Shown here: positions 1 to 64,000 of the stretch, one piece after another
How positions within the stretch are numbered: position 1 is the stretch's first letter
How the letters are laid out: the number at the start of each line of letters is the position of its first letter
NCBI GenBank assembly: GCA_956465555.1
Contig: OY101115.1
Span: forward strand, 496,001-560,000
DNA length: 64,000 nucleotides
Direction: 5' to 3'
Origin: Nitzschia sp. pyKryTriq1
Lineage: Eukaryota > Bacillariophyta > Bacillariophyceae > Bacillariales > Bacillariaceae
Translations under genes and position numbers: made by a program
The notes under the pieces: model-generated
What the model saw: only the letters and a program-made list of their open reading frames with translations
What the model was told of the DNA's origin: nothing
Database searches by the model: none

Positions 1-439
1 TGTAGTCTCTATTCATTCGTAGAGAGTCTACAGTACCCGTACGTACAGTACCAGTACCAGTACTAGAGGGCGAAGCGAAGCTGAACCTCATCCAACGCAC
101 GCTCTACTAGTAGAGAGTACGTGCGCGTGGTAGGATTTATGGGTACACTGTACGCACGCACAGGAGCGAATTCCGATGAGGAGTTGTCGGAATTCCAATC
201 AACTGATGCCCAAGATCGGCATCAAATCAAAAAAGGATACCTTGATGGGCGAAAGGGGTACATACGTACCACGCATCACCATCAAGTACAGATCTCAAGG
301 CTGTGGTTCATCCAATGATGCAACAAGTACGCGAGAGGCGGGGCCTTGATCATTGCTTGGCAATGATGTTTTCTAATTTGAGATAGGTACTAATAAAATC
401 GTTTGCTATGATTAGATTTCTTAGAACCAGTATAGAAAG
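1..439. other. Intergenic, no gene seen
   Basis: No convincing gene is visible. The stretch opens with GTAC-rich DNA (repeats of GTACC, CAGTAC and ACTAGTAG) of the kind that recurs in other intergenic stretches of this window. The kinase gene ends at its right edge, so it probably also holds the kinase 3' UTR. Confidence 0.6.
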
Positions 440-2173
440 TTATTGCTCGGAAGCTTGCTCGTCCATATCAGGCCGACTCTCGATGCGTTCTTCGATGACT
501 CGAACGTCTCCTTTTTCAGAAACAGAGAATAGATCAGTCATTGAAATAGATAGATGGGTTGAAAGCCGCCTTTGCTTCTTTGGACTCATTGTGGTCAAAG
601 ATCCTCGTCTTCGCTTGTGGTTGTGCGAAACACTGTCCCCCATCGTCTTGTACAAACGAGAGCGCACCAACTCTAGGTTAGCAGAAATAGAGCCCCGGCG
701 GACGCGTGTATTCTGCTGGCGGACCCATGGGCTCATCATGGCCGATCTGACAGACGTGCGACTGCATGGATCGGGGTGAACCATAGAACGCACAACTAGC
801 TTGGCCTCGTCTGAGATATCTCCCCAGTAGGCATCTGGAAACTCAACCACGCCATCGCAAAAGACAGGAGGAAAGCCACATAGAAGAGTATACAACGTCA
901 CGCCGAGGGAAAATATGTCTGCAGCCGGCCCACATGCCCCTTTACCACAGATTTCCGGAGGAGCATTGGTTGTGTAAGCAAGGCCCGGAGTTGACGGGGA
1001 AGATTCCCCATCAGTATTCGTACTTGGGTCAGAAGAAGAGTGTAATCTAGCCATTCCAAAGTCAGCGAGCTTCACTTGGATGTCGGAATCATCGTTGCTT
1101 AGCAGAAGAATGTTCTCCGGCTTGATATCGCGATGAACGATGCCTAGATCGTGGAGATCAAGCAAGGCTCGGAGGATTTGGTTGGTGATGCGGGCTGCTT
1201 GAGCCTCGGAGTATCTTCCTCTTTGAAAGGAGCCACGTTTGGATCCTTTTCGCTTTATGGCGTCAAAGAGTTCGCCTCCTTCGCAGTACTCGGTAACGAG
1301 GTGGATCTCTTCGTCCGTTTCAAAGACGTCGAGTAAGGCCAAAACGTAAGGGTTGTTCGTGAGCAGGCGCATTATCTCCCACTCGTCCATGTGCTTGCTG
1401 TTGTCCGCCGTAGGCCCCGACCTTCGGAGACGTCTGGCTCGGAGTGCATCGAACTTGGATATGCTCTTCACGGCAACATATTGCCCATCAGAATCTCGCA
1501 CAGCCAAGCGCACGGTAGAGAAAGCACCATGCCCGATCACACGGCATCCCTGTGCTCTCAAATTGTATTCGTTTTCCAAGAGGCGCGAGGCGTCGCAGTC
1601 AGTCAACCTTACTGTTTCTTCTGGCCTTCGAAACGCCGATAGGGTGAGCCGTGGCTTTCGAGGAGTAACGGGGGTGGGTAAAGATTTGTTGATCCTGCTG
1701 GTTGCTGGAGGCAGGTCTTCGAGAGCTCCGACAATGTGCAGAGGCTCTCGAGCTGGAAGAGCATCTCGGGTGTCAACTTCAGGCTCCATGGTCATACTTG
1801 GCGTACTTGTACTCTGAAACAAAGATAGTGGCTGTCTAGCTGGGCGGAAAGATCCCGACTGGTGGACCGAGGAGGGTGTTGTGATGCTGTTCCCCGAACT
1901 ATCGCGAAGCCGGATATCTTCTGCAGATCGCTCGCCGGTTTGACACCGAACATCAGCGTGTGACATCTTGGTGTGCCCGGAGCTCGAAAATTCCTGCGAG
2001 CTCGCCAAAGAACAAATCGCGGAGCCAATTTTTTCCTCTTCCGATGAAAACGAATCATCCTCAACGTCTGCAGCAGCGGCTAGTCTCCTTGCTGCCAGCG
2101 CCACGGTCGCCTGTGATGAAAGCATATTGTTGTTGATGTTGTGTGTTGGGTTGATGTTTGTTTGTGTTTCCAT
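440..2173 (-). CDS. CAMK-like serine/threonine protein kinase
   Basis: Predicted Ser/Thr kinase of 577 aa from the ATG at 2173. The first ~200 residues are Ser/Thr/Pro-rich and look disordered. A complete kinase domain follows: glycine loop GHGAFSTV, VAVKSISK with the ATP lysine, catalytic HRDIKPEN (Asp about residue 349), LADFG (Asp about 371), an APPE variant of the APE motif, and DIFSLGVTLY. The lysine in HRDIKPEN and the overall pattern fit the calmodulin-kinase group, but I see no calmodulin-binding or EF-hand segment. The C-terminal ~80 residues are basic and Ser-rich (KRRRGS, KKQRR), possible phosphosites or a nuclear signal. The frame stays open up to an ATG at 2401 (653 aa). However, the DNA just before 2173 is a pyrimidine tract ending in CAG, like a 3' splice site, so the upstream part is more likely 5' UTR with an intron. 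The substrate is unknown. Confidence 0.85.
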   Translation of the reverse strand: METQTNINPTHNINNNMLSSQATVALAARRLAAAADVEDDSFSSEEEKIGSAICSLASSQEFSSSGHTKMSHADVRCQTGERSAEDIRLRDSSGNSITTPSSVHQSGSFRPARQPLSLFQSTSTPSMTMEPEVDTRDALPAREPLHIVGALEDLPPATSRINKSLPTPVTPRKPRLTLSAFRRPEETVRLTDCDASRLLENEYNLRAQGCRVIGHGAFSTVRLAVRDSDGQYVAVKSISKFDALRARRLRRSGPTADNSKHMDEWEIMRLLTNNPYVLALLDVFETDEEIHLVTEYCEGGELFDAIKRKGSKRGSFQRGRYSEAQAARITNQILRALLDLHDLGIVHRDIKPENILLLSNDDSDIQVKLADFGMARLHSSSDPSTNTDGESSPSTPGLAYTTNAPPEICGKGACGPAADIFSLGVTLYTLLCGFPPVFCDGVVEFPDAYWGDISDEAKLVVRSMVHPDPCSRTSVRSAMMSPWVRQQNTRVRRGSISANLELVRSRLYKTMGDSVSHNHKRRRGSLTTMSPKKQRRLSTHLSISMTDLFSVSEKGDVRVIEERIESRPDMDEQASEQ

Positions 2174-2401
2174 TGTTGTGATTGCATTGGAGTCTGCATT
2201 GGCAAAGGTGAAAACGAAAGATAACAAGAAAATATGCGCATGTGAGAGACGTGAGAGGTTTTGTTTCGAATCACGACCCTGTAGGATCCAACGGACATTG
2301 ATGTACGGGCCCATCATCAGGTCAGAGACCCAGAACCCAGACTTCTCTTCGCGCGCCGCCGTCGAGCGAGCGAGGATCTTGTTTAGAATTTGAAGTGACA
2401 T

Positions 2402-4274
2402 TTTACGCGCCCAAACAACGAGCGTCGGTCACCAATCCATAACTCCGAAAGTTCTTTCGCAACCAATCATCGCTAAAAATGGATACCGGCCGACGTGGCG
2501 GATACTTCTCTTTTATGGCCCCGAGGGGCGGGCCGACGGAACTGCTCGGAAGCCACGCGCGCGCATGCATGGCCCACTCGCACGTACAGCACAGTACCGG
2601 TATACATACTTGTACGGTACTAACTGTACTGGTACCGCAGGTCCAATGCCCGATTACAAAGATACGGCGGTTGTGCTCCATCACAGACGCACGGACTTGC
2701 AAAGCGAGCAACAACGCGGCGTCGAGACGACCGACGACCGATCGTGCAACTACCGGTCGGTAGTGGCAACAGCCCCTTCCAGCGCCATGAGGAGGTATCC
2801 CATCACGAAAAAACACACAGGGAATAGCAATACGATGTGATACGTATTGCCCGCCATTATTCCGGAGTTATGGAATGGTAGGGAGCAGTCGAAAATGGAT
2901 TTTCGGTCGCGAGAAAAACAGGCATGCAGACGAACGACGATGGTTCATTCATTATTCTCACCTTCGGGGATAATAAATACCGGTTCAGGCTCTGATTGTA
3001 GATGTTTGTCTGGTCTCGAAATATGTATGCTAGCTTGGCACGTCGCCATTGTTGTCAGGAAAGAAAACCCTTGATCTTCAAAATGGGTTGACGAGCGAGG
3101 AGGATATCTTTTTGTCTGTCGGTGGAGGAGCGATGATCTGTGTTGCGGTGCACGACAAAACGAGCCAAGTTCAAGGATATCGATCGCTTTCTCGAAGACA
3201 CGGAGTACGTACAAGCGTAGGAGCCCAGTACGAAACCTACGCACGACTACATACACGAGATGATGTGATGACATCATCAATCGTGACATGAACGAGCGAG
3301 CTGCGAGCGGGTTCGTCTCCGTTTCCTCCTTATCAAGCAATCGTGAACATGGAATGCCAGTACTCTACCGGTACGATTTCAACGGAAGCCTACATACGTT
3401 GAGTGAATTTTTTGGCTCGTTGACGTGGCCGAACATTTGTGGTTTGGGCATATATACTTTATGTTCTGATACTTCAATCGGACATTTTTACTTATAGTGA
3501 AATAACGTCATCTGACTGACGTATGTGAAAATCCATGCACCGCCGACCGCCACCGACCGACCCTGGACCGACCCATCATCAAGAAGAGACCTGCAGAAAC
3601 ATCAACATTCATCCACCCCCAGACGAAGAATCATCATCAAAAAAAATTCCCTCCGACGGTATCATACTACTTGCCCCTCTTTATTAATTAGCTGCAACAA
3701 TCGGTGATGCTACTGTATTGTGATGCTGGAAGCAAGTTTTTGAGGAGCCGATTACGGAACAATACCGGTAAGGCTGAAGTGAAGAAGATGCCGAGAGAAC
3801 AATCATACCGACGAGGATTTAGAAATCGCTCTGCTGGATCCCGGTAGTTGATTGATAAAGCGAAGGGATGGTTATTGTTGTCTGCAGATGTAGCTTGTCT
3901 TGCGACAATGGTGATTCAAAGAAGTCAAGCAGAAAGGATACTAATGAATCATCCTGCCACTCGCTTTGAACTGTCGGAAGATCGCATAACATGTGGTGCA
4001 AGTGGAGTAGTGTCGATGCGGATACTATTTTTACCAGCCAGGCTTGCTAGTTCCAGCATTCGCGCGGCCTCCTCCACTCCCGTCCTGGGGGAATCGACGG
4101 TCAAAAAACGCTTGCTCTTGCCTAGTAAGTGCCTTGCGCGACATAATAGCAGGAAGTACGCATTACAATTATTTTTGTCGTCACGTTAAATATATATTCA
4201 ATGTATGTTTGTCAAATTTGAAAAAGATCAGCCCGCTTCGTATCTCAGAGAGCCGATAGCCACAGAGCCACAGT
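2402..4274. other. Long intergenic region, no supported gene
   Basis: Nearly 1.9 kb with only short unconvincing frames. It includes a cluster of GTAC and ACCGGT palindromes around 2580-2640. An inverted pair ACGTCA (3505-3510) and TGACGT (3517-3522) resembles the CO2/cAMP-responsive element described for diatom carbonic anhydrase promoters, but no adjacent gene was recognised on either side. Confidence 0.5.
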
Positions 4275-4982
4275 TTACTCTCGACTTTCGGCAGCCGTTG
4301 GTTCGAGGTCACCCCCGATGTTGCCATCACCACGCGATTCGTCCGCGTGCATCAATTCCATTTCCTTGAGATGGACAACATTAACAAGTGCACAGTGTAG
4401 CTTGACAGCAGGGTGGATCTTCTGCTGAATTGTCGCGACCTTATCCATGTCCTTCCAGAAATCTCATGCGAAATGAAGAGGCAGAAATCTGTCAAGTCCT
4501 CTCTTTGTGATCGCATTTTTATTTACGCTTGCGATCTTTTCTAGTATCCAAACGGGTGCACCGGCCTTACTTGCTTCGTGGAATCAGAAGTTCTTTTTCG
4601 ATTCCATAATCGAAAGACGGACAGTGCAAACCTTCGGCGAATCAGATATGATCTTAGAAAGCTCCGACCAGTATCCTTTCCGGGTTTCTCTGAGAGTCTT
4701 GCTCATGTAGTAGTCGTCTTCCGACACTTGCCCTGACATGCTATTCCCTGAAGAACCAGTGCTCTGGATTTCGTCGAAAAGTACCGGCCGTCTCAAATCC
4801 ATCGGCAGGAGCTTCTTGACGCGTCCTGTCCTTGATGGCTTCTGGGCATTTCTCGTTAAGGCTCGTATTTCTCGTGTTTTGGCAGAAGTTCTATGAATGG
4901 TGATACTGTGTTGCGATGAATGTGATAGATCACAAAATCCAAATCGCAACGTACGAGTGCAAAGATTTCCATATTCTTCCAC
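4275..4982 (-). pseudogene. Possible decayed or many-exon gene remnant
   Basis: Read on the minus strand, two stretches look protein-like but are not in one frame. About 4584-4870 contains LLPMDLRRPVLFDEI and a Ser/Glu-rich tail. About 4275-4440 encodes a frame with IHPAVKLHCALVNVVHLKEM before its stop at 4275. Between them lie a stop and a GTAAGG that could be a splice donor. Further upstream (to about 5180) another frame also looks partly coding (RRWKNMEIFALVRCDLDF). It could be a host pseudogene with frame breaks or a real gene with small exons. No family was recognised. Confidence 0.25.
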
Positions 4983-5444
4983 CGGCGAAATCGTGAGAAT
5001 TTATCTAGACGATCGTTTTTTAAGTATCCATAAAAAACGTCTATTTTTAACTGTAAAATATAGCCAATATATTCAAGTATGTATATGCACGAAATCGCCC
5101 ACTCTTCGTTGAGGGTGGTACGCGCCGGACGAGGCTCTCTCATCGTCTCGTTGTATCGCTTGAAATGGGATTGCCGCAACAAGAGGCATCCCGATCAAGT
5201 CCCGATAGCAGAGAAGCAGCGTAAGCAAAAGGAAACAAACGAAAAATGAATTTCAAACAAATGCCTTACATAACAAATTCGCAACTGAAGTTGTGTCCGA
5301 CTACTCGTAGTCGTTGCGCTGCTTCTGTTCACGAGCACATCGATAACGAGTGTTCGAGACTATGCAATCTTGAATAGTAGGTTCTGCTTTTTTTTTTCGT
5401 TGGAATAGAATTCTAAGTTTATAGTGTCTTGGTATCAGCTACCT
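4983..5444. other. Intergenic, nothing clear
   Basis: AT-rich stretch between the possible remnant and the coiled-coil gene. One minus-strand frame crosses part of it (to about 5182) and may belong to the remnant. No promoter or repeat stands out. Confidence 0.4.
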
Positions 5445-7064
5445 TCAAAGTTCAAAAAAGTTGAATGGTCGTGTTTGCAACTCCCTGATGTTAAAGTCCA
5501 CTGCACTTGGAACAATAAATTCGAATTCAGGTGCGGGAATGTCGTAGAAAATATCGTCCTCCTGAGCACCCCCAGGTACCGCTGAATCCACGAGACATTG
5601 ATCGATACAGTTCGGCTTCTTTTCCAGCATGCTTCTGATTTCCGCAATTTGACTGTCTCTTGTTGCAAGTCGTTTTCGCAAACCTTCGGCATCGTCGTCG
5701 CCTGCGTTGCGTCGTCCCATAGCCTTTCTACTCAATTTTCGCATTGCCTCTTTCATACTATCGTTGACAATGCTCATCGTTTCAATCCTTTTCCTCTCGG
5801 CGGTCAATAGTACCTGAGCCCTTGCCTCAGATAGTTCCAAGTCCCTGCACCTTTTTTTCTCTGCTTCTAGCATTTTCTTCATCTTGTCAAGATCGGAGAT
5901 GCTCTGGTTGGCATTTGCTGCCACGTTTTCCATGGAAGAATGATGGTCAGCTTCTGTGGTTGCCGACTTCTTTAGGTCTTGTATTTCCGCCTTTGTACTT
6001 TCCGTGGAACTATCCAATCGCTCTTTGCATTCAGTCCCCTCTTCATTCGTGGATTCTCCCAGACTTGATCGGTTCTTCTTTTCTGCCTCAAGCTCCGCTG
6101 AGAAAGTGCGTTGCTGAAGCGCCAATTTGGATTCAAGCGATACGATTTTGTTTTGCTGTCTGACAGAATGAGAAATATGGCGTTTTTTAGCCTTCGCGAG
6201 TTTCTGCTCCAGCTTTTTCGCTTTTTTGACTGCTTGCCTCAGCTTAATTTCGAGCTCTTCCGTGTCGTCTGAGTCGTCCTCGACGTCACTTTCTGAGTCG
6301 CTTCTGAGATCATGGGCACCCTCCTTCTCAGCAAAATCTTCGCGTTGTCCACCCAACACGTCCATGATCGATAGTTTGTCCAGGATTCGGTCCAGGTAGT
6401 TATCGTTGTAATCAAATTCATCAACTTCGTCGTTCTCCTCATCATTCATAGAGTAGATGATTCGATCTACATCAGTATCATCATCGTCAGAGCAGGATTC
6501 GTCGTCATCCAGAGAGCCTCCCATGATTCGATCCAAGTACTTCTCATTCTCGTCGATGGACTCTTCATCTGTCATGGACTCTGAGTCACGCTCGTCATGC
6601 GATGAAAAGATGTAATTGTCACGAAACGAGACGTCATCCTCCTCCTCGTCATCATCGTCGTCCTCTTCCGTCTCTTCGTAGTCTCTAGAATCTCGCGTCG
6701 ATGTTGGTGACAGATTCGAGAAGGGCGAGCCACTAAATTGCTCTTGTATATCGAGGGTATCATCATGAGTCCCACCTTCGCTTAATGATCGGATAATGTC
6801 CAGCTCTCTATCAATATCGCTGAGGGATCGGACAAGCTCTATCTCCCGTTCTTCGTCATCGGACAGAACTGCTCCTCTACTGTTCCTGTCCTGAGCCGGA
6901 GGGGAAGAGGTGTCCTTTGGTGTAAAGCTCCGCTCCCTGGACCGGCCTCGATTATTGGTACGGCTCCGAGAACGACTGGTCTTGTTTGAGAAAGTTGCCG
7001 AGACAAGATGTTGGCTGCCAGACCTTCTTCTTGGCGATCGTCGCGTGAGCGCTTCCTTTCTCAT
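5445..7064 (-). CDS. Acidic, Ser-rich coiled-coil protein of unknown function
   Basis: 539 aa from the ATG at 7064. The first ~60 residues are Arg/Ser-rich (SRSRTNNRGRSRERS), followed by a strongly acidic Asp/Glu/Ser region to about residue 260 that repeats a YLDRI motif (KYLDRIMGG, NYLDRILDK). From about 265 to 460 there is a long Lys/Glu heptad-like region (KKAKKLEQKLAKAKKRH; later EAEKKRCRDLELSEARAQ), predicted coiled coil. A short hydrophobic C-terminus follows. No enzyme motif is visible. Its coiled coil resembles in style those of the two ankyrin proteins downstream on the same strand, but this protein has no ankyrin repeats. It may be a distant relative or merely similar in composition. 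Confidence 0.7.
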   Translation of the reverse strand: MRKEALTRRSPRRRSGSQHLVSATFSNKTSRSRSRTNNRGRSRERSFTPKDTSSPPAQDRNSRGAVLSDDEEREIELVRSLSDIDRELDIIRSLSEGGTHDDTLDIQEQFSGSPFSNLSPTSTRDSRDYEETEEDDDDDEEEDDVSFRDNYIFSSHDERDSESMTDEESIDENEKYLDRIMGGSLDDDESCSDDDDTDVDRIIYSMNDEENDEVDEFDYNDNYLDRILDKLSIMDVLGGQREDFAEKEGAHDLRSDSESDVEDDSDDTEELEIKLRQAVKKAKKLEQKLAKAKKRHISHSVRQQNKIVSLESKLALQQRTFSAELEAEKKNRSSLGESTNEEGTECKERLDSSTESTKAEIQDLKKSATTEADHHSSMENVAANANQSISDLDKMKKMLEAEKKRCRDLELSEARAQVLLTAERKRIETMSIVNDSMKEAMRKLSRKAMGRRNAGDDDAEGLRKRLATRDSQIAEIRSMLEKKPNCIDQCLVDSAVPGGAQEDDIFYDIPAPEFEFIVPSAVDFNIRELQTRPFNFFEL

Positions 7065-7646
7065 GGTGAACGGTGGTATGCACGGTCCTCGCTTCTGTAA
7101 CTATGGTACTACTACACTTCGAAATGCAAAAGATAATGAATCTCTAGTTGTTTGGAGTGAGAATAGTGGATGGTGGGCACCAATGCTCTACCTCAAGAGA
7201 TAACAATAGAGTCGTCACTCTAACGAATACTCTGGAGTAGTATCGGTTCTGGCAGGATATTGGAAGAGAGGACTATCGGGTGGAGGGAGATGGGAGACGA
7301 CGCCCTGCATGTAATAAAGAATGGCACCGCTCGCCAAATTGTCCAAAATGGCTGGTCGGCGCGCTATAATGCAATTTATTCGTGCATGCTTGCGGCCGCC
7401 GGCCGCAGCCGGCGATGACGAAATAATAATGATGATGAGGTCTCGTGCGAGCTCGAATGTACGTACCGGTAGATCTAGAGCGCGAGGTCGCCAATTTCGA
7501 CGACGACTCTTTGGACTGAACTTCTTCTCTTCAGCGTTGGCATGGGCCAGCCGGGGCCAGCATCCAGCATCGTTGATCTATTGATCTCGCAGAAAAGATG
7601 GATGATGACGATCGATGATGGGATGATGGATGGGATGATGTGCACA
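7065..7646. other. Divergent promoter region
   Basis: About 580 bp between the minus-strand coiled-coil gene and the plus-strand RTCA gene, presumably holding both promoters. It includes a GC-rich inverted repeat near 7390-7410 (GCGGCCGCCGGCCGC) and a run of GATGATG repeats close to the RTCA side. No known operator was recognised. Confidence 0.4.
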
Positions 7647-7702
7647 ATGTCCATAATTCGACAAGAACCGCAAGAGCACCGATGAAGTGGAAAGCCCAAT
7701 AA
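7647..7702 (+). promoter_or_regulatory. Two chained upstream ORFs before RTCA
   Basis: An ATG at 7647 opens a 12-codon frame ending in TGA at 7683-7685. The next ATG (7682) overlaps that stop and opens a 6-codon frame ending in TAA at 7700-7702. The main RTCA ATG at 7702 overlaps this stop (TAATG). This stop-start chain would suit termination-reinitiation control if the mRNA leader reaches this far. The transcription start is unknown. Confidence 0.35.
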
Positions 7703-8841
7703 TGCTCAAGCTCGATGGATCCTACGGGGAAGGAGGCGGTCAAATCCTCCGCAACGCGGCTGCATATGCGGCGATTCTTGGGAAGGATCTCTGCATTCAA
7801 AACATCCGAGCAGGTCGTCCGAAACCGGGGCTACGACGTCAACACATCACTGGCTTCCAGCTTTTAGCCGATGCCTGTGGAGGAACGGTGGAAGGGGCAA
7901 CTGTGGGATCCCAAGAAATCGTCTTTCGGGCGCCCCGTACTCGTAGCGCGACGAGGAAAAGTGGTTCCGAGCCCCTTCTTTTGATTGGAGATACTCGCAC
8001 GGCGGGATCGATTTGCCTGCTCTTGCAAGCTGCGCTTCCTTATGCTCTGGTGGGAGGCGATTCAATTCATTGGGAACTCAAAGGGGGAACGAATGCATCG
8101 ATGGCACCACAGTATGACTACTGGGAGTTGCTCTTTTTGCCGACCCTGATGCGTCAGCTCCAGTTGCCGATGGAAAGCGTACAGCCATCTGTCATCCGTC
8201 GAGGATTCTTTCCCAAAGGAGGGGGCGAAGTGCACGTTGACACAAAACCTGTTCAGGGGGCTCTCCTCCCCATTTCCCTCATTGATAGGGGTAATGTAGT
8301 GCACGTTTCGATCAGATCGTTCTATGCGGGAAAGTGTCCTCGAAAGGTGGCCGAGCGCATGGCATCCGCTGCGAAAGAACATTTAGAAACGCACCTCGAC
8401 GTACCTGATATTTCCGTGAATATTGTGTACGAAGATCCAGCTCTCGCCAGTGGTTCGGGAATACTGATTATTGCGACAACAACGACAAGCTGTCGCCTAG
8501 GTGGGTCGGCCTTGGGATCCCCCAAGAAATCCCCTATTGAAGTGGGCGTCCAAGCAGCGCAGGAATTGTGTGCGACGCTCGACGATGGTGGATGCGTCGA
8601 TGAGCATCTTCAAGATCAATTAGTATTGTATATGGCTTTAGCTGGTGGAACATCGGAAATGATAACGGGTTCCATGACGCTGCATACCCGAACGGCAATT
8701 TGGACAGCGGAACAGTGCTGCGAGGCACGCTTTCAGATCGACCGCCTGGATGGTAACGAAGAAGTGAAGGAGGATGCGGAAGGAAGGATCGTGGGTCGGC
8801 ACCGAATACGATGCAGAGGTATTGGCTTTTCGCTTTCATGA
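7702..8841 (+). CDS. RTCA: RNA 3'-terminal phosphate cyclase
   Basis: 379 aa from the ATG at 7702. The enzyme converts an RNA 3'-phosphate to a 2',3'-cyclic phosphate using ATP through an enzyme-adenylate, and acts in RNA end processing. Visible family marks are DGSYGEGGGQILRNA at the N-terminus, RAGRPKPGLRRQH, GGTNASMAPQYDY, RRGFFPKGGGE in the middle, and DEHLQDQLVLYMALAGG. In that last motif His302 matches the histidine that is adenylated in the bacterial enzyme. That histidine marks a true cyclase, because the Rcl1 ribosome-biogenesis branch lacks it. Length is slightly above the bacterial ~340 aa. The open frame extends to a GTG at 7687, but the ATG at 7702 fits the family start (LDGSYGEGGGQ). 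Confidence 0.93.
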   Translation: MLKLDGSYGEGGGQILRNAAAYAAILGKDLCIQNIRAGRPKPGLRRQHITGFQLLADACGGTVEGATVGSQEIVFRAPRTRSATRKSGSEPLLLIGDTRTAGSICLLLQAALPYALVGGDSIHWELKGGTNASMAPQYDYWELLFLPTLMRQLQLPMESVQPSVIRRGFFPKGGGEVHVDTKPVQGALLPISLIDRGNVVHVSIRSFYAGKCPRKVAERMASAAKEHLETHLDVPDISVNIVYEDPALASGSGILIIATTTTSCRLGGSALGSPKKSPIEVGVQAAQELCATLDDGGCVDEHLQDQLVLYMALAGGTSEMITGSMTLHTRTAIWTAEQCCEARFQIDRLDGNEEVKEDAEGRIVGRHRIRCRGIGFSLS

Positions 8842-9139
8842 GAATGAGAGAGAATAGGGATTGATCGAGGAGTCGTCGAATTCGTCAAGAAAATGGAAAG
8901 GATGCACCAATCAGCCTGCTGGAAACCCTGCTAGGTTCCATAGGGAAGTTATAACGCTACAACAAGGGCAAAAAAGGTATTGTAAGTAGAGCATGATGTG
9001 TTTTTGATATTTTGTTTTTGTTCTAAAAATACAATTATGATGATACAATTCGTTTGTTCATGTTTGATGTGGTGATTTGATGTGGTGTATATTCTTATCA
9101 CCCTCCGCGACGCGATTCGCGAAGGGCGTTTGTCTTTTT
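8842..9139. other. Convergent 3' region
   Basis: About 300 bp between the convergent ends of RTCA and the ankyrin gene. It contains AT-rich stretches around 8990-9070 suited to 3' UTRs. No gene is seen. Confidence 0.5.
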
Positions 9140-12100
9140 TTAGGGCATTCTCGAACCAGTGGCCATTTGAGTCGCCATGCCAAACATTTGAGCAATGGGT
9201 TCTCGAATCATCGAGGCGTCGAAGTTGTTGGCCAAGTTGGTTGTAAGATCCCTGGTGAGGTCTCTGATCATGGCCGGATCAAAGTTCGCAGACAGTGCGG
9301 CAAAGTGCGCGGTCATATCTTGTAGCATTTGAGGATCCAAACTCGAAGTAATGCCTTCCAAAATGGATGGGTCCTGGCTGATGGCAATTATGGGGATAAG
9401 AGGGATGGTCCACACGAGTGTTCGGCGGATGCGTCGCATTGTGGCAAGGTCTCGTCGAGGAGTTACAATCAAAGCGCCTCCTTCCATGAGTGCGGCATCC
9501 TCCAAGCCCGCAAGGTCCAATCCGATGATGCGTCTCAAGTCGCCAACTTGTATCTTCGCATCCTTGATGTACTCGTCTTTGAGAAGGTTTTTGTCGTTGC
9601 CAATCGTCTTGAGAACAGAGGCGAGCAAGACATCTCGTTGCCGGGCTTGGGCGTTCAGCCTTACGACTTCCTTTCGGAGCTCTCCCAATGACTCGAGTTG
9701 CGCCGTCAAGACTTCGACAGCCATTGTCTTTTCATCCAACGATGCCATGGTTTCCGATAGTTGAGTTTCGGCTGCTTTAAGTCTGCCTTCAACTTCTCCA
9801 TGCTTCGCCAAGTGGGATTTCAGGGTGTTCTTTTCCCATTCCAGAAGGGCTTGAAGTTGGTCGCGAGCATGTTCCAGTGCCTTGACTTTGTTTTGTTCTG
9901 ATTCGATGATGACGCTCTTTCTTGTACGATCCTGTTCCAAACTTTCGACAGCCTTTTGCTCCGATTCAAGGTCGGCAGAAGCCCGGTCGTAGGCAAGCTT
10001 GAGGTCGGCGACCTTTTGCTTTTCCGTATTGCAGAGTGTTCGCGCCTCAGAGAGCTCGAATTCCAATTCTTGGACGAGGTCTTGTTCAGCCTCGAGTTGG
10101 GCTCTGTACTGGGCAAGGATGCTTCCAACTTCGCCCATCTGTTCTTTCTCGATTTCGGTAAAAGACTGCCCAACTGACCTCTTGACCCGTCCCAAAGTGT
10201 CCAGCTTGACTTCGACAGATTCGATGTGACTCTTGGCTTCGATAAGGGCCATTTCTAAGGACTTGATGTGAGCCTTTTCGGCCTCAATACATTCTTGGCT
10301 CTGCTTGTGCTCCCTTTCTAATTGTCCTGCACGTTTTTGCTCGGTTTGGAGAATATCCTCTGTTTCGGCCTGTTGCCTCTCGAGTGCTTCGAACTTTTGT
10401 TTCTCGGCTTTCAGCTGTGTCTCTTTTTCGCTAAGTCGCGCTTCAAGAACTACAAGCTTGGTACTCTTGGAATCGAGGATTGAATTCAATTGAAGCTGCT
10501 CTTCTTTGAGGTTGGCAATCCGAGCTCTCTCGATGTTCAGAAGTTTTTGGTTCTCGATCAGTCTTTTTTGGCTGTGCTCATCAAAGACATCATCGTGGCC
10601 ACTTTGCGTCTCGGCTTCAGCAACGACTTGAGCCTGCTCAAGATTCTTGACCTTTTGCTTCTCGCTTTCGAGGAGGTTGGCGAGCTGTTTTTGCGAGAAA
10701 TGAAGTTCTTCGACAACTCCTCTTTCCTTCACCAAAAGCTCCTTGACCTCGTCAAGCTCACGCATGACAGATTCCAACTTCTCATTTTCTTGGTCCGCAA
10801 GGCTTTTGCTCTCTGTCAAGGCCTCTTCCAAGATGGTAACTTTCTGTCGTAGAGATTCAATAACTTTCAGCTTGTTGGCTTGAGCCTTTTGCAATGCTGT
10901 GACGTTCTTCTTTTCCGCTTCGTACTCGGCATGCTTCTGCTCCAAGACCGAACGTAGTTTCTCAATTGTTGCTCGTTCGACCTCCAACTCCCCTTGAACA
11001 GCTCGTAGCTTGGATTCGAGGAATTTGACCTTATTTTGTTCAGCTGCAAGCTGAGCTCGAGTTTGTGATTCTGACTGTTGAAGGAATTGACACTTTTGTT
11101 TCTCAGATTCCAATTGTCTCTCGGCATCTTGTAGCTGACGAAGCTTTCGTTGTTGAAGTTCGACCAGGCGCTTCAATTCATTTTCACGGTTGTGGAATGC
11201 GGATACCTTCTCGATCTCCATTTTCAACACTTGACGGACTTCTTCGTAGTCATCTTGCAAAGATGCGATCTTGCTTTGTTCAGTCTTGAGCAAGGCCTTG
11301 TAGTGCTCCTCCTTCTTGTTGAACTCTTCAACCATCTCATCGCGTTGTTCGTTCTCAACAGCAATGGTTTGCTTCAAAATGTCTTCGAGCTCTTGGAATC
11401 GCTTTTGCTCGGACTCGAGGAGTTCGTTGACCTTGGATACATGACCTTCAAGGAAAGCAACCTTTTCGCGTTCCGCGGAAATGAGTTCTTTGAATTTCTT
11501 GCTTTTTTCGTTGACTTCCGTCTCAAGGAATTCGTTCTTCTCTTGTGCATCGCTCAATTGGAGACGCAAGTGTGCTTCGAGGTCCTTGAACTTCATGGTG
11601 AAGGCTTCAAAATCTTCCGCTTCTCGTTCATGCTCCTCAAGGATGGCATTGGTGTACATGCGGTGAGTAATCTCGACTTCCTTGGCGCGACGTTCAAGAT
11701 CGGCAACGCGGTATTGTTCGACTCTGAGCATTTGCTTGTACTTTTCCTCCTGACCTTGGATAGCTCGCTTCAGTTCTTGTTCGTATTTCGTGCCGTTCTC
11801 GTGTTCGAGTCTTTCGATGAGCTCTTGTTTGACTTCATTGGCCTTGATAAGAACCTCAATCTTCTTCTCGAGCACGGCTTTCTTGTGCTTATTGCTTGAT
11901 TGGAGAGATTGGAGATTCATGTATTCTTCTTCAAGTGACTTCATCCGAGAATCTTGGGTTTCCTTGATGCTCTTTACGGTTTTGTTTTCATTCGCAAGCT
12001 CTGTATTCTCCTCTCGAAGATCAGCAATAGTTGCGTTGTTCCTGACAAGCGAGGTCCGGTCCTTGAAAGTAACCTGCTTTCGCACGTTGGTCTGCAAGCA

Positions 12101-12856
12101 TGCAATCGCCACTTCTCGAGCTTCTTGTGAGGAAATGGCCTTGGCATAGTCCATGGGGGTCCTGGCGTAGATGTCACGCACTTGACGACCATCGGGGTGG
12201 GCAGCCATAAGGGCTTTCAGAACTGCCTTCGACGAGCCCCATTTGCAGGCAAGATGGAGTGGAAGCATCAAGTCTGCAGTGTCTCGAAGTTTGGCACCAG
12301 CTGGGAAAGCAATGATAAGTTGTTGAACGACCTCACCGGAAGCTCCACAAGCACAGGCAAAGTGCAGTGGCAGTCGGCCGTGCTCTCCGGTAGCCTTCAA
12401 TGCGGCGCCGTTGACAGCGATCAGAGCATTCACCAAATCCAAGGAAGGATCGTACCGGCAAACTTCGTGCAGGAGAAGATTTCCTTTCGATGAAAGCGTG
12501 AATCCATTGGGTCCTCGGGTCATTCGGACAAAAGTGGATTGGGGGTTTGCCTTGACATGCTTCGTCAGGCCGCTCCAGTTTCCTTTCTCGACCAACTTAA
12601 ACATCTCGAATGCTTTGAACATGTCGACTCCAGGTGGAGCATCCTTGGTCGATTCTTCTGCGGGCATACCTTCACGCTCATCTCTGTGGGCGTATTTGTC
12701 TTGCGCTGGATCGTTCTCATCGCGTTCATCGGCAACATGGGCGGTGTTGTTTGCGAATTGGCGTCTGACATCGTCGCGCTTTCCATTCAGAAACGATTCC
12801 CATCGCATATCGAGTTCCTCCTCCTCGGCACGCCAGTTTTTAGCAGCAGTCGTCAT
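9140..12856 (-). CDS. Ankyrin-repeat and giant coiled-coil protein
   Basis: 1,238 aa from the ATG at 12856 in a single open frame. Residues 1-85 are charged and acidic. About 125-255 hold three to four ankyrin repeats (GRLPLHFACACGASGEVVQQL; LMLPLHLACKWGSSKAVLKAL; ARTPMDYA). From about 270 to 1080 there is almost uninterrupted coiled coil with many repeats of the form LEAEKQKxxxLE and LExEQxKVxxLE. The C-terminal ~100 residues differ: one hydrophobic stretch (TLVWTIPLIPIIAI), then Met/Asp-rich repeats FDPAMIRDLTRD and FDASMIREP. A scaffold or tether role, perhaps membrane-linked through the hydrophobic stretch, is inference. No intron is apparent. It is a paralogue of the next gene on the same strand. 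Confidence 0.85.
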   Translation of the reverse strand: MTTAAKNWRAEEEELDMRWESFLNGKRDDVRRQFANNTAHVADERDENDPAQDKYAHRDEREGMPAEESTKDAPPGVDMFKAFEMFKLVEKGNWSGLTKHVKANPQSTFVRMTRGPNGFTLSSKGNLLLHEVCRYDPSLDLVNALIAVNGAALKATGEHGRLPLHFACACGASGEVVQQLIIAFPAGAKLRDTADLMLPLHLACKWGSSKAVLKALMAAHPDGRQVRDIYARTPMDYAKAISSQEAREVAIACLQTNVRKQVTFKDRTSLVRNNATIADLREENTELANENKTVKSIKETQDSRMKSLEEEYMNLQSLQSSNKHKKAVLEKKIEVLIKANEVKQELIERLEHENGTKYEQELKRAIQGQEEKYKQMLRVEQYRVADLERRAKEVEITHRMYTNAILEEHEREAEDFEAFTMKFKDLEAHLRLQLSDAQEKNEFLETEVNEKSKKFKELISAEREKVAFLEGHVSKVNELLESEQKRFQELEDILKQTIAVENEQRDEMVEEFNKKEEHYKALLKTEQSKIASLQDDYEEVRQVLKMEIEKVSAFHNRENELKRLVELQQRKLRQLQDAERQLESEKQKCQFLQQSESQTRAQLAAEQNKVKFLESKLRAVQGELEVERATIEKLRSVLEQKHAEYEAEKKNVTALQKAQANKLKVIESLRQKVTILEEALTESKSLADQENEKLESVMRELDEVKELLVKERGVVEELHFSQKQLANLLESEKQKVKNLEQAQVVAEAETQSGHDDVFDEHSQKRLIENQKLLNIERARIANLKEEQLQLNSILDSKSTKLVVLEARLSEKETQLKAEKQKFEALERQQAETEDILQTEQKRAGQLEREHKQSQECIEAEKAHIKSLEMALIEAKSHIESVEVKLDTLGRVKRSVGQSFTEIEKEQMGEVGSILAQYRAQLEAEQDLVQELEFELSEARTLCNTEKQKVADLKLAYDRASADLESEQKAVESLEQDRTRKSVIIESEQNKVKALEHARDQLQALLEWEKNTLKSHLAKHGEVEGRLKAAETQLSETMASLDEKTMAVEVLTAQLESLGELRKEVVRLNAQARQRDVLLASVLKTIGNDKNLLKDEYIKDAKIQVGDLRRIIGLDLAGLEDAALMEGGALIVTPRRDLATMRRIRRTLVWTIPLIPIIAISQDPSILEGITSSLDPQMLQDMTAHFAALSANFDPAMIRDLTRDLTTNLANNFDASMIREPIAQMFGMATQMATGSRMP

Positions 12857-13597
12857 CTTCGTTATTGGTACAATATTATAGACGAAGGAGGTATGTATAC
12901 TGTGTTATTGATCTTCAGAAATGTGAACTCAAAGTCAAACTTGTTGGCGGCAGAACTGATACTGTGTGAGATTGTCGGCGAACAGTCTCGCCACTTCCCT
13001 CCAGTATTCGCTAATAATCGTCGATCGCGTAAAATCAGCGATATACTAGGCTTCGTATAGGTATATTAGAATATTTGATTCGCCCTATGTGTTCAAAATA
13101 ATTTTATGAATATTTAAGTAAAGTTGACTGGCATGCTCGATATGAATAGCTTAAGCCATGAAGACGCAATTATACTTTGGCGCGCCGGACGACCCTCACA
13201 TTCTTGCTCATCGTGTCACACTCCTTCACATCTTCCATTCCGCGAGCGGAATGTGAATGTCCAGCTTTCTGCTGAGAAGAGAAGAGAAAGAAGGGCTTGT
13301 GACCTCGGCACAGTCGGCACACGTACTATTGCAACAATACCTGAATAATCTCATGACCACTGATCCTGCTGAAGGCTTGAAGTACTGTATAACACGACGG
13401 CCAATAACATAGCGGTGTTGTACCTGTAGTAGAGGATGGTCGAACCACAACGTAGAGCCTACAGTACAACTGCTCGAAGGTCTCTGCTCGGCATATTCGA
13501 TACTCAGTCAATGAGATTGCTATATCACTATTGATAATTATTACACTGTATTATTTCTGTGAAAATCATACCTTCTTGTCCGAATTGCCTTATGTTC
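12857..13597. other. Intergenic between ankyrin paralogues
   Basis: About 740 bp with no supported gene. It presumably holds the promoter of the 9.1-12.9 kb gene and the 3' end of the next. The minus-strand frame of the neighbour may be spliced near 13661, so a small terminal exon could be hidden here. I could not identify one. Confidence 0.4.
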
Positions 13598-16500
13598 TTA
13601 TCTCGCATATTTTCTCCACGTAGGAGAAAGACCAAAGTAGCCGGCGACATGAGTCAGGTATCGCTTACCTTTCACACTAAAAGCTTTCCTCAGGAGACTT
13701 TCCGAGGGCGAATTGTTCTTCTTGATCACGACGCCACGTTTTGGTTTTTGTTCTTCTATGAGTCGCTGCTCATATTTCTTGGCAAGGAGAGCTTCCTTCA
13801 CGAGGTGAGAAATCGATAAGGTGGTGTCAACGAAACAATATAATTTGCTTTGGCCAGCAATCATTTGTCTTCGCTCCTGGAATTTCTCCAAGCTCTCAGT
13901 AATTCTCTGCTCTTTCTCCATTAGCGATGATGCTTTGGATGCTCGCGCCTCTATGGCCTTGACCGCCTCGTCGGTCTCAAAAAGGAGCTCCTCTTTCTCT
14001 GCGCGTGCTTTCTCGGTGGCCTCGAGTAACTTTTTCTCTTCCGACAGCATGTCTTCCCCCGCCCTTACACACTTTGCGATATCGTCCTGAATTCTTTGCT
14101 TCTTCTTGAGCAGCGTCTCCTTTTCTGAAAGAACGTGTTGTAATTTATTGACTAGCTCACGCTCTGTCCTGAAAAGTCCCTCCTTTTCCTTTTTCGACGC
14201 TTGGAGCGCTTTCACCAAGTTCTGTTCCGAGACAAAGAGTGCCTCTTTCTGTGCGTAAATTGCTTCTAGCTCTCTCATCTTGCTCCCTTCGGATTCCAGC
14301 AACGCTTGTTTTTGGGCGATGGTCTGCTGCAACGTCTTCTCCTTCATTTGTTCGAGTTCCAGCAACGCTTGCTTGCGGCCCAAAAGATAGTCCAATTTTC
14401 GAACTTGTTCCTCTTCCGATTCGATCATTTGGCGTTTTTTATGGCGCAAGTTGTCCAACTGGCGAATTTTTTCTTCTTCTGCCTTCTGAAGCGATAATTT
14501 CCTTTCGATGCTTTCTTCCAGCACTTTCATAGTCTCCTGGCTCTTCTGTAGAAGGGATTCCTTTTCTCGTCGGAAACGCTCAAGTAGCTCGACCTTTTCC
14601 TGCTGAACATCAAGCAATTCTTGCTTTTTCGCGTTACTAATCTCGAGAGCACGGATAGCTTCTCTATTTGCCTCCAATTTAGACTCGGTCTCGCTTCGGT
14701 CAAGCTCAATTCTTCTTGTGGTTTCTTCATCGATGTCTGAGCTGGTGGGCGCGTCGTGTAGTTTTGGAATTCCTCCAGCTACCTTGGTGGCTTTTTCTTC
14801 TTCCAGCCGTTTCAATTTCGCCTGCTCAACGTTCAAGCTTTCTCCCAAGTGCTTTGTCTTGAGTCTCTCATTCTGAAGGAGTATTCGCATCTCGGAAAAT
14901 CTCTGCTCTGCATCCTTTGTGCGCTCCTTCTCGTTGTCCAACATTTCCTGCTTTGCAACCAGGGATTGCTCAAGAGCGCTGATCTTGCATTGCTCAATCT
15001 TCAGGACGCTTTCGAGATCTCGCGTCTTCTCAATATACAATCTATTCTTTTCTGCAGTAAGTTGGAGTTGAGTCTCGGCCAGCTGTGACTCCAAAGTTTG
15101 GGTCTTTTGTTTCATGTTCTCAATCGTACTCTTTTTCTCGTTCTCGGATTTCTCAAGGACGGCAACTCTACTCAGAGTGTATTCCAACAGAGAATGGTCC
15201 TCGCGGGCTTTCTTCTCCTTAGCTTCCTTTTCCAACCGAGCTTTGCGTGAGAAATTCTGCACCCTTTCCTGCTCCTCCCGAAGCGTTGCTTTCGTATCAG
15301 CGAGGAGGCTAGATAGAGTCGTGATATTGCGTTTGAGTGAGTTCTGAATGCACTTTACCACCTGATCTCGAATGGTTTGGTCTTGTAGGCTCATGGCGCA
15401 GTCCATCGGCGTCAAACCGTGATTATCTTCGGCAAAAGTAGCTTCCGGGTGTGCCTCCAGGAGCACTTCAAGCACTTCGATCGTTGCTCCTTGTCTGCAA
15501 GCAAAATGTAGCGGCAACATGTTATCATGATCGTCGGGTGTGATCAAAGAATCAGGATATGCTTCAATCAAAACTTCAATAACGTCGACTGATGCTCCGA
15601 ACGCGCACGCGTAGTGAAGCGGCAAATGTCCTCCAATTCCATGTCTTTTGACATCGTCTTTGTTCCTCTCCAACCAAAGACGAATGACCTCAACTGTGGG
15701 CTGGTTCTTGCAGATTTCATGGAAGAAAGAATCTCCAAGAGAATCCCGACCGAGGAAGCTCACTTGATCTTCGATGGATACATCGGTCAACGATGAGAAT
15801 TCTCCGACCCGTTCAATGACTCGGTGCCATTGTCTCTGGTTGATCAAGGTCGAAAGAGACGGAACGGTAGTCTCCTCCTCGGACTTGGTATCCACTTGTT
15901 CCTTCGATCCCATGTTTCCGATTCTATCCTCATCTGATTGCCACTCGACTGAATTATCAAGCATAGAGCCCTCGGATGATGCGTTGGTCAATTCAGTCGC
16001 GAGGTTATTGCTCAAGGACAAAGTTCGGTTTGTACTGCCTTCCATGGAGTCATTCGGGCTTTCTCGTTCCAGCGTATCTGCCGGTTCTTCTTCAATCGGA
16101 TACATTCTTTCCGATTCGCTTTCGGTGGACTGGCTGATTGTGTCGGCACACCAGACAACAACTTTTTCTTCCTCTTCTTCACTTGTGCTAACTTCTGGGG
16201 CGTCGCTGGAATTCTCAAGTTTACCAGCAGCAGCTTCTGGCTTTTCTTGTTCCGGTCGGTTCTCCGGATTCTCTAGAACCATTTCGAATTCAGCTTCAAT
16301 GAAGTTTTCGTTGGATTGAGAGCCACTCAATGCTGGTGGGGTGGGATCGGGCTCATCTCTTCGGGTGCTGGTCTCTTCACGAGGACTTCCCTCTTCCTCG
16401 TTGTCCCTCAACGAGTGATCATTGTTGTGGCGATTGGATCCCAAGGTATCACTACATTCCAGTGTCCCATCATCTCGCTCATCTACACAAGGATCATTTT

Positions 16501-16615
16501 CCTCCGATAGAGCTGGATCATCGTGTTCCTCGTTCTTCCCCAGATCGGAAAGCATCGAACGCTCGAAGCAGGCCTCGATGCCCATGTCGTCGGAGGTCAC
16601 GGAAACTGGCTTCAT
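13598..16615 (-). CDS. Ankyrin-repeat and coiled-coil protein, paralogue
   Basis: 1,005 aa from the ATG at 16615 (a GTG three codons upstream is not needed). Residues 1-270 are acidic and Ser/Thr-rich. About 295-430 carry ankyrin repeats (HLPLHYACAFGASVDVIEVL; NMLPLHFACRQGATIEVLEV; HGLTPMDCA) in the same order and spacing as the neighbour. From about 430 to 940 there is continuous coiled coil with repeated QKALLESE, KQELLDVQ and KEGLFRTE units. The last ~20 codons follow AAAGGTAAGC, a strong splice-donor sequence at 13661, so the true C-terminus may be a further exon. It is clearly related to the 1,238-aa neighbour by domain order, though the acidic N-terminus is longer and the C-terminal hydrophobic region is absent. 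Confidence 0.8.
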   Translation of the reverse strand: MKPVSVTSDDMGIEACFERSMLSDLGKNEEHDDPALSEENDPCVDERDDGTLECSDTLGSNRHNNDHSLRDNEEEGSPREETSTRRDEPDPTPPALSGSQSNENFIEAEFEMVLENPENRPEQEKPEAAAGKLENSSDAPEVSTSEEEEEKVVVWCADTISQSTESESERMYPIEEEPADTLERESPNDSMEGSTNRTLSLSNNLATELTNASSEGSMLDNSVEWQSDEDRIGNMGSKEQVDTKSEEETTVPSLSTLINQRQWHRVIERVGEFSSLTDVSIEDQVSFLGRDSLGDSFFHEICKNQPTVEVIRLWLERNKDDVKRHGIGGHLPLHYACAFGASVDVIEVLIEAYPDSLITPDDHDNMLPLHFACRQGATIEVLEVLLEAHPEATFAEDNHGLTPMDCAMSLQDQTIRDQVVKCIQNSLKRNITTLSSLLADTKATLREEQERVQNFSRKARLEKEAKEKKAREDHSLLEYTLSRVAVLEKSENEKKSTIENMKQKTQTLESQLAETQLQLTAEKNRLYIEKTRDLESVLKIEQCKISALEQSLVAKQEMLDNEKERTKDAEQRFSEMRILLQNERLKTKHLGESLNVEQAKLKRLEEEKATKVAGGIPKLHDAPTSSDIDEETTRRIELDRSETESKLEANREAIRALEISNAKKQELLDVQQEKVELLERFRREKESLLQKSQETMKVLEESIERKLSLQKAEEEKIRQLDNLRHKKRQMIESEEEQVRKLDYLLGRKQALLELEQMKEKTLQQTIAQKQALLESEGSKMRELEAIYAQKEALFVSEQNLVKALQASKKEKEGLFRTERELVNKLQHVLSEKETLLKKKQRIQDDIAKCVRAGEDMLSEEKKLLEATEKARAEKEELLFETDEAVKAIEARASKASSLMEKEQRITESLEKFQERRQMIAGQSKLYCFVDTTLSISHLVKEALLAKKYEQRLIEEQKPKRGVVIKKNNSPSESLLRKAFSVKGKRYLTHVAGYFGLSPTWRKYAR

Positions 16616-17347
16616 TGTGACCACTCAAGCGGTTGTTTCTTGGGTGGTAAATGAACAAAGTGAACGCTCCTCTGTCGGTGTTACGACTTTTGCAATTGTT
16701 TGTCACAAAATAAAAGCCCTTGGAGGATGTTTTTGCTTTCTTCGTCTTCTTCCTTTGTTCTTGCGAAGCGGATGTTGTGGCAGCAGTTTTGTCACGGGTC
16801 GGTCGCACTCCGGGCTCTGCGGAATATTCAATTCTAGGTGCTCGAAGATATGGAAATGATCGCTGCAGGCTATACTTAGGGATCTGGATTGGCGATTGGC
16901 GAGCTTGAGTGTCACACCACTGGCCAATTATTTTACGCATCATCATGCCCGCCCGCTACGTATGCCACTAGCGGCGGGCTATTTTTTGTGTTTATTATTG
17001 CGGGTACGTACTCACATTAATTCATTGAGCATACATACAAAGAAGCATACTCGTACCCACATCCCCGTTCTGGGTCTGTCTGTCTGTACCGTATGCGTGC
17101 TGCGCTGCATGCAGTACCAGGTACCGGTACTGGTACACGTACTCGTACAGGCGACGGGAAACGACCAAAAAACAAAAAACATCACAATGCACTACCGGTA
17201 CCTACACAGTATTCAGTATCTGCATCCAACGCATCATAAACTCTTCTTGCCGATTCATATTGATACTCGCAGATCCTCCTGCTCTCCACTCTACTAGGAG
17301 AAGCAGGGAATCATCTACTCTTGAATCAACCCCCAAAACTGAGGAAA
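16616..17347. other. Divergent intergenic region with GC-rich hairpin
   Basis: A 730-bp divergent region. At 16947-16979 the arms GCCCGCCCGCT and AGCGGCGGGC form a ~10-bp stem with one bulged C and a loop of about 12 nt, followed by T-rich DNA (CTATTTTTTG). Around 17100-17155 lies a dense run of GTAC and ACCGGT palindromes. A leader intron for the 17.3-kb gene cannot be excluded. Confidence 0.4.
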
Positions 17348-17977
17348 ATGGATACAGAGGATGCACCTGTTCAAGATCAAAATCAAGGGCGAACAGTTCG
17401 ACATGATATCACAGAATTGTTCGCGAAGCGACTCGTTAGGAGGATCCACCAGAAAGCAGAACAACCGCTGGAAAAGCTCAAGGAACAATTGCCTTCGACA
17501 CCCGAGCAAGTCCGAGCACTTCCGTTCTATGATAGCGCACTGAATGCCCTTCGATTTCAGAGGGACAATTATTTGGTTGGGCCAAAATACGCGGGTCGGC
17601 GCCAGAGGCTACGAGATCGCGGCATTTTGAATTACCCCTTTTACCGCATGCCCTTCGAAAGCACGGCCTTGGGGAACATTCAGATTGTCGGTGTGGGAGC
17701 CTCGTTTATTCCTTCGGCTACAATTAAGGACGCTCTTCTTCCTATTGTTGTCAGCTTGCCTTCGGGAGCCTTGAAAGATACCATCACGGATGCAGTGGCC
17801 AACGCTATCCCCCTAGCGCAACCTCAGCTCGACCGTGCTGTCAAGTACAGTCTTTTGACTTTCATGGACAATCCAGACATGCGTCGCATGATCAAAAGTC
17901 GCGCGGGTGGGTACATGATCAGTCGAGATGACGACTCTTCCTCCTCCTCAACGGGACCACAACAAGAAAGGGATTGA
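17348..17977 (+). CDS. Small conserved-looking protein of unknown function
   Basis: 209 aa from the ATG at 17348 (a TTG in frame at 17321 is not needed). The protein starts acidic, then has a basic helical segment (HDITELFAKRLVRRIHQK). A central part follows with aromatic and glycine residues (FQRDNYLVGPKYAGRR; NIQIVGVGASFIPSA), then a helical part with LPSGALKDTITDAVANAIP and a Ser-rich tail. There is no signal peptide and no clear membrane span. I do not recognise a family. The even codon use and protein-like composition support a real gene. Confidence 0.65.
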   Translation: MDTEDAPVQDQNQGRTVRHDITELFAKRLVRRIHQKAEQPLEKLKEQLPSTPEQVRALPFYDSALNALRFQRDNYLVGPKYAGRRQRLRDRGILNYPFYRMPFESTALGNIQIVGVGASFIPSATIKDALLPIVVSLPSGALKDTITDAVANAIPLAQPQLDRAVKYSLLTFMDNPDMRRMIKSRAGGYMISRDDDSSSSSTGPQQERD

Positions 17978-18907
17978 TTGATGCCAACCAAGAATGATAG
18001 CAACATGCAATGAAGCGGTAGCGCAACGCAGCAGATGTATTTTTTATATCGAAGATGCCGATAGCAAGTCAACACCACTTTTGTTTCCATCAATTACAAG
18101 CTCGATCCTCACAACCATGGAAGATATTCGTGTGTCACACATCGCTGCGTCCATGGTTATCGACAGTACACAGTGGTTGTGGGGTTGAGGTTTCTACTAC
18201 TTGTATTGCAATATAAACTCCTCCCTTGGCACTTGCGGGAAGCTGATATCGAGCAGACTATCCATACCGGTACACCAATACGCCGGTCATACTACTAGAC
18301 AATGAAGTCATGTAGGGGTGAACAATTATGCAGTTTACTTTCGTACCGCAAAGGTCCATCCGTCGACACCACTCGACTATGAAATGAAAGCAGCGTTCGC
18401 AGCGTCTGGTTGAGGAGTAATAATCTACCAGAAAGCTCTACAATACTATGTAGTCTATGAACTCTGTAGAGAAAGAGAGAGTAGAGCTACCGGTATGTTG
18501 TTTTCTCTATTCATTTGAATGACAATTCGCTATTTTGAATTTGGGGGACGAAAATCAGGGGTACATTAATGTACCCCGGACGAGAATGCGCGCGGAGCGC
18601 GAACGCTACACTGAAATACAGTTGTTGTTGTTGTTGTTAACTGTCTCCAGTCCCATTGAGCGTGGTTAGAACGGCGCAGTAGTAGCTGACCCCCAAATAG
18701 CCACGTCAGCAGTTTTTAGAAGGCGGGAATGCAAAAAATCGCTCTCTCTTTTTTATTATTATTTTATCTTTGCTCTATTTCGCATCTCCTTCTCTCTTTT
18801 TTTCTCTTGTTGGACTACTATTCATCCCATCCATTCCTCGTAACATCGCTCACTACTAGTATTGAAAAGCGAAGATTCCTTGATCGATATCAAATCTGTG
18901 TCGCAAC
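17978..18907. other. Intergenic with perfect palindrome and TTG repeat
   Basis: No gene is supported in this ~930 bp. At 18558-18577 there is a perfect 20-nt palindrome centred on ATT|AAT (arms GGGGTACATT). It is followed by a GCGC-rich stretch and a (TTG)n run at 18621-18638. A CACGTCA lies about 200 bp upstream of the phosphatase start. Confidence 0.5.
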
Positions 18908-19618
18908 ATGAATTTCCTGTTGACAATTCCAAAAATGCTTCTCCTGTCAATGGCAAGCAAAGTCTCATCAGCATTTTCTCTTGGCCGAGGATTCACAACG
19001 TCCTCCTCTTTCAGCAGTAGGTTCGTCACCTCGAGGAGTTATCGAACGTCTGTATCCGCGACGGCCGCTCCAACGAGCACCACCGGGGATGACACAATAA
19101 TCACACCAAGAGACCCCAAAACTCTCCACAATTTCGGCACTGCTTCTTCCCGTGACACTACCTTATTTACCTGTGAACGACCAGGCGGCGATCCCGAAAG
19201 TGGAAGCATCCCAGCCTCGGCAGTCAAAGATTGGGCCGACTTTATGCGACAACAAGGAATCGATCAGGTTTTGGTTTTGCTGGACGATAACGAGTTGGAA
19301 TGTTACGAGGAACCGGGACTTTTGGAATTGTATGAGAAATATGGATTCACCGTGCATCGGAATCCAATGGGCGATGTGGGGGCGAGTACTCGGGCCATAC
19401 AAACGATCGACAAATGTCAGAAGAAAGGCAAGCGAGTTGTAGCGCATTGCACTCATGGTCAGGGAAGAGCGGGGCGAGTGGCAGCAGCATGGCTCACACA
19501 CAAGTACGCTCTTTCTCCAGAAGAGGCAACCAAGGAGGCGCTTGCGACGGCATCCAAATCGGGTGTTACTCGACTAGGCAGCCCAACCAAGTTGAATGCC
19601 TGGCTTGAAAATTCATGA
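18908..19618 (+). CDS. Plastid-type CX5R dual-specificity phosphatase
   Basis: 236 aa. The catalytic loop HCTHGQGRAGR (C-x5-R) is the cysteine-phosphatase signature, preceded by GKRVVAHC. The acidic residue expected upstream could be one of the aspartates in VLLDDNELECYEE or the MGDVGAS segment. The N-terminus is a hydrophobic signal peptide (residues ~1-22) ending SSAFSLGRGF. SAF at the cleavage point matches the ASAFAP-type motif that directs diatom pre-proteins through the chloroplast ER into the plastid, and a Ser/Thr-rich transit-like stretch follows. Length fits a small DSP without extra domains. Substrate unknown: a phosphoprotein, phospholipid or glucan phosphate are all possible, and I see no carbohydrate-binding module of the laforin/SEX4 type. 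Confidence 0.78.
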   Translation: MNFLLTIPKMLLLSMASKVSSAFSLGRGFTTSSSFSSRFVTSRSYRTSVSATAAPTSTTGDDTIITPRDPKTLHNFGTASSRDTTLFTCERPGGDPESGSIPASAVKDWADFMRQQGIDQVLVLLDDNELECYEEPGLLELYEKYGFTVHRNPMGDVGASTRAIQTIDKCQKKGKRVVAHCTHGQGRAGRVAAAWLTHKYALSPEEATKEALATASKSGVTRLGSPTKLNAWLENS

Positions 19619-19969
19619 ATGTAGAGGCATTTGGTACTCTACTAGGTACTAGGTTCTCCAGGCAAGTATAGTCGTGCGATGCCTGCGAGACGAGGTTCTT
19701 CTTTTCCTCAAACAGCGACGAGGAGCTCCCAACTTGTCTCTACGGCTTACAAAGTACCGGTACGACTCTCTACTAGAGGAATACCGAGGCAGGCATCAAT
19801 TGGCATGATTTTGGTGTAGTTCATAGTATTAAAATCGCCCTCTAGACGGGCTAGTCAATATAGGCTGGGAAATACATCAATCAAGCGTGAATTTTGGGAG
19901 ATTGTCTTTTTATGCTTTCGTCTTTCCATGTCTATGAAGTGTAAATTGTATTGTACTACTAGTATCCAA
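19619..19969. other. Convergent 3' region
   Basis: 350 bp between two convergent genes. It contains TACCGG and ACTAG repeats and AT-rich 3' UTR-like DNA. No gene is seen. Confidence 0.5.
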
Positions 19970-21751
19970 TTATTTTGCTGAAGCGAAGAAAAGTTTCTTT
20001 TCTGGCTGTGACGGTGCTTGTTCCTGGAAAATCTGTGCTTGGGCCTTCAATCCTGTAGGTCCATCTGCCCGGGCGATGATCTCGTCCGCCACCATGAGTC
20101 CAGATCGAGTGGCACCTTCCATCGAATCCAAATAATCTTGATACGTGTAAGATCCTGCCAAGAAGAAGTTGGGAATGGGCGTAGCTTGGGTAGGACGGAA
20201 TTTGTCTTGGCCTGGCTTTTCGCGGTACAAACTTTGACCCAGTTTGACCACGGAAGACCAGGTGCACTTTAGTTTGCGAGATGACGGGAAAATATTGTTC
20301 AGTTGCTGGATACAATCTTCTACAAGCTGCTCGTTTGATCTTCCAAAGGCACGTTCATCGAAAACGGCTTGAATCAAGCTTCCCTCCCCCTCTTTGTAGT
20401 AGTCTCCGGGGCTGGTAATTGCCAAATCGGCAAAGCAGGAGAATTCAGTGTCCACGCTGTACAACAAGTTGTCGATACCAGCACCACGTCCATCACTCTG
20501 ATCACCGGACACATCCATCATGCGCGTGTCGTCATTAAGCTCGGTGACCCACCCGTCGAATCGAACCTGGACCGTGGCGATAGGAACAGTGTCCAGGTTG
20601 TAGATTTTGTCGAAGAAATCATGCTTGCGGAAGTTCTCAGGGAGAACCTTTTTGATTCCTGGGACATCACAGGCAGCGATGACAGCATCAAATTCACGGA
20701 ATTCTTCCTTTGCCCCAACCTTGATACCACGAACCCGAGTAGGGAGACCAGTATCTGGGTCGACATCATGCACAATGTCACGGCAGGGAGTACTGAGGTT
20801 GATCTTGACGTCTCGATCCTCAAGGTACTTGATAATTGGATCATGCAATCCGGTCTGGGGGCTTCCCTCCAACATACGGAGGACACTGGCCTCAGTTCGG
20901 ATAGCAAAGAGCATGAAGATGGTCAACATGGCTCGTGCACTGATCGTATCGCAATCCAAAAATCCCAAAGCGTAAGCTATGGCATCCCACATCCGATCGA
21001 GACTTCCACGCTTCCCCCCGAGTTGGGTGAACCATTCAGTGAAGGTAATATCATCGAGGTCGCGGACCATGTCCATACCACCATCAAAGTCAACCAGTGC
21101 GCGGACGATGGGAGAAGTTCCCAAACGGACGGCATTGTGGAACTTGTCCTCTACGCCTAGCTGTTCGGTTCGCGCAAAGGCTTGAAGTCCACTAACGGGA
21201 GCACCAATGGGGAATCTAAAGTCCAAAGAACCGAGCTTGCCACCTTCGTTAACAAACGTGTGTACATGCTCCTTGATGCGGAGATTCTCGTCAAATCCAC
21301 CAGTTCGTTTCATGATGCCAAAAAGGTTGTAGTAGCAGCCGAAGAACACGTGGAGACCCATTTCAATGTGATTTCCCTGCTTATCTTTCCACGAACTGAC
21401 CTTTCCACCGACATATGGGCGGACTTCAAACAATTCTACCTTGTGCCCAGCATCAGCCAGGTCCATGGCAGCAATCATACCAGCCAAACCAGCGCCGACG
21501 ATTCCAATGTTGAGCGATTCTTCGTTCTTTTTCCCTGGTCCATTTTGGGCCCGAGCCATGAGATCCTGGTTCAAAAAAGCATCGTTTCCAATTTGTTTCT
21601 TGGCTCCCTCCGAAGTAAAGGCGGGAGAGCCTTCGCTGATCGAAGTGCTCATTTGTAATTTGGCATGTTGCGTATGCTGCAAGGGCACAAAACCCGAGCA
21701 GGTTCCCGCCGATAAGAGGGCACCCAAAACGTATGCGTTCAACCGAAACAT
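19970..21751 (-). CDS. ZDS: Zeta-carotene desaturase, plastid precursor
   Basis: 593 aa from the ATG at 21751. ZDS introduces double bonds into zeta-carotene on the way to lycopene, using FAD and passing electrons to plastoquinone. Visible marks are the FAD dinucleotide motif GIVGAGLAGMIAAMDLADAG with the following acidic VELFE, the ZDS-typical HVFFGCYYNLF (which separates it from phytoene desaturase), and the C-terminal FLAGSYTYQDYLDSMEGA flavin-binding motif. The N-terminus is a signal peptide ending CSGFVPLQ, with Phe at +1 as in diatom plastid precursors. The frame is open for 34 more codons upstream, but only the ATG at 21751 gives this presequence. It is divergent from a lumenal plastid gene. 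Confidence 0.94.
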   Translation of the reverse strand: MFRLNAYVLGALLSAGTCSGFVPLQHTQHAKLQMSTSISEGSPAFTSEGAKKQIGNDAFLNQDLMARAQNGPGKKNEESLNIGIVGAGLAGMIAAMDLADAGHKVELFEVRPYVGGKVSSWKDKQGNHIEMGLHVFFGCYYNLFGIMKRTGGFDENLRIKEHVHTFVNEGGKLGSLDFRFPIGAPVSGLQAFARTEQLGVEDKFHNAVRLGTSPIVRALVDFDGGMDMVRDLDDITFTEWFTQLGGKRGSLDRMWDAIAYALGFLDCDTISARAMLTIFMLFAIRTEASVLRMLEGSPQTGLHDPIIKYLEDRDVKINLSTPCRDIVHDVDPDTGLPTRVRGIKVGAKEEFREFDAVIAACDVPGIKKVLPENFRKHDFFDKIYNLDTVPIATVQVRFDGWVTELNDDTRMMDVSGDQSDGRGAGIDNLLYSVDTEFSCFADLAITSPGDYYKEGEGSLIQAVFDERAFGRSNEQLVEDCIQQLNNIFPSSRKLKCTWSSVVKLGQSLYREKPGQDKFRPTQATPIPNFFLAGSYTYQDYLDSMEGATRSGLMVADEIIARADGPTGLKAQAQIFQEQAPSQPEKKLFFASAK

Positions 21752-22445
21752 CGTTGAATGATTGATTCGAAAAACTTCAACAGCACTACCAGAGCCAATC
21801 GTACAGAAGTCTGAAATCGAAGTTTGATTTCTTCTTTTGATGATGTTCGACAAGGGTGATGATGTGGAGTGTTTTTAGCTGTTCCACTGAGACTGGATGG
21901 AGAAGCGCATAATACTCATCATCGTTGCGTTGTTGATGGAACACGAAAGCAAGTGACGTTTTGTTGAAGTCGAGACCTTCCACCTGGCCAGAAAAATTGG
22001 ATTTACTGACGACGTACAGACTCTTTCGGGGTCCCTTTACTTTAGGGTTTTTAAAAAAGGGGAGTAGTTGCCCCATTTTTGAGGACACTTCTGTCCCTCA
22101 TCCGTGTCATTGTTTTTAAGAGCACGGGCGCCGAAAAATGAATTCTTTTGGGGGGAGCGCTGTTCCGCCGCCACCCTGCTGGCGTTTTTCGTCGATCGAA
22201 AAAGATCGCGTGTGTTTTCCTCAACACCACGCGGGCGGGAGGCGAGAATTACGAGAATGTGACGATGGACGACTGACGACACATCAAAATACAAGGAAAA
22301 GAACAGGAAGAAGACGATAATAAAAGAAACGAAGACGCTGTGGCCAGCGCTGAAAAGATTCAAGAACCTCCTCTTTGTACATCCGAAACCGATCGAACAT
22401 CTCCTCTTAACATCATCATCCGTCAGACAAAGCGCAGACATCACA
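21752..22445. promoter_or_regulatory. Divergent promoter, ZDS and lumenal protein
   Basis: The 694 bp between the start codons of two divergent plastid-protein genes must hold both promoters. A TGACGT (21954-21959) matches the core of the diatom CO2/cAMP-responsive element, and ACGACGTAC lies nearby. No TATA box is obvious. Confidence 0.45.
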
Positions 22446-23628
22446 ATGTCACGGTATCACTTGAGTAGCAGAGTTTCCTGCATTTTACTGATTTTATTTT
22501 CACGATGGGTTTCCTTGGTACCAGCCTACTCGAAGCCAGGCATCTCTAGTCGGCGACAAAAATTGGAACATTCATTGAACCCGCCAGGTGCAGAGAAGCT
22601 CGGAGAGACGGGCGCATCGGATGGCTTGGACCGACGAAGATTCTTTTCCACGATGATCGGGTTAGGGAGCATTGGAATGGCAGCGTCGGATTCACTGGCA
22701 CTAGATTTTGGAAGCAAATTGTCATCAACTGGAAATGGCAGCAGCACATCGAGGACTCCTGGAGTAAGCAAGAAGGCAGGCGGACTCGCAAACAAGATCC
22801 GAGGCATTTGCCTTCAAATGGTAGGTGGTGGCAACCGAGCAAGCTTTATCATGTATTAATGCATGCTCCATCCGGTCAGTCCAACAACAATTTCTATCGT
22901 TTTCTCGCCTCAGGATGAACTACAGCGGGATTTGATGCAAGAAAGATGGTGAGGGAAATTGGACGAGGTATTTCGTGCTAGACCGTGCTGAGTGTTATTG
23001 TTAACTTTTTGCTGACCGTCGCCGTTCCATTGGCTTTGTTTCGAAAAATCACAGGGATTTGGTCCAGAATTACCCATCGCAATTGCGGTCGTATATCCCA
23101 ATGTTTACAACGTATACAGATGCAGCCTTTCCTTCCGATTTACCCTCTGATTACGGACTGCGTGTGGCTCTACGTTATGAGGTGGGTCGATTTTTCGCGT
23201 CATTAGAACGTTTCAAGCGAGCCACGGCCCGAAAATCATTGGATGAAGCCTATGTTGCGTATGCTGATATGAGCTTGCACTTGGATCGGTATCTACGGGT
23301 TGGAGGTTTGTACACCTATTATGACAGCACCATTGACAATGAGCCTCTGTTTCAAGCGTACAACGATGCATTGGTGTATGCTGATCCGGTGAAGGACCCA
23401 GCGGAAGTCCGGGATTTGGTGGTATTGTGCAAGGGGCCAGACAAGGGAAAGACTGGAATAGTGATCGGTATTTACCCTGATGGAAGCAGCACGTGTGCCG
23501 TCAAGCTGGACAAGTTTCGCGGAATGAGAGAGATTCGCGTTGTGCCCCGATCTTGGGCTGCAAAACGACTTGGTGAGCAAGATCCCGACGACGTTTTTCT
23601 CATCCCGCGCAAAGGTTCCAAGTCATAG
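22446..23628 (+). CDS. Tat-targeted thylakoid lumen helical protein with KOW-like tail
   Basis: Three exons: 22446-22820, 22914-22948, 23055-23628. Introns are GTAGGT...CTCAG and GTGAGG...TCACAG, and the joined frame is continuous (327 aa). Residues 1-30 are hydrophobic (signal peptide). About residues 60-85 hold RRRFFSTMIGLGSIGMAAS, a twin-arginine signal for thylakoid import. The mature part begins with a helical region (DELQRDLMQERW joined to DLVQNYPSQLRSYIP; later EVGRFFASLERFKRA, YADMSLHLDRYLRV) resembling the four-helix PsbQ/Psb31 extrinsic photosystem II proteins. The last ~75 residues (VVLCKGPDKGKTGIVIGIYPDG) look like a KOW/SH3-type beta barrel. Location in the lumen is well supported. 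Binding to photosystem II is inference, and the KOW part would be unusual for PsbQ. Confidence 0.7.
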
Positions 23629-23668
23629 TAAAACAATGATCATTATTTCACTCTGAAGTGGGTGGTCT

Positions 23669-24727
23669 TCATTCGGCGCTTGGTGATGGGCGGTCTTTCG
23701 TGCTGCTTTTTTCTTCCGAAGATCCTAGAGTCGTCGTCAGTTTTTTATCCGCGGCAACGACTTGACAAGCCGTCATTTGCGCCAAAGTTGAAATTCGAAG
23801 CCATGTGCGTTGCTCCAATGTTTGCGCGATACTAGTATTTTGTAAAGTAGTAGGATCAATGTACATCCACTGCACTCGCAGCACCCGTTCTCCGTCGTCC
23901 CAATCCAAGGTGAGCAGTGCTACCGCTGCGAGCGAAGATGATGAGACTGTTGTTGTTTCGTTTTCTTCTTTGTTGTTTTGATGCACATGCCCTAGCAGAG
24001 CATGGACGGCAGGTGGGGTATCCTCGTCGCCCAGTCCATCGGCAAGCCATAATTCCAACATGGACGACCGAGCATCGTCTTCGGAGGATGGATCGTTATT
24101 ATTACTATTTGTAGTGCTGGTTTCGGAGGCGGTGGTAGTGGTGGATTTCGCAACTATTTCGACCTCGGGATTTTCGTTCGATGCCACATTATTTCGATAC
24201 AGTTGAGCAATGGTCGATGCGTCTCCAGCATGTCCCACACGGAATGTGAGCCACGGTGACTTTGCTTCGTCCTTCTCGGACAAATATTCCTTTTCTTCCC
24301 CGTCCACTTGCACCATATACAGGAGGGCGCTCTCCAAATCCCAGATTTTCGGTGTAGCAAAAGATACTCCTTCTCCGGCCGTAGTAGTACTTTTACTTTC
24401 CCCTACAGTACTACTAGGTGGGGCAACTGCTGGAGCTTCCTGTTGTTGTTGTTGTTGTTGTGCATTACTAGCAGTACTACTATTGTCAGTGGGTCTTTCG
24501 GAAGGTTTAGCAGTATTGGCTGATGACGACGCTTCCCGAGGATGATGATGGTGATTTCGATGAGGTTCTCGGACTACTTGTACCAATCGCCTCGTCGGCG
24601 ATCGATGCCTCTCCGCTGCCTGTACAGGTAGCACGCGCACTTTCTTGGACTTTTCCTCATCATCCCCGTCTTCTACTTGGGCGCTGTCCCTCTTCTTGCT
24701 CGGATCCTCGGCTAGTATGACGTCCAT
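23669..24727 (-). CDS. Low-complexity protein with GNAT-like core
   Basis: 352 aa from the ATG at 24727. Residues 1-120 are low complexity, including a basic HRNHHHHPRE stretch and a run of seven Gln. From about 128 there are GNAT-like pieces: WLTFRVGHAGDASTIAQLYR (typical first strand and helix), AVHALLGHV and LAAVALLTLDWDD (central strands), then LRVQWMYIDPTTLQNTSIAQTLEQR, where the motif-A strand and following helix would sit. The acetyl-CoA loop (Q/RxxGxG/A) is not clear, so activity is uncertain. Ser/Thr/Asn-rich insertions break the core. The neighbour on the left ends only 40 bp away, tail to tail. Confidence 0.6.
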   Translation of the reverse strand: MDVILAEDPSKKRDSAQVEDGDDEEKSKKVRVLPVQAAERHRSPTRRLVQVVREPHRNHHHHPREASSSANTAKPSERPTDNSSTASNAQQQQQQQEAPAVAPPSSTVGESKSTTTAGEGVSFATPKIWDLESALLYMVQVDGEEKEYLSEKDEAKSPWLTFRVGHAGDASTIAQLYRNNVASNENPEVEIVAKSTTTTASETSTTNSNNNDPSSEDDARSSMLELWLADGLGDEDTPPAVHALLGHVHQNNKEENETTTVSSSSLAAVALLTLDWDDGERVLRVQWMYIDPTTLQNTSIAQTLEQRTWLRISTLAQMTACQVVAADKKLTTTLGSSEEKSSTKDRPSPSAE

Positions 24728-25959
24728 GTTGATGGATTGAAATGCAAAGAAGAGGTCAAAATATAATCAAGAGGCAACGAGCAACCACGGATATATTAGT
24801 GGCCTTCTGCGTTTCGTCGTTCGTCGTGATTATTATCGTGATGTTGTTGCGTGAGATGCATGATGATGTGCTTCGTGGTCAAGAAGCATGGAGCATCATT
24901 CACGGATGCGAGTCCCGTGACGATGTTTCGATCGTCGGAAGATCGGATGAGTCGTCAATCCAGCCGCGATCGAGTTGCTCGTGAATCCAGCTACTGCATC
25001 TAGAGGCCTAGAAAAAGCCCGTAATTGCCCCAAGTGACGTCACAGTTGAAAACACTATAATACTCCCTTTTCTACTTATACGATCCATTTTCATGCGAAC
25101 ATTTGCAATAAATAATTATTTCTCATTGATAATGGTTACTAACACATTATCGTTCGCTGAAGCGTTTGCTTACTGCATTTCTGAATTTTCCACTGCAAGA
25201 TGACATTGTCTACTACAAAACGGTAGACATATGTCACATCACAGTTTTTCTACTACAAAAATTGCAAGAAAAACTGCAAATCCCCAACTCGCGTTGTTAT
25301 CACGCACCACATACCGGCGGGTGACACGACAATGTTGGCCTTGCTGGGGCTGGGTACAAGTTTGCGTAGGTTATCCATGAAGTTTGCTCGTTTGGGGGCT
25401 TTAAGAACATTGAATCCCTTACGGATGTGACGCTTAAGAATAAGAAGAAATTCGTCAAAAAATTTGAGTGAGGTTCCACCTGTTTCATTTGTTTTCCAAG
25501 ATTCAAGATTTGGTTCCGGGACAATAGTTCGAGATCGTTCGTTGGACGGACGGACGATTTGATAAGGACCTTGGTGTCTGATGGACGGTCAGACACGATT
25601 CGTCTCGTCTCGTCTCGTGATTCATTCGTGCGAATAAAATTGGTTGTTGTCGCACGCCCGGCCACGATGACCCACCACGTATCGGTAAGAACCGAAGTAA
25701 GTCTTCCCAACCTTCTACTTGAGTGCCAAATTCCTACCAGACTTGGGACCTCGCAATAATTTACGCTACTATTTCAATAGTAAATGTCACTTCCGTGAGA
25801 CCTCGTGTTTGAGGAAAGGAATCTCGCCGAAACTCTCTTCCGTTCTCTTTTTCCGAAATTGTGCAAGTTTGATGCAAATGCAACAACATGCAACATCAAA
25901 ACTTTCCAGCTTTCCACTTTCCATTCTCATTATTTTTACCCACAGCAGACTTCAAAAAC
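24728..25959. other. Intergenic with CRE-like palindrome
   Basis: About 1.2 kb between divergent genes. A full TGACGTCA palindrome lies at 25035-25042. At 25200-25280 the segment CTACTACAAAA occurs twice near GCAAGAAAAACTGCAA. Immediately before the Mpv17 start, a pyrimidine-rich tract ending CCCACAG (about 25944) looks like a 3' splice site, so the 5' UTR may be spliced. No coding gene is seen. Confidence 0.45.
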
Positions 25960-26834
25960 ATGTCTGCTGCAGTGGGATCGATTGCCAAGTGGTATGTTGC
26001 AAAGCTCAAGGCACGTCCTCTCATCACCAATGTGTCGTCGGCTTTCATCTTTATGACGGCTGGCGATTTGCTAGCTCAACAGCTGGAGTCGTCAAAGAAA
26101 CGACGATGCAACACTCCCAACATGCCGATGCCCGTGATCGGCGAAAAGGATTCCGTTGACAATTCCAGCGCATTAACTCCAGAACGGGATACTCTACTGT
26201 TTTGGGGACCTCTTCGTCTATGGCGACTCAAGAATCGGCCAATTCAACAATTTTGGACGTCATTCGCGAAGAGCTCTCCTTTTGGGATCCCAAGCGCACC
26301 ATGACTATGGCAGCTTGGTCCGTCTGCCTTTACACTCCTTTCTACATTGGACTATATCGTCTATACGACCGCTACCTTCCCAAGCAAACACCGGCAAGTA
26401 TTGCCGCTCGAGTTGCTCTCAGTTTTCTCACGTCGATCCCAGTCAATGCTGCATTCTACACATATGGGGCCGCAGCACACCACACTATGGAATGGATGGA
26501 CAGTCGGAAGAAGTTACAAGTCGAATTGGAAGAGCTAGGTCTCGACTATGTATCGGCCTATCAGGCGGCTACTTCGATTCCATACCCAGAGGAGGCCTTC
26601 TGGGCCAAGGCGCAGCACAAACTGGAGACTGAACTGCACAATACAGTTGTAACTTCCGGTAGCTGTTGGATCCCATTCAACCTTTTTACCTTCACAATGG
26701 TGCCTTCACACTTGCGACCAATCTCGCTCATGGTCTTTTCAGCATTCTGGAATTGTTATTTGAGCCTTTCTCAGCACAGGGAGGCACCACCTGCTGAGGT
26801 GTCAGCGGATGTAGATGCAGTGATATTGCCATGA
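25960..26834 (+). CDS. Mpv17/PMP22-family membrane protein, frame break inside
   Basis: Integral protein of the Mpv17/PMP22 family, which sits in peroxisomal, mitochondrial or plastid membranes as a channel-like protein. Part one from the ATG at 25960 has the family N-terminus (WYVAKLKARPLITNVSSAFI, GDLLAQQLE). Part two, in another frame from about 26160, has FWDPKRTMTMAAWS, VPSHLRPISLMVFSAFWNCYLSL and WIPFNLFTFTMVP, the classic C-terminal signature. The two frames overlap between 26160 and 26304, so they must be joined there. A 35-nt GT-AG interval (26134-26168) would restore the frame, but it is shorter than the other introns here. A sequencing or real frameshift is the alternative. The linker carries a divergent Lys/Arg/Ser insertion. 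Confidence 0.75.
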
Positions 26835-26946
26835 CGTTTCATATGGATGCGATTTGCTTTACGTTACTTACTATATTAGATATAATTTTGACGCCAAATA
26901 ATGCACCCTACTAGTTTGCTATTCGGTAAATAGATACGTTGATGCT

Positions 26947-28177
26947 TCACAAATCGGGCATTCCGAGGATTTGAGCAAACTTGCGCAACTCCGTCTCGTT
27001 TTCGAAGAAGACCTCACCCCCCTGCATCCGTTCCATAATAGCAACATCTTGGGCCATGTGCAGCTCTGAAGTGGTCCCCGATAGTGGATTGACGTATCCT
27101 AGTGACATGAGAAAGGCGAACATGTACGTCTCTGGTGTCAAACCAAATGTTTCCGCAGCTGCTTTGACCGCCGGGTTGTGCAACGCCTTTCTGTTAGCCC
27201 CCAATGTCCAAAAGGATTGATAATGGATCCCATGATCCTTACAGAATTGTCGCAGCTCCGTATCGAAATGCGAAGTCTCGTAAAAGCGATTTTGCAGGAC
27301 GGCCGGTTTGTGCCGCGCTTCTTCATATAACTCCTTGAACACGTCGAGCGAATAGCAATTGCTCATTCCCAGCTGTCGGACTTGGCCCGCATCAACTGCT
27401 TCCTCCATCGTTCTCCAAGCGATCATAGTTTCTTCCATGCTTTCGTACGGAGAGTGCATTACCCAGGAATCCAAGTACTCTGTATGCAGATTCTTCAACG
27501 AAGTTTCGAGGGAAGTTCGGACTTGTACTTCGATGGGATCATCGGGATCGTAAGGACAGTTGTTAGGATCCTGTCCATTAAAGGAAGTAAATTTTGTCTG
27601 CAACCAAATGTCGCGCCGACGAAGCCCTAATTCTAGAGCAGCTGCCGTCCAGCCATTGCCGACGCCGGGTTCGTTGTAATGTTTAGGCTGGCACGCCGTA
27701 TCAATGAATCGAAATCCAGATTTGACCGCTTGCGAGACGAATTTGGCCGTATCTTCCTTCTTCCAGGCTGTTCCATAGATCAAATGAGGTTTGTGAAGCA
27801 AAGCTTTCGCCGAGTGAGCTGTTGCCACTCCAGAGAACATTCGTTCCTGGTAATTTTGGAGGAACAAAAAAGGTTGGAAATCGTCAGGGACTTTCTTCTC
27901 TGTATGGGGTTCGACATCAGTCAGGCGAATATGCGGCGCTTTCCACTCTGCTTACCTCTTGTTGGAGAAGAATACGATACGATACAAAACATAATAAGAG
28001 GAAGAGACCAATCAAGATATGTAAAATGTGTCTCCCAAACGTCACTTCGTTGAGAAAGCCAAATTGACCCGTGGCGCGTTGACGGCGCATTTGCACCATA
28101 GTTTCTGGAGGATACGAAGAATCTTCGTTCGATTTCGTGGAGGGGGCTGCTTTCGAAGCTCTCTTTCGTTCTTGCAT
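26947..28177 (-). CDS. Membrane-anchored aldo-keto reductase
   Basis: Two exons, 28177-27956 and 27846-26947, with intron GTAAGC...ACCAG and phase 0; 373 aa. Exon 1 encodes a basic N-terminus and one strong membrane span (HILIGLFLLLCFVSYRILL, residues ~52-71), a signal-anchor. Exon 2 is an aldo-keto reductase barrel with LIYGTAW, GFRFIDTA (Asp123), KHYNEPGVG (Tyr131), LQTKF (Lys159) and SWVMHSP (His205), the complete Asp-Tyr-Lys-His tetrad, plus GMSNCYS. It should reduce carbonyls with NAD(P)H. The substrate cannot be inferred. The exon-1 anchor is unusual because most family members are soluble. An ATG in frame at 27840 could give a soluble form if exon 1 is skipped. It converges with the Mpv17 gene about 110 bp away. 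Confidence 0.82.
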
Positions 28178-28633
28178 ACACCTAAAACGACCGACGGAGA
28201 CAAAGCTTATTTATGGCAGAGGGCTGGACGTAATTGGAGTTGCAATGGTTACGATATGCTATCATCTCTGACACAAGTCTTGCGTCTTGCTTGTTGTTGC
28301 TTCTACCCGTATGCTGGCTGGTTTTGGTCCGCGACCTTTTTTCCTTCGTCCTCGTCCCATCGCGCGCGTTCGCTGGATCCGAGGAGTCGTCAAGTGAAAT
28401 CATCATCATTCAATTTTTTTCAATCATGAACGGGTTCATTCCCGCAGGGTCTCAAACGTTACAATATGCTCAGTGCCTTCTCGCCAATATCTCTCCTCTA
28501 CTTACCTGTACTAGCTAGTAGACTAAGGAGTATCGGTATCGGGGTGGGCACTCTCTACGTGTACTCTCTAGAGCAATCTCTAGCAGTAGATCTCAGAGTT
28601 GACATCTGCAGGAACTTCCGAAATAATGAAAGG
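28178..28633. other. Intergenic
   Basis: About 455 bp between the AKR start and the 3' end of the SUMO ligase. It is presumably the AKR promoter on the minus strand. No gene or repeat was recognised. Confidence 0.4.
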
Positions 28634-31445
28634 TTAGTCAGAGTCGAGCAAGTCGATAACCGCAATAATAGCTTGTTGATGAGGGTTGCCTTGCGGTTGA
28701 GCATTGGACAGTGGCTCTTCTGGTTGAGGTTCCTCCAGCTGATTTTGTTTTCCATTGCCTGGATTGTCACTATTGACCTTTTGTCCCGCGGCCTGGCGTC
28801 TTTTGTTGGCGTTTTTCTTCTGCTGTTCGGGCAACAAATGAAGAGACTTGTCGGCACGGAATTCGACCCGACTTCGCGTCGTCGATATTTCGACCGAAAA
28901 TTTGGTCAGAGCTTCTTGGGTCAAACCACATATTTGTAGCTCTTGATGGGATATGAAGAGCTCACAGCATGCGCAACGCCAACGAATTCCTGACACCGGA
29001 GAATTGACTTCCATGAAAGACTCCAAGTCAAAGCACTGATGTTCAAATTAAATGAAAAATGGTAGGCTGGCTGAGCGTCCATTGTCCAGTGAAACAGAGA
29101 AGATACTACAGCACTTCGTACGAGTGATGATATGATGATTGTGCACTTACCTGCCAATGTTTGCACCGCTGTCCCCGCACTGGTGTCTTCATTGGTTGTT
29201 TGGAAATAGGATCCAAGACTGAAAATATCAATCGGCCCACGTCTGGACTCGAGGAAACCTCGTCCTCGTCGTCATCGATCGACACCGATTGTTGATGAAT
29301 GTAAGTCATTGCTTTTTCACAGGATTCTTCCAAGGACAAACGTTGCATAAACGGGTTGGTGGGTTGTAATAAGCCAAGAGTCAAAGAGGTAGGACTTTTG
29401 TAGCAGCAAACCGCAATCGTGTATAAGAACGGCGCTGGATCGTAGCACCACATTTCCAATCTAGGTTTGTCTTTTGGAGATTTAATGTACTGTGCAAGGT
29501 CCAGCGGATGACATTGATACTCCCATTTGGTATGATCGTGACTCGCCTGCTTGCGTTGCTGCAGCATAATTGGCTTTCCATTGATAGTTATAAATGTTCC
29601 CTTGGGCCATAGATGGCAATTGGCTCTCTTGTTCTTGTACTTTGGGTCAATCTGGATCGGTAGCATTCGCAGAAGCAAGGCATAATCCCCATCCTTTGGC
29701 TTCCGACTGGCATCCAATTTGTTCGTTCCCCATGAAATTTTGGAAGCCAAGCCATCCTCAAGAATAGGCATATCAATTGTACCGACAGTCAAAGGGGTGA
29801 CAGACGGCTTTTTGCTTTGAGCGGCCCACATCACCTTGTCAACCTTTGCTGTCACCCCCGCGGTGATCGCCGCTTCTACTTGCCAGAATGGTTCCCACAT
29901 TTCAAATAATCGGCCTGCACCCATCAACATTTCATTACTCGGCCAGTGCTTTTTGAATACGACGCGTGCAGGTGTGTGACGTTCCCTTTGTGAGAAAGAG
30001 TAGCACAACGAAGAAGACCTATCCTTGGGAATCTCATCAGGCGGAAAATCGATCAAAATCGGCTTGTCGTGGACGGTCGTTTTTGTATCCAGGACAAATG
30101 CCGTGGAAGGGACGGAAGCAGCAACTATCACCTTATTTGGAGTGGGCGACTTCTTTTCAGTTCTTGGAATCTTTTTTGGTGGTTCATCTGTAGTAGCCGC
30201 ATTTTGTTGTTGTTGCGATGATCGTTTCGGACCTGTACTATTTTCGTCATCCCCATCAGAAATGTCCATCTCATCGTTGTCCACTGCGTTAGTGTGATCA
30301 TTACGCCGTTTACTACTACTGCTACTGCTGTCATTTTTGCATGACGTTGCTTTCAAGGTTGCCGCATCCTGTCCATTCATGGTACCGGTACTCGTGGGCG
30401 GAAGGGGAGCTCGGCTGCCGTTGGCTGCACCAGTATCATTTGTAGCAGAGGAAGTGGAAGGACCGGTTGTCATCGTCGTTGACGCACCACGCTTTGAGGG
30501 GGGTTGGCCCTTGGCCGCTTTCGTCTCCTTGCTGGCGGCTACAGTATCTGAAGTTCGTTGATAGGGAGGTGGAGCTACTCCATTTACATTGCTCACGGAT
30601 GCTGGTGCAGGTGCTCCCCATCGTTTTCCTGTCCCCGATATTGGTGGTATCGTTCTAGTATTAGCAGCAGTATTAGCATCCGGAATTGCAGAAGCCGCTT
30701 CTTCTGTGGTCAAAGTCGACGCCGCGGCCAAGCTGGCAGTGGAAAAGCGCTGTTTCGAGGCACTACTACTGCTTTGACTGCTGTTTTTGTGGTTGGAGGT
30801 GCCGGCCGGAACAGTTACTGGACTTTTCCGTTGTTGACTACTCGTACTGGTAGTAGCGGGCGCTTTCGATGGCACCGAAGAAGAAGAAGGAATGGGAGGC
30901 ACCGTTTTTGAGTTGGTGGGTGTTGGTTTCAAAGAGGCCAGCGGTGAACTGATGGGCGGGAGGGCTGGCCTGCTCGTCGGTTCCACAACTGCTGCTTTTT
31001 CATTATTCGTCGTGGCTGCTACTGATGATGACGCTGGCGGTTGGAGGGAGGAGTCGTTACGAGGTTTTGTAGCCGTCGCTGTCGTTCCATTCATATGTTG
31101 TTGTTGTTGCTGTTGTTTCGTTTTGCGCCCTGCCGCGACTGCTTCGTCAAGCTGTTTTCGAAGCTGCTGTATCGTCTCGAATGCTTTTCGTCGTTTTTGA
31201 GGTTTGAGAGTTTTGTTCGAGGCAACTTCAAACAGCTCATTGAGCACATGTTCCACCTGATCCAAGGGAGATTTGAACTGAACGATGCCGTCGCCATCAT
31301 CATCTACCAGTGGAACAGCTTTTTTGAACACTTCCTCGACGACGCTGTCTTCCAAAAAGGTGGCACAGTCTTGCCGCCGACGTTTTACGATACGATCCCA
31401 GCACGTGCGCTGCTGCTGCTGCTGCTGATCGTCCTGCTCCTGCAT
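28634..31445 (-). CDS. PIAS/SIZ-type SUMO E3 ligase (SP-RING)
   Basis: Two exons, 31445-29151 and 29035-28634; intron GTAAGT...CATCAG, phase 0; 898 aa. E3 ligases of this type transfer SUMO from Ubc9 to nuclear substrates. The SP-RING spans the splice: exon 1 ends RGQRCKHWQ (Cys761, His763), and exon 2 begins CFDLESFMEVNSP (Cys766) and continues WRCACC (Cys786, Cys789), the complete MIZ zinc pattern. A PINIT-like region precedes it (about 600-720: LLLRMLPIQIDPKYKNKRA, YQCHPLDLAQYI). The first ~480 residues are low complexity with Gln runs and Pro/Ser/Thr-rich stretches. After the ring there is a charged tail ending AVIDLLDSD, close to a SUMO-interaction motif. No SAP domain is evident. Confidence 0.87.
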
Positions 31446-32776
31446 CCTATCCTGCGTTTGTTTGATGATGAGGCAGGAGGGGCTGTTGGTATTCGGACCT
31501 CTCTACCGGTACCGTACTGTGTACTGTACGAGTAGGCAGGATTGGGTCAGCGGGTGTGGCAACAACATGAAATAATGCAGAACAACATTTTGGTCTCGAG
31601 CAAACGACCGCGACCGCTATATTACCAGGTTACAGTACTGTATTATTTTCGAATTTGTAGCTCCACTGATAGTGCTGTACTGTACGGTACATACATAGTA
31701 CCTGGTACCGGTGCGTACAGTAACAAGTACATACTGCTAGTAGATGGCTCGACAGCCAGACAGACGGAGACAGAAGGAGTTTCGTCTGGAAGGCGCCCGC
31801 CTGAACAGACAGAGCAACGGTGACGTAGAGACTATTTCTGATTGGACGAGAAGAAGAGGAAGGAAGTTTGAGTGTGATTGAAGGACCTGCCGACTGAAGA
31901 GTGAAGGACGATGAGAACCGAACAAGATCGAGAAACGATCGAAATCGGTCGCTCAGTCCTGGCTCACAATTCTGCAATTGATCGCATCAACACGCCTCTC
32001 AATCGACAGATTAGAAGTAGAGTAAAGCTTTACTTCGTTTCAACTCTCAAGTCTCAAACATCATCAACTGTAAGTAAAAACTCGAAAATTCATATCGTAT
32101 CGAAAAAGATTCGATCAATTCCAACAACTGCGGGAGATATTCCACCGACGGTCGCGCAATCGACGAGAATCTTCTCACGCGACGACCGACGGCAACGAAG
32201 TGCAGCAAATGGCAGCCACGAGCGCCGAAGCAACTTACCTGCTTCGAAGCTACCCCGGAGAAATCCACGAACCCATGTTGACACCAACCATGGCCTAGTG
32301 GACGACGAGGACACCACACCAGAACAAAACATCGCCGCCGCCGAAGCTACCATTCGATTTCAAAAGCGCTTCGATTTGCTTTTTTCTTGTTTCTCTCTTC
32401 ATTCAAAACTCAACATAAAAAGGGGCAAAAAAGGCATTCCCCTCCCCTAAATTTTCTAGTCGAAGCAGTCGAATATCCAACCGTTAAAAATCCTCGGGTC
32501 CGTCGTCGTACGTCAGCGGTCACAAACGTCGTCGTTTTTCGTTTGTTCTTTTTTGGGTGGCGGGAGATTGTTTTGCACGAGTACAACATACGCACGTACG
32601 TGGCCTCATTGGCCAACGCAACCGGCAAATTGTTCTTCCACTCGAACCCCAGGAACGTTTTGGTGTGATTGTTGACACTACCGCTGTGCCAGTACACTAC
32701 TATTGATCCTTTGGTATAATATCTCGACCACACCCTTCTCTGTTTTGTTCGAAATAATATCTTGTTTGTGTTGAGA
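31446..32776. other. Divergent intergenic region, one doubtful ORF
   Basis: About 1.3 kb between divergent genes. GTAC-rich palindromes lie at 31503-31535 and 31675-31735. A 179-codon frame from an ATG at 31911 to 32450 is Arg/Ser-rich without family features. It may be chance, or 5' UTR with an intron for the next gene. I do not call it a gene. Confidence 0.4.
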
Positions 32777-33952
32777 ATGAAAGTTTATTGCATTTCGCTT
32801 CTCCTCGCCTCATTGGGCGTGTCGTCCGTGGCTGGATTCTCGATTGCTGGAACAAGTTCCATAAACAGTCCAGCAGCATCAGCAGCAGCAGCAGCAAAGA
32901 TCCAAAAGACGACTTCTTCGTCGTTGTCAATGGCTACTTGGTCCGACGCCAAGGCCGTTCGTGAATATCAAGAATTTCTCAACTCGGGTGAGCAAGAGAT
33001 CAAACTCAAATCCGATGGACCTTCGGCCATTATCTATGGGGCAGAAGGGGCCAATGAACTCGCAGAATCCCTTTGGGCAATGGGCATGGGTGACGATGTT
33101 GTTCTCACACCCTCACAAGATTTGCCCAGCGAATTGGGAGGAAAGACCGAGTATCCCATTTACATCACTCTTCCTCCTACCCAATTGCAAGCGTTCCTCT
33201 CCAATCTATCCGATTCTTACAAAGAGCGTTGGGCAGATTTTGTTTTCTTTTCGGGGGGTCTGTACTATGGAAATATCGAAGATCTGCTCAAGGACAATGG
33301 ACTCTGTCGTGATTCCATGACTCAAGCGATCATGACCGGATATGAAAGGATGCCTTCTGGTACCTTTCGTGATTTGAGTACTCGTCTTGGCGCCGATGCC
33401 GTTGGCGAAGAAAAATGGGCAGGAGAATGCGCCGCCTGTGGCAAATGGAACGGTGCCATTGCAGAACGGCTGGAGCGTAATGCGATCCGATGCAGCACCG
33501 ACTTTTACAGAGATTGGAGACGCAAAATGTGGGAGCGAACTATCCTCGATTGCATCTTTAATTTGGTGGGAGTCGTTCGCCAAGAACCCACGTCGCTGGC
33601 CAATGTGGCCCAATATTATGAAAACGAAGTCAGCGACATGGTGTGGCAGATTTCCCAACAATTGCGTGGTTGGAAAGCCATGACTTTGATGTATGGTTTT
33701 GAAGAACGACTATTTGGAGTCGCGGAAAATACCGGAGCCGAAAAGCCATGTATGTTGGTCGACGAACTCTACCCCTTCATTTGGGGGAATCCAGTTTTCA
33801 CGGAAGCTCCCATGATTTTGGACTATTTGTGGTACGCCAAGACAGAAGTTGGTTTGCTTCAAAATGTCGATCTTCCGCCCAAGAAGGGTGAAAATGACGT
33901 GAAAAGTAACATTATGCGCGAAGGAAATTTCCGAGCTGACGGAGTCATCTAA
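32777..33952 (+). CDS. Plastid-targeted ApbA/PanE-like fold protein
   Basis: 391 aa from the ATG at 32777. The N-terminus KVYCISLLLASLGVSSVAG is a signal peptide followed by F (AGFSIAG), the diatom plastid signature, then an Ala/Ser-rich transit-like stretch. The mature protein starts near residue 55. It resembles ketopantoate reductase-type folds: an N-terminal Rossmann-like strand (SAIIYGAEGANELAESLW, where GAEGA replaces GxGxxG), later WADFVFFSGGL, and a helical C-terminal half with RKMWERTILDCIFNLVGV, like the W-K-N-I helix of PanE. The nucleotide loop is atypical and no catalytic lysine is obvious, so enzymatic activity is doubtful. Two Cys pairs (CAAC; C further on) may bind metal. The family assignment is tentative, the plastid location better supported. 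Confidence 0.68.
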   Translation: MKVYCISLLLASLGVSSVAGFSIAGTSSINSPAASAAAAAKIQKTTSSSLSMATWSDAKAVREYQEFLNSGEQEIKLKSDGPSAIIYGAEGANELAESLWAMGMGDDVVLTPSQDLPSELGGKTEYPIYITLPPTQLQAFLSNLSDSYKERWADFVFFSGGLYYGNIEDLLKDNGLCRDSMTQAIMTGYERMPSGTFRDLSTRLGADAVGEEKWAGECAACGKWNGAIAERLERNAIRCSTDFYRDWRRKMWERTILDCIFNLVGVVRQEPTSLANVAQYYENEVSDMVWQISQQLRGWKAMTLMYGFEERLFGVAENTGAEKPCMLVDELYPFIWGNPVFTEAPMILDYLWYAKTEVGLLQNVDLPPKKGENDVKSNIMREGNFRADGVI

Positions 33953-34119
33953 AGCTGTCGCCTCTGCGTGATATTGCAGTAAAACACCGGAACTACAACG
34001 AGTCTGTGACCTAATAATAGCCAGTCGATTTTATTCAGACTGCCAGATGCCTTGCATCTTTCTAGAATTTTAGGAGATAGTAATGGATCAAAATAAGATA
34101 ATAGAGAAGCCCCAGTCAC

Positions 34120-36682
34120 CTACTTTTTGGACTGCAACTCCTCCTTTTGAATATCAAGTAGCGAGGTTTTTGTGCCGGCGTCAGAAGACGCCTTGGCTCC
34201 AGCAGCCCATGAGAATTTCGGCATCACTGGAGGCTTTGTGGCCGCCATTACAGTTGATACTGGTGTAGGCGCACTGCCAATCGATGGCTTTCCGAGAGGA
34301 GCCGCCGCTTTGCCACTTCCATTCATGGGGGTCATGAAAGGATCCAGCCGGTCGACAGATGCCACTCCAAGCTGGCTTGAAAATTCGCGGACATCCTTCA
34401 AGATATCGGATGGGAGCAAACCTAATCTGGTGGATGATGACTGGGCGGCCTTGTACTCCCCTAATCGACCAATGAGCGCCTCGAACACCGATGTGGCTTC
34501 CGATATGAAACGTGGTATCATTGCCGAGTCTTTCTCTATCAAGGCTTCTTTTGTTTTTACTGCTTCCTTCATTTGACCGATAGTAGTGTTCATACCTAGA
34601 CCCTCGCATTCGATGATTTCGATTTTCTGTGTGGAAACACAACAGTGAGAGATGCCTTGCTGAATGGACGGACATACAGATCTACCACCAATCCGACCTA
34701 CCAATTCTCCAACAGCCTTTTGCGATGTCTCAATGCGGTTTCGTAAAAATTCGGCAGTCTCTTTTTCACATTGAAAGTAACTGCGAACTCGGGATAAGTA
34801 TACTTCCATTTGTCGGTGTGCATGCTCAACAGGATCGACGCCTGGGACTGACGTTGCTTTTGACGGCTCAGAAATGGCTTTGTCTAGCGAATCATCGTAT
34901 TCCTTCAATAAATCGACAAGACCAAGAACGGAATTCCCGTATTTGAGTGAATCAGATCCCTCTTTGATCTTCTCATTCAAACTACTCGCTTCAGCGGAGG
35001 ATTGAGCTATCTCTTCATCCAACTCAGACTGTGCATCAACAACTTTAACGCAGAGTTCCGCGTCGTACGTTTCAAGTTTCTCGATTGACTGTTTCAGCTC
35101 CGCGATCCGCTGTTGGACTGTTTGTCGCTCTTCGTTCAATTCTTCAATGGATATCCGCAGCTCTTGTGCTGTGTCGGATTCTTGTTGTTTGGCTTGTGAT
35201 TTGAGTTCCTCCAAATCTGCTTTTTGTAGTTCAAAGGCAGCCTTGGCATCCTCTCCCACCAGGGCCAGCATAATGTCGGATTTTTCAATTTCCGTTTCCC
35301 GAGATCCTCCTCCATTTGCTACAACAGCAGCCGAGGGTCGACCTCCCGACATCAGGTTGGCGCAGGCAGATCGCGTCAATACTCCATACCGCTTCGCAGC
35401 CGTCATATTTATCTCACGCCTCGAAAGAAGTTCAGCAATGCCCTTATCTTCCGTTTTTGACGAACCACTTGCACTACTACCAGTAGTAGATGCCGATGCT
35501 GGTACGGGAACCACGTTCCCGTTGGTCGCTGCAGCATCATTGGATTCTCCAATAGCCAAAGAGATCCGTGATACTATAAAACGAGAAACCCGTTCCGCAA
35601 AATATCCGGCATCATCAGGCTGCTGATGTAGCAAATAAGTACTACGAGCCTGTTTGAGCAACCGTTCAAATGCGCTCTGTGACTCAGTCACAGCTGTGGA
35701 TGAGATTCCACTCTTTTTTAGTAAACTTTCCATGAGTCTCGTCATGGATGGCAAGACTGATTGATCAAAATGGGGCTGATCCTCTGATTCTGTAATCGCC
35801 CTTTTAAAAATCGTGACAAGGGCGATTGTTTTCTTGGTGGCGCACAAATCTTCCAGCTTCATACATACAGACAGACAGTAAGGTGTACGACAACATAAAA
35901 AACAAAGGTAAGTTGTCTGCTCCCGTTCCAACATAAATATACGCATCGTACAGTGGTAGACGAACACAAAACTGCAACGACGGTCATTTCATTTCATTTA
36001 CTTTCACTTCACTTACATCTCGCGGCTTGGCAGCCTTGCTGATCCATTCCGTCAAGGCAAATATGGCATCTGTCATGTTCTCAAAGCCTGCTACTGTTTC
36101 AAGCTTTTGTTCCATGGTCATTGGAGGGGGCGACTTGAGCTCATGATTCGATTTCGCGGCGACAACGACTGGTACTGGTTGTGGCGGCTCGTCCTCGTCG
36201 GATGGTTCGTCACTTTCTTTGGACTCTTCTGCCCCGCCATCGGTTTCCACCTTTTCGTTGTTGGGAGTGATGGAACTACTACTAGTACTGACGGCGACCT
36301 TTTCCGGCTCGTCTTTCTCCCCCTTGAGATATTTCAACACTGCCTCAAATTCATCGTACGCAAGATTCTTATCCCACATCTCTTCCGTAGCTCGATCCAC
36401 CTGACGAGCCGAGAACCCCTCCGCCATGACGCGACTACGGAGAATGTCATGAGGATTCAAAGCAGCAGCCGCGGCTCCTGCTGTTACACCTCCTACTCGG
36501 GGCGCTTGCTCTTCCGCAGCAGCAGCGTCACTGCTGGTCGTCGACCTGGCATCGTCGTCTCCTCCTCCTTTTTTGGATTTCTTTTTGCGATTGCGCTTTT
36601 TCTTCTTTCTCTTGCTGGCTTCTAGTACACCCGCTGTGTCCACTGCCGCTGCTGGAATATCTTTCTCTTCGGGTTTTGCCAT
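34120..36682 (-). CDS. Three-exon coiled-coil protein of unknown function
   Basis: Exons 36682-36017, 35856-34678 and 34626-34120; about 783 aa. Intron 1 is GTAAGT...TGAAG. Intron 2 is 51 nt (GTATGT...CACACAG, 34677-34627), a multiple of three without a stop, so it is easily mistaken for coding. Residues ~20-45 are a basic KKKKRNRKKKSKK tract. About 75-120 there is a UBA-like three-helix stretch (DILRSRVMAEGFSARQVDRA). About 200-300 is helical. A central Ser/Ala linker follows, then coiled coil around 420-560 (ELRISIEELNEERQTVQQR). The C-terminus is Pro/Ala/Ser-rich with PKFSWAAG. No enzyme motif is seen. The ubiquitin link is a guess from the UBA-like part. Confidence 0.72.
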
Positions 36683-37483
36683 GATGTCTGTTTTGCAGCG
36701 TTCTCAATGTGTGGTAGAGTGTATTGAGATAATATACTTTATAGCGATGATGATGATGACGACGACGATGCTGATGCTGATCCGCTTCTTGTGATGACCT
36801 GCTGAAGTGAGTCGCTACGTCCTCGTACTGGAAAAACAAGGTCGGACGTCTGAACGAACGAATGAATGAATCAACGGTCTCGGAGTAGATGCAGGCGTGG
36901 GCGTCGAAGGGAACAAGTCTTAGTAGAGAGTAATATATACTAGCAGGGGTAGGGTAAGCCAAGCACCGTTACCGTTGCAAGGACGATGCTTCGAGCTCAG
37001 ACATAATATTATCATCGAGAATCATCAATCATCATCGAGAAAGAGGAGACTTTTTGATGTGCGCTGGTCGTGGTCGTCGAACAGTGTCGAATGCGATGAA
37101 AGCTCAAGATCGCGAACGTCTGCTCGCGCACCATTCGTACAGTAGGTTGTCGTACTGGTTGTACGGGTCACGCGCCCGCCCGGTCTTTAGTCCCCCAAGA
37201 TCGATCTTCGGGGGAAGCGAAGCCCAAAACCATGATTACATTTTTAGGGGGCAGGGGAATGGAAAGTGGGGTGAAGCTCTATCTTTTAGTGGAACGTCGA
37301 ACAAGAGGTAATATGGGCTTGCCATATTACCTCTTGCGTCGAATAATGGAGCTTGGACATAGTCACTCTACACTGCCGAACCATTACACTTTATGTAGTC
37401 TAGAGTAGAAGAAGTAGTCAGAGGAGTATTTTCGTAGAGCGGATTTTTAATTGATGTAGTCGTACACGTACACATTTGCACTA
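36683..37483. other. Intergenic with strong hairpin
   Basis: About 800 bp between two minus-strand genes. It holds the promoter of the coiled-coil gene and the 3' end of the RETICULATA-like gene. GATGATGACGACGACG repeats occur near 36745. A perfect hairpin lies at 37302-37336 (separate entry). Confidence 0.45.
37302..37336. repeat. Perfect 15-bp inverted repeat, 5-nt loop
   Basis: Arms CAAGAGGTAATATGG and CCATATTACCTCTTG pair without mismatch around the loop GCTTG. It lies about 150 bp past the stop of the RETICULATA-like gene, so it could fold in its 3' UTR, or be a small-RNA or transcript-end signal. It could also be the footprint of a tiny palindromic repeat. Confidence 0.6.
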
Positions 37484-38749
37484 CTATTTGAGTTTTTGAA
37501 GGCCAAAGAATTGCATGCCCGTTATGGCAAGGATGGATCCCAACAGCCCATTCGCCCAACGAACGGCCAGGATCAAAGCGGAACGGACGACTGGAAGGCG
37601 TCGAAACACGCGGTCAATGAAAGGTTCCACGACACCTTGCAGTAATTGATACCGAATATTGCTGACCACTGCCATGAAGCAGCCCGTGTAGAGCGAAGCA
37701 AACCAGATGCTGACCGGTTTGGTAGCTGTCACAATCGACGGAAAGAGGACCGAACGTAAGAATATTAGAAATGCTGCTAGACCATATCCTACGAAGCTGA
37801 CGATGCATCCAGCTCGGAAAAGTGGCCACATGGGAGCAATGAAGGATCCCAGGCGCTGGGCAATGGAGGGCCGCGTCACGCCATCCATCAAGAAATGTTG
37901 AAATGCGTTTGTGGGGACTGGCATACTTCCGAGCATGAGATCCTTTGGTCCCTCCCTCTTTTCCTCGGCATTTTCGCCATTTATACCAGAAGAGGCTGTC
38001 TTGGCTACCCTCCACATGCTGAGCGCCCCACCAATAAGAGACAAAATGATGAAACGAAATAGGAGTGATGAGTCGTCGTCGTCGAAGCAAATGTATGCAC
38101 CGGTACAGGGCTTTTGAACTATTGCCATCGGCAGGTTCAATAGGCAGACAAGAAGATGCGGAATACAACCGGACTAGATTCCGTGAACGGCCCAATGGGT
38201 CCCTTCACGTACTACCAGTCCAAGTTGTACTTTAATTTGATGTTCCAGAGGAATCGGCTTTGTGCTGCGGTAGGATAATTCCGCGGGGCCCAAAAATTTG
38301 ACATGACTCTGGGTTCCATAAGATGTACAAGAGCGTCACAGTACTGTACGTTCTGACAGACAGTCAGTGTACATTCCGAAATTCACCTACCTGTAGTATT
38401 TGCCGAACACAGCCGTCAAGATTGCCGGAACGACAAAGTCGGCTTCAGGGATCAACCGATCTGCTCCCCGACGGGTGACTTCAGCCGCAAATTGCGTTCC
38501 CGCTGCCAACAAAACCTCAGTCAACGATTTTTGTGGAAAGGACGGATCGGCGGCAATCCGGGACCGATATCCTTCTCGAAGTTGTTGGTTCCATTGTCCT
38601 ATTACTTGTACTGCTGGTACCACTTGGTACGCACGAACATTGGCAGCAGAAGACAAGACGATGAAAATTGTAACGAAAAGTAGTCTCAAACCGTACAATC
38701 GACTCCGTGGCTTCGCCTGGAGATTGACAGGTGGAGAGTACAACATCAT
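37484..38749 (-). CDS. RETICULATA-related (DUF3411) membrane protein
   Basis: Exons 38749-38391 and 38018-37484, intron GTAGGT...GCTCAG (phase 2, AG|C); 297 aa. Exon 1 starts with a signal peptide ([19 protein letters not shown]). It continues with [20 protein letters not shown] and [20 protein letters not shown], which parallel the family's DPxFxxKLxxE and EYxKRxxxF segments. Exon 2 has [19 protein letters not shown], two to three membrane spans, and the conserved end [19 protein letters not shown] and [16 protein letters not shown], close to the plant SSNLRYQxLxGxxE and RxGNTxLGS pattern. Plant RER proteins are plastid-envelope proteins tied to leaf cell development; their biochemistry is unknown. 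Location in the plastid envelope is inference. The 372-nt intron is long for this window, so an extra small exon is possible. Confidence 0.75.
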
Positions 38750-39415
38750 TGTCTAATATTGCCGTTCAGTACCATGATCATCGTCGTATGGTAACTCAAA
38801 GACAACAATGCGTTATTGTTTATTGTGGTTTGTGGATTGCTTGTGGTCTGTTTTTCGCGTCTTTTGCGTCTCAATTTCGCGCGATCTTTGGTTCGGGGTT
38901 GGGGGGCCAGCTCGCGAGTATGCACGAACGAGGTGCGTGACTGCATGTCGTGACTTGAGTCCGGTATGTGACGTGTCGTACCGGTTCTGTAGTGACAGAT
39001 ATAGAATTAACTCTTGTAGCGGAGCCTATCATACTACGACTTTTGAGGCTCTCTCGATGCATGCACTCTATTAAATACCTGAATTATTTTGACAAGCAAT
39101 CTTTAGTAGTCTACTCCAGTAGTAGATAGCGCGGCCTGTCTGCTCTCCAGTACAACTATTTTTCACGGAAAAGTGGCGGAGACGAGTTTCGTCTCCCGTC
39201 TGGTTCGCAGAGTGATCTATACTTCCAATAGCTTCCAATATTAATCAATCGATGAATATGTTCTAATGACCAACGCCATCCCAGATAACTGATAAAGTCA
39301 AAAGCATGGCCGAGCGGGGGAATCTATTATTATTGAGTGCTGTTTTTGAATGGTGGGTTTCTTTTGGCAACATAGCTCTGCAAACTTTCATCTGAATAAC
39401 ATTTTATCCGATTAT
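38750..39415. other. Intergenic
   Basis: About 665 bp between the RETICULATA-like gene start and the elongase stop, both on the minus strand. It contains AGTAGTAG-type short repeats around 39105-39130. No gene is seen. Confidence 0.45.
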
Positions 39416-40550
39416 TTACATGTCCTTTTTGATCTCGTCACTAGTTTCCGAGGATATAGAGACTTGCTCTGGTACATCCGAGCCGTCTTGACTTCCAGAA
39501 CTAGAACTGGATGGTCGTTTTGAGGCACTTTGCCTCTTCTTGTACGTCTTCGAGTAAAAATGCATGAAGAGGAAGAAAAGACTGATCATTTCAAAGCTCT
39601 GCACAGCGAGGCACCAATAATGTCTGGATTCAGCCTCTCCCTTTTGGTAGTGAATGCATGTCGAAGCCACGGTGTAAACAACTACGGTGCAAAATTGCAA
39701 TAACTGCGATTGTGTCAAATATTTCTTCCAAGGACAACGGATTTTCAGAAGGCTCAAAGTGTAGTAGGAGTACATCATCACATGGATCCATGAATTTAGC
39801 AATGCACCGAAATACGCGTCACCGCCTGGCCAGGTTTTCATGGCAAACCACCACGCCCATGCAATCGACACGTGGTGATAGACATGAAGAAACGACACCT
39901 GTGCAAAATGGGAGTTAGCTGCCATGGTTACGGCACCTCAAAGAAGACGGACAGCATTTCCATTTACTCACCTGGTCCATTCTTCCTCGCAAAACCATGA
40001 AAAAGGTATCGAAGAACTCAAGGTACTTGTCGACGTAGTGGATCCACAGCGCATGCGATACACCTGGGGTCAGCGTGTAGACCTGACCGATGAAGGGATG
40101 GTCTTTGGAGACCAGGCCTTCGATGATTTTATACACCATCCAAAAGTTGAGAATAACCTGTCCACCGTTGTAAACAACCATTGTTTCCTTTAGCAGGAGT
40201 TTCACATCCACAGATTCCGACAGGTACGTTTTCGAGAAAATGCGCATAAGTGGCAGCACCAATAGATACGAGACCGTCAAAGCAGTAGGAACTTTCCAAC
40301 TGTGTAGTAAGTCGCCTACAGGCGCAGGTTCAGTCTCCGGGGTAAAGCAGATTTTGCCCCAAACTCCAAAGATTGCGACCATGACCGACGCACAAGCATA
40401 CCGGGCCAGCAACGTCGGAGGCTCCAGAACGACATCAATTGGAGCCTTCTTCTCGGTGGTCGAAGACGAGACTTTCGCGGATCCATGCTTTCCCGACAAT
40501 ATCAGCTGTTCAGCTCGAAGCTGCAATTCTCCTTGCGTTGGTCCACACAT
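39416..40550 (-). CDS. ELO-family fatty-acid elongase (PUFA type)
   Basis: Exons 40550-39972 and 39898-39416; intron GTGAGT...GCACAG, phase 0; 353 aa. ELO proteins are ER membrane condensing enzymes that add two carbons from malonyl-CoA to acyl-CoA. Family marks are KYLEFFDTFFMVLRGR ending exon 1, the histidine box HVYHH (residues 198-202) starting exon 2, NSWIHVMMYSYYTLSLL, and TQSQLLQF. Several membrane spans are visible. The HxxHH form with VYHH and MYSYY suits polyunsaturated-type elongases, but the chain-length preference cannot be read from sequence. The C-terminus is Ser-rich with basic residues (KTYKKRQ) and lacks a perfect KKxx retention signal. Its start codon is only 85 bp from the transposon pair, so the present promoter may be disrupted. 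Confidence 0.9.
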
Positions 40551-40626
40551 CGTTTTGACAGAGGCTTTTACCTTGACCGGAGAAGAAGTGAGGTGAGCGA
40601 CAGTCGTTGGGTTTCTCCAACTGCTT

Positions 40627-40634
40627 TTCTCGTT
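40627..40634. repeat. Target-site duplication, left copy
   Basis: TTCTCGTT directly before the first transposon copy. The same 8 bp follow the second copy at 53247-53254. The empty site would read CTTTTCTCGTTAGCTG. Confidence 0.7.
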
Positions 40635-40857
40635 GGCAGGTGTAACACTACGGTGCCTTCAAATACCGACTCCGTGTACCACAATTCTTCGTAGACTTGC
40701 ACGTAGAGCGTTGGAGTCGGTTGACTGGCACGAATAGTTTCTCCGACTCCAGCGCTTTTCCGATTTTGGCGCGCAAGGCACAAAGAATGACATGTTGTTC
40801 TTCTTATTGTTTGTCTCTTTCCCTCGTACCAAGTACAAAATATAATATAATACTAAC

Positions 40858-43800
40858 ATGGTCAAATCCAAATCAGGACGACCAAAAGGAAAGAAGAACC
40901 AGGCCGGCCACAAAGCTGGTGGTGCTCGTCGAGGTTTGGCCTACGAGGAGCAAAAAAGAAGGAACCATGAAGCAACCATGCGTGTGTTCGATGAACGCAT
41001 CCAACGCAACACTGAACGTCGTGCAGCGGACCCAAAGCCAACCGATTGGATCCCTCATCCCATGAGCGAAGAGTCGCTCAAAGCTTCCCATGAACTATTG
41101 GAATTATCACTTTCTCATGCTTCCATGCCAGCCAGCCGTAATTTTGCCGATATCATTGATCCTGATTCAATGCCCGCCCATGAAAGTGATGATGCAGACA
41201 TTGACTACGATACCGATGACGAGGAAGATGAATCGCCAACTGTCACACGCTTCCGGCAAGGCTACATGCCACCCAAGAATTCCATACTTGGCATTTACCT
41301 TGAGAGTGTTAGGAAGAAACTGGTTGCAAAATTGTATTCAGCCTCAGTCCGAACAATTCCGTCTCCTTCGAATCCCCTACACTCGCCACTCAAGACGCCG
41401 AGTCCAAACGAGTTCTACACAGATATTGTCTGCCACATCCATGACCCCATCCGTCAGTCATGCGATGTAGAGCGTTATTTCTGCCCCTCGTGTGGAGAAA
41501 AATGCAAACTAGGGCAATGGCGATACCGCCCAGCATTTAATTGGGGGCAGATTGACTGGATATTCTACCGTCGTGTGGAATGCACAGCGACAAAGGCGTG
41601 CACTGGGGGAAAACAGTTGAGAAAGACATGGTCTACGATCGATCCTCGCTTCCTTGCAACGCTCCCTACGATTCCAGGTCGACATTTTGAGTGGATCTTC
41701 CCAGCGTCGGGCCCCGGCGTCCATGTCTCTATGCAGCGCGCCCTCTCCATTTTGACTGGCGACGGCAATCTTCTTTACTCCAAGTTCGCTTCGATGGTGA
41801 ATCAAATGATTAGACAGCAATATTATCTTGATTATTTGGCGTACATGGCCAAACTGGAGGGTTGGTTGGCGAATTGGCCGACCCTTGAAGATTACAAGGG
41901 GACGCCTCCTCTACAAGCTATTGGCTACGATGGGAGACCCATGAAACCCTTCTCTGCTTTCGGGCAAGTCGGAGAGTACAATGCCTTCCCCATGACTCCT
42001 AGGCTGGCTGAAGCGATTTTCAAAATAGACATGAAAGCTAGGCACGGGTACATGCAGGCCTCATTTCAAATGCGCCATGATGATACCTTGATGGCTGATG
42101 ACACCCACAAGAATCCGAAGAAGATTTTTGTGAATACAAGTGGACGATCAAGGGTGCAGCCATTCTCTACGCTACAGACTACATTGTCAAGGAAGGGATT
42201 TGTAGTGCTCGCTCGATACAAGCACTCAAAAAGCCACCTCGAGGTAGACGCCATCCTACAAGGCATGAAGAAGGTTCGAGAGAATGCTGGTGCGCCGACT
42301 CTGGCTTATGTTCATGTGGACAACATACCGGATGCTCTACCATATGAAAGAACCTGGCCAGAGAAGTTAGTGAATGAGATTGATTTGTTTTCGCCAGACT
42401 CTGACCTGCCGTTATTGGAAAAAGTTGATCATCTTTTCTTCAAGACGTGGGAGTCCGTTGACGAATATTTACTTTCCGTTCAAGAAGAGATAGCATCAAG
42501 CGGCACTGTTGTAGGATTGGATACTGAATTTTCGAATGGGACTGACTTGACGATGATAGCCATTTCATTTTCAGGTCTTCCAACTCTTGTTATTCACACA
42601 AAGTCCATGACAAAAATGCCAGAGCAGCTGCAAGGAATACTGGAGAATACGAGATTCCAATTTGTTGCGAGAAACATTGGCACAGATTGTTCAATGATCG
42701 AGAAGGAGTATGGGATCGTAGTCCCTCGTCGTCGTGAGCTTCGAGATCTCGTCCTTGAAGATAGACCCGAATATGGGCAACGGGCGTTTGGTGGTACTGG
42801 AATAGAAAACCTCGTCAAAGTATACCTTGGAATTCGTCTTCCAGTAACCAAGGAGGTGGGACAAAGATTCGACTATGGTATTCCGGCAGATCAAATCCCA
42901 AGGGATCTGATCTACTATGTGGCGTGTGACGCCCACTTCCATCGGGACATAGCAAGTCGCGCCATTGAATCCATTCGAGCTAGACTAGATTCGAACTCAC
43001 TTCCAGCACCGGTTACAGCTCTGAAGGAGGGTTCCGACGTTTTTCTTCTAAGATATGGCAAACGTAGTGCCAAGGGCCGCGTCGAATTCGTTGCATCCAA
43101 TGGTTCTCAGCAAAAATGGGGAAAGGAAACTGTCGGGAAAGGGAAGGCACTTGTTCGGATCACTCATGTAATTGTTCCTGGATACAAGCCGCCCATCATG
43201 TTCCGTCATTCTTCGGATGATCACTTGAGTTGGGCCAAGGATGAGACGTTGGGCACTCTGTGGGATCGCCTTGGTGGCAATTTAGTCGTCGCCGTCAAGA
43301 CTGGCAATGTCGAGCTACTCGAGGCGCCGGACAGCAAAGCAACGATTCCAGCACCGACGCAGACTGCTACCACTAGTAGAAAAGCCCCCCCTGCCTCGGT
43401 CACGAAGAAGAGCCATGATAGCGAGATCTCCAAAGGAGGAAACTCGGACAAGTCGGCCGACAGCGAAGGAGACGGCGACAAAGGAGACGACGACGACCGA
43501 AAAGTTGTTCCACGGTACTCTCGTAATCTGAGAGACATCTTCCATCAATTCCACTGCATTCCACTCCCAAGGAAGACGCTCATTGTAGTCACTATTTATT
43601 CTTTGGTCGTTGCTGCGACATATGTTCGTAACCAAGACGATCTGAAAGCAGTGATGGAAGTGCTGGAGTCGAAGGGGGTCAGCGATTTGGAGGAGCATGA
43701 ATACTGGAACAAGGATTACTGGCGGAGCCGTGTTCGGAGTGTTCCGCCCGATGCCGCCACTCATTCAAGAAATATTCGCGAGATTCACCAATTGATCCGA

Positions 43801-45789
43801 TCGGAAAAGGAGTTTGAGAAATATCTCACACCAGCGCTGCACAAATGGTTCGAGACTTTTGCTGATCTTGCCGAGCGCGGACACTACCAGCCACCAAGCG
43901 ATACTCCGTTGTTCGCCATCACAGACTATGATGTCGATGGACTGCCCGTTTATGCTTCTCTTTCAGGGACATGCAGAAATGAGGCGGTACATCAAAAGTA
44001 TTACGACTTGATCGGATCGTACGCCGTGGGGGTAATGACTGCCCATTACCTGTCGGTGATACGCTCGTTCCGATGGAATATCGCCACAGGTATAAAACGA
44101 TGCGGTGAGCCAGACTTTGGAATGGACCACCTGTACATCATTGATGAGATCCAATTTTTTACGTTAAAAATTTTCACCAAGCACATATGGCCCGGTCATT
44201 TGAATATGCTGGACTTTGCAGCTGTGGATTTCATCTCTGTTGGTGTCGGTCCTCTGAATTTCTGCGATGCACACGTCAAAATGGGGAAGCCGCGCGCATC
44301 GTTGTCGAGCGATTATAAGTTCATGGCAGAGATGGAGGGCGTCGAGCTTCCGCCTTTGCCGATCAAAGGGCATGACGAGTCCAAGCTTTTCAACAGACTT
44401 ATGAAGGAGCGTACTCAGAAAGGAAAGGGTACCAGCAGTGACGACCTCTGGGACTGGATGGCCCGTGAATTCTTGCGTCTGGCCGATGGAAAAACTATCT
44501 TTCCGAAATTGCCACAGCTCTTGAAATCTCACTACACAACATGGAAGTATTCCAGATTGCTACAAGCATTCAAAGAGCGAGTAAAGGAGCCCGTGAAAAT
44601 TCTAAAAAGGAAATTCCATGCACAGAGAGTCGACCCTCCAATGATCGAGACGCTGCAGCCGTATTCCACGCCAGCCTCACGGATTATGAAGACAGAGCTT
44701 CCAGAAAAGGCTAACTTTGTACCACCTGTCGCCTGTCCGGGTCAGAAAAAGTTTGTTGGGTCTCAAAGACCAAGTGGTGCACAATCAGCGGAACAAGACA
44801 TTTCAAGACGGCCAAGCCTTCTTGACCAAAAGATACTCAGGAAGTACGCCGCAGTTTGCGCCAATTTCCCAAGATGTCAGCTCCAAGCGGGAGTGTGTGG
44901 TGGGTACACCAGAGAGAAATGCTGTCTCTTTGAGGACTCTTGGATTCAGGAGAGTACAAGTAGTAGTGCTGCCAAGAAAGAGCGTGAGGCTCAAATTAGA
45001 AAGGAACGATGCTTCTTGGCGAAGTACTCCAAGAGAAGGAGACTTGGCCATGAGGAAGCTGCGACAGTAGAGATTAGCGACCGGATGGCCATAAATGGGC
45101 CATATCGGGTCAGCATTGGCATGCTTGTCGTATCCAGCCATGATGCTGCCCCGCTTCTCCGAACAGGGGCACTGATCAACGATAATATCGTTTCTGCATA
45201 TTCAAACCTTCTTTGCCATTTGGCCCAAAAGACAGGGATCAAGCTTAGGGTCGTACCCCCTAATTTTCTGCCATTCCTAGAAGCCAATGGCTGGGAAGGC
45301 GTTTACAACTACATGAACCTAACTCGCTCAGGTGCACCCAGCTGGGATAGTGCTGATCTTGTATTCATCCCATGCTTCTTTGGAAACAATCAGAGCGGGC
45401 ACTGGACTGCCTTCGTTCTTTGGAAGCACAACGGCACTATCACACCCTTGTACATGGACAGCTTAAAAAGCTATCGGAGGGAAACTGTGGTCGATCAGCG
45501 TTTCCGAAAAATGCCAATGTTCCCAGAACAACCAGTGTGCATGATGTCAACTCCTCAACAATGCTCCTCCTCCAACGACTGCGCAGTTTTTACGCTGCTC
45601 TTTTTTGCAGGCTTCTTACAAGCATATTCCTCCAAGAACGAGCAGCAGCAAACGGCACCTATTGCAATTGAAATAACGACTACCGCTGAGACTTTTGGCA
45701 TGGAGGGTAGACGCCATATACTGGAGGCGATAAAAGGTCATTATATTGACCTCGTACGTGCCACTCAATATCTGAAAATAAAAATGTAA
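40858..45789 (+). CDS. Transposase with embedded 3'-5' exonuclease and Ulp1-type protease, copy 1
   Basis: 1,643 aa, intact. N-terminus basic (GRPKGKKNQ, AT-hook-like), acidic around 108-125. A Cys cluster at 202-248 (FCPSCGEKC; CTATKAC) looks zinc-binding. A candidate RNase H-like DDE core follows: Asp415 in ADDTHKNPKK, Asp488 in YVHVDNIPD, and after a long insertion Glu1042 in SGTCRNEAVHQ followed by FRWN. The insertion (about 540-705) is a DEDDy exonuclease: VVGLDTEFSNG (Asp555, Glu557), NIGTD (Asp610) and YVACD (Tyr687, Asp691). Residues 835-885 are an acidic linker. A Cys-rich knot (1334-1356) precedes a C48 protease (1420-1590): GHW (His1515), YMD (Asp1534), PQQC (Gln1567/1568) and NDCAVF (Cys1575). 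Roles in strand transfer, end trimming and self-processing or deSUMOylation are inference. Confidence 0.85.
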   Translation: MVKSKSGRPKGKKNQAGHKAGGARRGLAYEEQKRRNHEATMRVFDERIQRNTERRAADPKPTDWIPHPMSEESLKASHELLELSLSHASMPASRNFADIIDPDSMPAHESDDADIDYDTDDEEDESPTVTRFRQGYMPPKNSILGIYLESVRKKLVAKLYSASVRTIPSPSNPLHSPLKTPSPNEFYTDIVCHIHDPIRQSCDVERYFCPSCGEKCKLGQWRYRPAFNWGQIDWIFYRRVECTATKACTGGKQLRKTWSTIDPRFLATLPTIPGRHFEWIFPASGPGVHVSMQRALSILTGDGNLLYSKFASMVNQMIRQQYYLDYLAYMAKLEGWLANWPTLEDYKGTPPLQAIGYDGRPMKPFSAFGQVGEYNAFPMTPRLAEAIFKIDMKARHGYMQASFQMRHDDTLMADDTHKNPKKIFVNTSGRSRVQPFSTLQTTLSRKGFVVLARYKHSKSHLEVDAILQGMKKVRENAGAPTLAYVHVDNIPDALPYERTWPEKLVNEIDLFSPDSDLPLLEKVDHLFFKTWESVDEYLLSVQEEIASSGTVVGLDTEFSNGTDLTMIAISFSGLPTLVIHTKSMTKMPEQLQGILENTRFQFVARNIGTDCSMIEKEYGIVVPRRRELRDLVLEDRPEYGQRAFGGTGIENLVKVYLGIRLPVTKEVGQRFDYGIPADQIPRDLIYYVACDAHFHRDIASRAIESIRARLDSNSLPAPVTALKEGSDVFLLRYGKRSAKGRVEFVASNGSQQKWGKETVGKGKALVRITHVIVPGYKPPIMFRHSSDDHLSWAKDETLGTLWDRLGGNLVVAVKTGNVELLEAPDSKATIPAPTQTATTSRKAPPASVTKKSHDSEISKGGNSDKSADSEGDGDKGDDDDRKVVPRYSRNLRDIFHQFHCIPLPRKTLIVVTIYSLVVAATYVRNQDDLKAVMEVLESKGVSDLEEHEYWNKDYWRSRVRSVPPDAATHSRNIREIHQLIRSEKEFEKYLTPALHKWFETFADLAERGHYQPPSDTPLFAITDYDVDGLPVYASLSGTCRNEAVHQKYYDLIGSYAVGVMTAHYLSVIRSFRWNIATGIKRCGEPDFGMDHLYIIDEIQFFTLKIFTKHIWPGHLNMLDFAAVDFISVGVGPLNFCDAHVKMGKPRASLSSDYKFMAEMEGVELPPLPIKGHDESKLFNRLMKERTQKGKGTSSDDLWDWMAREFLRLADGKTIFPKLPQLLKSHYTTWKYSRLLQAFKERVKEPVKILKRKFHAQRVDPPMIETLQPYSTPASRIMKTELPEKANFVPPVACPGQKKFVGSQRPSGAQSAEQDISRRPSLLDQKILRKYAAVCANFPRCQLQAGVCGGYTREKCCLFEDSWIQESTSSSAAKKEREAQIRKERCFLAKYSKRRRLGHEEAATVEISDRMAINGPYRVSIGMLVVSSHDAAPLLRTGALINDNIVSAYSNLLCHLAQKTGIKLRVVPPNFLPFLEANGWEGVYNYMNLTRSGAPSWDSADLVFIPCFFGNNQSGHWTAFVLWKHNGTITPLYMDSLKSYRRETVVDQRFRKMPMFPEQPVCMMSTPQQCSSSNDCAVFTLLFFAGFLQAYSSKNEQQQTAPIAIEITTTAETFGMEGRRHILEAIKGHYIDLVRATQYLKIKM

Positions 45790-45993
45790 TCAATGGTATC
45801 TCAATGGAATCTCACCATAGGAAACAGTCAATTGAAAACATGAAACATTTAAATTGTAACGCATGTCAATAAGAAATAAAAATAGATTAATTTAATATAA
45901 AATCGCCTCGATTAATGTAAGGAAATATATTATTTAACAATCCTTCATTGATCAAACTATGTAAAAACACCCGTATTAATATTGCAATTCAAG

Positions 45994-46025
45994 AATGCTC
46001 GCATAAAAAATGTGTACGAACAACT
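45994..46025. repeat. 32-bp direct repeat, left of satellite (copy 1)
   Basis: Begins AATGCTCGCATAAAAAATG and ends AACAACT. The identical sequence recurs at 46587-46618, so the pair brackets the 41-bp array. It probably arose as the ends of the amplified block. Confidence 0.75.
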
Positions 46026-46073
46026 AAAAATGTAGACGTGTTGTTTTTGTTGTGTTGTTGTCGTTACCACATG

Positions 46074-46562
46074 AATGTACAACAATGTCTATTACTAGCG
46101 CTATCGCGTGAATGAATGTACAACAATGTCTATTACTAGCGCTATCGCGTGAATGAATGTACAACAATGTCTATTACTAGCGCTATCGCGTGCTCGAATG
46201 TACAACAATGTCTATTACTAGCGCTATCGCGTGAATGAATGTACAACAATGTCTATTACTAGCGCTATCGCGTGCTCGAATGTACAACAATGTCTATTAC
46301 TAGCGCTATCGCGCGAACGAATGTACAACAATGTCTATTACTAGCGCTATCGCGTGAATGAATGTACAACAATGTCTATTACTAGCGCTATCGCGTGCTC
46401 GAATGTACAACAATGTCTGTTACTAGCGCTATCGCGCGAACGAATGTACAACAATGTCTATTACTAGCGCTATCGCGTGGATAAAAATAAAATAATGTCT
46501 GTTACTAGCGCTATCGCGTGAATGAATGTACAACAATGTCTATTACTAGTGCTATCGCGTGG
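46074..46562. repeat. 41-bp satellite array (copy 1)
   Basis: About twelve tandem units of 41 bp, each carrying AATGTACAACAATGTCTATT and then ACTAGCGCTATCGCG. Each unit contains the palindrome TAGCGCTA. Units differ mainly at the 3-4 nt after CGCG (TGAATG, TGCTCG, CGAACG), giving a partly regular order of variants. One late unit is divergent (AAAATAAAATAATG). It is likely a subterminal binding array of the transposon. Confidence 0.88.
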
Positions 46563-46586
46563 TTTTCGCGTGCTCGAATGTACAAT

Positions 46587-46618
46587 AATGCTCGCATAAA
46601 AAATGTGTACGAACAACT
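46587..46618. repeat. 32-bp direct repeat, right of satellite (copy 1)
   Basis: Exact second copy of the repeat at 45994-46025, immediately after the satellite array. Confidence 0.75.
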
Positions 46619-46937
46619 GGAAGATGCGCGCGTGAATTCCGAAAATTTTCGGGGTGGAGGTTGCTGCCCCTAGAGTAGACCCCCGCTTTCCTGTGGAATC
46701 CGCCCCCAAACGGGGCCCAAGTCGAGTCAAGTCAGTCAAGGGACTCCGAGACCGACTCCAACGCATTCTCCGGGTTCCAACGTATTTTCTGCGCGATGGA
46801 GTTTTTGATTTCAAAATCAACTTTCGGTCGGACTAATCGGTGAGAATGACTCCGACAGCTTCTCCGACAGCGGCTAGTAAATTTCACCTTTTCCCCTCTT
46901 TTCAAAAAGTCCAGGGCACACAGGTCAAATATGTGCC

Positions 46938-46943
46938 CTCGTT
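46938..46943. other. 6-nt spacer between tandem transposon copies
   Basis: CTCGTT, equal to the last six bases of the outer 8-bp target duplication, is all that separates the right end of copy 1 from the left end of copy 2. Confidence 0.75.
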
Positions 46944-47166
46944 GGCAGGTGTAACACTACGGTGCCTTCAAATACCGACTCCGTGTACCACAATTCTTCG
47001 TAGACTTGCACGTAGAGCGTTGGAGTCGGTTGACTGGCACGAATAGTTTCTCCGACTCCAGCGCTTTTCCGATTTTGGCGCGCAAGGCACAAAGAATGAC
47101 ATGTTGTTCTTCTTATTGTTTGTCTCTTTCCCTCGTACCAAGTACAAAATATAATATAATACTAAC

Positions 47167-50100
47167 ATGGTCAAATCCAAATCAGGACGACCAAAAGGAA
47201 AGAAGAACCAGGCCGGCCACAAAGCTGGTGGTGCTCGTCGAGGTTTGGCCTACGAGGAGCAAAAAAGAAGGAACCATGAAGCAACCATGCGTGTGTTCGA
47301 TGAACGCATCCAACGCAACACTGAACGTCGTGCAGCGGACCCAAAGCCAACCGATTGGATCCCTCATCCCATGAGCGAAGAGTCGCTCAAAGCTTCCCAT
47401 GAACTATTGGAATTATCACTTTCTCATGCTTCCATGCCAGCCAGCCGTAATTTTGCCGATATCATTGATCCTGATTCAATGCCCGCCCATGAAAGTGATG
47501 ATGCAGACATTGACTACGATACCGATGACGAGGAAGATGAATCGCCAACTGTCACACGCTTCCGGCAAGGCTACATGCCACCCAAGAATTCCATACTTGG
47601 CATTTACCTTGAGAGTGTTAGGAAGAAACTGGTTGCAAAATTGTATTCAGCCTCAGTCCGAACAATTCCGTCTCCTTCGAATCCCCTACACTCGCCACTC
47701 AAGACGCCGAGTCCAAACGAGTTCTACACAGATATTGTCTGCCACATCCATGACCCCATCCGTCAGTCATGCGATGTAGAGCGTTATTTCTGCCCCTCGT
47801 GTGGAGAAAAATGCAAACTAGGGCAATGGCGATACCGCCCAGCATTTAATTGGGGGCAGATTGACTGGATATTCTACCGTCGTGTGGAATGCACAGCGAC
47901 AAAGGCGTGCACTGGGGGAAAACAGTTGAGAAAGACATGGTCTACGATCGATCCTCGCTTCCTTGCAACGCTCCCTACGATTCCAGGTCGACATTTTGAG
48001 TGGATCTTCCCAGCGTCGGGCCCCGGCGTCCATGTCTCTATGCAGCGCGCCCTCTCCATTTTGACTGGCGACGGCAATCTTCTTTACTCCAAGTTCGCTT
48101 CGATGGTGAATCAAATGATTAGACAGCAATATTATCTTGATTATTTGGCGTACATGGCCAAACTGGAGGGTTGGTTGGCGAATTGGCCGACCCTTGAAGA
48201 TTACAAGGGGACGCCTCCTCTACAAGCTATTGGCTACGATGGGAGACCCATGAAACCCTTCTCTGCTTTCGGGCAAGTCGGAGAGTACAATGCCTTCCCC
48301 ATGACTCCTAGGCTGGCTGAAGCGATTTTCAAAATAGACATGAAAGCTAGGCACGGGTACATGCAGGCCTCATTTCAAATGCGCCATGATGATACCTTGA
48401 TGGCTGATGACACCCACAAGAATCCGAAGAAGATTTTTGTGAATACAAGTGGACGATCAAGGGTGCAGCCATTCTCTACGCTACAGACTACATTGTCAAG
48501 GAAGGGATTTGTAGTGCTCGCTCGATACAAGCACTCAAAAAGCCACCTCGAGGTAGACGCCATCCTACAAGGCATGAAGAAGGTTCGAGAGAATGCTGGT
48601 GCGCCGACTCTGGCTTATGTTCATGTGGACAACATACCGGATGCTCTACCATATGAAAGAACCTGGCCAGAGAAGTTAGTGAATGAGATTGATTTGTTTT
48701 CGCCAGACTCTGACCTGCCGTTATTGGAAAAAGTTGATCATCTTTTCTTCAAGACGTGGGAGTCCGTTGACGAATATTTACTTTCCGTTCAAGAAGAGAT
48801 AGCATCAAGCGGCACTGTTGTAGGATTGGATACTGAATTTTCGAATGGGACTGACTTGACGATGATAGCCATTTCATTTTCAGGTCTTCCAACTCTTGTT
48901 ATTCACACAAAGTCCATGACAAAAATGCCAGAGCAGCTGCAAGGAATACTGGAGAATACGAGATTCCAATTTGTTGCGAGAAACATTGGCACAGATTGTT
49001 CAATGATCGAGAAGGAGTATGGGATCGTAGTCCCTCGTCGTCGTGAGCTTCGAGATCTCGTCCTTGAAGATAGACCCGAATATGGGCAACGGGCGTTTGG
49101 TGGTACTGGAATAGAAAACCTCGTCAAAGTATACCTTGGAATTCGTCTTCCAGTAACCAAGGAGGTGGGACAAAGATTCGACTATGGTATTCCGGCAGAT
49201 CAAATCCCAAGGGATCTGATCTACTATGTGGCGTGTGACGCCCACTTCCATCGGGACATAGCAAGTCGCGCCATTGAATCCATTCGAGCTAGACTAGATT
49301 CGAACTCACTTCCAGCACCGGTTACAGCTCTGAAGGAGGGTTCCGACGTTTTTCTTCTAAGATATGGCAAACGTAGTGCCAAGGGCCGCGTCGAATTCGT
49401 TGCATCCAATGGTTCTCAGCAAAAATGGGGAAAGGAAACTGTCGGGAAAGGGAAGGCACTTGTTCGGATCACTCATGTAATTGTTCCTGGATACAAGCCG
49501 CCCATCATGTTCCGTCATTCTTCGGATGATCACTTGAGTTGGGCCAAGGATGAGACGTTGGGCACTCTGTGGGATCGCCTTGGTGGCAATTTAGTCGTCG
49601 CCGTCAAGACTGGCAATGTCGAGCTACTCGAGGCGCCGGACAGCAAAGCAACGATTCCAGCACCGACGCAGACTGCTACCACTAGTAGAAAAGCCCCCCC
49701 TGCCTCGGTCACGAAGAAGAGCCATGATAGCGAGATCTCCAAAGGAGGAAACTCGGACAAGTCGGCCGACAGCGAAGGAGACGGCGACAAAGGAGACGAC
49801 GACGACCGAAAAGTTGTTCCACGGTACTCTCGTAATCTGAGAGACATCTTCCATCAATTCCACTGCATTCCACTCCCAAGGAAGACGCTCATTGTAGTCA
49901 CTATTTATTCTTTGGTCGTTGCTGCGACATATGTTCGTAACCAAGACGATCTGAAAGCAGTGATGGAAGTGCTGGAGTCGAAGGGGGTCAGCGATTTGGA
50001 GGAGCATGAATACTGGAACAAGGATTACTGGCGGAGCCGTGTTCGGAGTGTTCCGCCCGATGCCGCCACTCATTCAAGAAATATTCGCGAGATTCACCAA

Positions 50101-52098
50101 TTGATCCGATCGGAAAAGGAGTTTGAGAAATATCTCACACCAGCGCTGCACAAATGGTTCGAGACTTTTGCTGATCTTGCCGAGCGCGGACACTACCAGC
50201 CACCAAGCGATACTCCGTTGTTCGCCATCACAGACTATGATGTCGATGGACTGCCCGTTTATGCTTCTCTTTCAGGGACATGCAGAAATGAGGCGGTACA
50301 TCAAAAGTATTACGACTTGATCGGATCGTACGCCGTGGGGGTAATGACTGCCCATTACCTGTCGGTGATACGCTCGTTCCGATGGAATATCGCCACAGGT
50401 ATAAAACGATGCGGTGAGCCAGACTTTGGAATGGACCACCTGTACATCATTGATGAGATCCAATTTTTTACGTTAAAAATTTTCACCAAGCACATATGGC
50501 CCGGTCATTTGAATATGCTGGACTTTGCAGCTGTGGATTTCATCTCTGTTGGTGTCGGTCCTCTGAATTTCTGCGATGCACACGTCAAAATGGGGAAGCC
50601 GCGCGCATCGTTGTCGAGCGATTATAAGTTCATGGCAGAGATGGAGGGCGTCGAGCTTCCGCCTTTGCCGATCAAAGGGCATGACGAGTCCAAGCTTTTC
50701 AACAGACTTATGAAGGAGCGTACTCAGAAAGGAAAGGGTACCAGCAGTGACGACCTCTGGGACTGGATGGCCCGTGAATTCTTGCGTCTGGCCGATGGAA
50801 AAACTATCTTTCCGAAATTGCCACAGCTCTTGAAATCTCACTACACAACATGGAAGTATTCCAGATTGCTACAAGCATTCAAAGAGCGAGTAAAGGAGCC
50901 CGTGAAAATTCTAAAAAGGAAATTCCATGCACAGAGAGTCGACCCTCCAATGATCGAGACGCTGCAGCCGTATTCCACGCCAGCCTCACGGATTATGAAG
51001 ACAGAGCTTCCAGAAAAGGCTAACTTTGTACCACCTGTCGCCTGTCCGGGTCAGAAAAAGTTTGTTGGGTCTCAAAGACCAAGTGGTGCACAATCAGCGG
51101 AACAAGACATTTCAAGACGGCCAAGCCTTCTTGACCAAAAGATACTCAGGAAGTACGCCGCAGTTTGCGCCAATTTCCCAAGATGTCAGCTCCAAGCGGG
51201 AGTGTGTGGTGGGTACACCAGAGAGAAATGCTGTCTCTTTGAGGACTCTTGGATTCAGGAGAGTACAAGTAGTAGTGCTGCCAAGAAAGAGCGTGAGGCT
51301 CAAATTAGAAAGGAACGATGCTTCTTGGCGAAGTACTCCAAGAGAAGGAGACTTGGCCATGAGGAAGCTGCGACAGTAGAGATTAGCGACCGGATGGCCA
51401 TAAATGGGCCATATCGGGTCAGCATTGGCATGCTTGTCGTATCCAGCCATGATGCTGCCCCGCTTCTCCGAACAGGGGCACTGATCAACGATAATATCGT
51501 TTCTGCATATTCAAACCTTCTTTGCCATTTGGCCCAAAAGACAGGGATCAAGCTTAGGGTCGTACCCCCTAATTTTCTGCCATTCCTAGAAGCCAATGGC
51601 TGGGAAGGCGTTTACAACTACATGAACCTAACTCGCTCAGGTGCACCCAGCTGGGATAGTGCTGATCTTGTATTCATCCCATGCTTCTTTGGAAACAATC
51701 AGAGCGGGCACTGGACTGCCTTCGTTCTTTGGAAGCACAACGGCACTATCACACCCTTGTACATGGACAGCTTAAAAAGCTATCGGAGGGAAACTGTGGT
51801 CGATCAGCGTTTCCGAAAAATGCCAATGTTCCCAGAACAACCAGTGTGCATGATGTCAACTCCTCAACAATGCTCCTCCTCCAACGACTGCGCAGTTTTT
51901 ACGCTGCTCTTTTTTGCAGGCTTCTTACAAGCATATTCCTCCAAGAACGAGCAGCAGCAAACGGCACCTATTGCAATTGAAATAACGACTACCGCTGAGA
52001 CTTTTGGCATGGAGGGTAGACGCCATATACTGGAGGCGATAAAAGGTCATTATATTGACCTCGTACGTGCCACTCAATATCTGAAAATAAAAATGTAA
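47167..52098 (+). CDS. Transposase with embedded 3'-5' exonuclease and Ulp1-type protease, copy 2
   Basis: 1,643 aa, identical in translation to the gene at 40858-45789, with the same catalytic residues: DDE candidates 415, 488 and 1042; exonuclease 555, 557, 610, 687 and 691; protease 1515, 1534, 1567/1568 and 1575. The leader from the element end to the ATG (about 220 bp) is also the same, so both copies should be expressed equally if the promoter is internal. No intron is suggested. Its perfect integrity argues for recent activity. Confidence 0.85.
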   Translation: MVKSKSGRPKGKKNQAGHKAGGARRGLAYEEQKRRNHEATMRVFDERIQRNTERRAADPKPTDWIPHPMSEESLKASHELLELSLSHASMPASRNFADIIDPDSMPAHESDDADIDYDTDDEEDESPTVTRFRQGYMPPKNSILGIYLESVRKKLVAKLYSASVRTIPSPSNPLHSPLKTPSPNEFYTDIVCHIHDPIRQSCDVERYFCPSCGEKCKLGQWRYRPAFNWGQIDWIFYRRVECTATKACTGGKQLRKTWSTIDPRFLATLPTIPGRHFEWIFPASGPGVHVSMQRALSILTGDGNLLYSKFASMVNQMIRQQYYLDYLAYMAKLEGWLANWPTLEDYKGTPPLQAIGYDGRPMKPFSAFGQVGEYNAFPMTPRLAEAIFKIDMKARHGYMQASFQMRHDDTLMADDTHKNPKKIFVNTSGRSRVQPFSTLQTTLSRKGFVVLARYKHSKSHLEVDAILQGMKKVRENAGAPTLAYVHVDNIPDALPYERTWPEKLVNEIDLFSPDSDLPLLEKVDHLFFKTWESVDEYLLSVQEEIASSGTVVGLDTEFSNGTDLTMIAISFSGLPTLVIHTKSMTKMPEQLQGILENTRFQFVARNIGTDCSMIEKEYGIVVPRRRELRDLVLEDRPEYGQRAFGGTGIENLVKVYLGIRLPVTKEVGQRFDYGIPADQIPRDLIYYVACDAHFHRDIASRAIESIRARLDSNSLPAPVTALKEGSDVFLLRYGKRSAKGRVEFVASNGSQQKWGKETVGKGKALVRITHVIVPGYKPPIMFRHSSDDHLSWAKDETLGTLWDRLGGNLVVAVKTGNVELLEAPDSKATIPAPTQTATTSRKAPPASVTKKSHDSEISKGGNSDKSADSEGDGDKGDDDDRKVVPRYSRNLRDIFHQFHCIPLPRKTLIVVTIYSLVVAATYVRNQDDLKAVMEVLESKGVSDLEEHEYWNKDYWRSRVRSVPPDAATHSRNIREIHQLIRSEKEFEKYLTPALHKWFETFADLAERGHYQPPSDTPLFAITDYDVDGLPVYASLSGTCRNEAVHQKYYDLIGSYAVGVMTAHYLSVIRSFRWNIATGIKRCGEPDFGMDHLYIIDEIQFFTLKIFTKHIWPGHLNMLDFAAVDFISVGVGPLNFCDAHVKMGKPRASLSSDYKFMAEMEGVELPPLPIKGHDESKLFNRLMKERTQKGKGTSSDDLWDWMAREFLRLADGKTIFPKLPQLLKSHYTTWKYSRLLQAFKERVKEPVKILKRKFHAQRVDPPMIETLQPYSTPASRIMKTELPEKANFVPPVACPGQKKFVGSQRPSGAQSAEQDISRRPSLLDQKILRKYAAVCANFPRCQLQAGVCGGYTREKCCLFEDSWIQESTSSSAAKKEREAQIRKERCFLAKYSKRRRLGHEEAATVEISDRMAINGPYRVSIGMLVVSSHDAAPLLRTGALINDNIVSAYSNLLCHLAQKTGIKLRVVPPNFLPFLEANGWEGVYNYMNLTRSGAPSWDSADLVFIPCFFGNNQSGHWTAFVLWKHNGTITPLYMDSLKSYRRETVVDQRFRKMPMFPEQPVCMMSTPQQCSSSNDCAVFTLLFFAGFLQAYSSKNEQQQTAPIAIEITTTAETFGMEGRRHILEAIKGHYIDLVRATQYLKIKM

Positions 52099-52302
52099 TC
52101 AATGGTATCTCAATGGAATCTCACCATAGGAAACAGTCAATTGAAAACATGAAACATTTAAATTGTAACGCATGTCAATAAGAAATAAAAATAGATTAAT
52201 TTAATATAAAATCGCCTCGATTAATGTAAGGAAATATATTATTTAACAATCCTTCATTGATCAAACTATGTAAAAACACCCGTATTAATATTGCAATTCA
52301 AG

Positions 52303-52334
52303 AATGCTCGCATAAAAAATGTGTACGAACAACT
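52303..52334. repeat. 32-bp direct repeat, left of satellite (copy 2)
   Basis: Counterpart of 45994-46025, offset 6,309 bp, with its partner at 52896-52927 on the other side of the array. Confidence 0.7.
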
Positions 52335-52382
52335 AAAAATGTAGACGTGTTGTTTTTGTTGTGTTGTTGTCGTTACCACATG

Positions 52383-52871
52383 AATGTACAACAATGTCTA
52401 TTACTAGCGCTATCGCGTGAATGAATGTACAACAATGTCTATTACTAGCGCTATCGCGTGAATGAATGTACAACAATGTCTATTACTAGCGCTATCGCGT
52501 GCTCGAATGTACAACAATGTCTATTACTAGCGCTATCGCGTGAATGAATGTACAACAATGTCTATTACTAGCGCTATCGCGTGCTCGAATGTACAACAAT
52601 GTCTATTACTAGCGCTATCGCGCGAACGAATGTACAACAATGTCTATTACTAGCGCTATCGCGTGAATGAATGTACAACAATGTCTATTACTAGCGCTAT
52701 CGCGTGCTCGAATGTACAACAATGTCTGTTACTAGCGCTATCGCGCGAACGAATGTACAACAATGTCTATTACTAGCGCTATCGCGTGGATAAAAATAAA
52801 ATAATGTCTGTTACTAGCGCTATCGCGTGAATGAATGTACAACAATGTCTATTACTAGTGCTATCGCGTGG
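52383..52871. repeat. 41-bp satellite array (copy 2)
   Basis: Same number, order and variants of 41-bp units as in copy 1. Tandem arrays usually change unit number quickly, so this identity points to a very recent duplication. Confidence 0.85.
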
Positions 52872-52895
52872 TTTTCGCGTGCTCGAATGTACAAT

Positions 52896-52927
52896 AATGC
52901 TCGCATAAAAAATGTGTACGAACAACT
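52896..52927. repeat. 32-bp direct repeat, right of satellite (copy 2)
   Basis: Counterpart of 46587-46618, offset 6,309 bp. Confidence 0.7.
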
Positions 52928-53246
52928 GGAAGATGCGCGCGTGAATTCCGAAAATTTTCGGGGTGGAGGTTGCTGCCCCTAGAGTAGACCCCCGCTTTCC
53001 TGTGGAATCCGCCCCCAAACGGGGCCCAAGTCGAGTCAAGTCAGTCAAGGGACTCCGAGACCGACTCCAACGCATTCTCCGGGTTCCAACGTATTTTCTG
53101 CGCGATGGAGTTTTTGATTTCAAAATCAACTTTCGGTCGGACTAATCGGTGAGAATGACTCCGACAGCTTCTCCGACAGCGGCTAGTAAATTTCACCTTT
53201 TCCCCTCTTTTCAAAAAGTCCAGGGCACACAGGTCAAATATGTGCC

Positions 53247-53254
53247 TTCTCGTT
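53247..53254. repeat. Target-site duplication, right copy
   Basis: TTCTCGTT directly after copy 2, matching 40627-40634. The flanking host sequence continues AGCTGCCTCTGCC. Confidence 0.7.
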
Positions 53255-53986
53255 AGCTGCCTCTGCCGCCCTCTTGGTCGAAGTTTGGTTTTGCTTTCGG
53301 TTCATCATCGATGAGAAAACGTCCCTCCGATAGTTTACCAGGGAGGCCCATTGAAATACGGATTCCGTCTCAAATGCTTCATCGATTCAATCACTATTGT
53401 TTCCAAAACATTGATGGAATCTTGGACTGAAAGTAGTGAGTCCATAGAGTCGAATAATTTGCCATGGGCATACGTCGCTTTCCCGCGTAGGTCATCGGCC
53501 ACCACGCACGCTAGATCATTCAGCGAATCACAGCTTCGCTCGATGCTTTCGCGCCAATATTTTTTGTCACTCATCATTTCGGGCCTAATTCAGTGCCTTG
53601 CAGTTTATTCACATTCATGCGTAGTTGCTTCTACCGGTACTGTACCAGGTGGTACTTGTACCTTGCTTGTACCGAACAGTCTACGAATTGAGAATACTAC
53701 TAATATCCACTTCCACTTTGTTGTGCGCAGTAGTAGTAGTTAGTTTACTGAAGAGTTTGCCTAAAATATCGTTAGAGTACAGTATTGGCCTAGTGCATTA
53801 TGATCTGTTTCAAAGAGACTATCATGCATTTCTACTACGTCCTCTCTAGATTGGCTTTTAACCCAAATTGTTGCAACAATTCAAACTATCGATAGTACAG
53901 CATCAAAGAGGTGCCTCCTACACTTAACGATAATGTGTCACTCATGTAAGCACGATCACAATCGAATCGAAGAATCATGATCAGTC
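53255..53986. other. Intergenic, host side of the insertion
   Basis: Before the insertion this DNA lay directly upstream of the elongase gene, so it should contain the original elongase promoter. A minus-strand 80-codon frame (53335-53577; DSLNDLACVVADDLRGKATY) ends in CCTGGTAAAC, which could be a splice donor. It looks weakly protein-like and might be an exon of an unrecognised gene. GTAC-rich repeats lie at 53630-53675. Confidence 0.4.
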
Positions 53987-54892
53987 TCATCGTCTCTGCT
54001 GCAGAGCTCCATAGATATGCTTTGAAAAACTGGAACCATCTCCTTGAGTGGCTCGATGATTGATACGCTGATGGTCATCTCTTGATACCATTCGCTCGAT
54101 AATTTCTCCACTTCCACGAACGAGTCGCCAGCGCCCGCTCTCTTCATCATATACTTCTCGGACAACACTTTGTTCCTTCTCGTACTGTTCTCGGGACATC
54201 GGAGCCATCATCGTCGCCATGGCACGCCGCTTTTTCTCAGGCGGTTCTTCTGGATCCGCTACTGTACTATGTGCTGCTGGAGCTTGGATTGACGCCTCGT
54301 CTTCTGTTGTTTTTGCTTTCTGAAATACCTCAGTATTAATGAGTGTCTTCACGGTAGGGAGTTTTTCGGGCTGTTCTACAGGATCATCATGGTCGCTTCG
54401 GTCTTTTCTCTTTCGGCTCTTATTGCTCTTGGATTTCTTCCTATCATTCTTCATATTCTTAGAACTTTTATTTTTCCTCTTTTTGGATTTACTGCGATGA
54501 TGATGTTTCTTCTTTTTTCGTTGGCGCTTTTCGGAACGATTTGACGGATGGCCTTTTTTGTCATCGTCCGATGATGATGATTCTTCCGAAGACGACGAAG
54601 ACGACGACGACGACGATGACTCATCCGTGTCGTCCTCGTCATGACTGCGGCTTTTATGATGACGACGACGATGATGAGAGGAGGAGGAAGACCTTTTCCG
54701 TCGCTTGTATTTTTTCAAAGAAGAAGAAGAAGAATTTGTCCTCTTCTTTTTCTTCTTTATTTTTCTGCCACTGGAAGAACGACGGCGCCCGCGCCCGTGG
54801 GAGGACGAAGACGACGACGACGACGACGACGACGATGAAGATTCTGCTCCCACCGAGGACGCATCGTCATCGTTGTCGTGATCTGACGCCAT
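53987..54892 (-). CDS. ARL6IP4: ARL6IP4/SRp25-like nuclear splicing-associated protein
   Basis: 301 aa from the ATG at 54892. Residues 1-165 are Ser runs alternating with Lys/Arg/His blocks (RRRSSSGRKIKKKKKR, KKYKRRKRSSSSSHHRRR), an RS-like, nuclear-type composition. The C-terminal ~80 residues carry the family core: EKKRRAMATMMAPMSREQYE, then VREVYDEESGRWRLVRGSGE and ATQGDGSSF. This matches the ARL6IP4 (SRp25/SRrp37) C-terminal pattern of a PMT/SKEEWE segment, a DPETGRTRLIKGDGE-type strand pair and a TRGDGLxF end. The mammalian protein sits in nuclear speckles and affects splice-site choice. The GAC-repeat DNA at 54799-54834 encodes the first Ser run. Confidence 0.8.
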   Translation of the reverse strand: MASDHDNDDDASSVGAESSSSSSSSSSSSSSHGRGRRRSSSGRKIKKKKKRTNSSSSSLKKYKRRKRSSSSSHHRRRHHKSRSHDEDDTDESSSSSSSSSSSEESSSSDDDKKGHPSNRSEKRQRKKKKHHHRSKSKKRKNKSSKNMKNDRKKSKSNKSRKRKDRSDHDDPVEQPEKLPTVKTLINTEVFQKAKTTEDEASIQAPAAHSTVADPEEPPEKKRRAMATMMAPMSREQYEKEQSVVREVYDEESGRWRLVRGSGEIIERMVSRDDHQRINHRATQGDGSSFSKHIYGALQQRR

Positions 54893-55280
54893 GGAATGAG
54901 GCTCACGATAAGGGATCTATCTGAGTCCTTGCCGCTTTCCACTATGCTCTAAAAGTGTGATGCTTTTTTCTCTCTCGGCCGTTTCGGTTTGCGGCGGTTT
55001 TGGCGGTTTTGGCGGCAGTCCAAACTCCAAACTCGGCGACTCCTTGCACTCTGACTGGTCGAACGTTTCAGTCGTTGGAGTCAGTCAACTTCTTGGCAGC
55101 GACAGGTTCGAAGTTGGCAACACGTTTTCTTGTCAATTGTCAACGATCGACGATGATATGACCGCGGAGTGTCACCCGTGAAGCCGTGAAGGTCTGAACG
55201 CCATACAATACCGGTAGTAATACTTGTACCTGGTACAGTACTACACACCAACAGACCCGAAAACATGCAATAATAACAAT
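54893..55280. promoter_or_regulatory. Divergent promoter region
   Basis: 388 bp between the divergent starts of the ARL6IP4-like and FSH-like genes, so it must hold both promoters. It includes GGCGGTTTT repeats near 54990 and an ACCGGTAG/GTACCTGGTAC cluster just before the FSH start. Confidence 0.4.
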
Positions 55281-56756
55281 ATGACGGATACATCATCATC
55301 ATCATCATCATCTACTACTGCTACCAACGACGCCGGCGGCGGCCCTGACAGGAATTACAACAACAATCACAACAGCAACAGCAATTTCACGAGTCATTCT
55401 CGATCCGATGGGGGGATGCTAGCACCTTCTCTGCGGATACTTTGTTTGCACGATGGCCACTCCAATGCTGGCGAACTTAGCGACCAACTCGAAGTGTTGG
55501 GCGAGCGACTGTACGAGAAGCACATGATCGATTTGGTATACGTCAACGCTCCTCTTTTGGCCAACAACATGAATACAAATAATAATTCCTCGGAAGAAGA
55601 AGAAGAAGGTGATAATGATGATTGTGATGGTGACAATATCGCGTATCGCGTGAATAACCCACTCAACAAAAACAGCAACCCCCAACGACTTTGGTATGAA
55701 CATGTGGAGGTCGACGCAACAACATCACTGAAAGAAGAAGAAGAAGAAGAACCAGCTTCGTCAGCAGAGACAGCAACGACAACAACGACATTGCCACCAC
55801 AATCATCATCCCGTGATAATAAATCATCGCCTCCAAAAACAACAACAACAACAACAACAACCAAAAATATGAAATTTGTTGGTTTGGATGCCAGTATTTT
55901 GCTCTTGCGTCAAATTTGGAATTCCATGCCCTTTTGGGGTGTGTTGGCGGTGGGCCAAGGTGCGGCGGCCGCATCGTTCCTACCACTGTTACCATTATCG
56001 ACGTCACCACAATTCATGATTTTCGTACGGGGAGAAAGTCTCTTGGAAGAAACGGAACTGTTGGTGGATGATGCTCTGTCCCATTCTTGTCTACATCTCA
56101 TGGCGGCGACTCCTAGCGAATCGTCGGAACGATTGCTGCGACAATTCGGAGGCCGAGTATTCACCGGAGTCACCAAAACGTTTACTAGCAAGACCCTGAA
56201 TGTGATTGGAAAGGTACGTGGCGTTGGTTGGGGTTTGATTGAAAGGGGTGGCAAATAGAATACTACCCACCTGTTTGGACAGCTGGTCGATGTATTATGA
56301 TTGTGTATGTGTGTCAGCTCATCATCATGTCGTCGCTCCTTCGATCCCCGTTAGTTCCTTGTGGATCAAAAGAAATCCCTTCGAACGTCCAATCTGGAAG
56401 CTGGCAACATACTGGTCTTGCAGAATCATTTATACCTCGCCGAACAAGAAGCAGCCAATGCGGTTGCACAACGAATAGCTATGGATCCACCCAAGGCACT
56501 CATGGCTGTCATTTCACCACAGAATGTTGGAGGGTGGAGTGGAGGTAAGCGGCGAGCGCCGAATGAAGAAGGGGGTGGGGCACCGTGTCCATCTGATTTC
56601 TTGTTACGGAGAGAAAAGCGAACGACTGATCCGCAGGGACCCACTCGAGAGCACCCTAACAACGCTACTAATACTACAGAAGAGGAAGTCGGTGCTTCTG
56701 ACGGGACCAACGACACAGATCAAGACCAGAAGACAGAGGAACTGAAAGGACAGTAG
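55281..56756 (+). CDS. FSH1-family serine hydrolase homologue lacking its catalytic residues
   Basis: Exons 55281-56213 and 56355-56756, intron GTACGT...GTTAG, phase 0; 444 aa from the ATG at 55281. It resembles FSH1/OVCA2-type small serine hydrolases: LRILCLHDGHSNAGELSDQL at the start of the fold, a central WGVLAVGQGAAAASFLPLL, and SCLHLMAATPSESSERLLRQF at the end. In the family these read LCLHG, GFSQGAA and G-x-x-D. Here the nucleophile serine is glycine, LHG is LHD, the aspartate position is not acidic, and GGH is GVT. The protein is therefore probably a pseudoenzyme. Long Asn/Ser/Glu/Thr-rich insertions interrupt the fold, and exon 2 has a low-complexity tail. A binding or regulatory role is inference. 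Confidence 0.72.
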
Positions 56757-56809
56757 CATAGCTAGAGTCTACTACTAAAGGATGACGATGTCTCTTTGAA
56801 AGATCGGTT

Positions 56810-57259
56810 CTACTTGGAGTTACATCTTAGCAAGAATGTTTTCTGGAACACAATGTTGTACTTTCGGCACTTGTTCGTCAGGCTTTCTTCGTGATCTCCT
56901 ACTAGGGTGCTTTCATCATGGTGATGAACCCTTTCCCAGGATCTTTGCCTGTGACCACTACCCGTGGAATCATCATGATAGTGTGATCTACGACTGTGTG
57001 AAGTGTTGATCTCTTTGTCGGGCAAATCATCACCAGCGCATGAGCCAAGAACCCAAAGTCTGTTCTGAGAGGATTGGGAAGTTCGATAATGGTGATTGCT
57101 GATGTACAAAGATGTACGCTGACGCCGTTTCGAGCCAGTATCTGGAAGGGCGGCCTTGGGTACCTCGAATCTTTGCGCGTTCATGGCAAGGAAAGTGAAG
57201 GAAGAATCCAAACTCCCGTCGTCGACCGATCTGCGTGTTCTGGTGCTTCTTCTCGTCAT
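56810..57259 (-). CDS. Small basic hypothetical protein
   Basis: 149 aa from the ATG at 57259. Rich in Arg, Ser and His (RRSTRTRRS; HSRRSHYHDDS), with no signal peptide, membrane span or family motif. It lies between the FSH-like and DUF6824 genes. The composition could be chance, but the frame has a normal ATG, so I list it as a weak candidate. Confidence 0.33.
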   Translation of the reverse strand: MTRRSTRTRRSVDDGSLDSSFTFLAMNAQRFEVPKAALPDTGSKRRQRTSLYISNHHYRTSQSSQNRLWVLGSCAGDDLPDKEINTSHSRRSHYHDDSTGSGHRQRSWERVHHHDESTLVGDHEESLTNKCRKYNIVFQKTFLLRCNSK

Positions 57260-57844
57260 AGTGATATCACTTTGTAGATAATTTGAGATTGCTTTTGACT
57301 AGTCGCTGTTGAAATATTATGAGCACCATGTTGGACTGCTGTAGGGATCCAAACAAGACCATCACAGACAGTCTTGGTGTAAAATGATTGTTGTTGTTGT
57401 TTTGTTTGTTTGTGAAGAATAGTTTTGCGTTTTGCTGTGCAGGAAAAGTTGATCTTGATCTTGGGGGCGGCCATGGCACATACCGGTAGCTCATCATCGA
57501 AAAAAATCGTGGCGCCATATGTAAGCGCTGGTAACACCAAGGCCACACCTTGGCCACACAGCCAAAATCAGACCTCGTATCTATGCTATGCTTTATAATA
57601 ACAATGATACATAGGTATAGAAATACATATATATTGGAACCAATTTTGCATCCAAAAAACGACCTCTCGACGTACTCTACACATAAGCCCTTTTGAGGGG
57701 TTGGTCTTGGTTCGACGTCGGGTCTGAAACAACCGGAAACGGCGCTCACAAAATGTAACCTCCGCCCTCATAAAACCAACTCTCCTTTCTGGACCCAGCA
57801 ATAAACAAGTCACCATTAACCCTTCCAACCCGGCATCGACTGAC
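57260..57844. other. Intergenic, promoter of DUF6824 gene
   Basis: About 585 bp, containing TTGTTG repeats near 57390. A 160-codon minus-strand frame here is of low quality and not called. The right part, close to the DUF6824 ATG, is the likely promoter and 5' UTR. Confidence 0.4.
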
Positions 57845-58480
57845 ATGCCCCCTAGTGACAGTATGATGGAAGTTATGAGTTTTCCGCAACCATCATTCGG
57901 ATTCAGACTGAATGACCAAACAATGAGCTATGGCATGAGTGCTCATCAACAACCGGCCCGCCGATCACTACAGGAGACGGTCAAGGAAACTACTCGCACG
58001 TGTAGCACGGAGGTAATGGAAACCGACGTTTTATGTGGGAGAGACAAGACTTCCCATGCACACATTGGAAACAAGCGCTTTCGGCACATTGTGATGCTGC
58101 ATCGTGAAGAATACCAATCAGCCCCTTCGCGTGAACTCAAAACAAACATTACATGTAAAATCGTCTCTATGGTCAAAGAGTGTGGCGGTCGCTTCCTCAA
58201 GCAGGATGAAAAGACAGGCGAATGGACGGATGTTGGCGAGCACTACGCCCGAGAGAAAGTGAGCCACGCACTTCGAAGCGCCAAGGACCCCAAACGACCC
58301 AAGACGAAGAAGCGAAGAGAAGTCAAGAAGTATGTCCCGACGCCAGAAGAAGACTCGTTGTTTGAGGCAACACTCGCCGACCAACAACGGATCTTCCAAA
58401 GGCTTGTCGCGCGAGAAGCATCAGGCGATACATCCGAAGTCAATCTTGATGACTTGGACAACCTTCTCTCTGGCATTTAG
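57845..58480 (+). CDS. DUF6824-family protein 1
   Basis: 211 aa, one exon. Residues ~57-145 form the family core: TDVLCGRDKTSHAHIGNKRFR, then VMLHREEYQSAPSRELK, IVSMVKECGGRFLKQD, GEWTDVGEHYAREKVSHALR. I know this domain as DUF6824, expanded in diatoms and of unproven function. The HxGNxRFR and W-x-DVG-x-x-AREKV-x-x-ALR patterns have led to suggestions of nucleic-acid or regulatory roles, which I cannot confirm. A basic KRPKTKKRREVKK stretch follows the core, possibly nuclear or DNA-contacting, and the acidic C-terminus ends in DDLDNLLSGI. It is tail to tail with a second member of the family. Confidence 0.8.
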   Translation: MPPSDSMMEVMSFPQPSFGFRLNDQTMSYGMSAHQQPARRSLQETVKETTRTCSTEVMETDVLCGRDKTSHAHIGNKRFRHIVMLHREEYQSAPSRELKTNITCKIVSMVKECGGRFLKQDEKTGEWTDVGEHYAREKVSHALRSAKDPKRPKTKKRREVKKYVPTPEEDSLFEATLADQQRIFQRLVAREASGDTSEVNLDDLDNLLSGI

Positions 58481-58934
58481 AGGGTTGCTCTAGTAGGGCG
58501 CTGAACTTATTATTGGCACACGCTTACTTCTATAGAGTCCTTTTTCAGTAGCAACGCTTACATAACGCTATAGCGAACTAGCAAGGCTGGGTCCATCCGA
58601 AGACTATTACTATTACGTCATTCTGGGATTCTTCTGGTCTGCCCTATAGCCAGTATTGCAACTCACGGGTGTGCTGGAAACAAAACGAAACAGAACCACC
58701 TCAAGCATACTAGTACGTACGTGTCTCGAGTAGCATGGTACAGTAGCGTACCAGCCTGAATCATGTTTGTACGGGGCTTGCGCCGGATGACCGAAGAGCA
58801 TAGAGCTTGGCTGGACATCACCCGTGCGCCAGGACGCCAACGCGTGTTGTACTATCTAGAAGTATGTAGATAGTGCATTAGCCAACGAAGGATACTACTG
58901 TTGTGGCGCACATCATCCTTCACTCGCCTACTAG
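58481..58934. other. Convergent 3' region
   Basis: About 450 bp between two convergent DUF6824 genes, with no gene or strong repeat seen. CTAGTAGC-type short repeats occur near 58490 and 58710. Confidence 0.45.
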
Positions 58935-59727
58935 CTAGAGTAGTTCGCCTTCCATTGCAGAGCGAACACTACCAGCTGTGGCGGCTTCTGTGGCGGCTCG
59001 CGTCGTTTCTGCTGCAATCATCGTTTTCAGTAAGGATTGTTGCTCGTTCAGCAATTGAGATACAATCTTGTCAATGGCGGGTGAATATGGATTCTTCTTC
59101 AAACTAGATTTACGAGGCGGTTTCGGTTTCGTCCGACGATGTTCATTGGGTCGACTCCGCAAGGAGTGGCTGACTTTTTCCCTAGCATACTCATCCCCAA
59201 CATCGTACCATAGTCCCGTCTTGGTATCGAACAATAGAAATTTGCTAACAATGGAGGAGGAGCGGGGATGAATAAAAAATGTCGTCAGAACAAGGCCTCG
59301 TTTACTCAGGATCCTGCTCGAAATATAATGATGATAATAATAATAATAATTCTTACCTCCCCCCTTCCCTTAAAGTTTGCACCAATTCAAAGGTGATCTG
59401 AGTCTTTTCATCCCTTCGCCTTGCTCGTTGGTAAGCTTGTTTTTTCTCCAAAACCAACTCCCGAAACCGTCGATTTCCCGGATGCGACGACGTCATTTTA
59501 CCTCTTCCACAAATCACATCCACCGGTGCCGGTGTTGCAATGCCAAGGCTTGTCGAAGAAGGGACCATGGCAGTAACATTAAAGCCACTTTCCTCATCAT
59601 AATCTTCTTCGTCCTCCTCATCGTCGTCGCCGTCATCATTTTGATGTGAGTGGAACGAACTCTCCTCTACAAGTTCGTCCATCTCCACCCCATGATCCAT
59701 CCCACCACCCCCTTGGTCTTGTCTCAT
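58935..59727 (-). CDS. DUF6824-family protein 2
   Basis: Exons 59727-59357 and 59244-58935; intron GTAAGA...GTTAG, phase 2; 226 aa. The start is the ATG at 59727 (MRQDQGGGG); the frame is open further upstream only from TTG codons. Residues 1-70 are acidic. The family core spans the intron: VDVICGRGKMTSSHPGNRRFR and ITFELVQTLREGG in exon 1, then KFLLFDTKTGLWYDVGDEYA and REKVSHSLRSR in exon 2. A basic proline-rich RTKPKPPRKSSLKK stretch and a helical C-terminus follow, parallel to the neighbour. The domain layout matches protein 1, but this gene has an intron within the core and a longer acidic N-terminus, so the two are old relatives rather than a fresh copy. Confidence 0.8.
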
Positions 59728-60507
59728 AATCAAGCCTACGGTACTGTTGACAGTTGACGGAAATAGCAATAACAACTTATAGTAGCCAGCAGTCCTCCGA
59801 TTGTATGTATCGGGATCCTCCTATAATAAGATCTTTCTTGTGATTGGATGTATCCGGATAGGTGATGTGCTGTCCGTACAAGTACTGGTTGTGTACGCAA
59901 GGATATGATGTGTTACGCGTTTGCTGATGATTGGTTGACAAATGCGTTCGGGTCGATCCATCGTCCACCATCGCACCCGACCCATCACCTCCCATCAAAA
60001 CTGACAGCAACAGACCATCACAATGATGATGGCACGCGCCATACCGGTTAGTGCTGCACTTGTACCGTAGATATTCTTACCGGTACAATACCGGAATGTA
60101 CCAGGTATGTACCGGTAGACTACAGTACGGCAGTTCAAGTACGTAGTAGACGATGATGTGATGGATTATTCGCGAGGAAGATGACAAAAGTCGACACGTG
60201 GAAGGTTATCAAACTAAAAGAGGGGTTGAGTAAAAAGATATCGGGGAGAAACATGAGGGGAAATTTCTACCTCATGCATACGACGATCGAAAAAACAAAA
60301 AAAATACTACAGGTACATCATTTTGAGAAGTCGACGATGCTCGCTGTGATGCTGTTTTGTGGATTGTGGATGTGGACTTGTAGACTGCAGTATTACTACA
60401 GCCGGTACACTACTGAAAACTTGTGCACATAATTATTTACAGTATTTGTACTCGTAGCAAGCAAGGACTACAGAGCCAATTCCACCCATCCATCCTCTAC
60501 ATCCAGC
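59728..60507. other. Divergent intergenic region
   Basis: About 780 bp between divergent genes. A dense cluster of ACCGG/GTAC palindromes lies at 60050-60135. Polyadenine and GTAC runs occur near 60295-60460. Promoters of both neighbours must lie here, with no specific motif recognised. An 83-codon frame at 60181 is not convincing. Confidence 0.4.
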
Positions 60508-63500
60508 ATGCGACAAGGCGACGCTCCCCCCAAATCATCTTCTACCAATCCCTTTGATGATGATGAATTCGTCGTTGACGACGAACTCTTTCACGACGCC
60601 CTGCAAGATGATGAGGAACAGCAGCAATCGCAACCACGACAACAACAGCAGCGACTGGCACCACTCAATTTTGACAATCCATTTGATGACGTGGAAGATC
60701 CTGCCTTGAAATTTGACCAGCATGCCCGACGAAAGCTCTCGTACGACTTTGTGTCGCCTCTGGAAAACGCCATGATGCGACTGGGCACCAACCCCCGTCA
60801 GTCGCCTACCCAAGATACAGGCTACTCTACCTTTGCAAACTATCACAACGCCGCCAGCGTGACGACGCCTTTTTTGGAAGACGACGATGATGAAATCACA
60901 GAGGGGTCGGCCTTGTTGCAACAACAATCGGTGGCGCATTCGTCAGTGAAAAATATCAGGAGTGACATTTCGTCTTCTCCTGGCCGGTCCCCCGCTGGTC
61001 GCCGCCGCATTCCAACCGAAATCAGTACGGGAGGCCCCGTCGTGGCGTCAACATCAACATCAACATCATCCTCACGTCGACGATCCTCGACCAACACCAC
61101 CACGCGACGGAAATCATCGTCCACGATGATTCATCAAGGTGCTGGTAGTAGCAACAAAACGAATGCGGTACTGAAAGAACTGGCAAGTGGAGAGAATGAG
61201 TTTACTGTGGACTACAAGTACATTTTACTAGAGGATCTGGGGACGGCGTCCAGCTGGCTGATCCTGCTTTTGCCGTATGTGGCCTTTTTTCTGGCGCTCC
61301 TCTTGGAATCCTCCAAATCACTCAAAGTCGCTACGATGGATCCCTTGGCGGCAAAGGCGTCTTGTGTGATGCCGATGAAGGGTGGTGATGATGAGTGGAT
61401 AAGTGGTGGTAATAACAGACAGCAACAACATTCGTCATCATTGTTGATTCTTCCGGCACCGGCGGCGCCTTGCCATACCTCCTTTCAGGGACGACTGATA
61501 GACCAAGGGCACTACAACGCCATGTCGGGCGAGTACAACAAGACCTTGATCAATTACTCGGGGACGGTCTTTGAATCGGGAGTGCTACCCAGTATTCCTG
61601 TGCTTTCTACGTACCTCTATGGAGATGTCACCTATCAGGGCCTGACGACGGAAACCGTAGCCATGGTCTCACGAGGGATGGTGGAAGCCTCTGTGATGGT
61701 GCTGCAGCAACCAATAAACAACAACAAGGAAGACGCCGTTCTTGACAACAGCCACAGCAGCAGCGAGTCGTCAGCATGGTCACCCCTCTTCACATCGACA
61801 CCCAAAAGCCTTACCATGGCATGTCAACGAACCTCCTTGTTGGACGATGCTAGTAGTTCTCCCTCTTTGTGGGACTGCAAGACTCCTCGACTCATCGATG
61901 TGGTCTTCTCGATGCCCGACGCGGCAGTCTACGGCGCTGGCAATCTTCGTGTGAATATCTACTACTCACTCAAGATGAACTATTTTCAACAAAGCACACC
62001 ATATTCCCCAATGCAATCTACTACAGAAGACAACATAATCCTGTCGACGACGACGACGAGTCTTTCTAGTGAAGTCGAGCCGTCGCCGAGTGTGTATACC
62101 AAAAGCAAAAGGGATTCCTGGGCGATCGAGTCGACGCAATTGATTTCAGATGATCCCATGTCGTTATTGGAAGAATTAGTCGCTGCGTCCACATATACTT
62201 TGGAGCACATGAGTGATTTGGCAATGAATTTGGATACGGGGGTCCGGCTGAGTACCTTTCTCATCAGCTTTTGGTTTGTGATTTATTGGTGCTACAGTAT
62301 GGGCGTCTACGGATCCTGCAAAGGCTGCAGTAGTGGCTCACAACGAAAGAAAGAAGGTAAGAAGAAGCGGACTTCGTGAAAGAAGAAATACTATCGTTGG
62401 AAGCTACAAGGTCTTGGTTGCTCACTCTATAATTTGAAATTTACGTAGATGTCCTCTGGTGGGAATCGCCTTGGATCTTGTTTCCTGAACGATGGTACAT
62501 TATTGTGTTACTCTTTTCCTTGCTGCTCATGCAAGAACCTCTCTTGGCTGCCATGACGTTTTGTCCCAGCCTCGGCGCGAGCAGTCTATTGCATGTAGCT
62601 GCCGATGCGTGTATCGGTATCGGTGTTCAAGGGGTCCTTTTTGTGTATTTATGTCTCTTTGGCGGACTACCATTTCATACTGCGGCCATTACCAAGCGGC
62701 GAACCGACCACCAACGCAAAATGCTACAACTTCGACGGGCTGCCAAATATGTGGCGAAAGCAGAGCACCCAGCATCACCGACCGAGGAGGGCATAAATGA
62801 TTACATCAAAGATTACTTCGACCGCTTTGGAGATATCGATGGTAGCGCCTCCACCACCTATCTCCGTTTACAGAATGATCCTTGTTCCGATGGATGGGCT
62901 GATTTTCTCCTTTTCAAGCTACTACTTTTGATTATTGGGGTGGCATCTGTGATTGGAACAGCCTACTGCCGATTTCCTCCCGATGACGACGATGTGGCGG
63001 GAGGACGCTGGGACTCGATGATTCACCGTTACAAACTGGCGTACATTATCTGCGTCATTGTCCAATTCTTGTCACTAATCATCTGGCTGTTTCTAGTGAT
63101 TGCGGCAGCCATTGATGCTGGAAGAAAACTCCGAAGAGAACCTTTTCTTGGGACGCGACCAGTACAGTTGGCCTACCGGATCATTTTTGCTCACGTCTCG
63201 CTTGGATTCACGGTTTTGACCGTGTCATTTTTCAAGAACCTTTCACAAATATTGAAGAAATGGTCTTTTACCAATCCGATTCATTCACAAATCCGTGAAG
63301 CGCTACCTGGAGACGAGGAAACATCCAAATTGGAAATGACTATTCGGGTGCTTTCAGGAGTGGCACAGCAGTTTCCGTACAGCGGTACTGCTGCAAGTGT
63401 GGGGTCAGGAAAGATCTTGTTCGCCACCGTTTCGATCCTCATTACAGCCTTTATATTTCTACCGGCACACATTCTAGATGAGGAGGATGACGATCAATAC

Positions 63501-64000
63501 ATCGAGACTTGGGGAACTACGAGAACAACTCTGAACGACAGACTTCACGAACAACGCCGATTGCGTCGAGACAAGAGATTGGTCGTCAATTTGGCCCGCG
63601 ACTCGAAAACTTGGCGTGTGTTTCCGCTTCCAATTAAGCAAAGTACTGTTGCAACGACTATGCTTCACGATGACGTCTTTCAGATGTACAAAGATCTGTA
63701 CACCGACGGCAACACCAAAGGACGAGGCGTTGTGTCCATCGGGCCATATACGCCAGTCTTTTGCCTAGAGATTGCGTGTTGGCTTAACGAAGCATCTTGG
63801 CAAGCCTACTACGCACCAGCTGGCATTACCCCCAACGATTCAAATACCCCTGGCATGAAACTGGAAGGGCTGGGTCTACGTTTAGAAGGAGCAATTTACG
63901 ACGAGTCCACGGATACGCAAGTCTACGTTGCGACGAATGTGGCCGCACAAGTTGACGGAGAAGAGGATTCTGTGATTGTAGTCGCTTTCCGCGGGTCCAC
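60508..64000 (+). CDS. 1+7 TM protein fused to class-3 lipase, cut by window end
   Basis: Exons 60508-62356 and 62449-64000+; intron GTAAGA...ACGTAG, phase 1; at least 1,130 aa, incomplete. Residues 1-230 are cytosolic and low complexity. A membrane span (WLILLLPYVAFFLALLLES) is followed by a ~300-residue lumenal-type domain (CHTSFQGRLIDQGHYNAMSG...YGDVTYQ), then seven more spans from SFWFVIYWCYSMGVYG on, with WILFPERWYIIVLLFSLLLM as in GOST/TMEM181-type proteins. About residues 1040-1130 are cytosolic, with VIVVAFRGST at the very end matching the strand and loop just before the GxSxG of class-3 lipases. The GxSxG itself is outside the window. A membrane-bound acylglycerol or phospholipid hydrolase with a sensor-like 7TM part is inference. 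Confidence 0.7.

Follow-up and report, generated by a model that had tools for sequence, protein, structure and literature searches.

The locus studied here raises the question of what kind of transposon encodes a candidate DDE transposase, a 3'-5' exonuclease and an Ulp1-type protease in one protein, and of how such an element might move. It is situated in a stretch of 64,000 nucleotides from Nitzschia sp. pyKryTriq1, which is called the window in the following. The genome comprises 20 contigs with 40.65 Mb. It contains 72 light-harvesting (LHC) matches, and therefore the host is a photosynthetic alga and not a fungus, which had been considered at first; both of the two proteins that were compared with the PDB matched light-harvesting chains, with fucoxanthin-type chains among the top matches. 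A comparison of the window with Rfam yielded no match at gathering scores. The window also holds two large ankyrin-repeat ORFs on the minus strand (9143-12904 and 13601-16624).

Two identical copies in the window

The initial annotation had described the region from 40635 to 53246 as a single intact transposon. The element is real, but the region contains two of them, i.e., identical copies of 6,303 bp that are arranged head to tail with a period of 6,309 bp and are separated by 6 bp (Table 1). It was verified that the gene is uninterrupted, as had been claimed; counted from the first Met, a single open frame of 1,643 aa is present in both copies. The reported ends and the 8-bp target duplication were also recovered: GGCA/TGCC ends are present, TTCTCGTT is found on both outer sides of the tandem, and a second site, on contig C2 (L042:306-6608), harbors a third identical copy with the 8-bp duplication CTGCCGCG. 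The proposal that the element was recently mobile was thus supported by three identical copies at two sites with 8-bp duplications, and the movement or copying must therefore have been very recent.

Two internal segments have counterparts elsewhere. Arrays of the 41-bp minisatellite occur also at dozens of genome loci outside of the element, mostly with 76-97% identity. About 207 bp right after the stop codon (45788-45994) recur as a whole or in part at several loci with 94-99% identity, including C9:1016457, C4:88255, C3:1277555, C3:2235362 and C8:1136836, and this segment is possibly a short repeat that was captured by the element.

Table 1. Positions of the tandem transposon copies and of their features in the window.
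Feature	Position	Strand	Remarks
Left target-site duplication (TSD) TTCTCGTT	40627..40634	.	repeated directly after copy 2
Transposon copy 1, 6,303 bp, GGCAGG...ATGTGCC	40635..46937	+	identical to copy 2 and L042:306-6608
Left tip GGCAGGTGTAACACTACGGTGCC, weak hairpin	40635..40657	+	z -1.4, 19/200 shuffles as good: not significant
Transposase ORF copy 1, 1,643 aa	40858..45789	+	Met 40858, stop 45789
N-terminal zinc ribbon	41482..41583	+	Cys209, Cys212, Cys242 invariant in 10/10; resembles ISL3 zinc ribbon
Candidate catalytic Asp414	42097..42099	+	invariant in 10/10
Candidate catalytic Asp488	42319..42321	+	invariant in 10/10
DEDDy 3'-5' exonuclease (Asp555, Glu557, Asp610, Tyr687, Asp691)	42493..42951	+	Pfam sub-threshold; WRN matched by the alignment profile in the PDB
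Candidate catalytic Glu1042 in GT..NE..H	43981..43983	+	invariant in 10/10
Ulp1-type C48 protease domain	45175..45645	+	residues 1444-1600; Pfam exactly at cut-off
41-bp minisatellite, 12 units, copy 1	46071..46561	+
Right tip GGCACA(N11)TGTGCC, potential hairpin with 6-bp perfect stem	46915..46937	+	z -2.6, 3/200 shuffles as good
Junction spacer CTCGTT, 6 bp, head-to-tail	46938..46943	.	identical to final 6 nt of left TSD
Transposon copy 2	46944..53246	+	identical to copy 1
Transposase ORF copy 2, 1,643 aa	47167..52098	+
41-bp minisatellite, copy 2	52380..52870	+
Right target-site duplication TTCTCGTT	53247..53254	.	same 8 bp as left of copy 1

A conserved core with an embedded exonuclease

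Ten relatives that share the DDE-exonuclease core were found; they stem from the Nitzschia genome, from metagenomes and from a mushroom, while a search of viral contigs yielded none that could be confirmed. P0002-P0007 are 26-43% identical to the protein of the window element (P0001, in which residue numbers equal the Met-based numbers plus 4). An alignment of 10 sequences (A3, with P0008 left out) was used to evaluate the catalytic residues. The initial annotation had proposed Asp415, Asp488 and Glu1042 as DDE triad. The latter two are invariant in all 10 sequences, but the position of Asp415 is occupied by D, H, V or T, and the first catalytic Asp was thus corrected to the neighboring, invariant Asp414. 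With this correction D, D and E are each conserved in 10/10 sequences, although the relatives have only 18-43% identity to the query. The D-D spacing is 70-74 and the D-E distance is 531-675 residues, and the exonuclease lies inside the latter stretch. Asp1096 and Asp1152 are further invariant acidic residues outside of the exonuclease, and therefore the triad is the best candidate, but not proven. From the conservation it seems that the core adopts a DDE fold.

The exonuclease prediction could be corroborated. In P0001 PF01612 remained sub-threshold (20.3 bits versus a cut-off of 23.6), but it was above threshold in six of the nine relatives scanned (P0003, P0005, P0006, P0010, P0011 and the C8 protein), below threshold in P0002 and P0004, and absent from the match list of P0007. 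A profile made from the 10-sequence alignment matched the WRN exonuclease (3.8e-29) and EXD2 (2.9e-25) in the PDB, and all five DEDDy positions are kept across the alignment. The C48 protease was also confirmed, with a Pfam score exactly at the cut-off. All five proteins that have this region retain His, Asp and Cys, and reading the alignment by eye revealed that the oxyanion Gln is Q in all five. P0003, without a Pfam Ulp1 match, and P0007, with a match below the cut-off, have both kept the protease region and its catalytic residues. As a guess, the target of the Ulp1 domain is probably SUMO, a host protein similar to SUMO, or the transposon protein itself.

Six of the ten relatives (P0005, P0006, P0008, P0010, P0011 and the C8 protein) were devoid of an Ulp1 match. 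Three of them, i.e., P0010, P0011 and the C8 protein of the Nitzschia genome, form a second subfamily, in which DUF6729 (PF20499) is combined with the PF01612 exonuclease in the same D...D-(exonuclease)...E order as in P0001. DUF6729 was over the cut-off in these three proteins and reached 26.0 versus a cut-off of 27 in P0004, where it occurs alongside Ulp1; P0001 does not reach the model. The C8 element shares the GGCA ends and the 8-bp target duplication with the window element; among the elements with DUF6729, these features are known for the C8 element only. The mushroom protein, Agrocybe chaxingu NLJ89_g7126 (P0008), is listed as "3'-5' exonuclease", and its precomputed Pfam list contains PF01612 only, neither Ulp1 nor DUF6729. 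A comparison at the protein level revealed that its D, D, E and DEDDy residues align and are kept, and when it was aligned with the second subfamily the same set was invariant in 4/4 sequences. The combination of activities had been regarded as novel in the initial annotation. The three-activity protein itself was supported, but a DDE core with an embedded exonuclease is not unique to it, because the core is also found in relatives without Ulp1, including P0008.

The 2,901-aa gene model of P0008 itself consists of two head-to-tail copies, the first 1,395 residues of which are identical. This may reflect a further tandem dimer or, alternatively, an effect of the assembly.

Ends, duplications and 6-bp junctions

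Reading inward, both tips of the window element begin with GGCA. Long terminal inverted repeats were considered and rejected, as the best alignment of the 300-base ends scored 35 and did not reach the 95% threshold of 43 that was obtained from 300 random pairs. The C8 element has 5,368 bp, terminal repeats of about 26 bp that start with GGCAACCA, and the duplication GAAATTTC; this pair of ends was picked from three candidates at the locus because it was the sole pair with matching ends. Further GGCA-ended copies with an 8-bp duplication, for which the initial annotation had suggested a search, are thus present in the genome, namely the third identical copy (CTGCCGCG) and the C8 element (GAAATTTC).

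Both outer ends could be read for 11 insertions of the two subfamilies. A perfect 8-bp duplication was present at six of them (C1, C2:2198k, C8, C17, C2:1376k and C16), which represent five independent sites, because C2:1376k and C16 have common flanks. At C7:457k the 8-bp duplication is displaced by 2 bp, and no duplication was found at the remaining four (C7:34k, C2:368k, C3:943k and C5:2080k). This set does not include C10, C13, C4 and C3:618k, which were not read at both ends, C2:519k, which has the left end only, the C3 dimer, which lacks its left end, a fragment of a right end at C10:49975 (84%), and internal pieces that contain no ends. A scan of L048 (C1:3999k) for element ends did not yield a convincing pair.

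Several C8-type copies are rearranged. L062 (C2:1376k) and L068 (C16:197k) have different internal deletions, but the same left flank and the same 8-bp duplication. L058 (C5:2080000-2082800) is composed of twelve matched pieces in scrambled and repeated order, 11 of which are 100% identical to the C8 element, and resembles the outcome of repeated template switching.

In the Ulp1 subfamily five loci have retained the left end. Head-to-tail dimers are present at three of these, namely in the window, at C7:34k and at C7:457k, while C2:2198k is a single copy and C2:519k is truncated. A genome-wide search for a right end, N(0-20) and a left end yielded three places, all with 6 bp, versus one place for the reversed control pattern. 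The three spacers differ from one another (CTCGTT, CCAGCA and TTGGGC). The analogous search for the C8 subfamily yielded three places, with spacers of 6, 17 and 18 bp, versus four for the control. The only place with 6 bp, C3:1205778 (GAAAAA), is also the one known to be bounded by element ends; at the two others no copy was found in an element search that scored only the best candidates. Newly seen here are thus four head-to-tail junctions in two subfamilies, and all recognised junctions (4/4) have exactly 6 bp. The chance of four equal spacers is about 1e-4 if lengths from 0 to 20 are equally likely, whereby four junctions are a small number and the patterns were exact, so that degenerate junctions would escape. 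With a shorter end pattern and a fixed 6-base gap six exact places were found, three of them at the element; when one mismatch was allowed there was no excess (62/58 places versus 45/75 for the control). Because the shorter pattern performed no better than the control, the argument rests on the junctions that are bounded by real ends.

The spacer in the window, CTCGTT, is identical to the six bases with which the left target duplication ends, i.e., to the 6 nt left of the element. No flank match was seen for the spacers at C7:34k and C7:457k. The GAAAAA spacer at C3:1205785-1205790, when reverse-complemented, matches the final six bases of the octamer CTTTTTTC in the right flank, which may be due to chance because the sequence is so simple. 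The three older junctions, the spacers of which have no flank match of the window type, lie in degenerate copies.

Bacterial elements offer a precedent. For ISCth4, a member of the IS256 family, junction spacers of 6-8 bp have been described, of which 6 bp integrates best, together with 8-bp duplications (PMC7780238), and the circles of IS256 and TnGBS hold 6-10 bp taken from one flank (PMC3942029). The window element has the 8-bp duplication and the 6-bp spacer, flank-derived in the window, in common with this family (ISCth4, TnGBS), but there is no sequence match, and the exonuclease and the protease are added. Because the same numbers, 6 and 8, are found in the IS256 type, an end-to-end joining made by the transposase is the best reading. 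The right end would attack 6 nt outside of the left end, either of its own element or of a sister copy, and the two ends would thereby become connected via 6 nt of flank. The joined product, which would be circular or a dimer generated in place in the chromosome, would be the moving or amplifying form, and it would integrate with an 8-bp stagger, as in copy-out/paste-in of the IS256 type. The dimer in the window could stem from a circle that recombined into a resident copy; alternatively, two sister copies could have been joined directly. The fixed gap is thus hinting at a circle-forming movement known from bacteria, although dimers in the genome are all that was seen. Patchwork deletions, displaced or absent duplications and older spacers that lack a flank match of the window type count against the circle route.

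These deletions, which contain scrambled filler at C5, C7 and C3, look like double-strand-break gap repair, and therefore ordinary cut-and-paste stays a serious rival, which we regard as possible at well below even odds. In this case both ends would be cut through and the gap would be repaired from the sister copy, and the tandems would arise as by-products, either from staggered cuts, from faulty repair of the gap or from unequal exchange. The 8-bp duplications are also in accordance with it. Unequal exchange was nevertheless rejected as the origin of the tandems, because it predicts, like re-annealing between duplications, spacers of 8 bp and not the observed 6 bp. Insertion beside a resident copy was also rejected, since reasoning from the sequences revealed that the predicted flanks are absent at all three Ulp1-type junctions. 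In addition, four unrelated spacers of one length argue for a distance that is set by an enzyme.

Relation to known transposon families

P0001 matched no known transposase family in NCBIfam, in PHROGs or, with E values up to 10, in Pfam, and the 43 PDB sequences listed for the family profile with the same E limit include no transposase. The profile searches thus agree with the initial view that no transposase family would be hit, and also with the statement that the protein matches neither hAT nor KDZ, as Pfam hAT and KDZ (PF18758) matches were missing from P0001 at E up to 10. A KDZ search of the genome yielded no match, but the controls were silent, too.

The Ulp1 domain also occurs in some KDZ/Zisupton elements and some MULEs, Novosib is a poorly described superfamily with 8-bp duplications, and in IS256 and MULE transposases the catalytic E is followed by ..H/N. 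It could thus be argued that the element is a highly diverged member of a named superfamily, e.g., MULE, KDZ, hAT or Novosib, that gained an exonuclease, and the 8-bp duplications as well as the E..H motif, which is similar to IS256/MULE and also to ISL3, would fit. This is unlikely, because P0001 has no Pfam match to MULE, KDZ or hAT at E up to 10, and because the signature of Mutator-like elements is missing from 9/10 sequences.

In the Mutator-like group (MULE/IS256, p-MULT) the second catalytic Asp is closely followed by a C/D(2)H signature (PMC3942029). Nine of the 10 sequences had no such string, and the one found within 80 residues (DNNH in P0011) is not conserved. Direct repeats of 8-9 bp are matched by the 8 bp at 6/11 insertions. 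Circular forms have been reported for maize Mu1 and Mu1.7 and for a Kluyveromyces MULE (PMC3942029), which would be in favor of a MULE origin; with respect to the flank-derived junctions of 6-10 bp, the length is matched in 4/4 cases, the flank origin in the window only, and the forms seen here are genomic dimers. KDZ/Zisupton has in common with the window element the 8-bp duplication, as found in a Dileera element (PMC12730594).

The N-terminal zinc ribbon resembles that of ISL3 (ISPpu12, ISPst9): with a profile from six ISL3 transposases an hhalign score of 50.3 was obtained, versus a maximum of 33.6 for 30 cysteine-keeping shuffles, and P0007 has a sub-threshold Zn_ribbon_ISL3 match. GG ends together with an 8-bp duplication were present in one of five ISL3 copies examined, and ISL3 circles have been reported (PMC3812183). 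An ISL3 origin of the DDE core was rejected, because its alignment scored 14.7, versus a maximum of 18.2 in 40 shuffled controls. KolobokP, which is also a eukaryotic DDE element, has an additional nuclease and tandem multimers, and a circle has been proposed for it, but unlike the window element it is composite, with long direct repeats common to neighboring units and a His-Me nuclease (PMC9587614).

As only the zinc ribbon is ISL3-like, the MULE signature is missing in 9/10 sequences and there is no KDZ match, the element was not assigned to a named superfamily but was grouped with its DUF6729-bearing relatives as one unnamed superfamily, in a comparison that covered Pfam, NCBIfam, PHROGs, PDB sequences and six ISL3 transposases. 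Searches of open-licence PMC papers, as opposed to Repbase with its Novosib entries, yielded no description of DUF6729 or of the DDE/exonuclease/Ulp1 combination, and the part of PMC3985635 that was consulted names no fusion of PF01612 with a transposase. In ISCth4 an all-helical insertion domain (261-325) lies between D241 and E348, and helical insertions are also present in Hermes, Transib, the P element and RAG1 (PMC7780238).

That the duplication in the window is an assembly product, made from one chromosomal copy and an extrachromosomal circle or by a mis-join, would explain the 100% identity of copies 1 and 2, but it is very improbable, because after a simple mis-join the 8-bp duplication would still be found between the copies, because DNA with the 6-bp junction must have existed, and because three other junctions sit in degenerate copies.

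Taken together, the element appears to represent an undescribed DDE superfamily that possibly uses a circle or dimer route, a reading to which we assign a probability of roughly 0.55. The more specific version, a eukaryotic superfamily with copy-out/paste-in via 6-bp-spaced circles or tandem dimers, in which a WRN-like exonuclease is built in at the place of the helical insertion domain of other transposases, is put forward tentatively, as it falls somewhat short of an even chance. The presence of a 3'-5' exonuclease within a transposase raises the question of which ends get trimmed; our guess is that these are probably 3' ends made at the donor or the target. DNA transposons of eukaryotes move largely by cut-and-paste, while bacterial transposition is dominated by replicative routes (PMC7780238). 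A family whose copies are intact and identical, and whose end-to-end junctions are fixed at 6 bp, would allow a direct eukaryotic test of the circle route.
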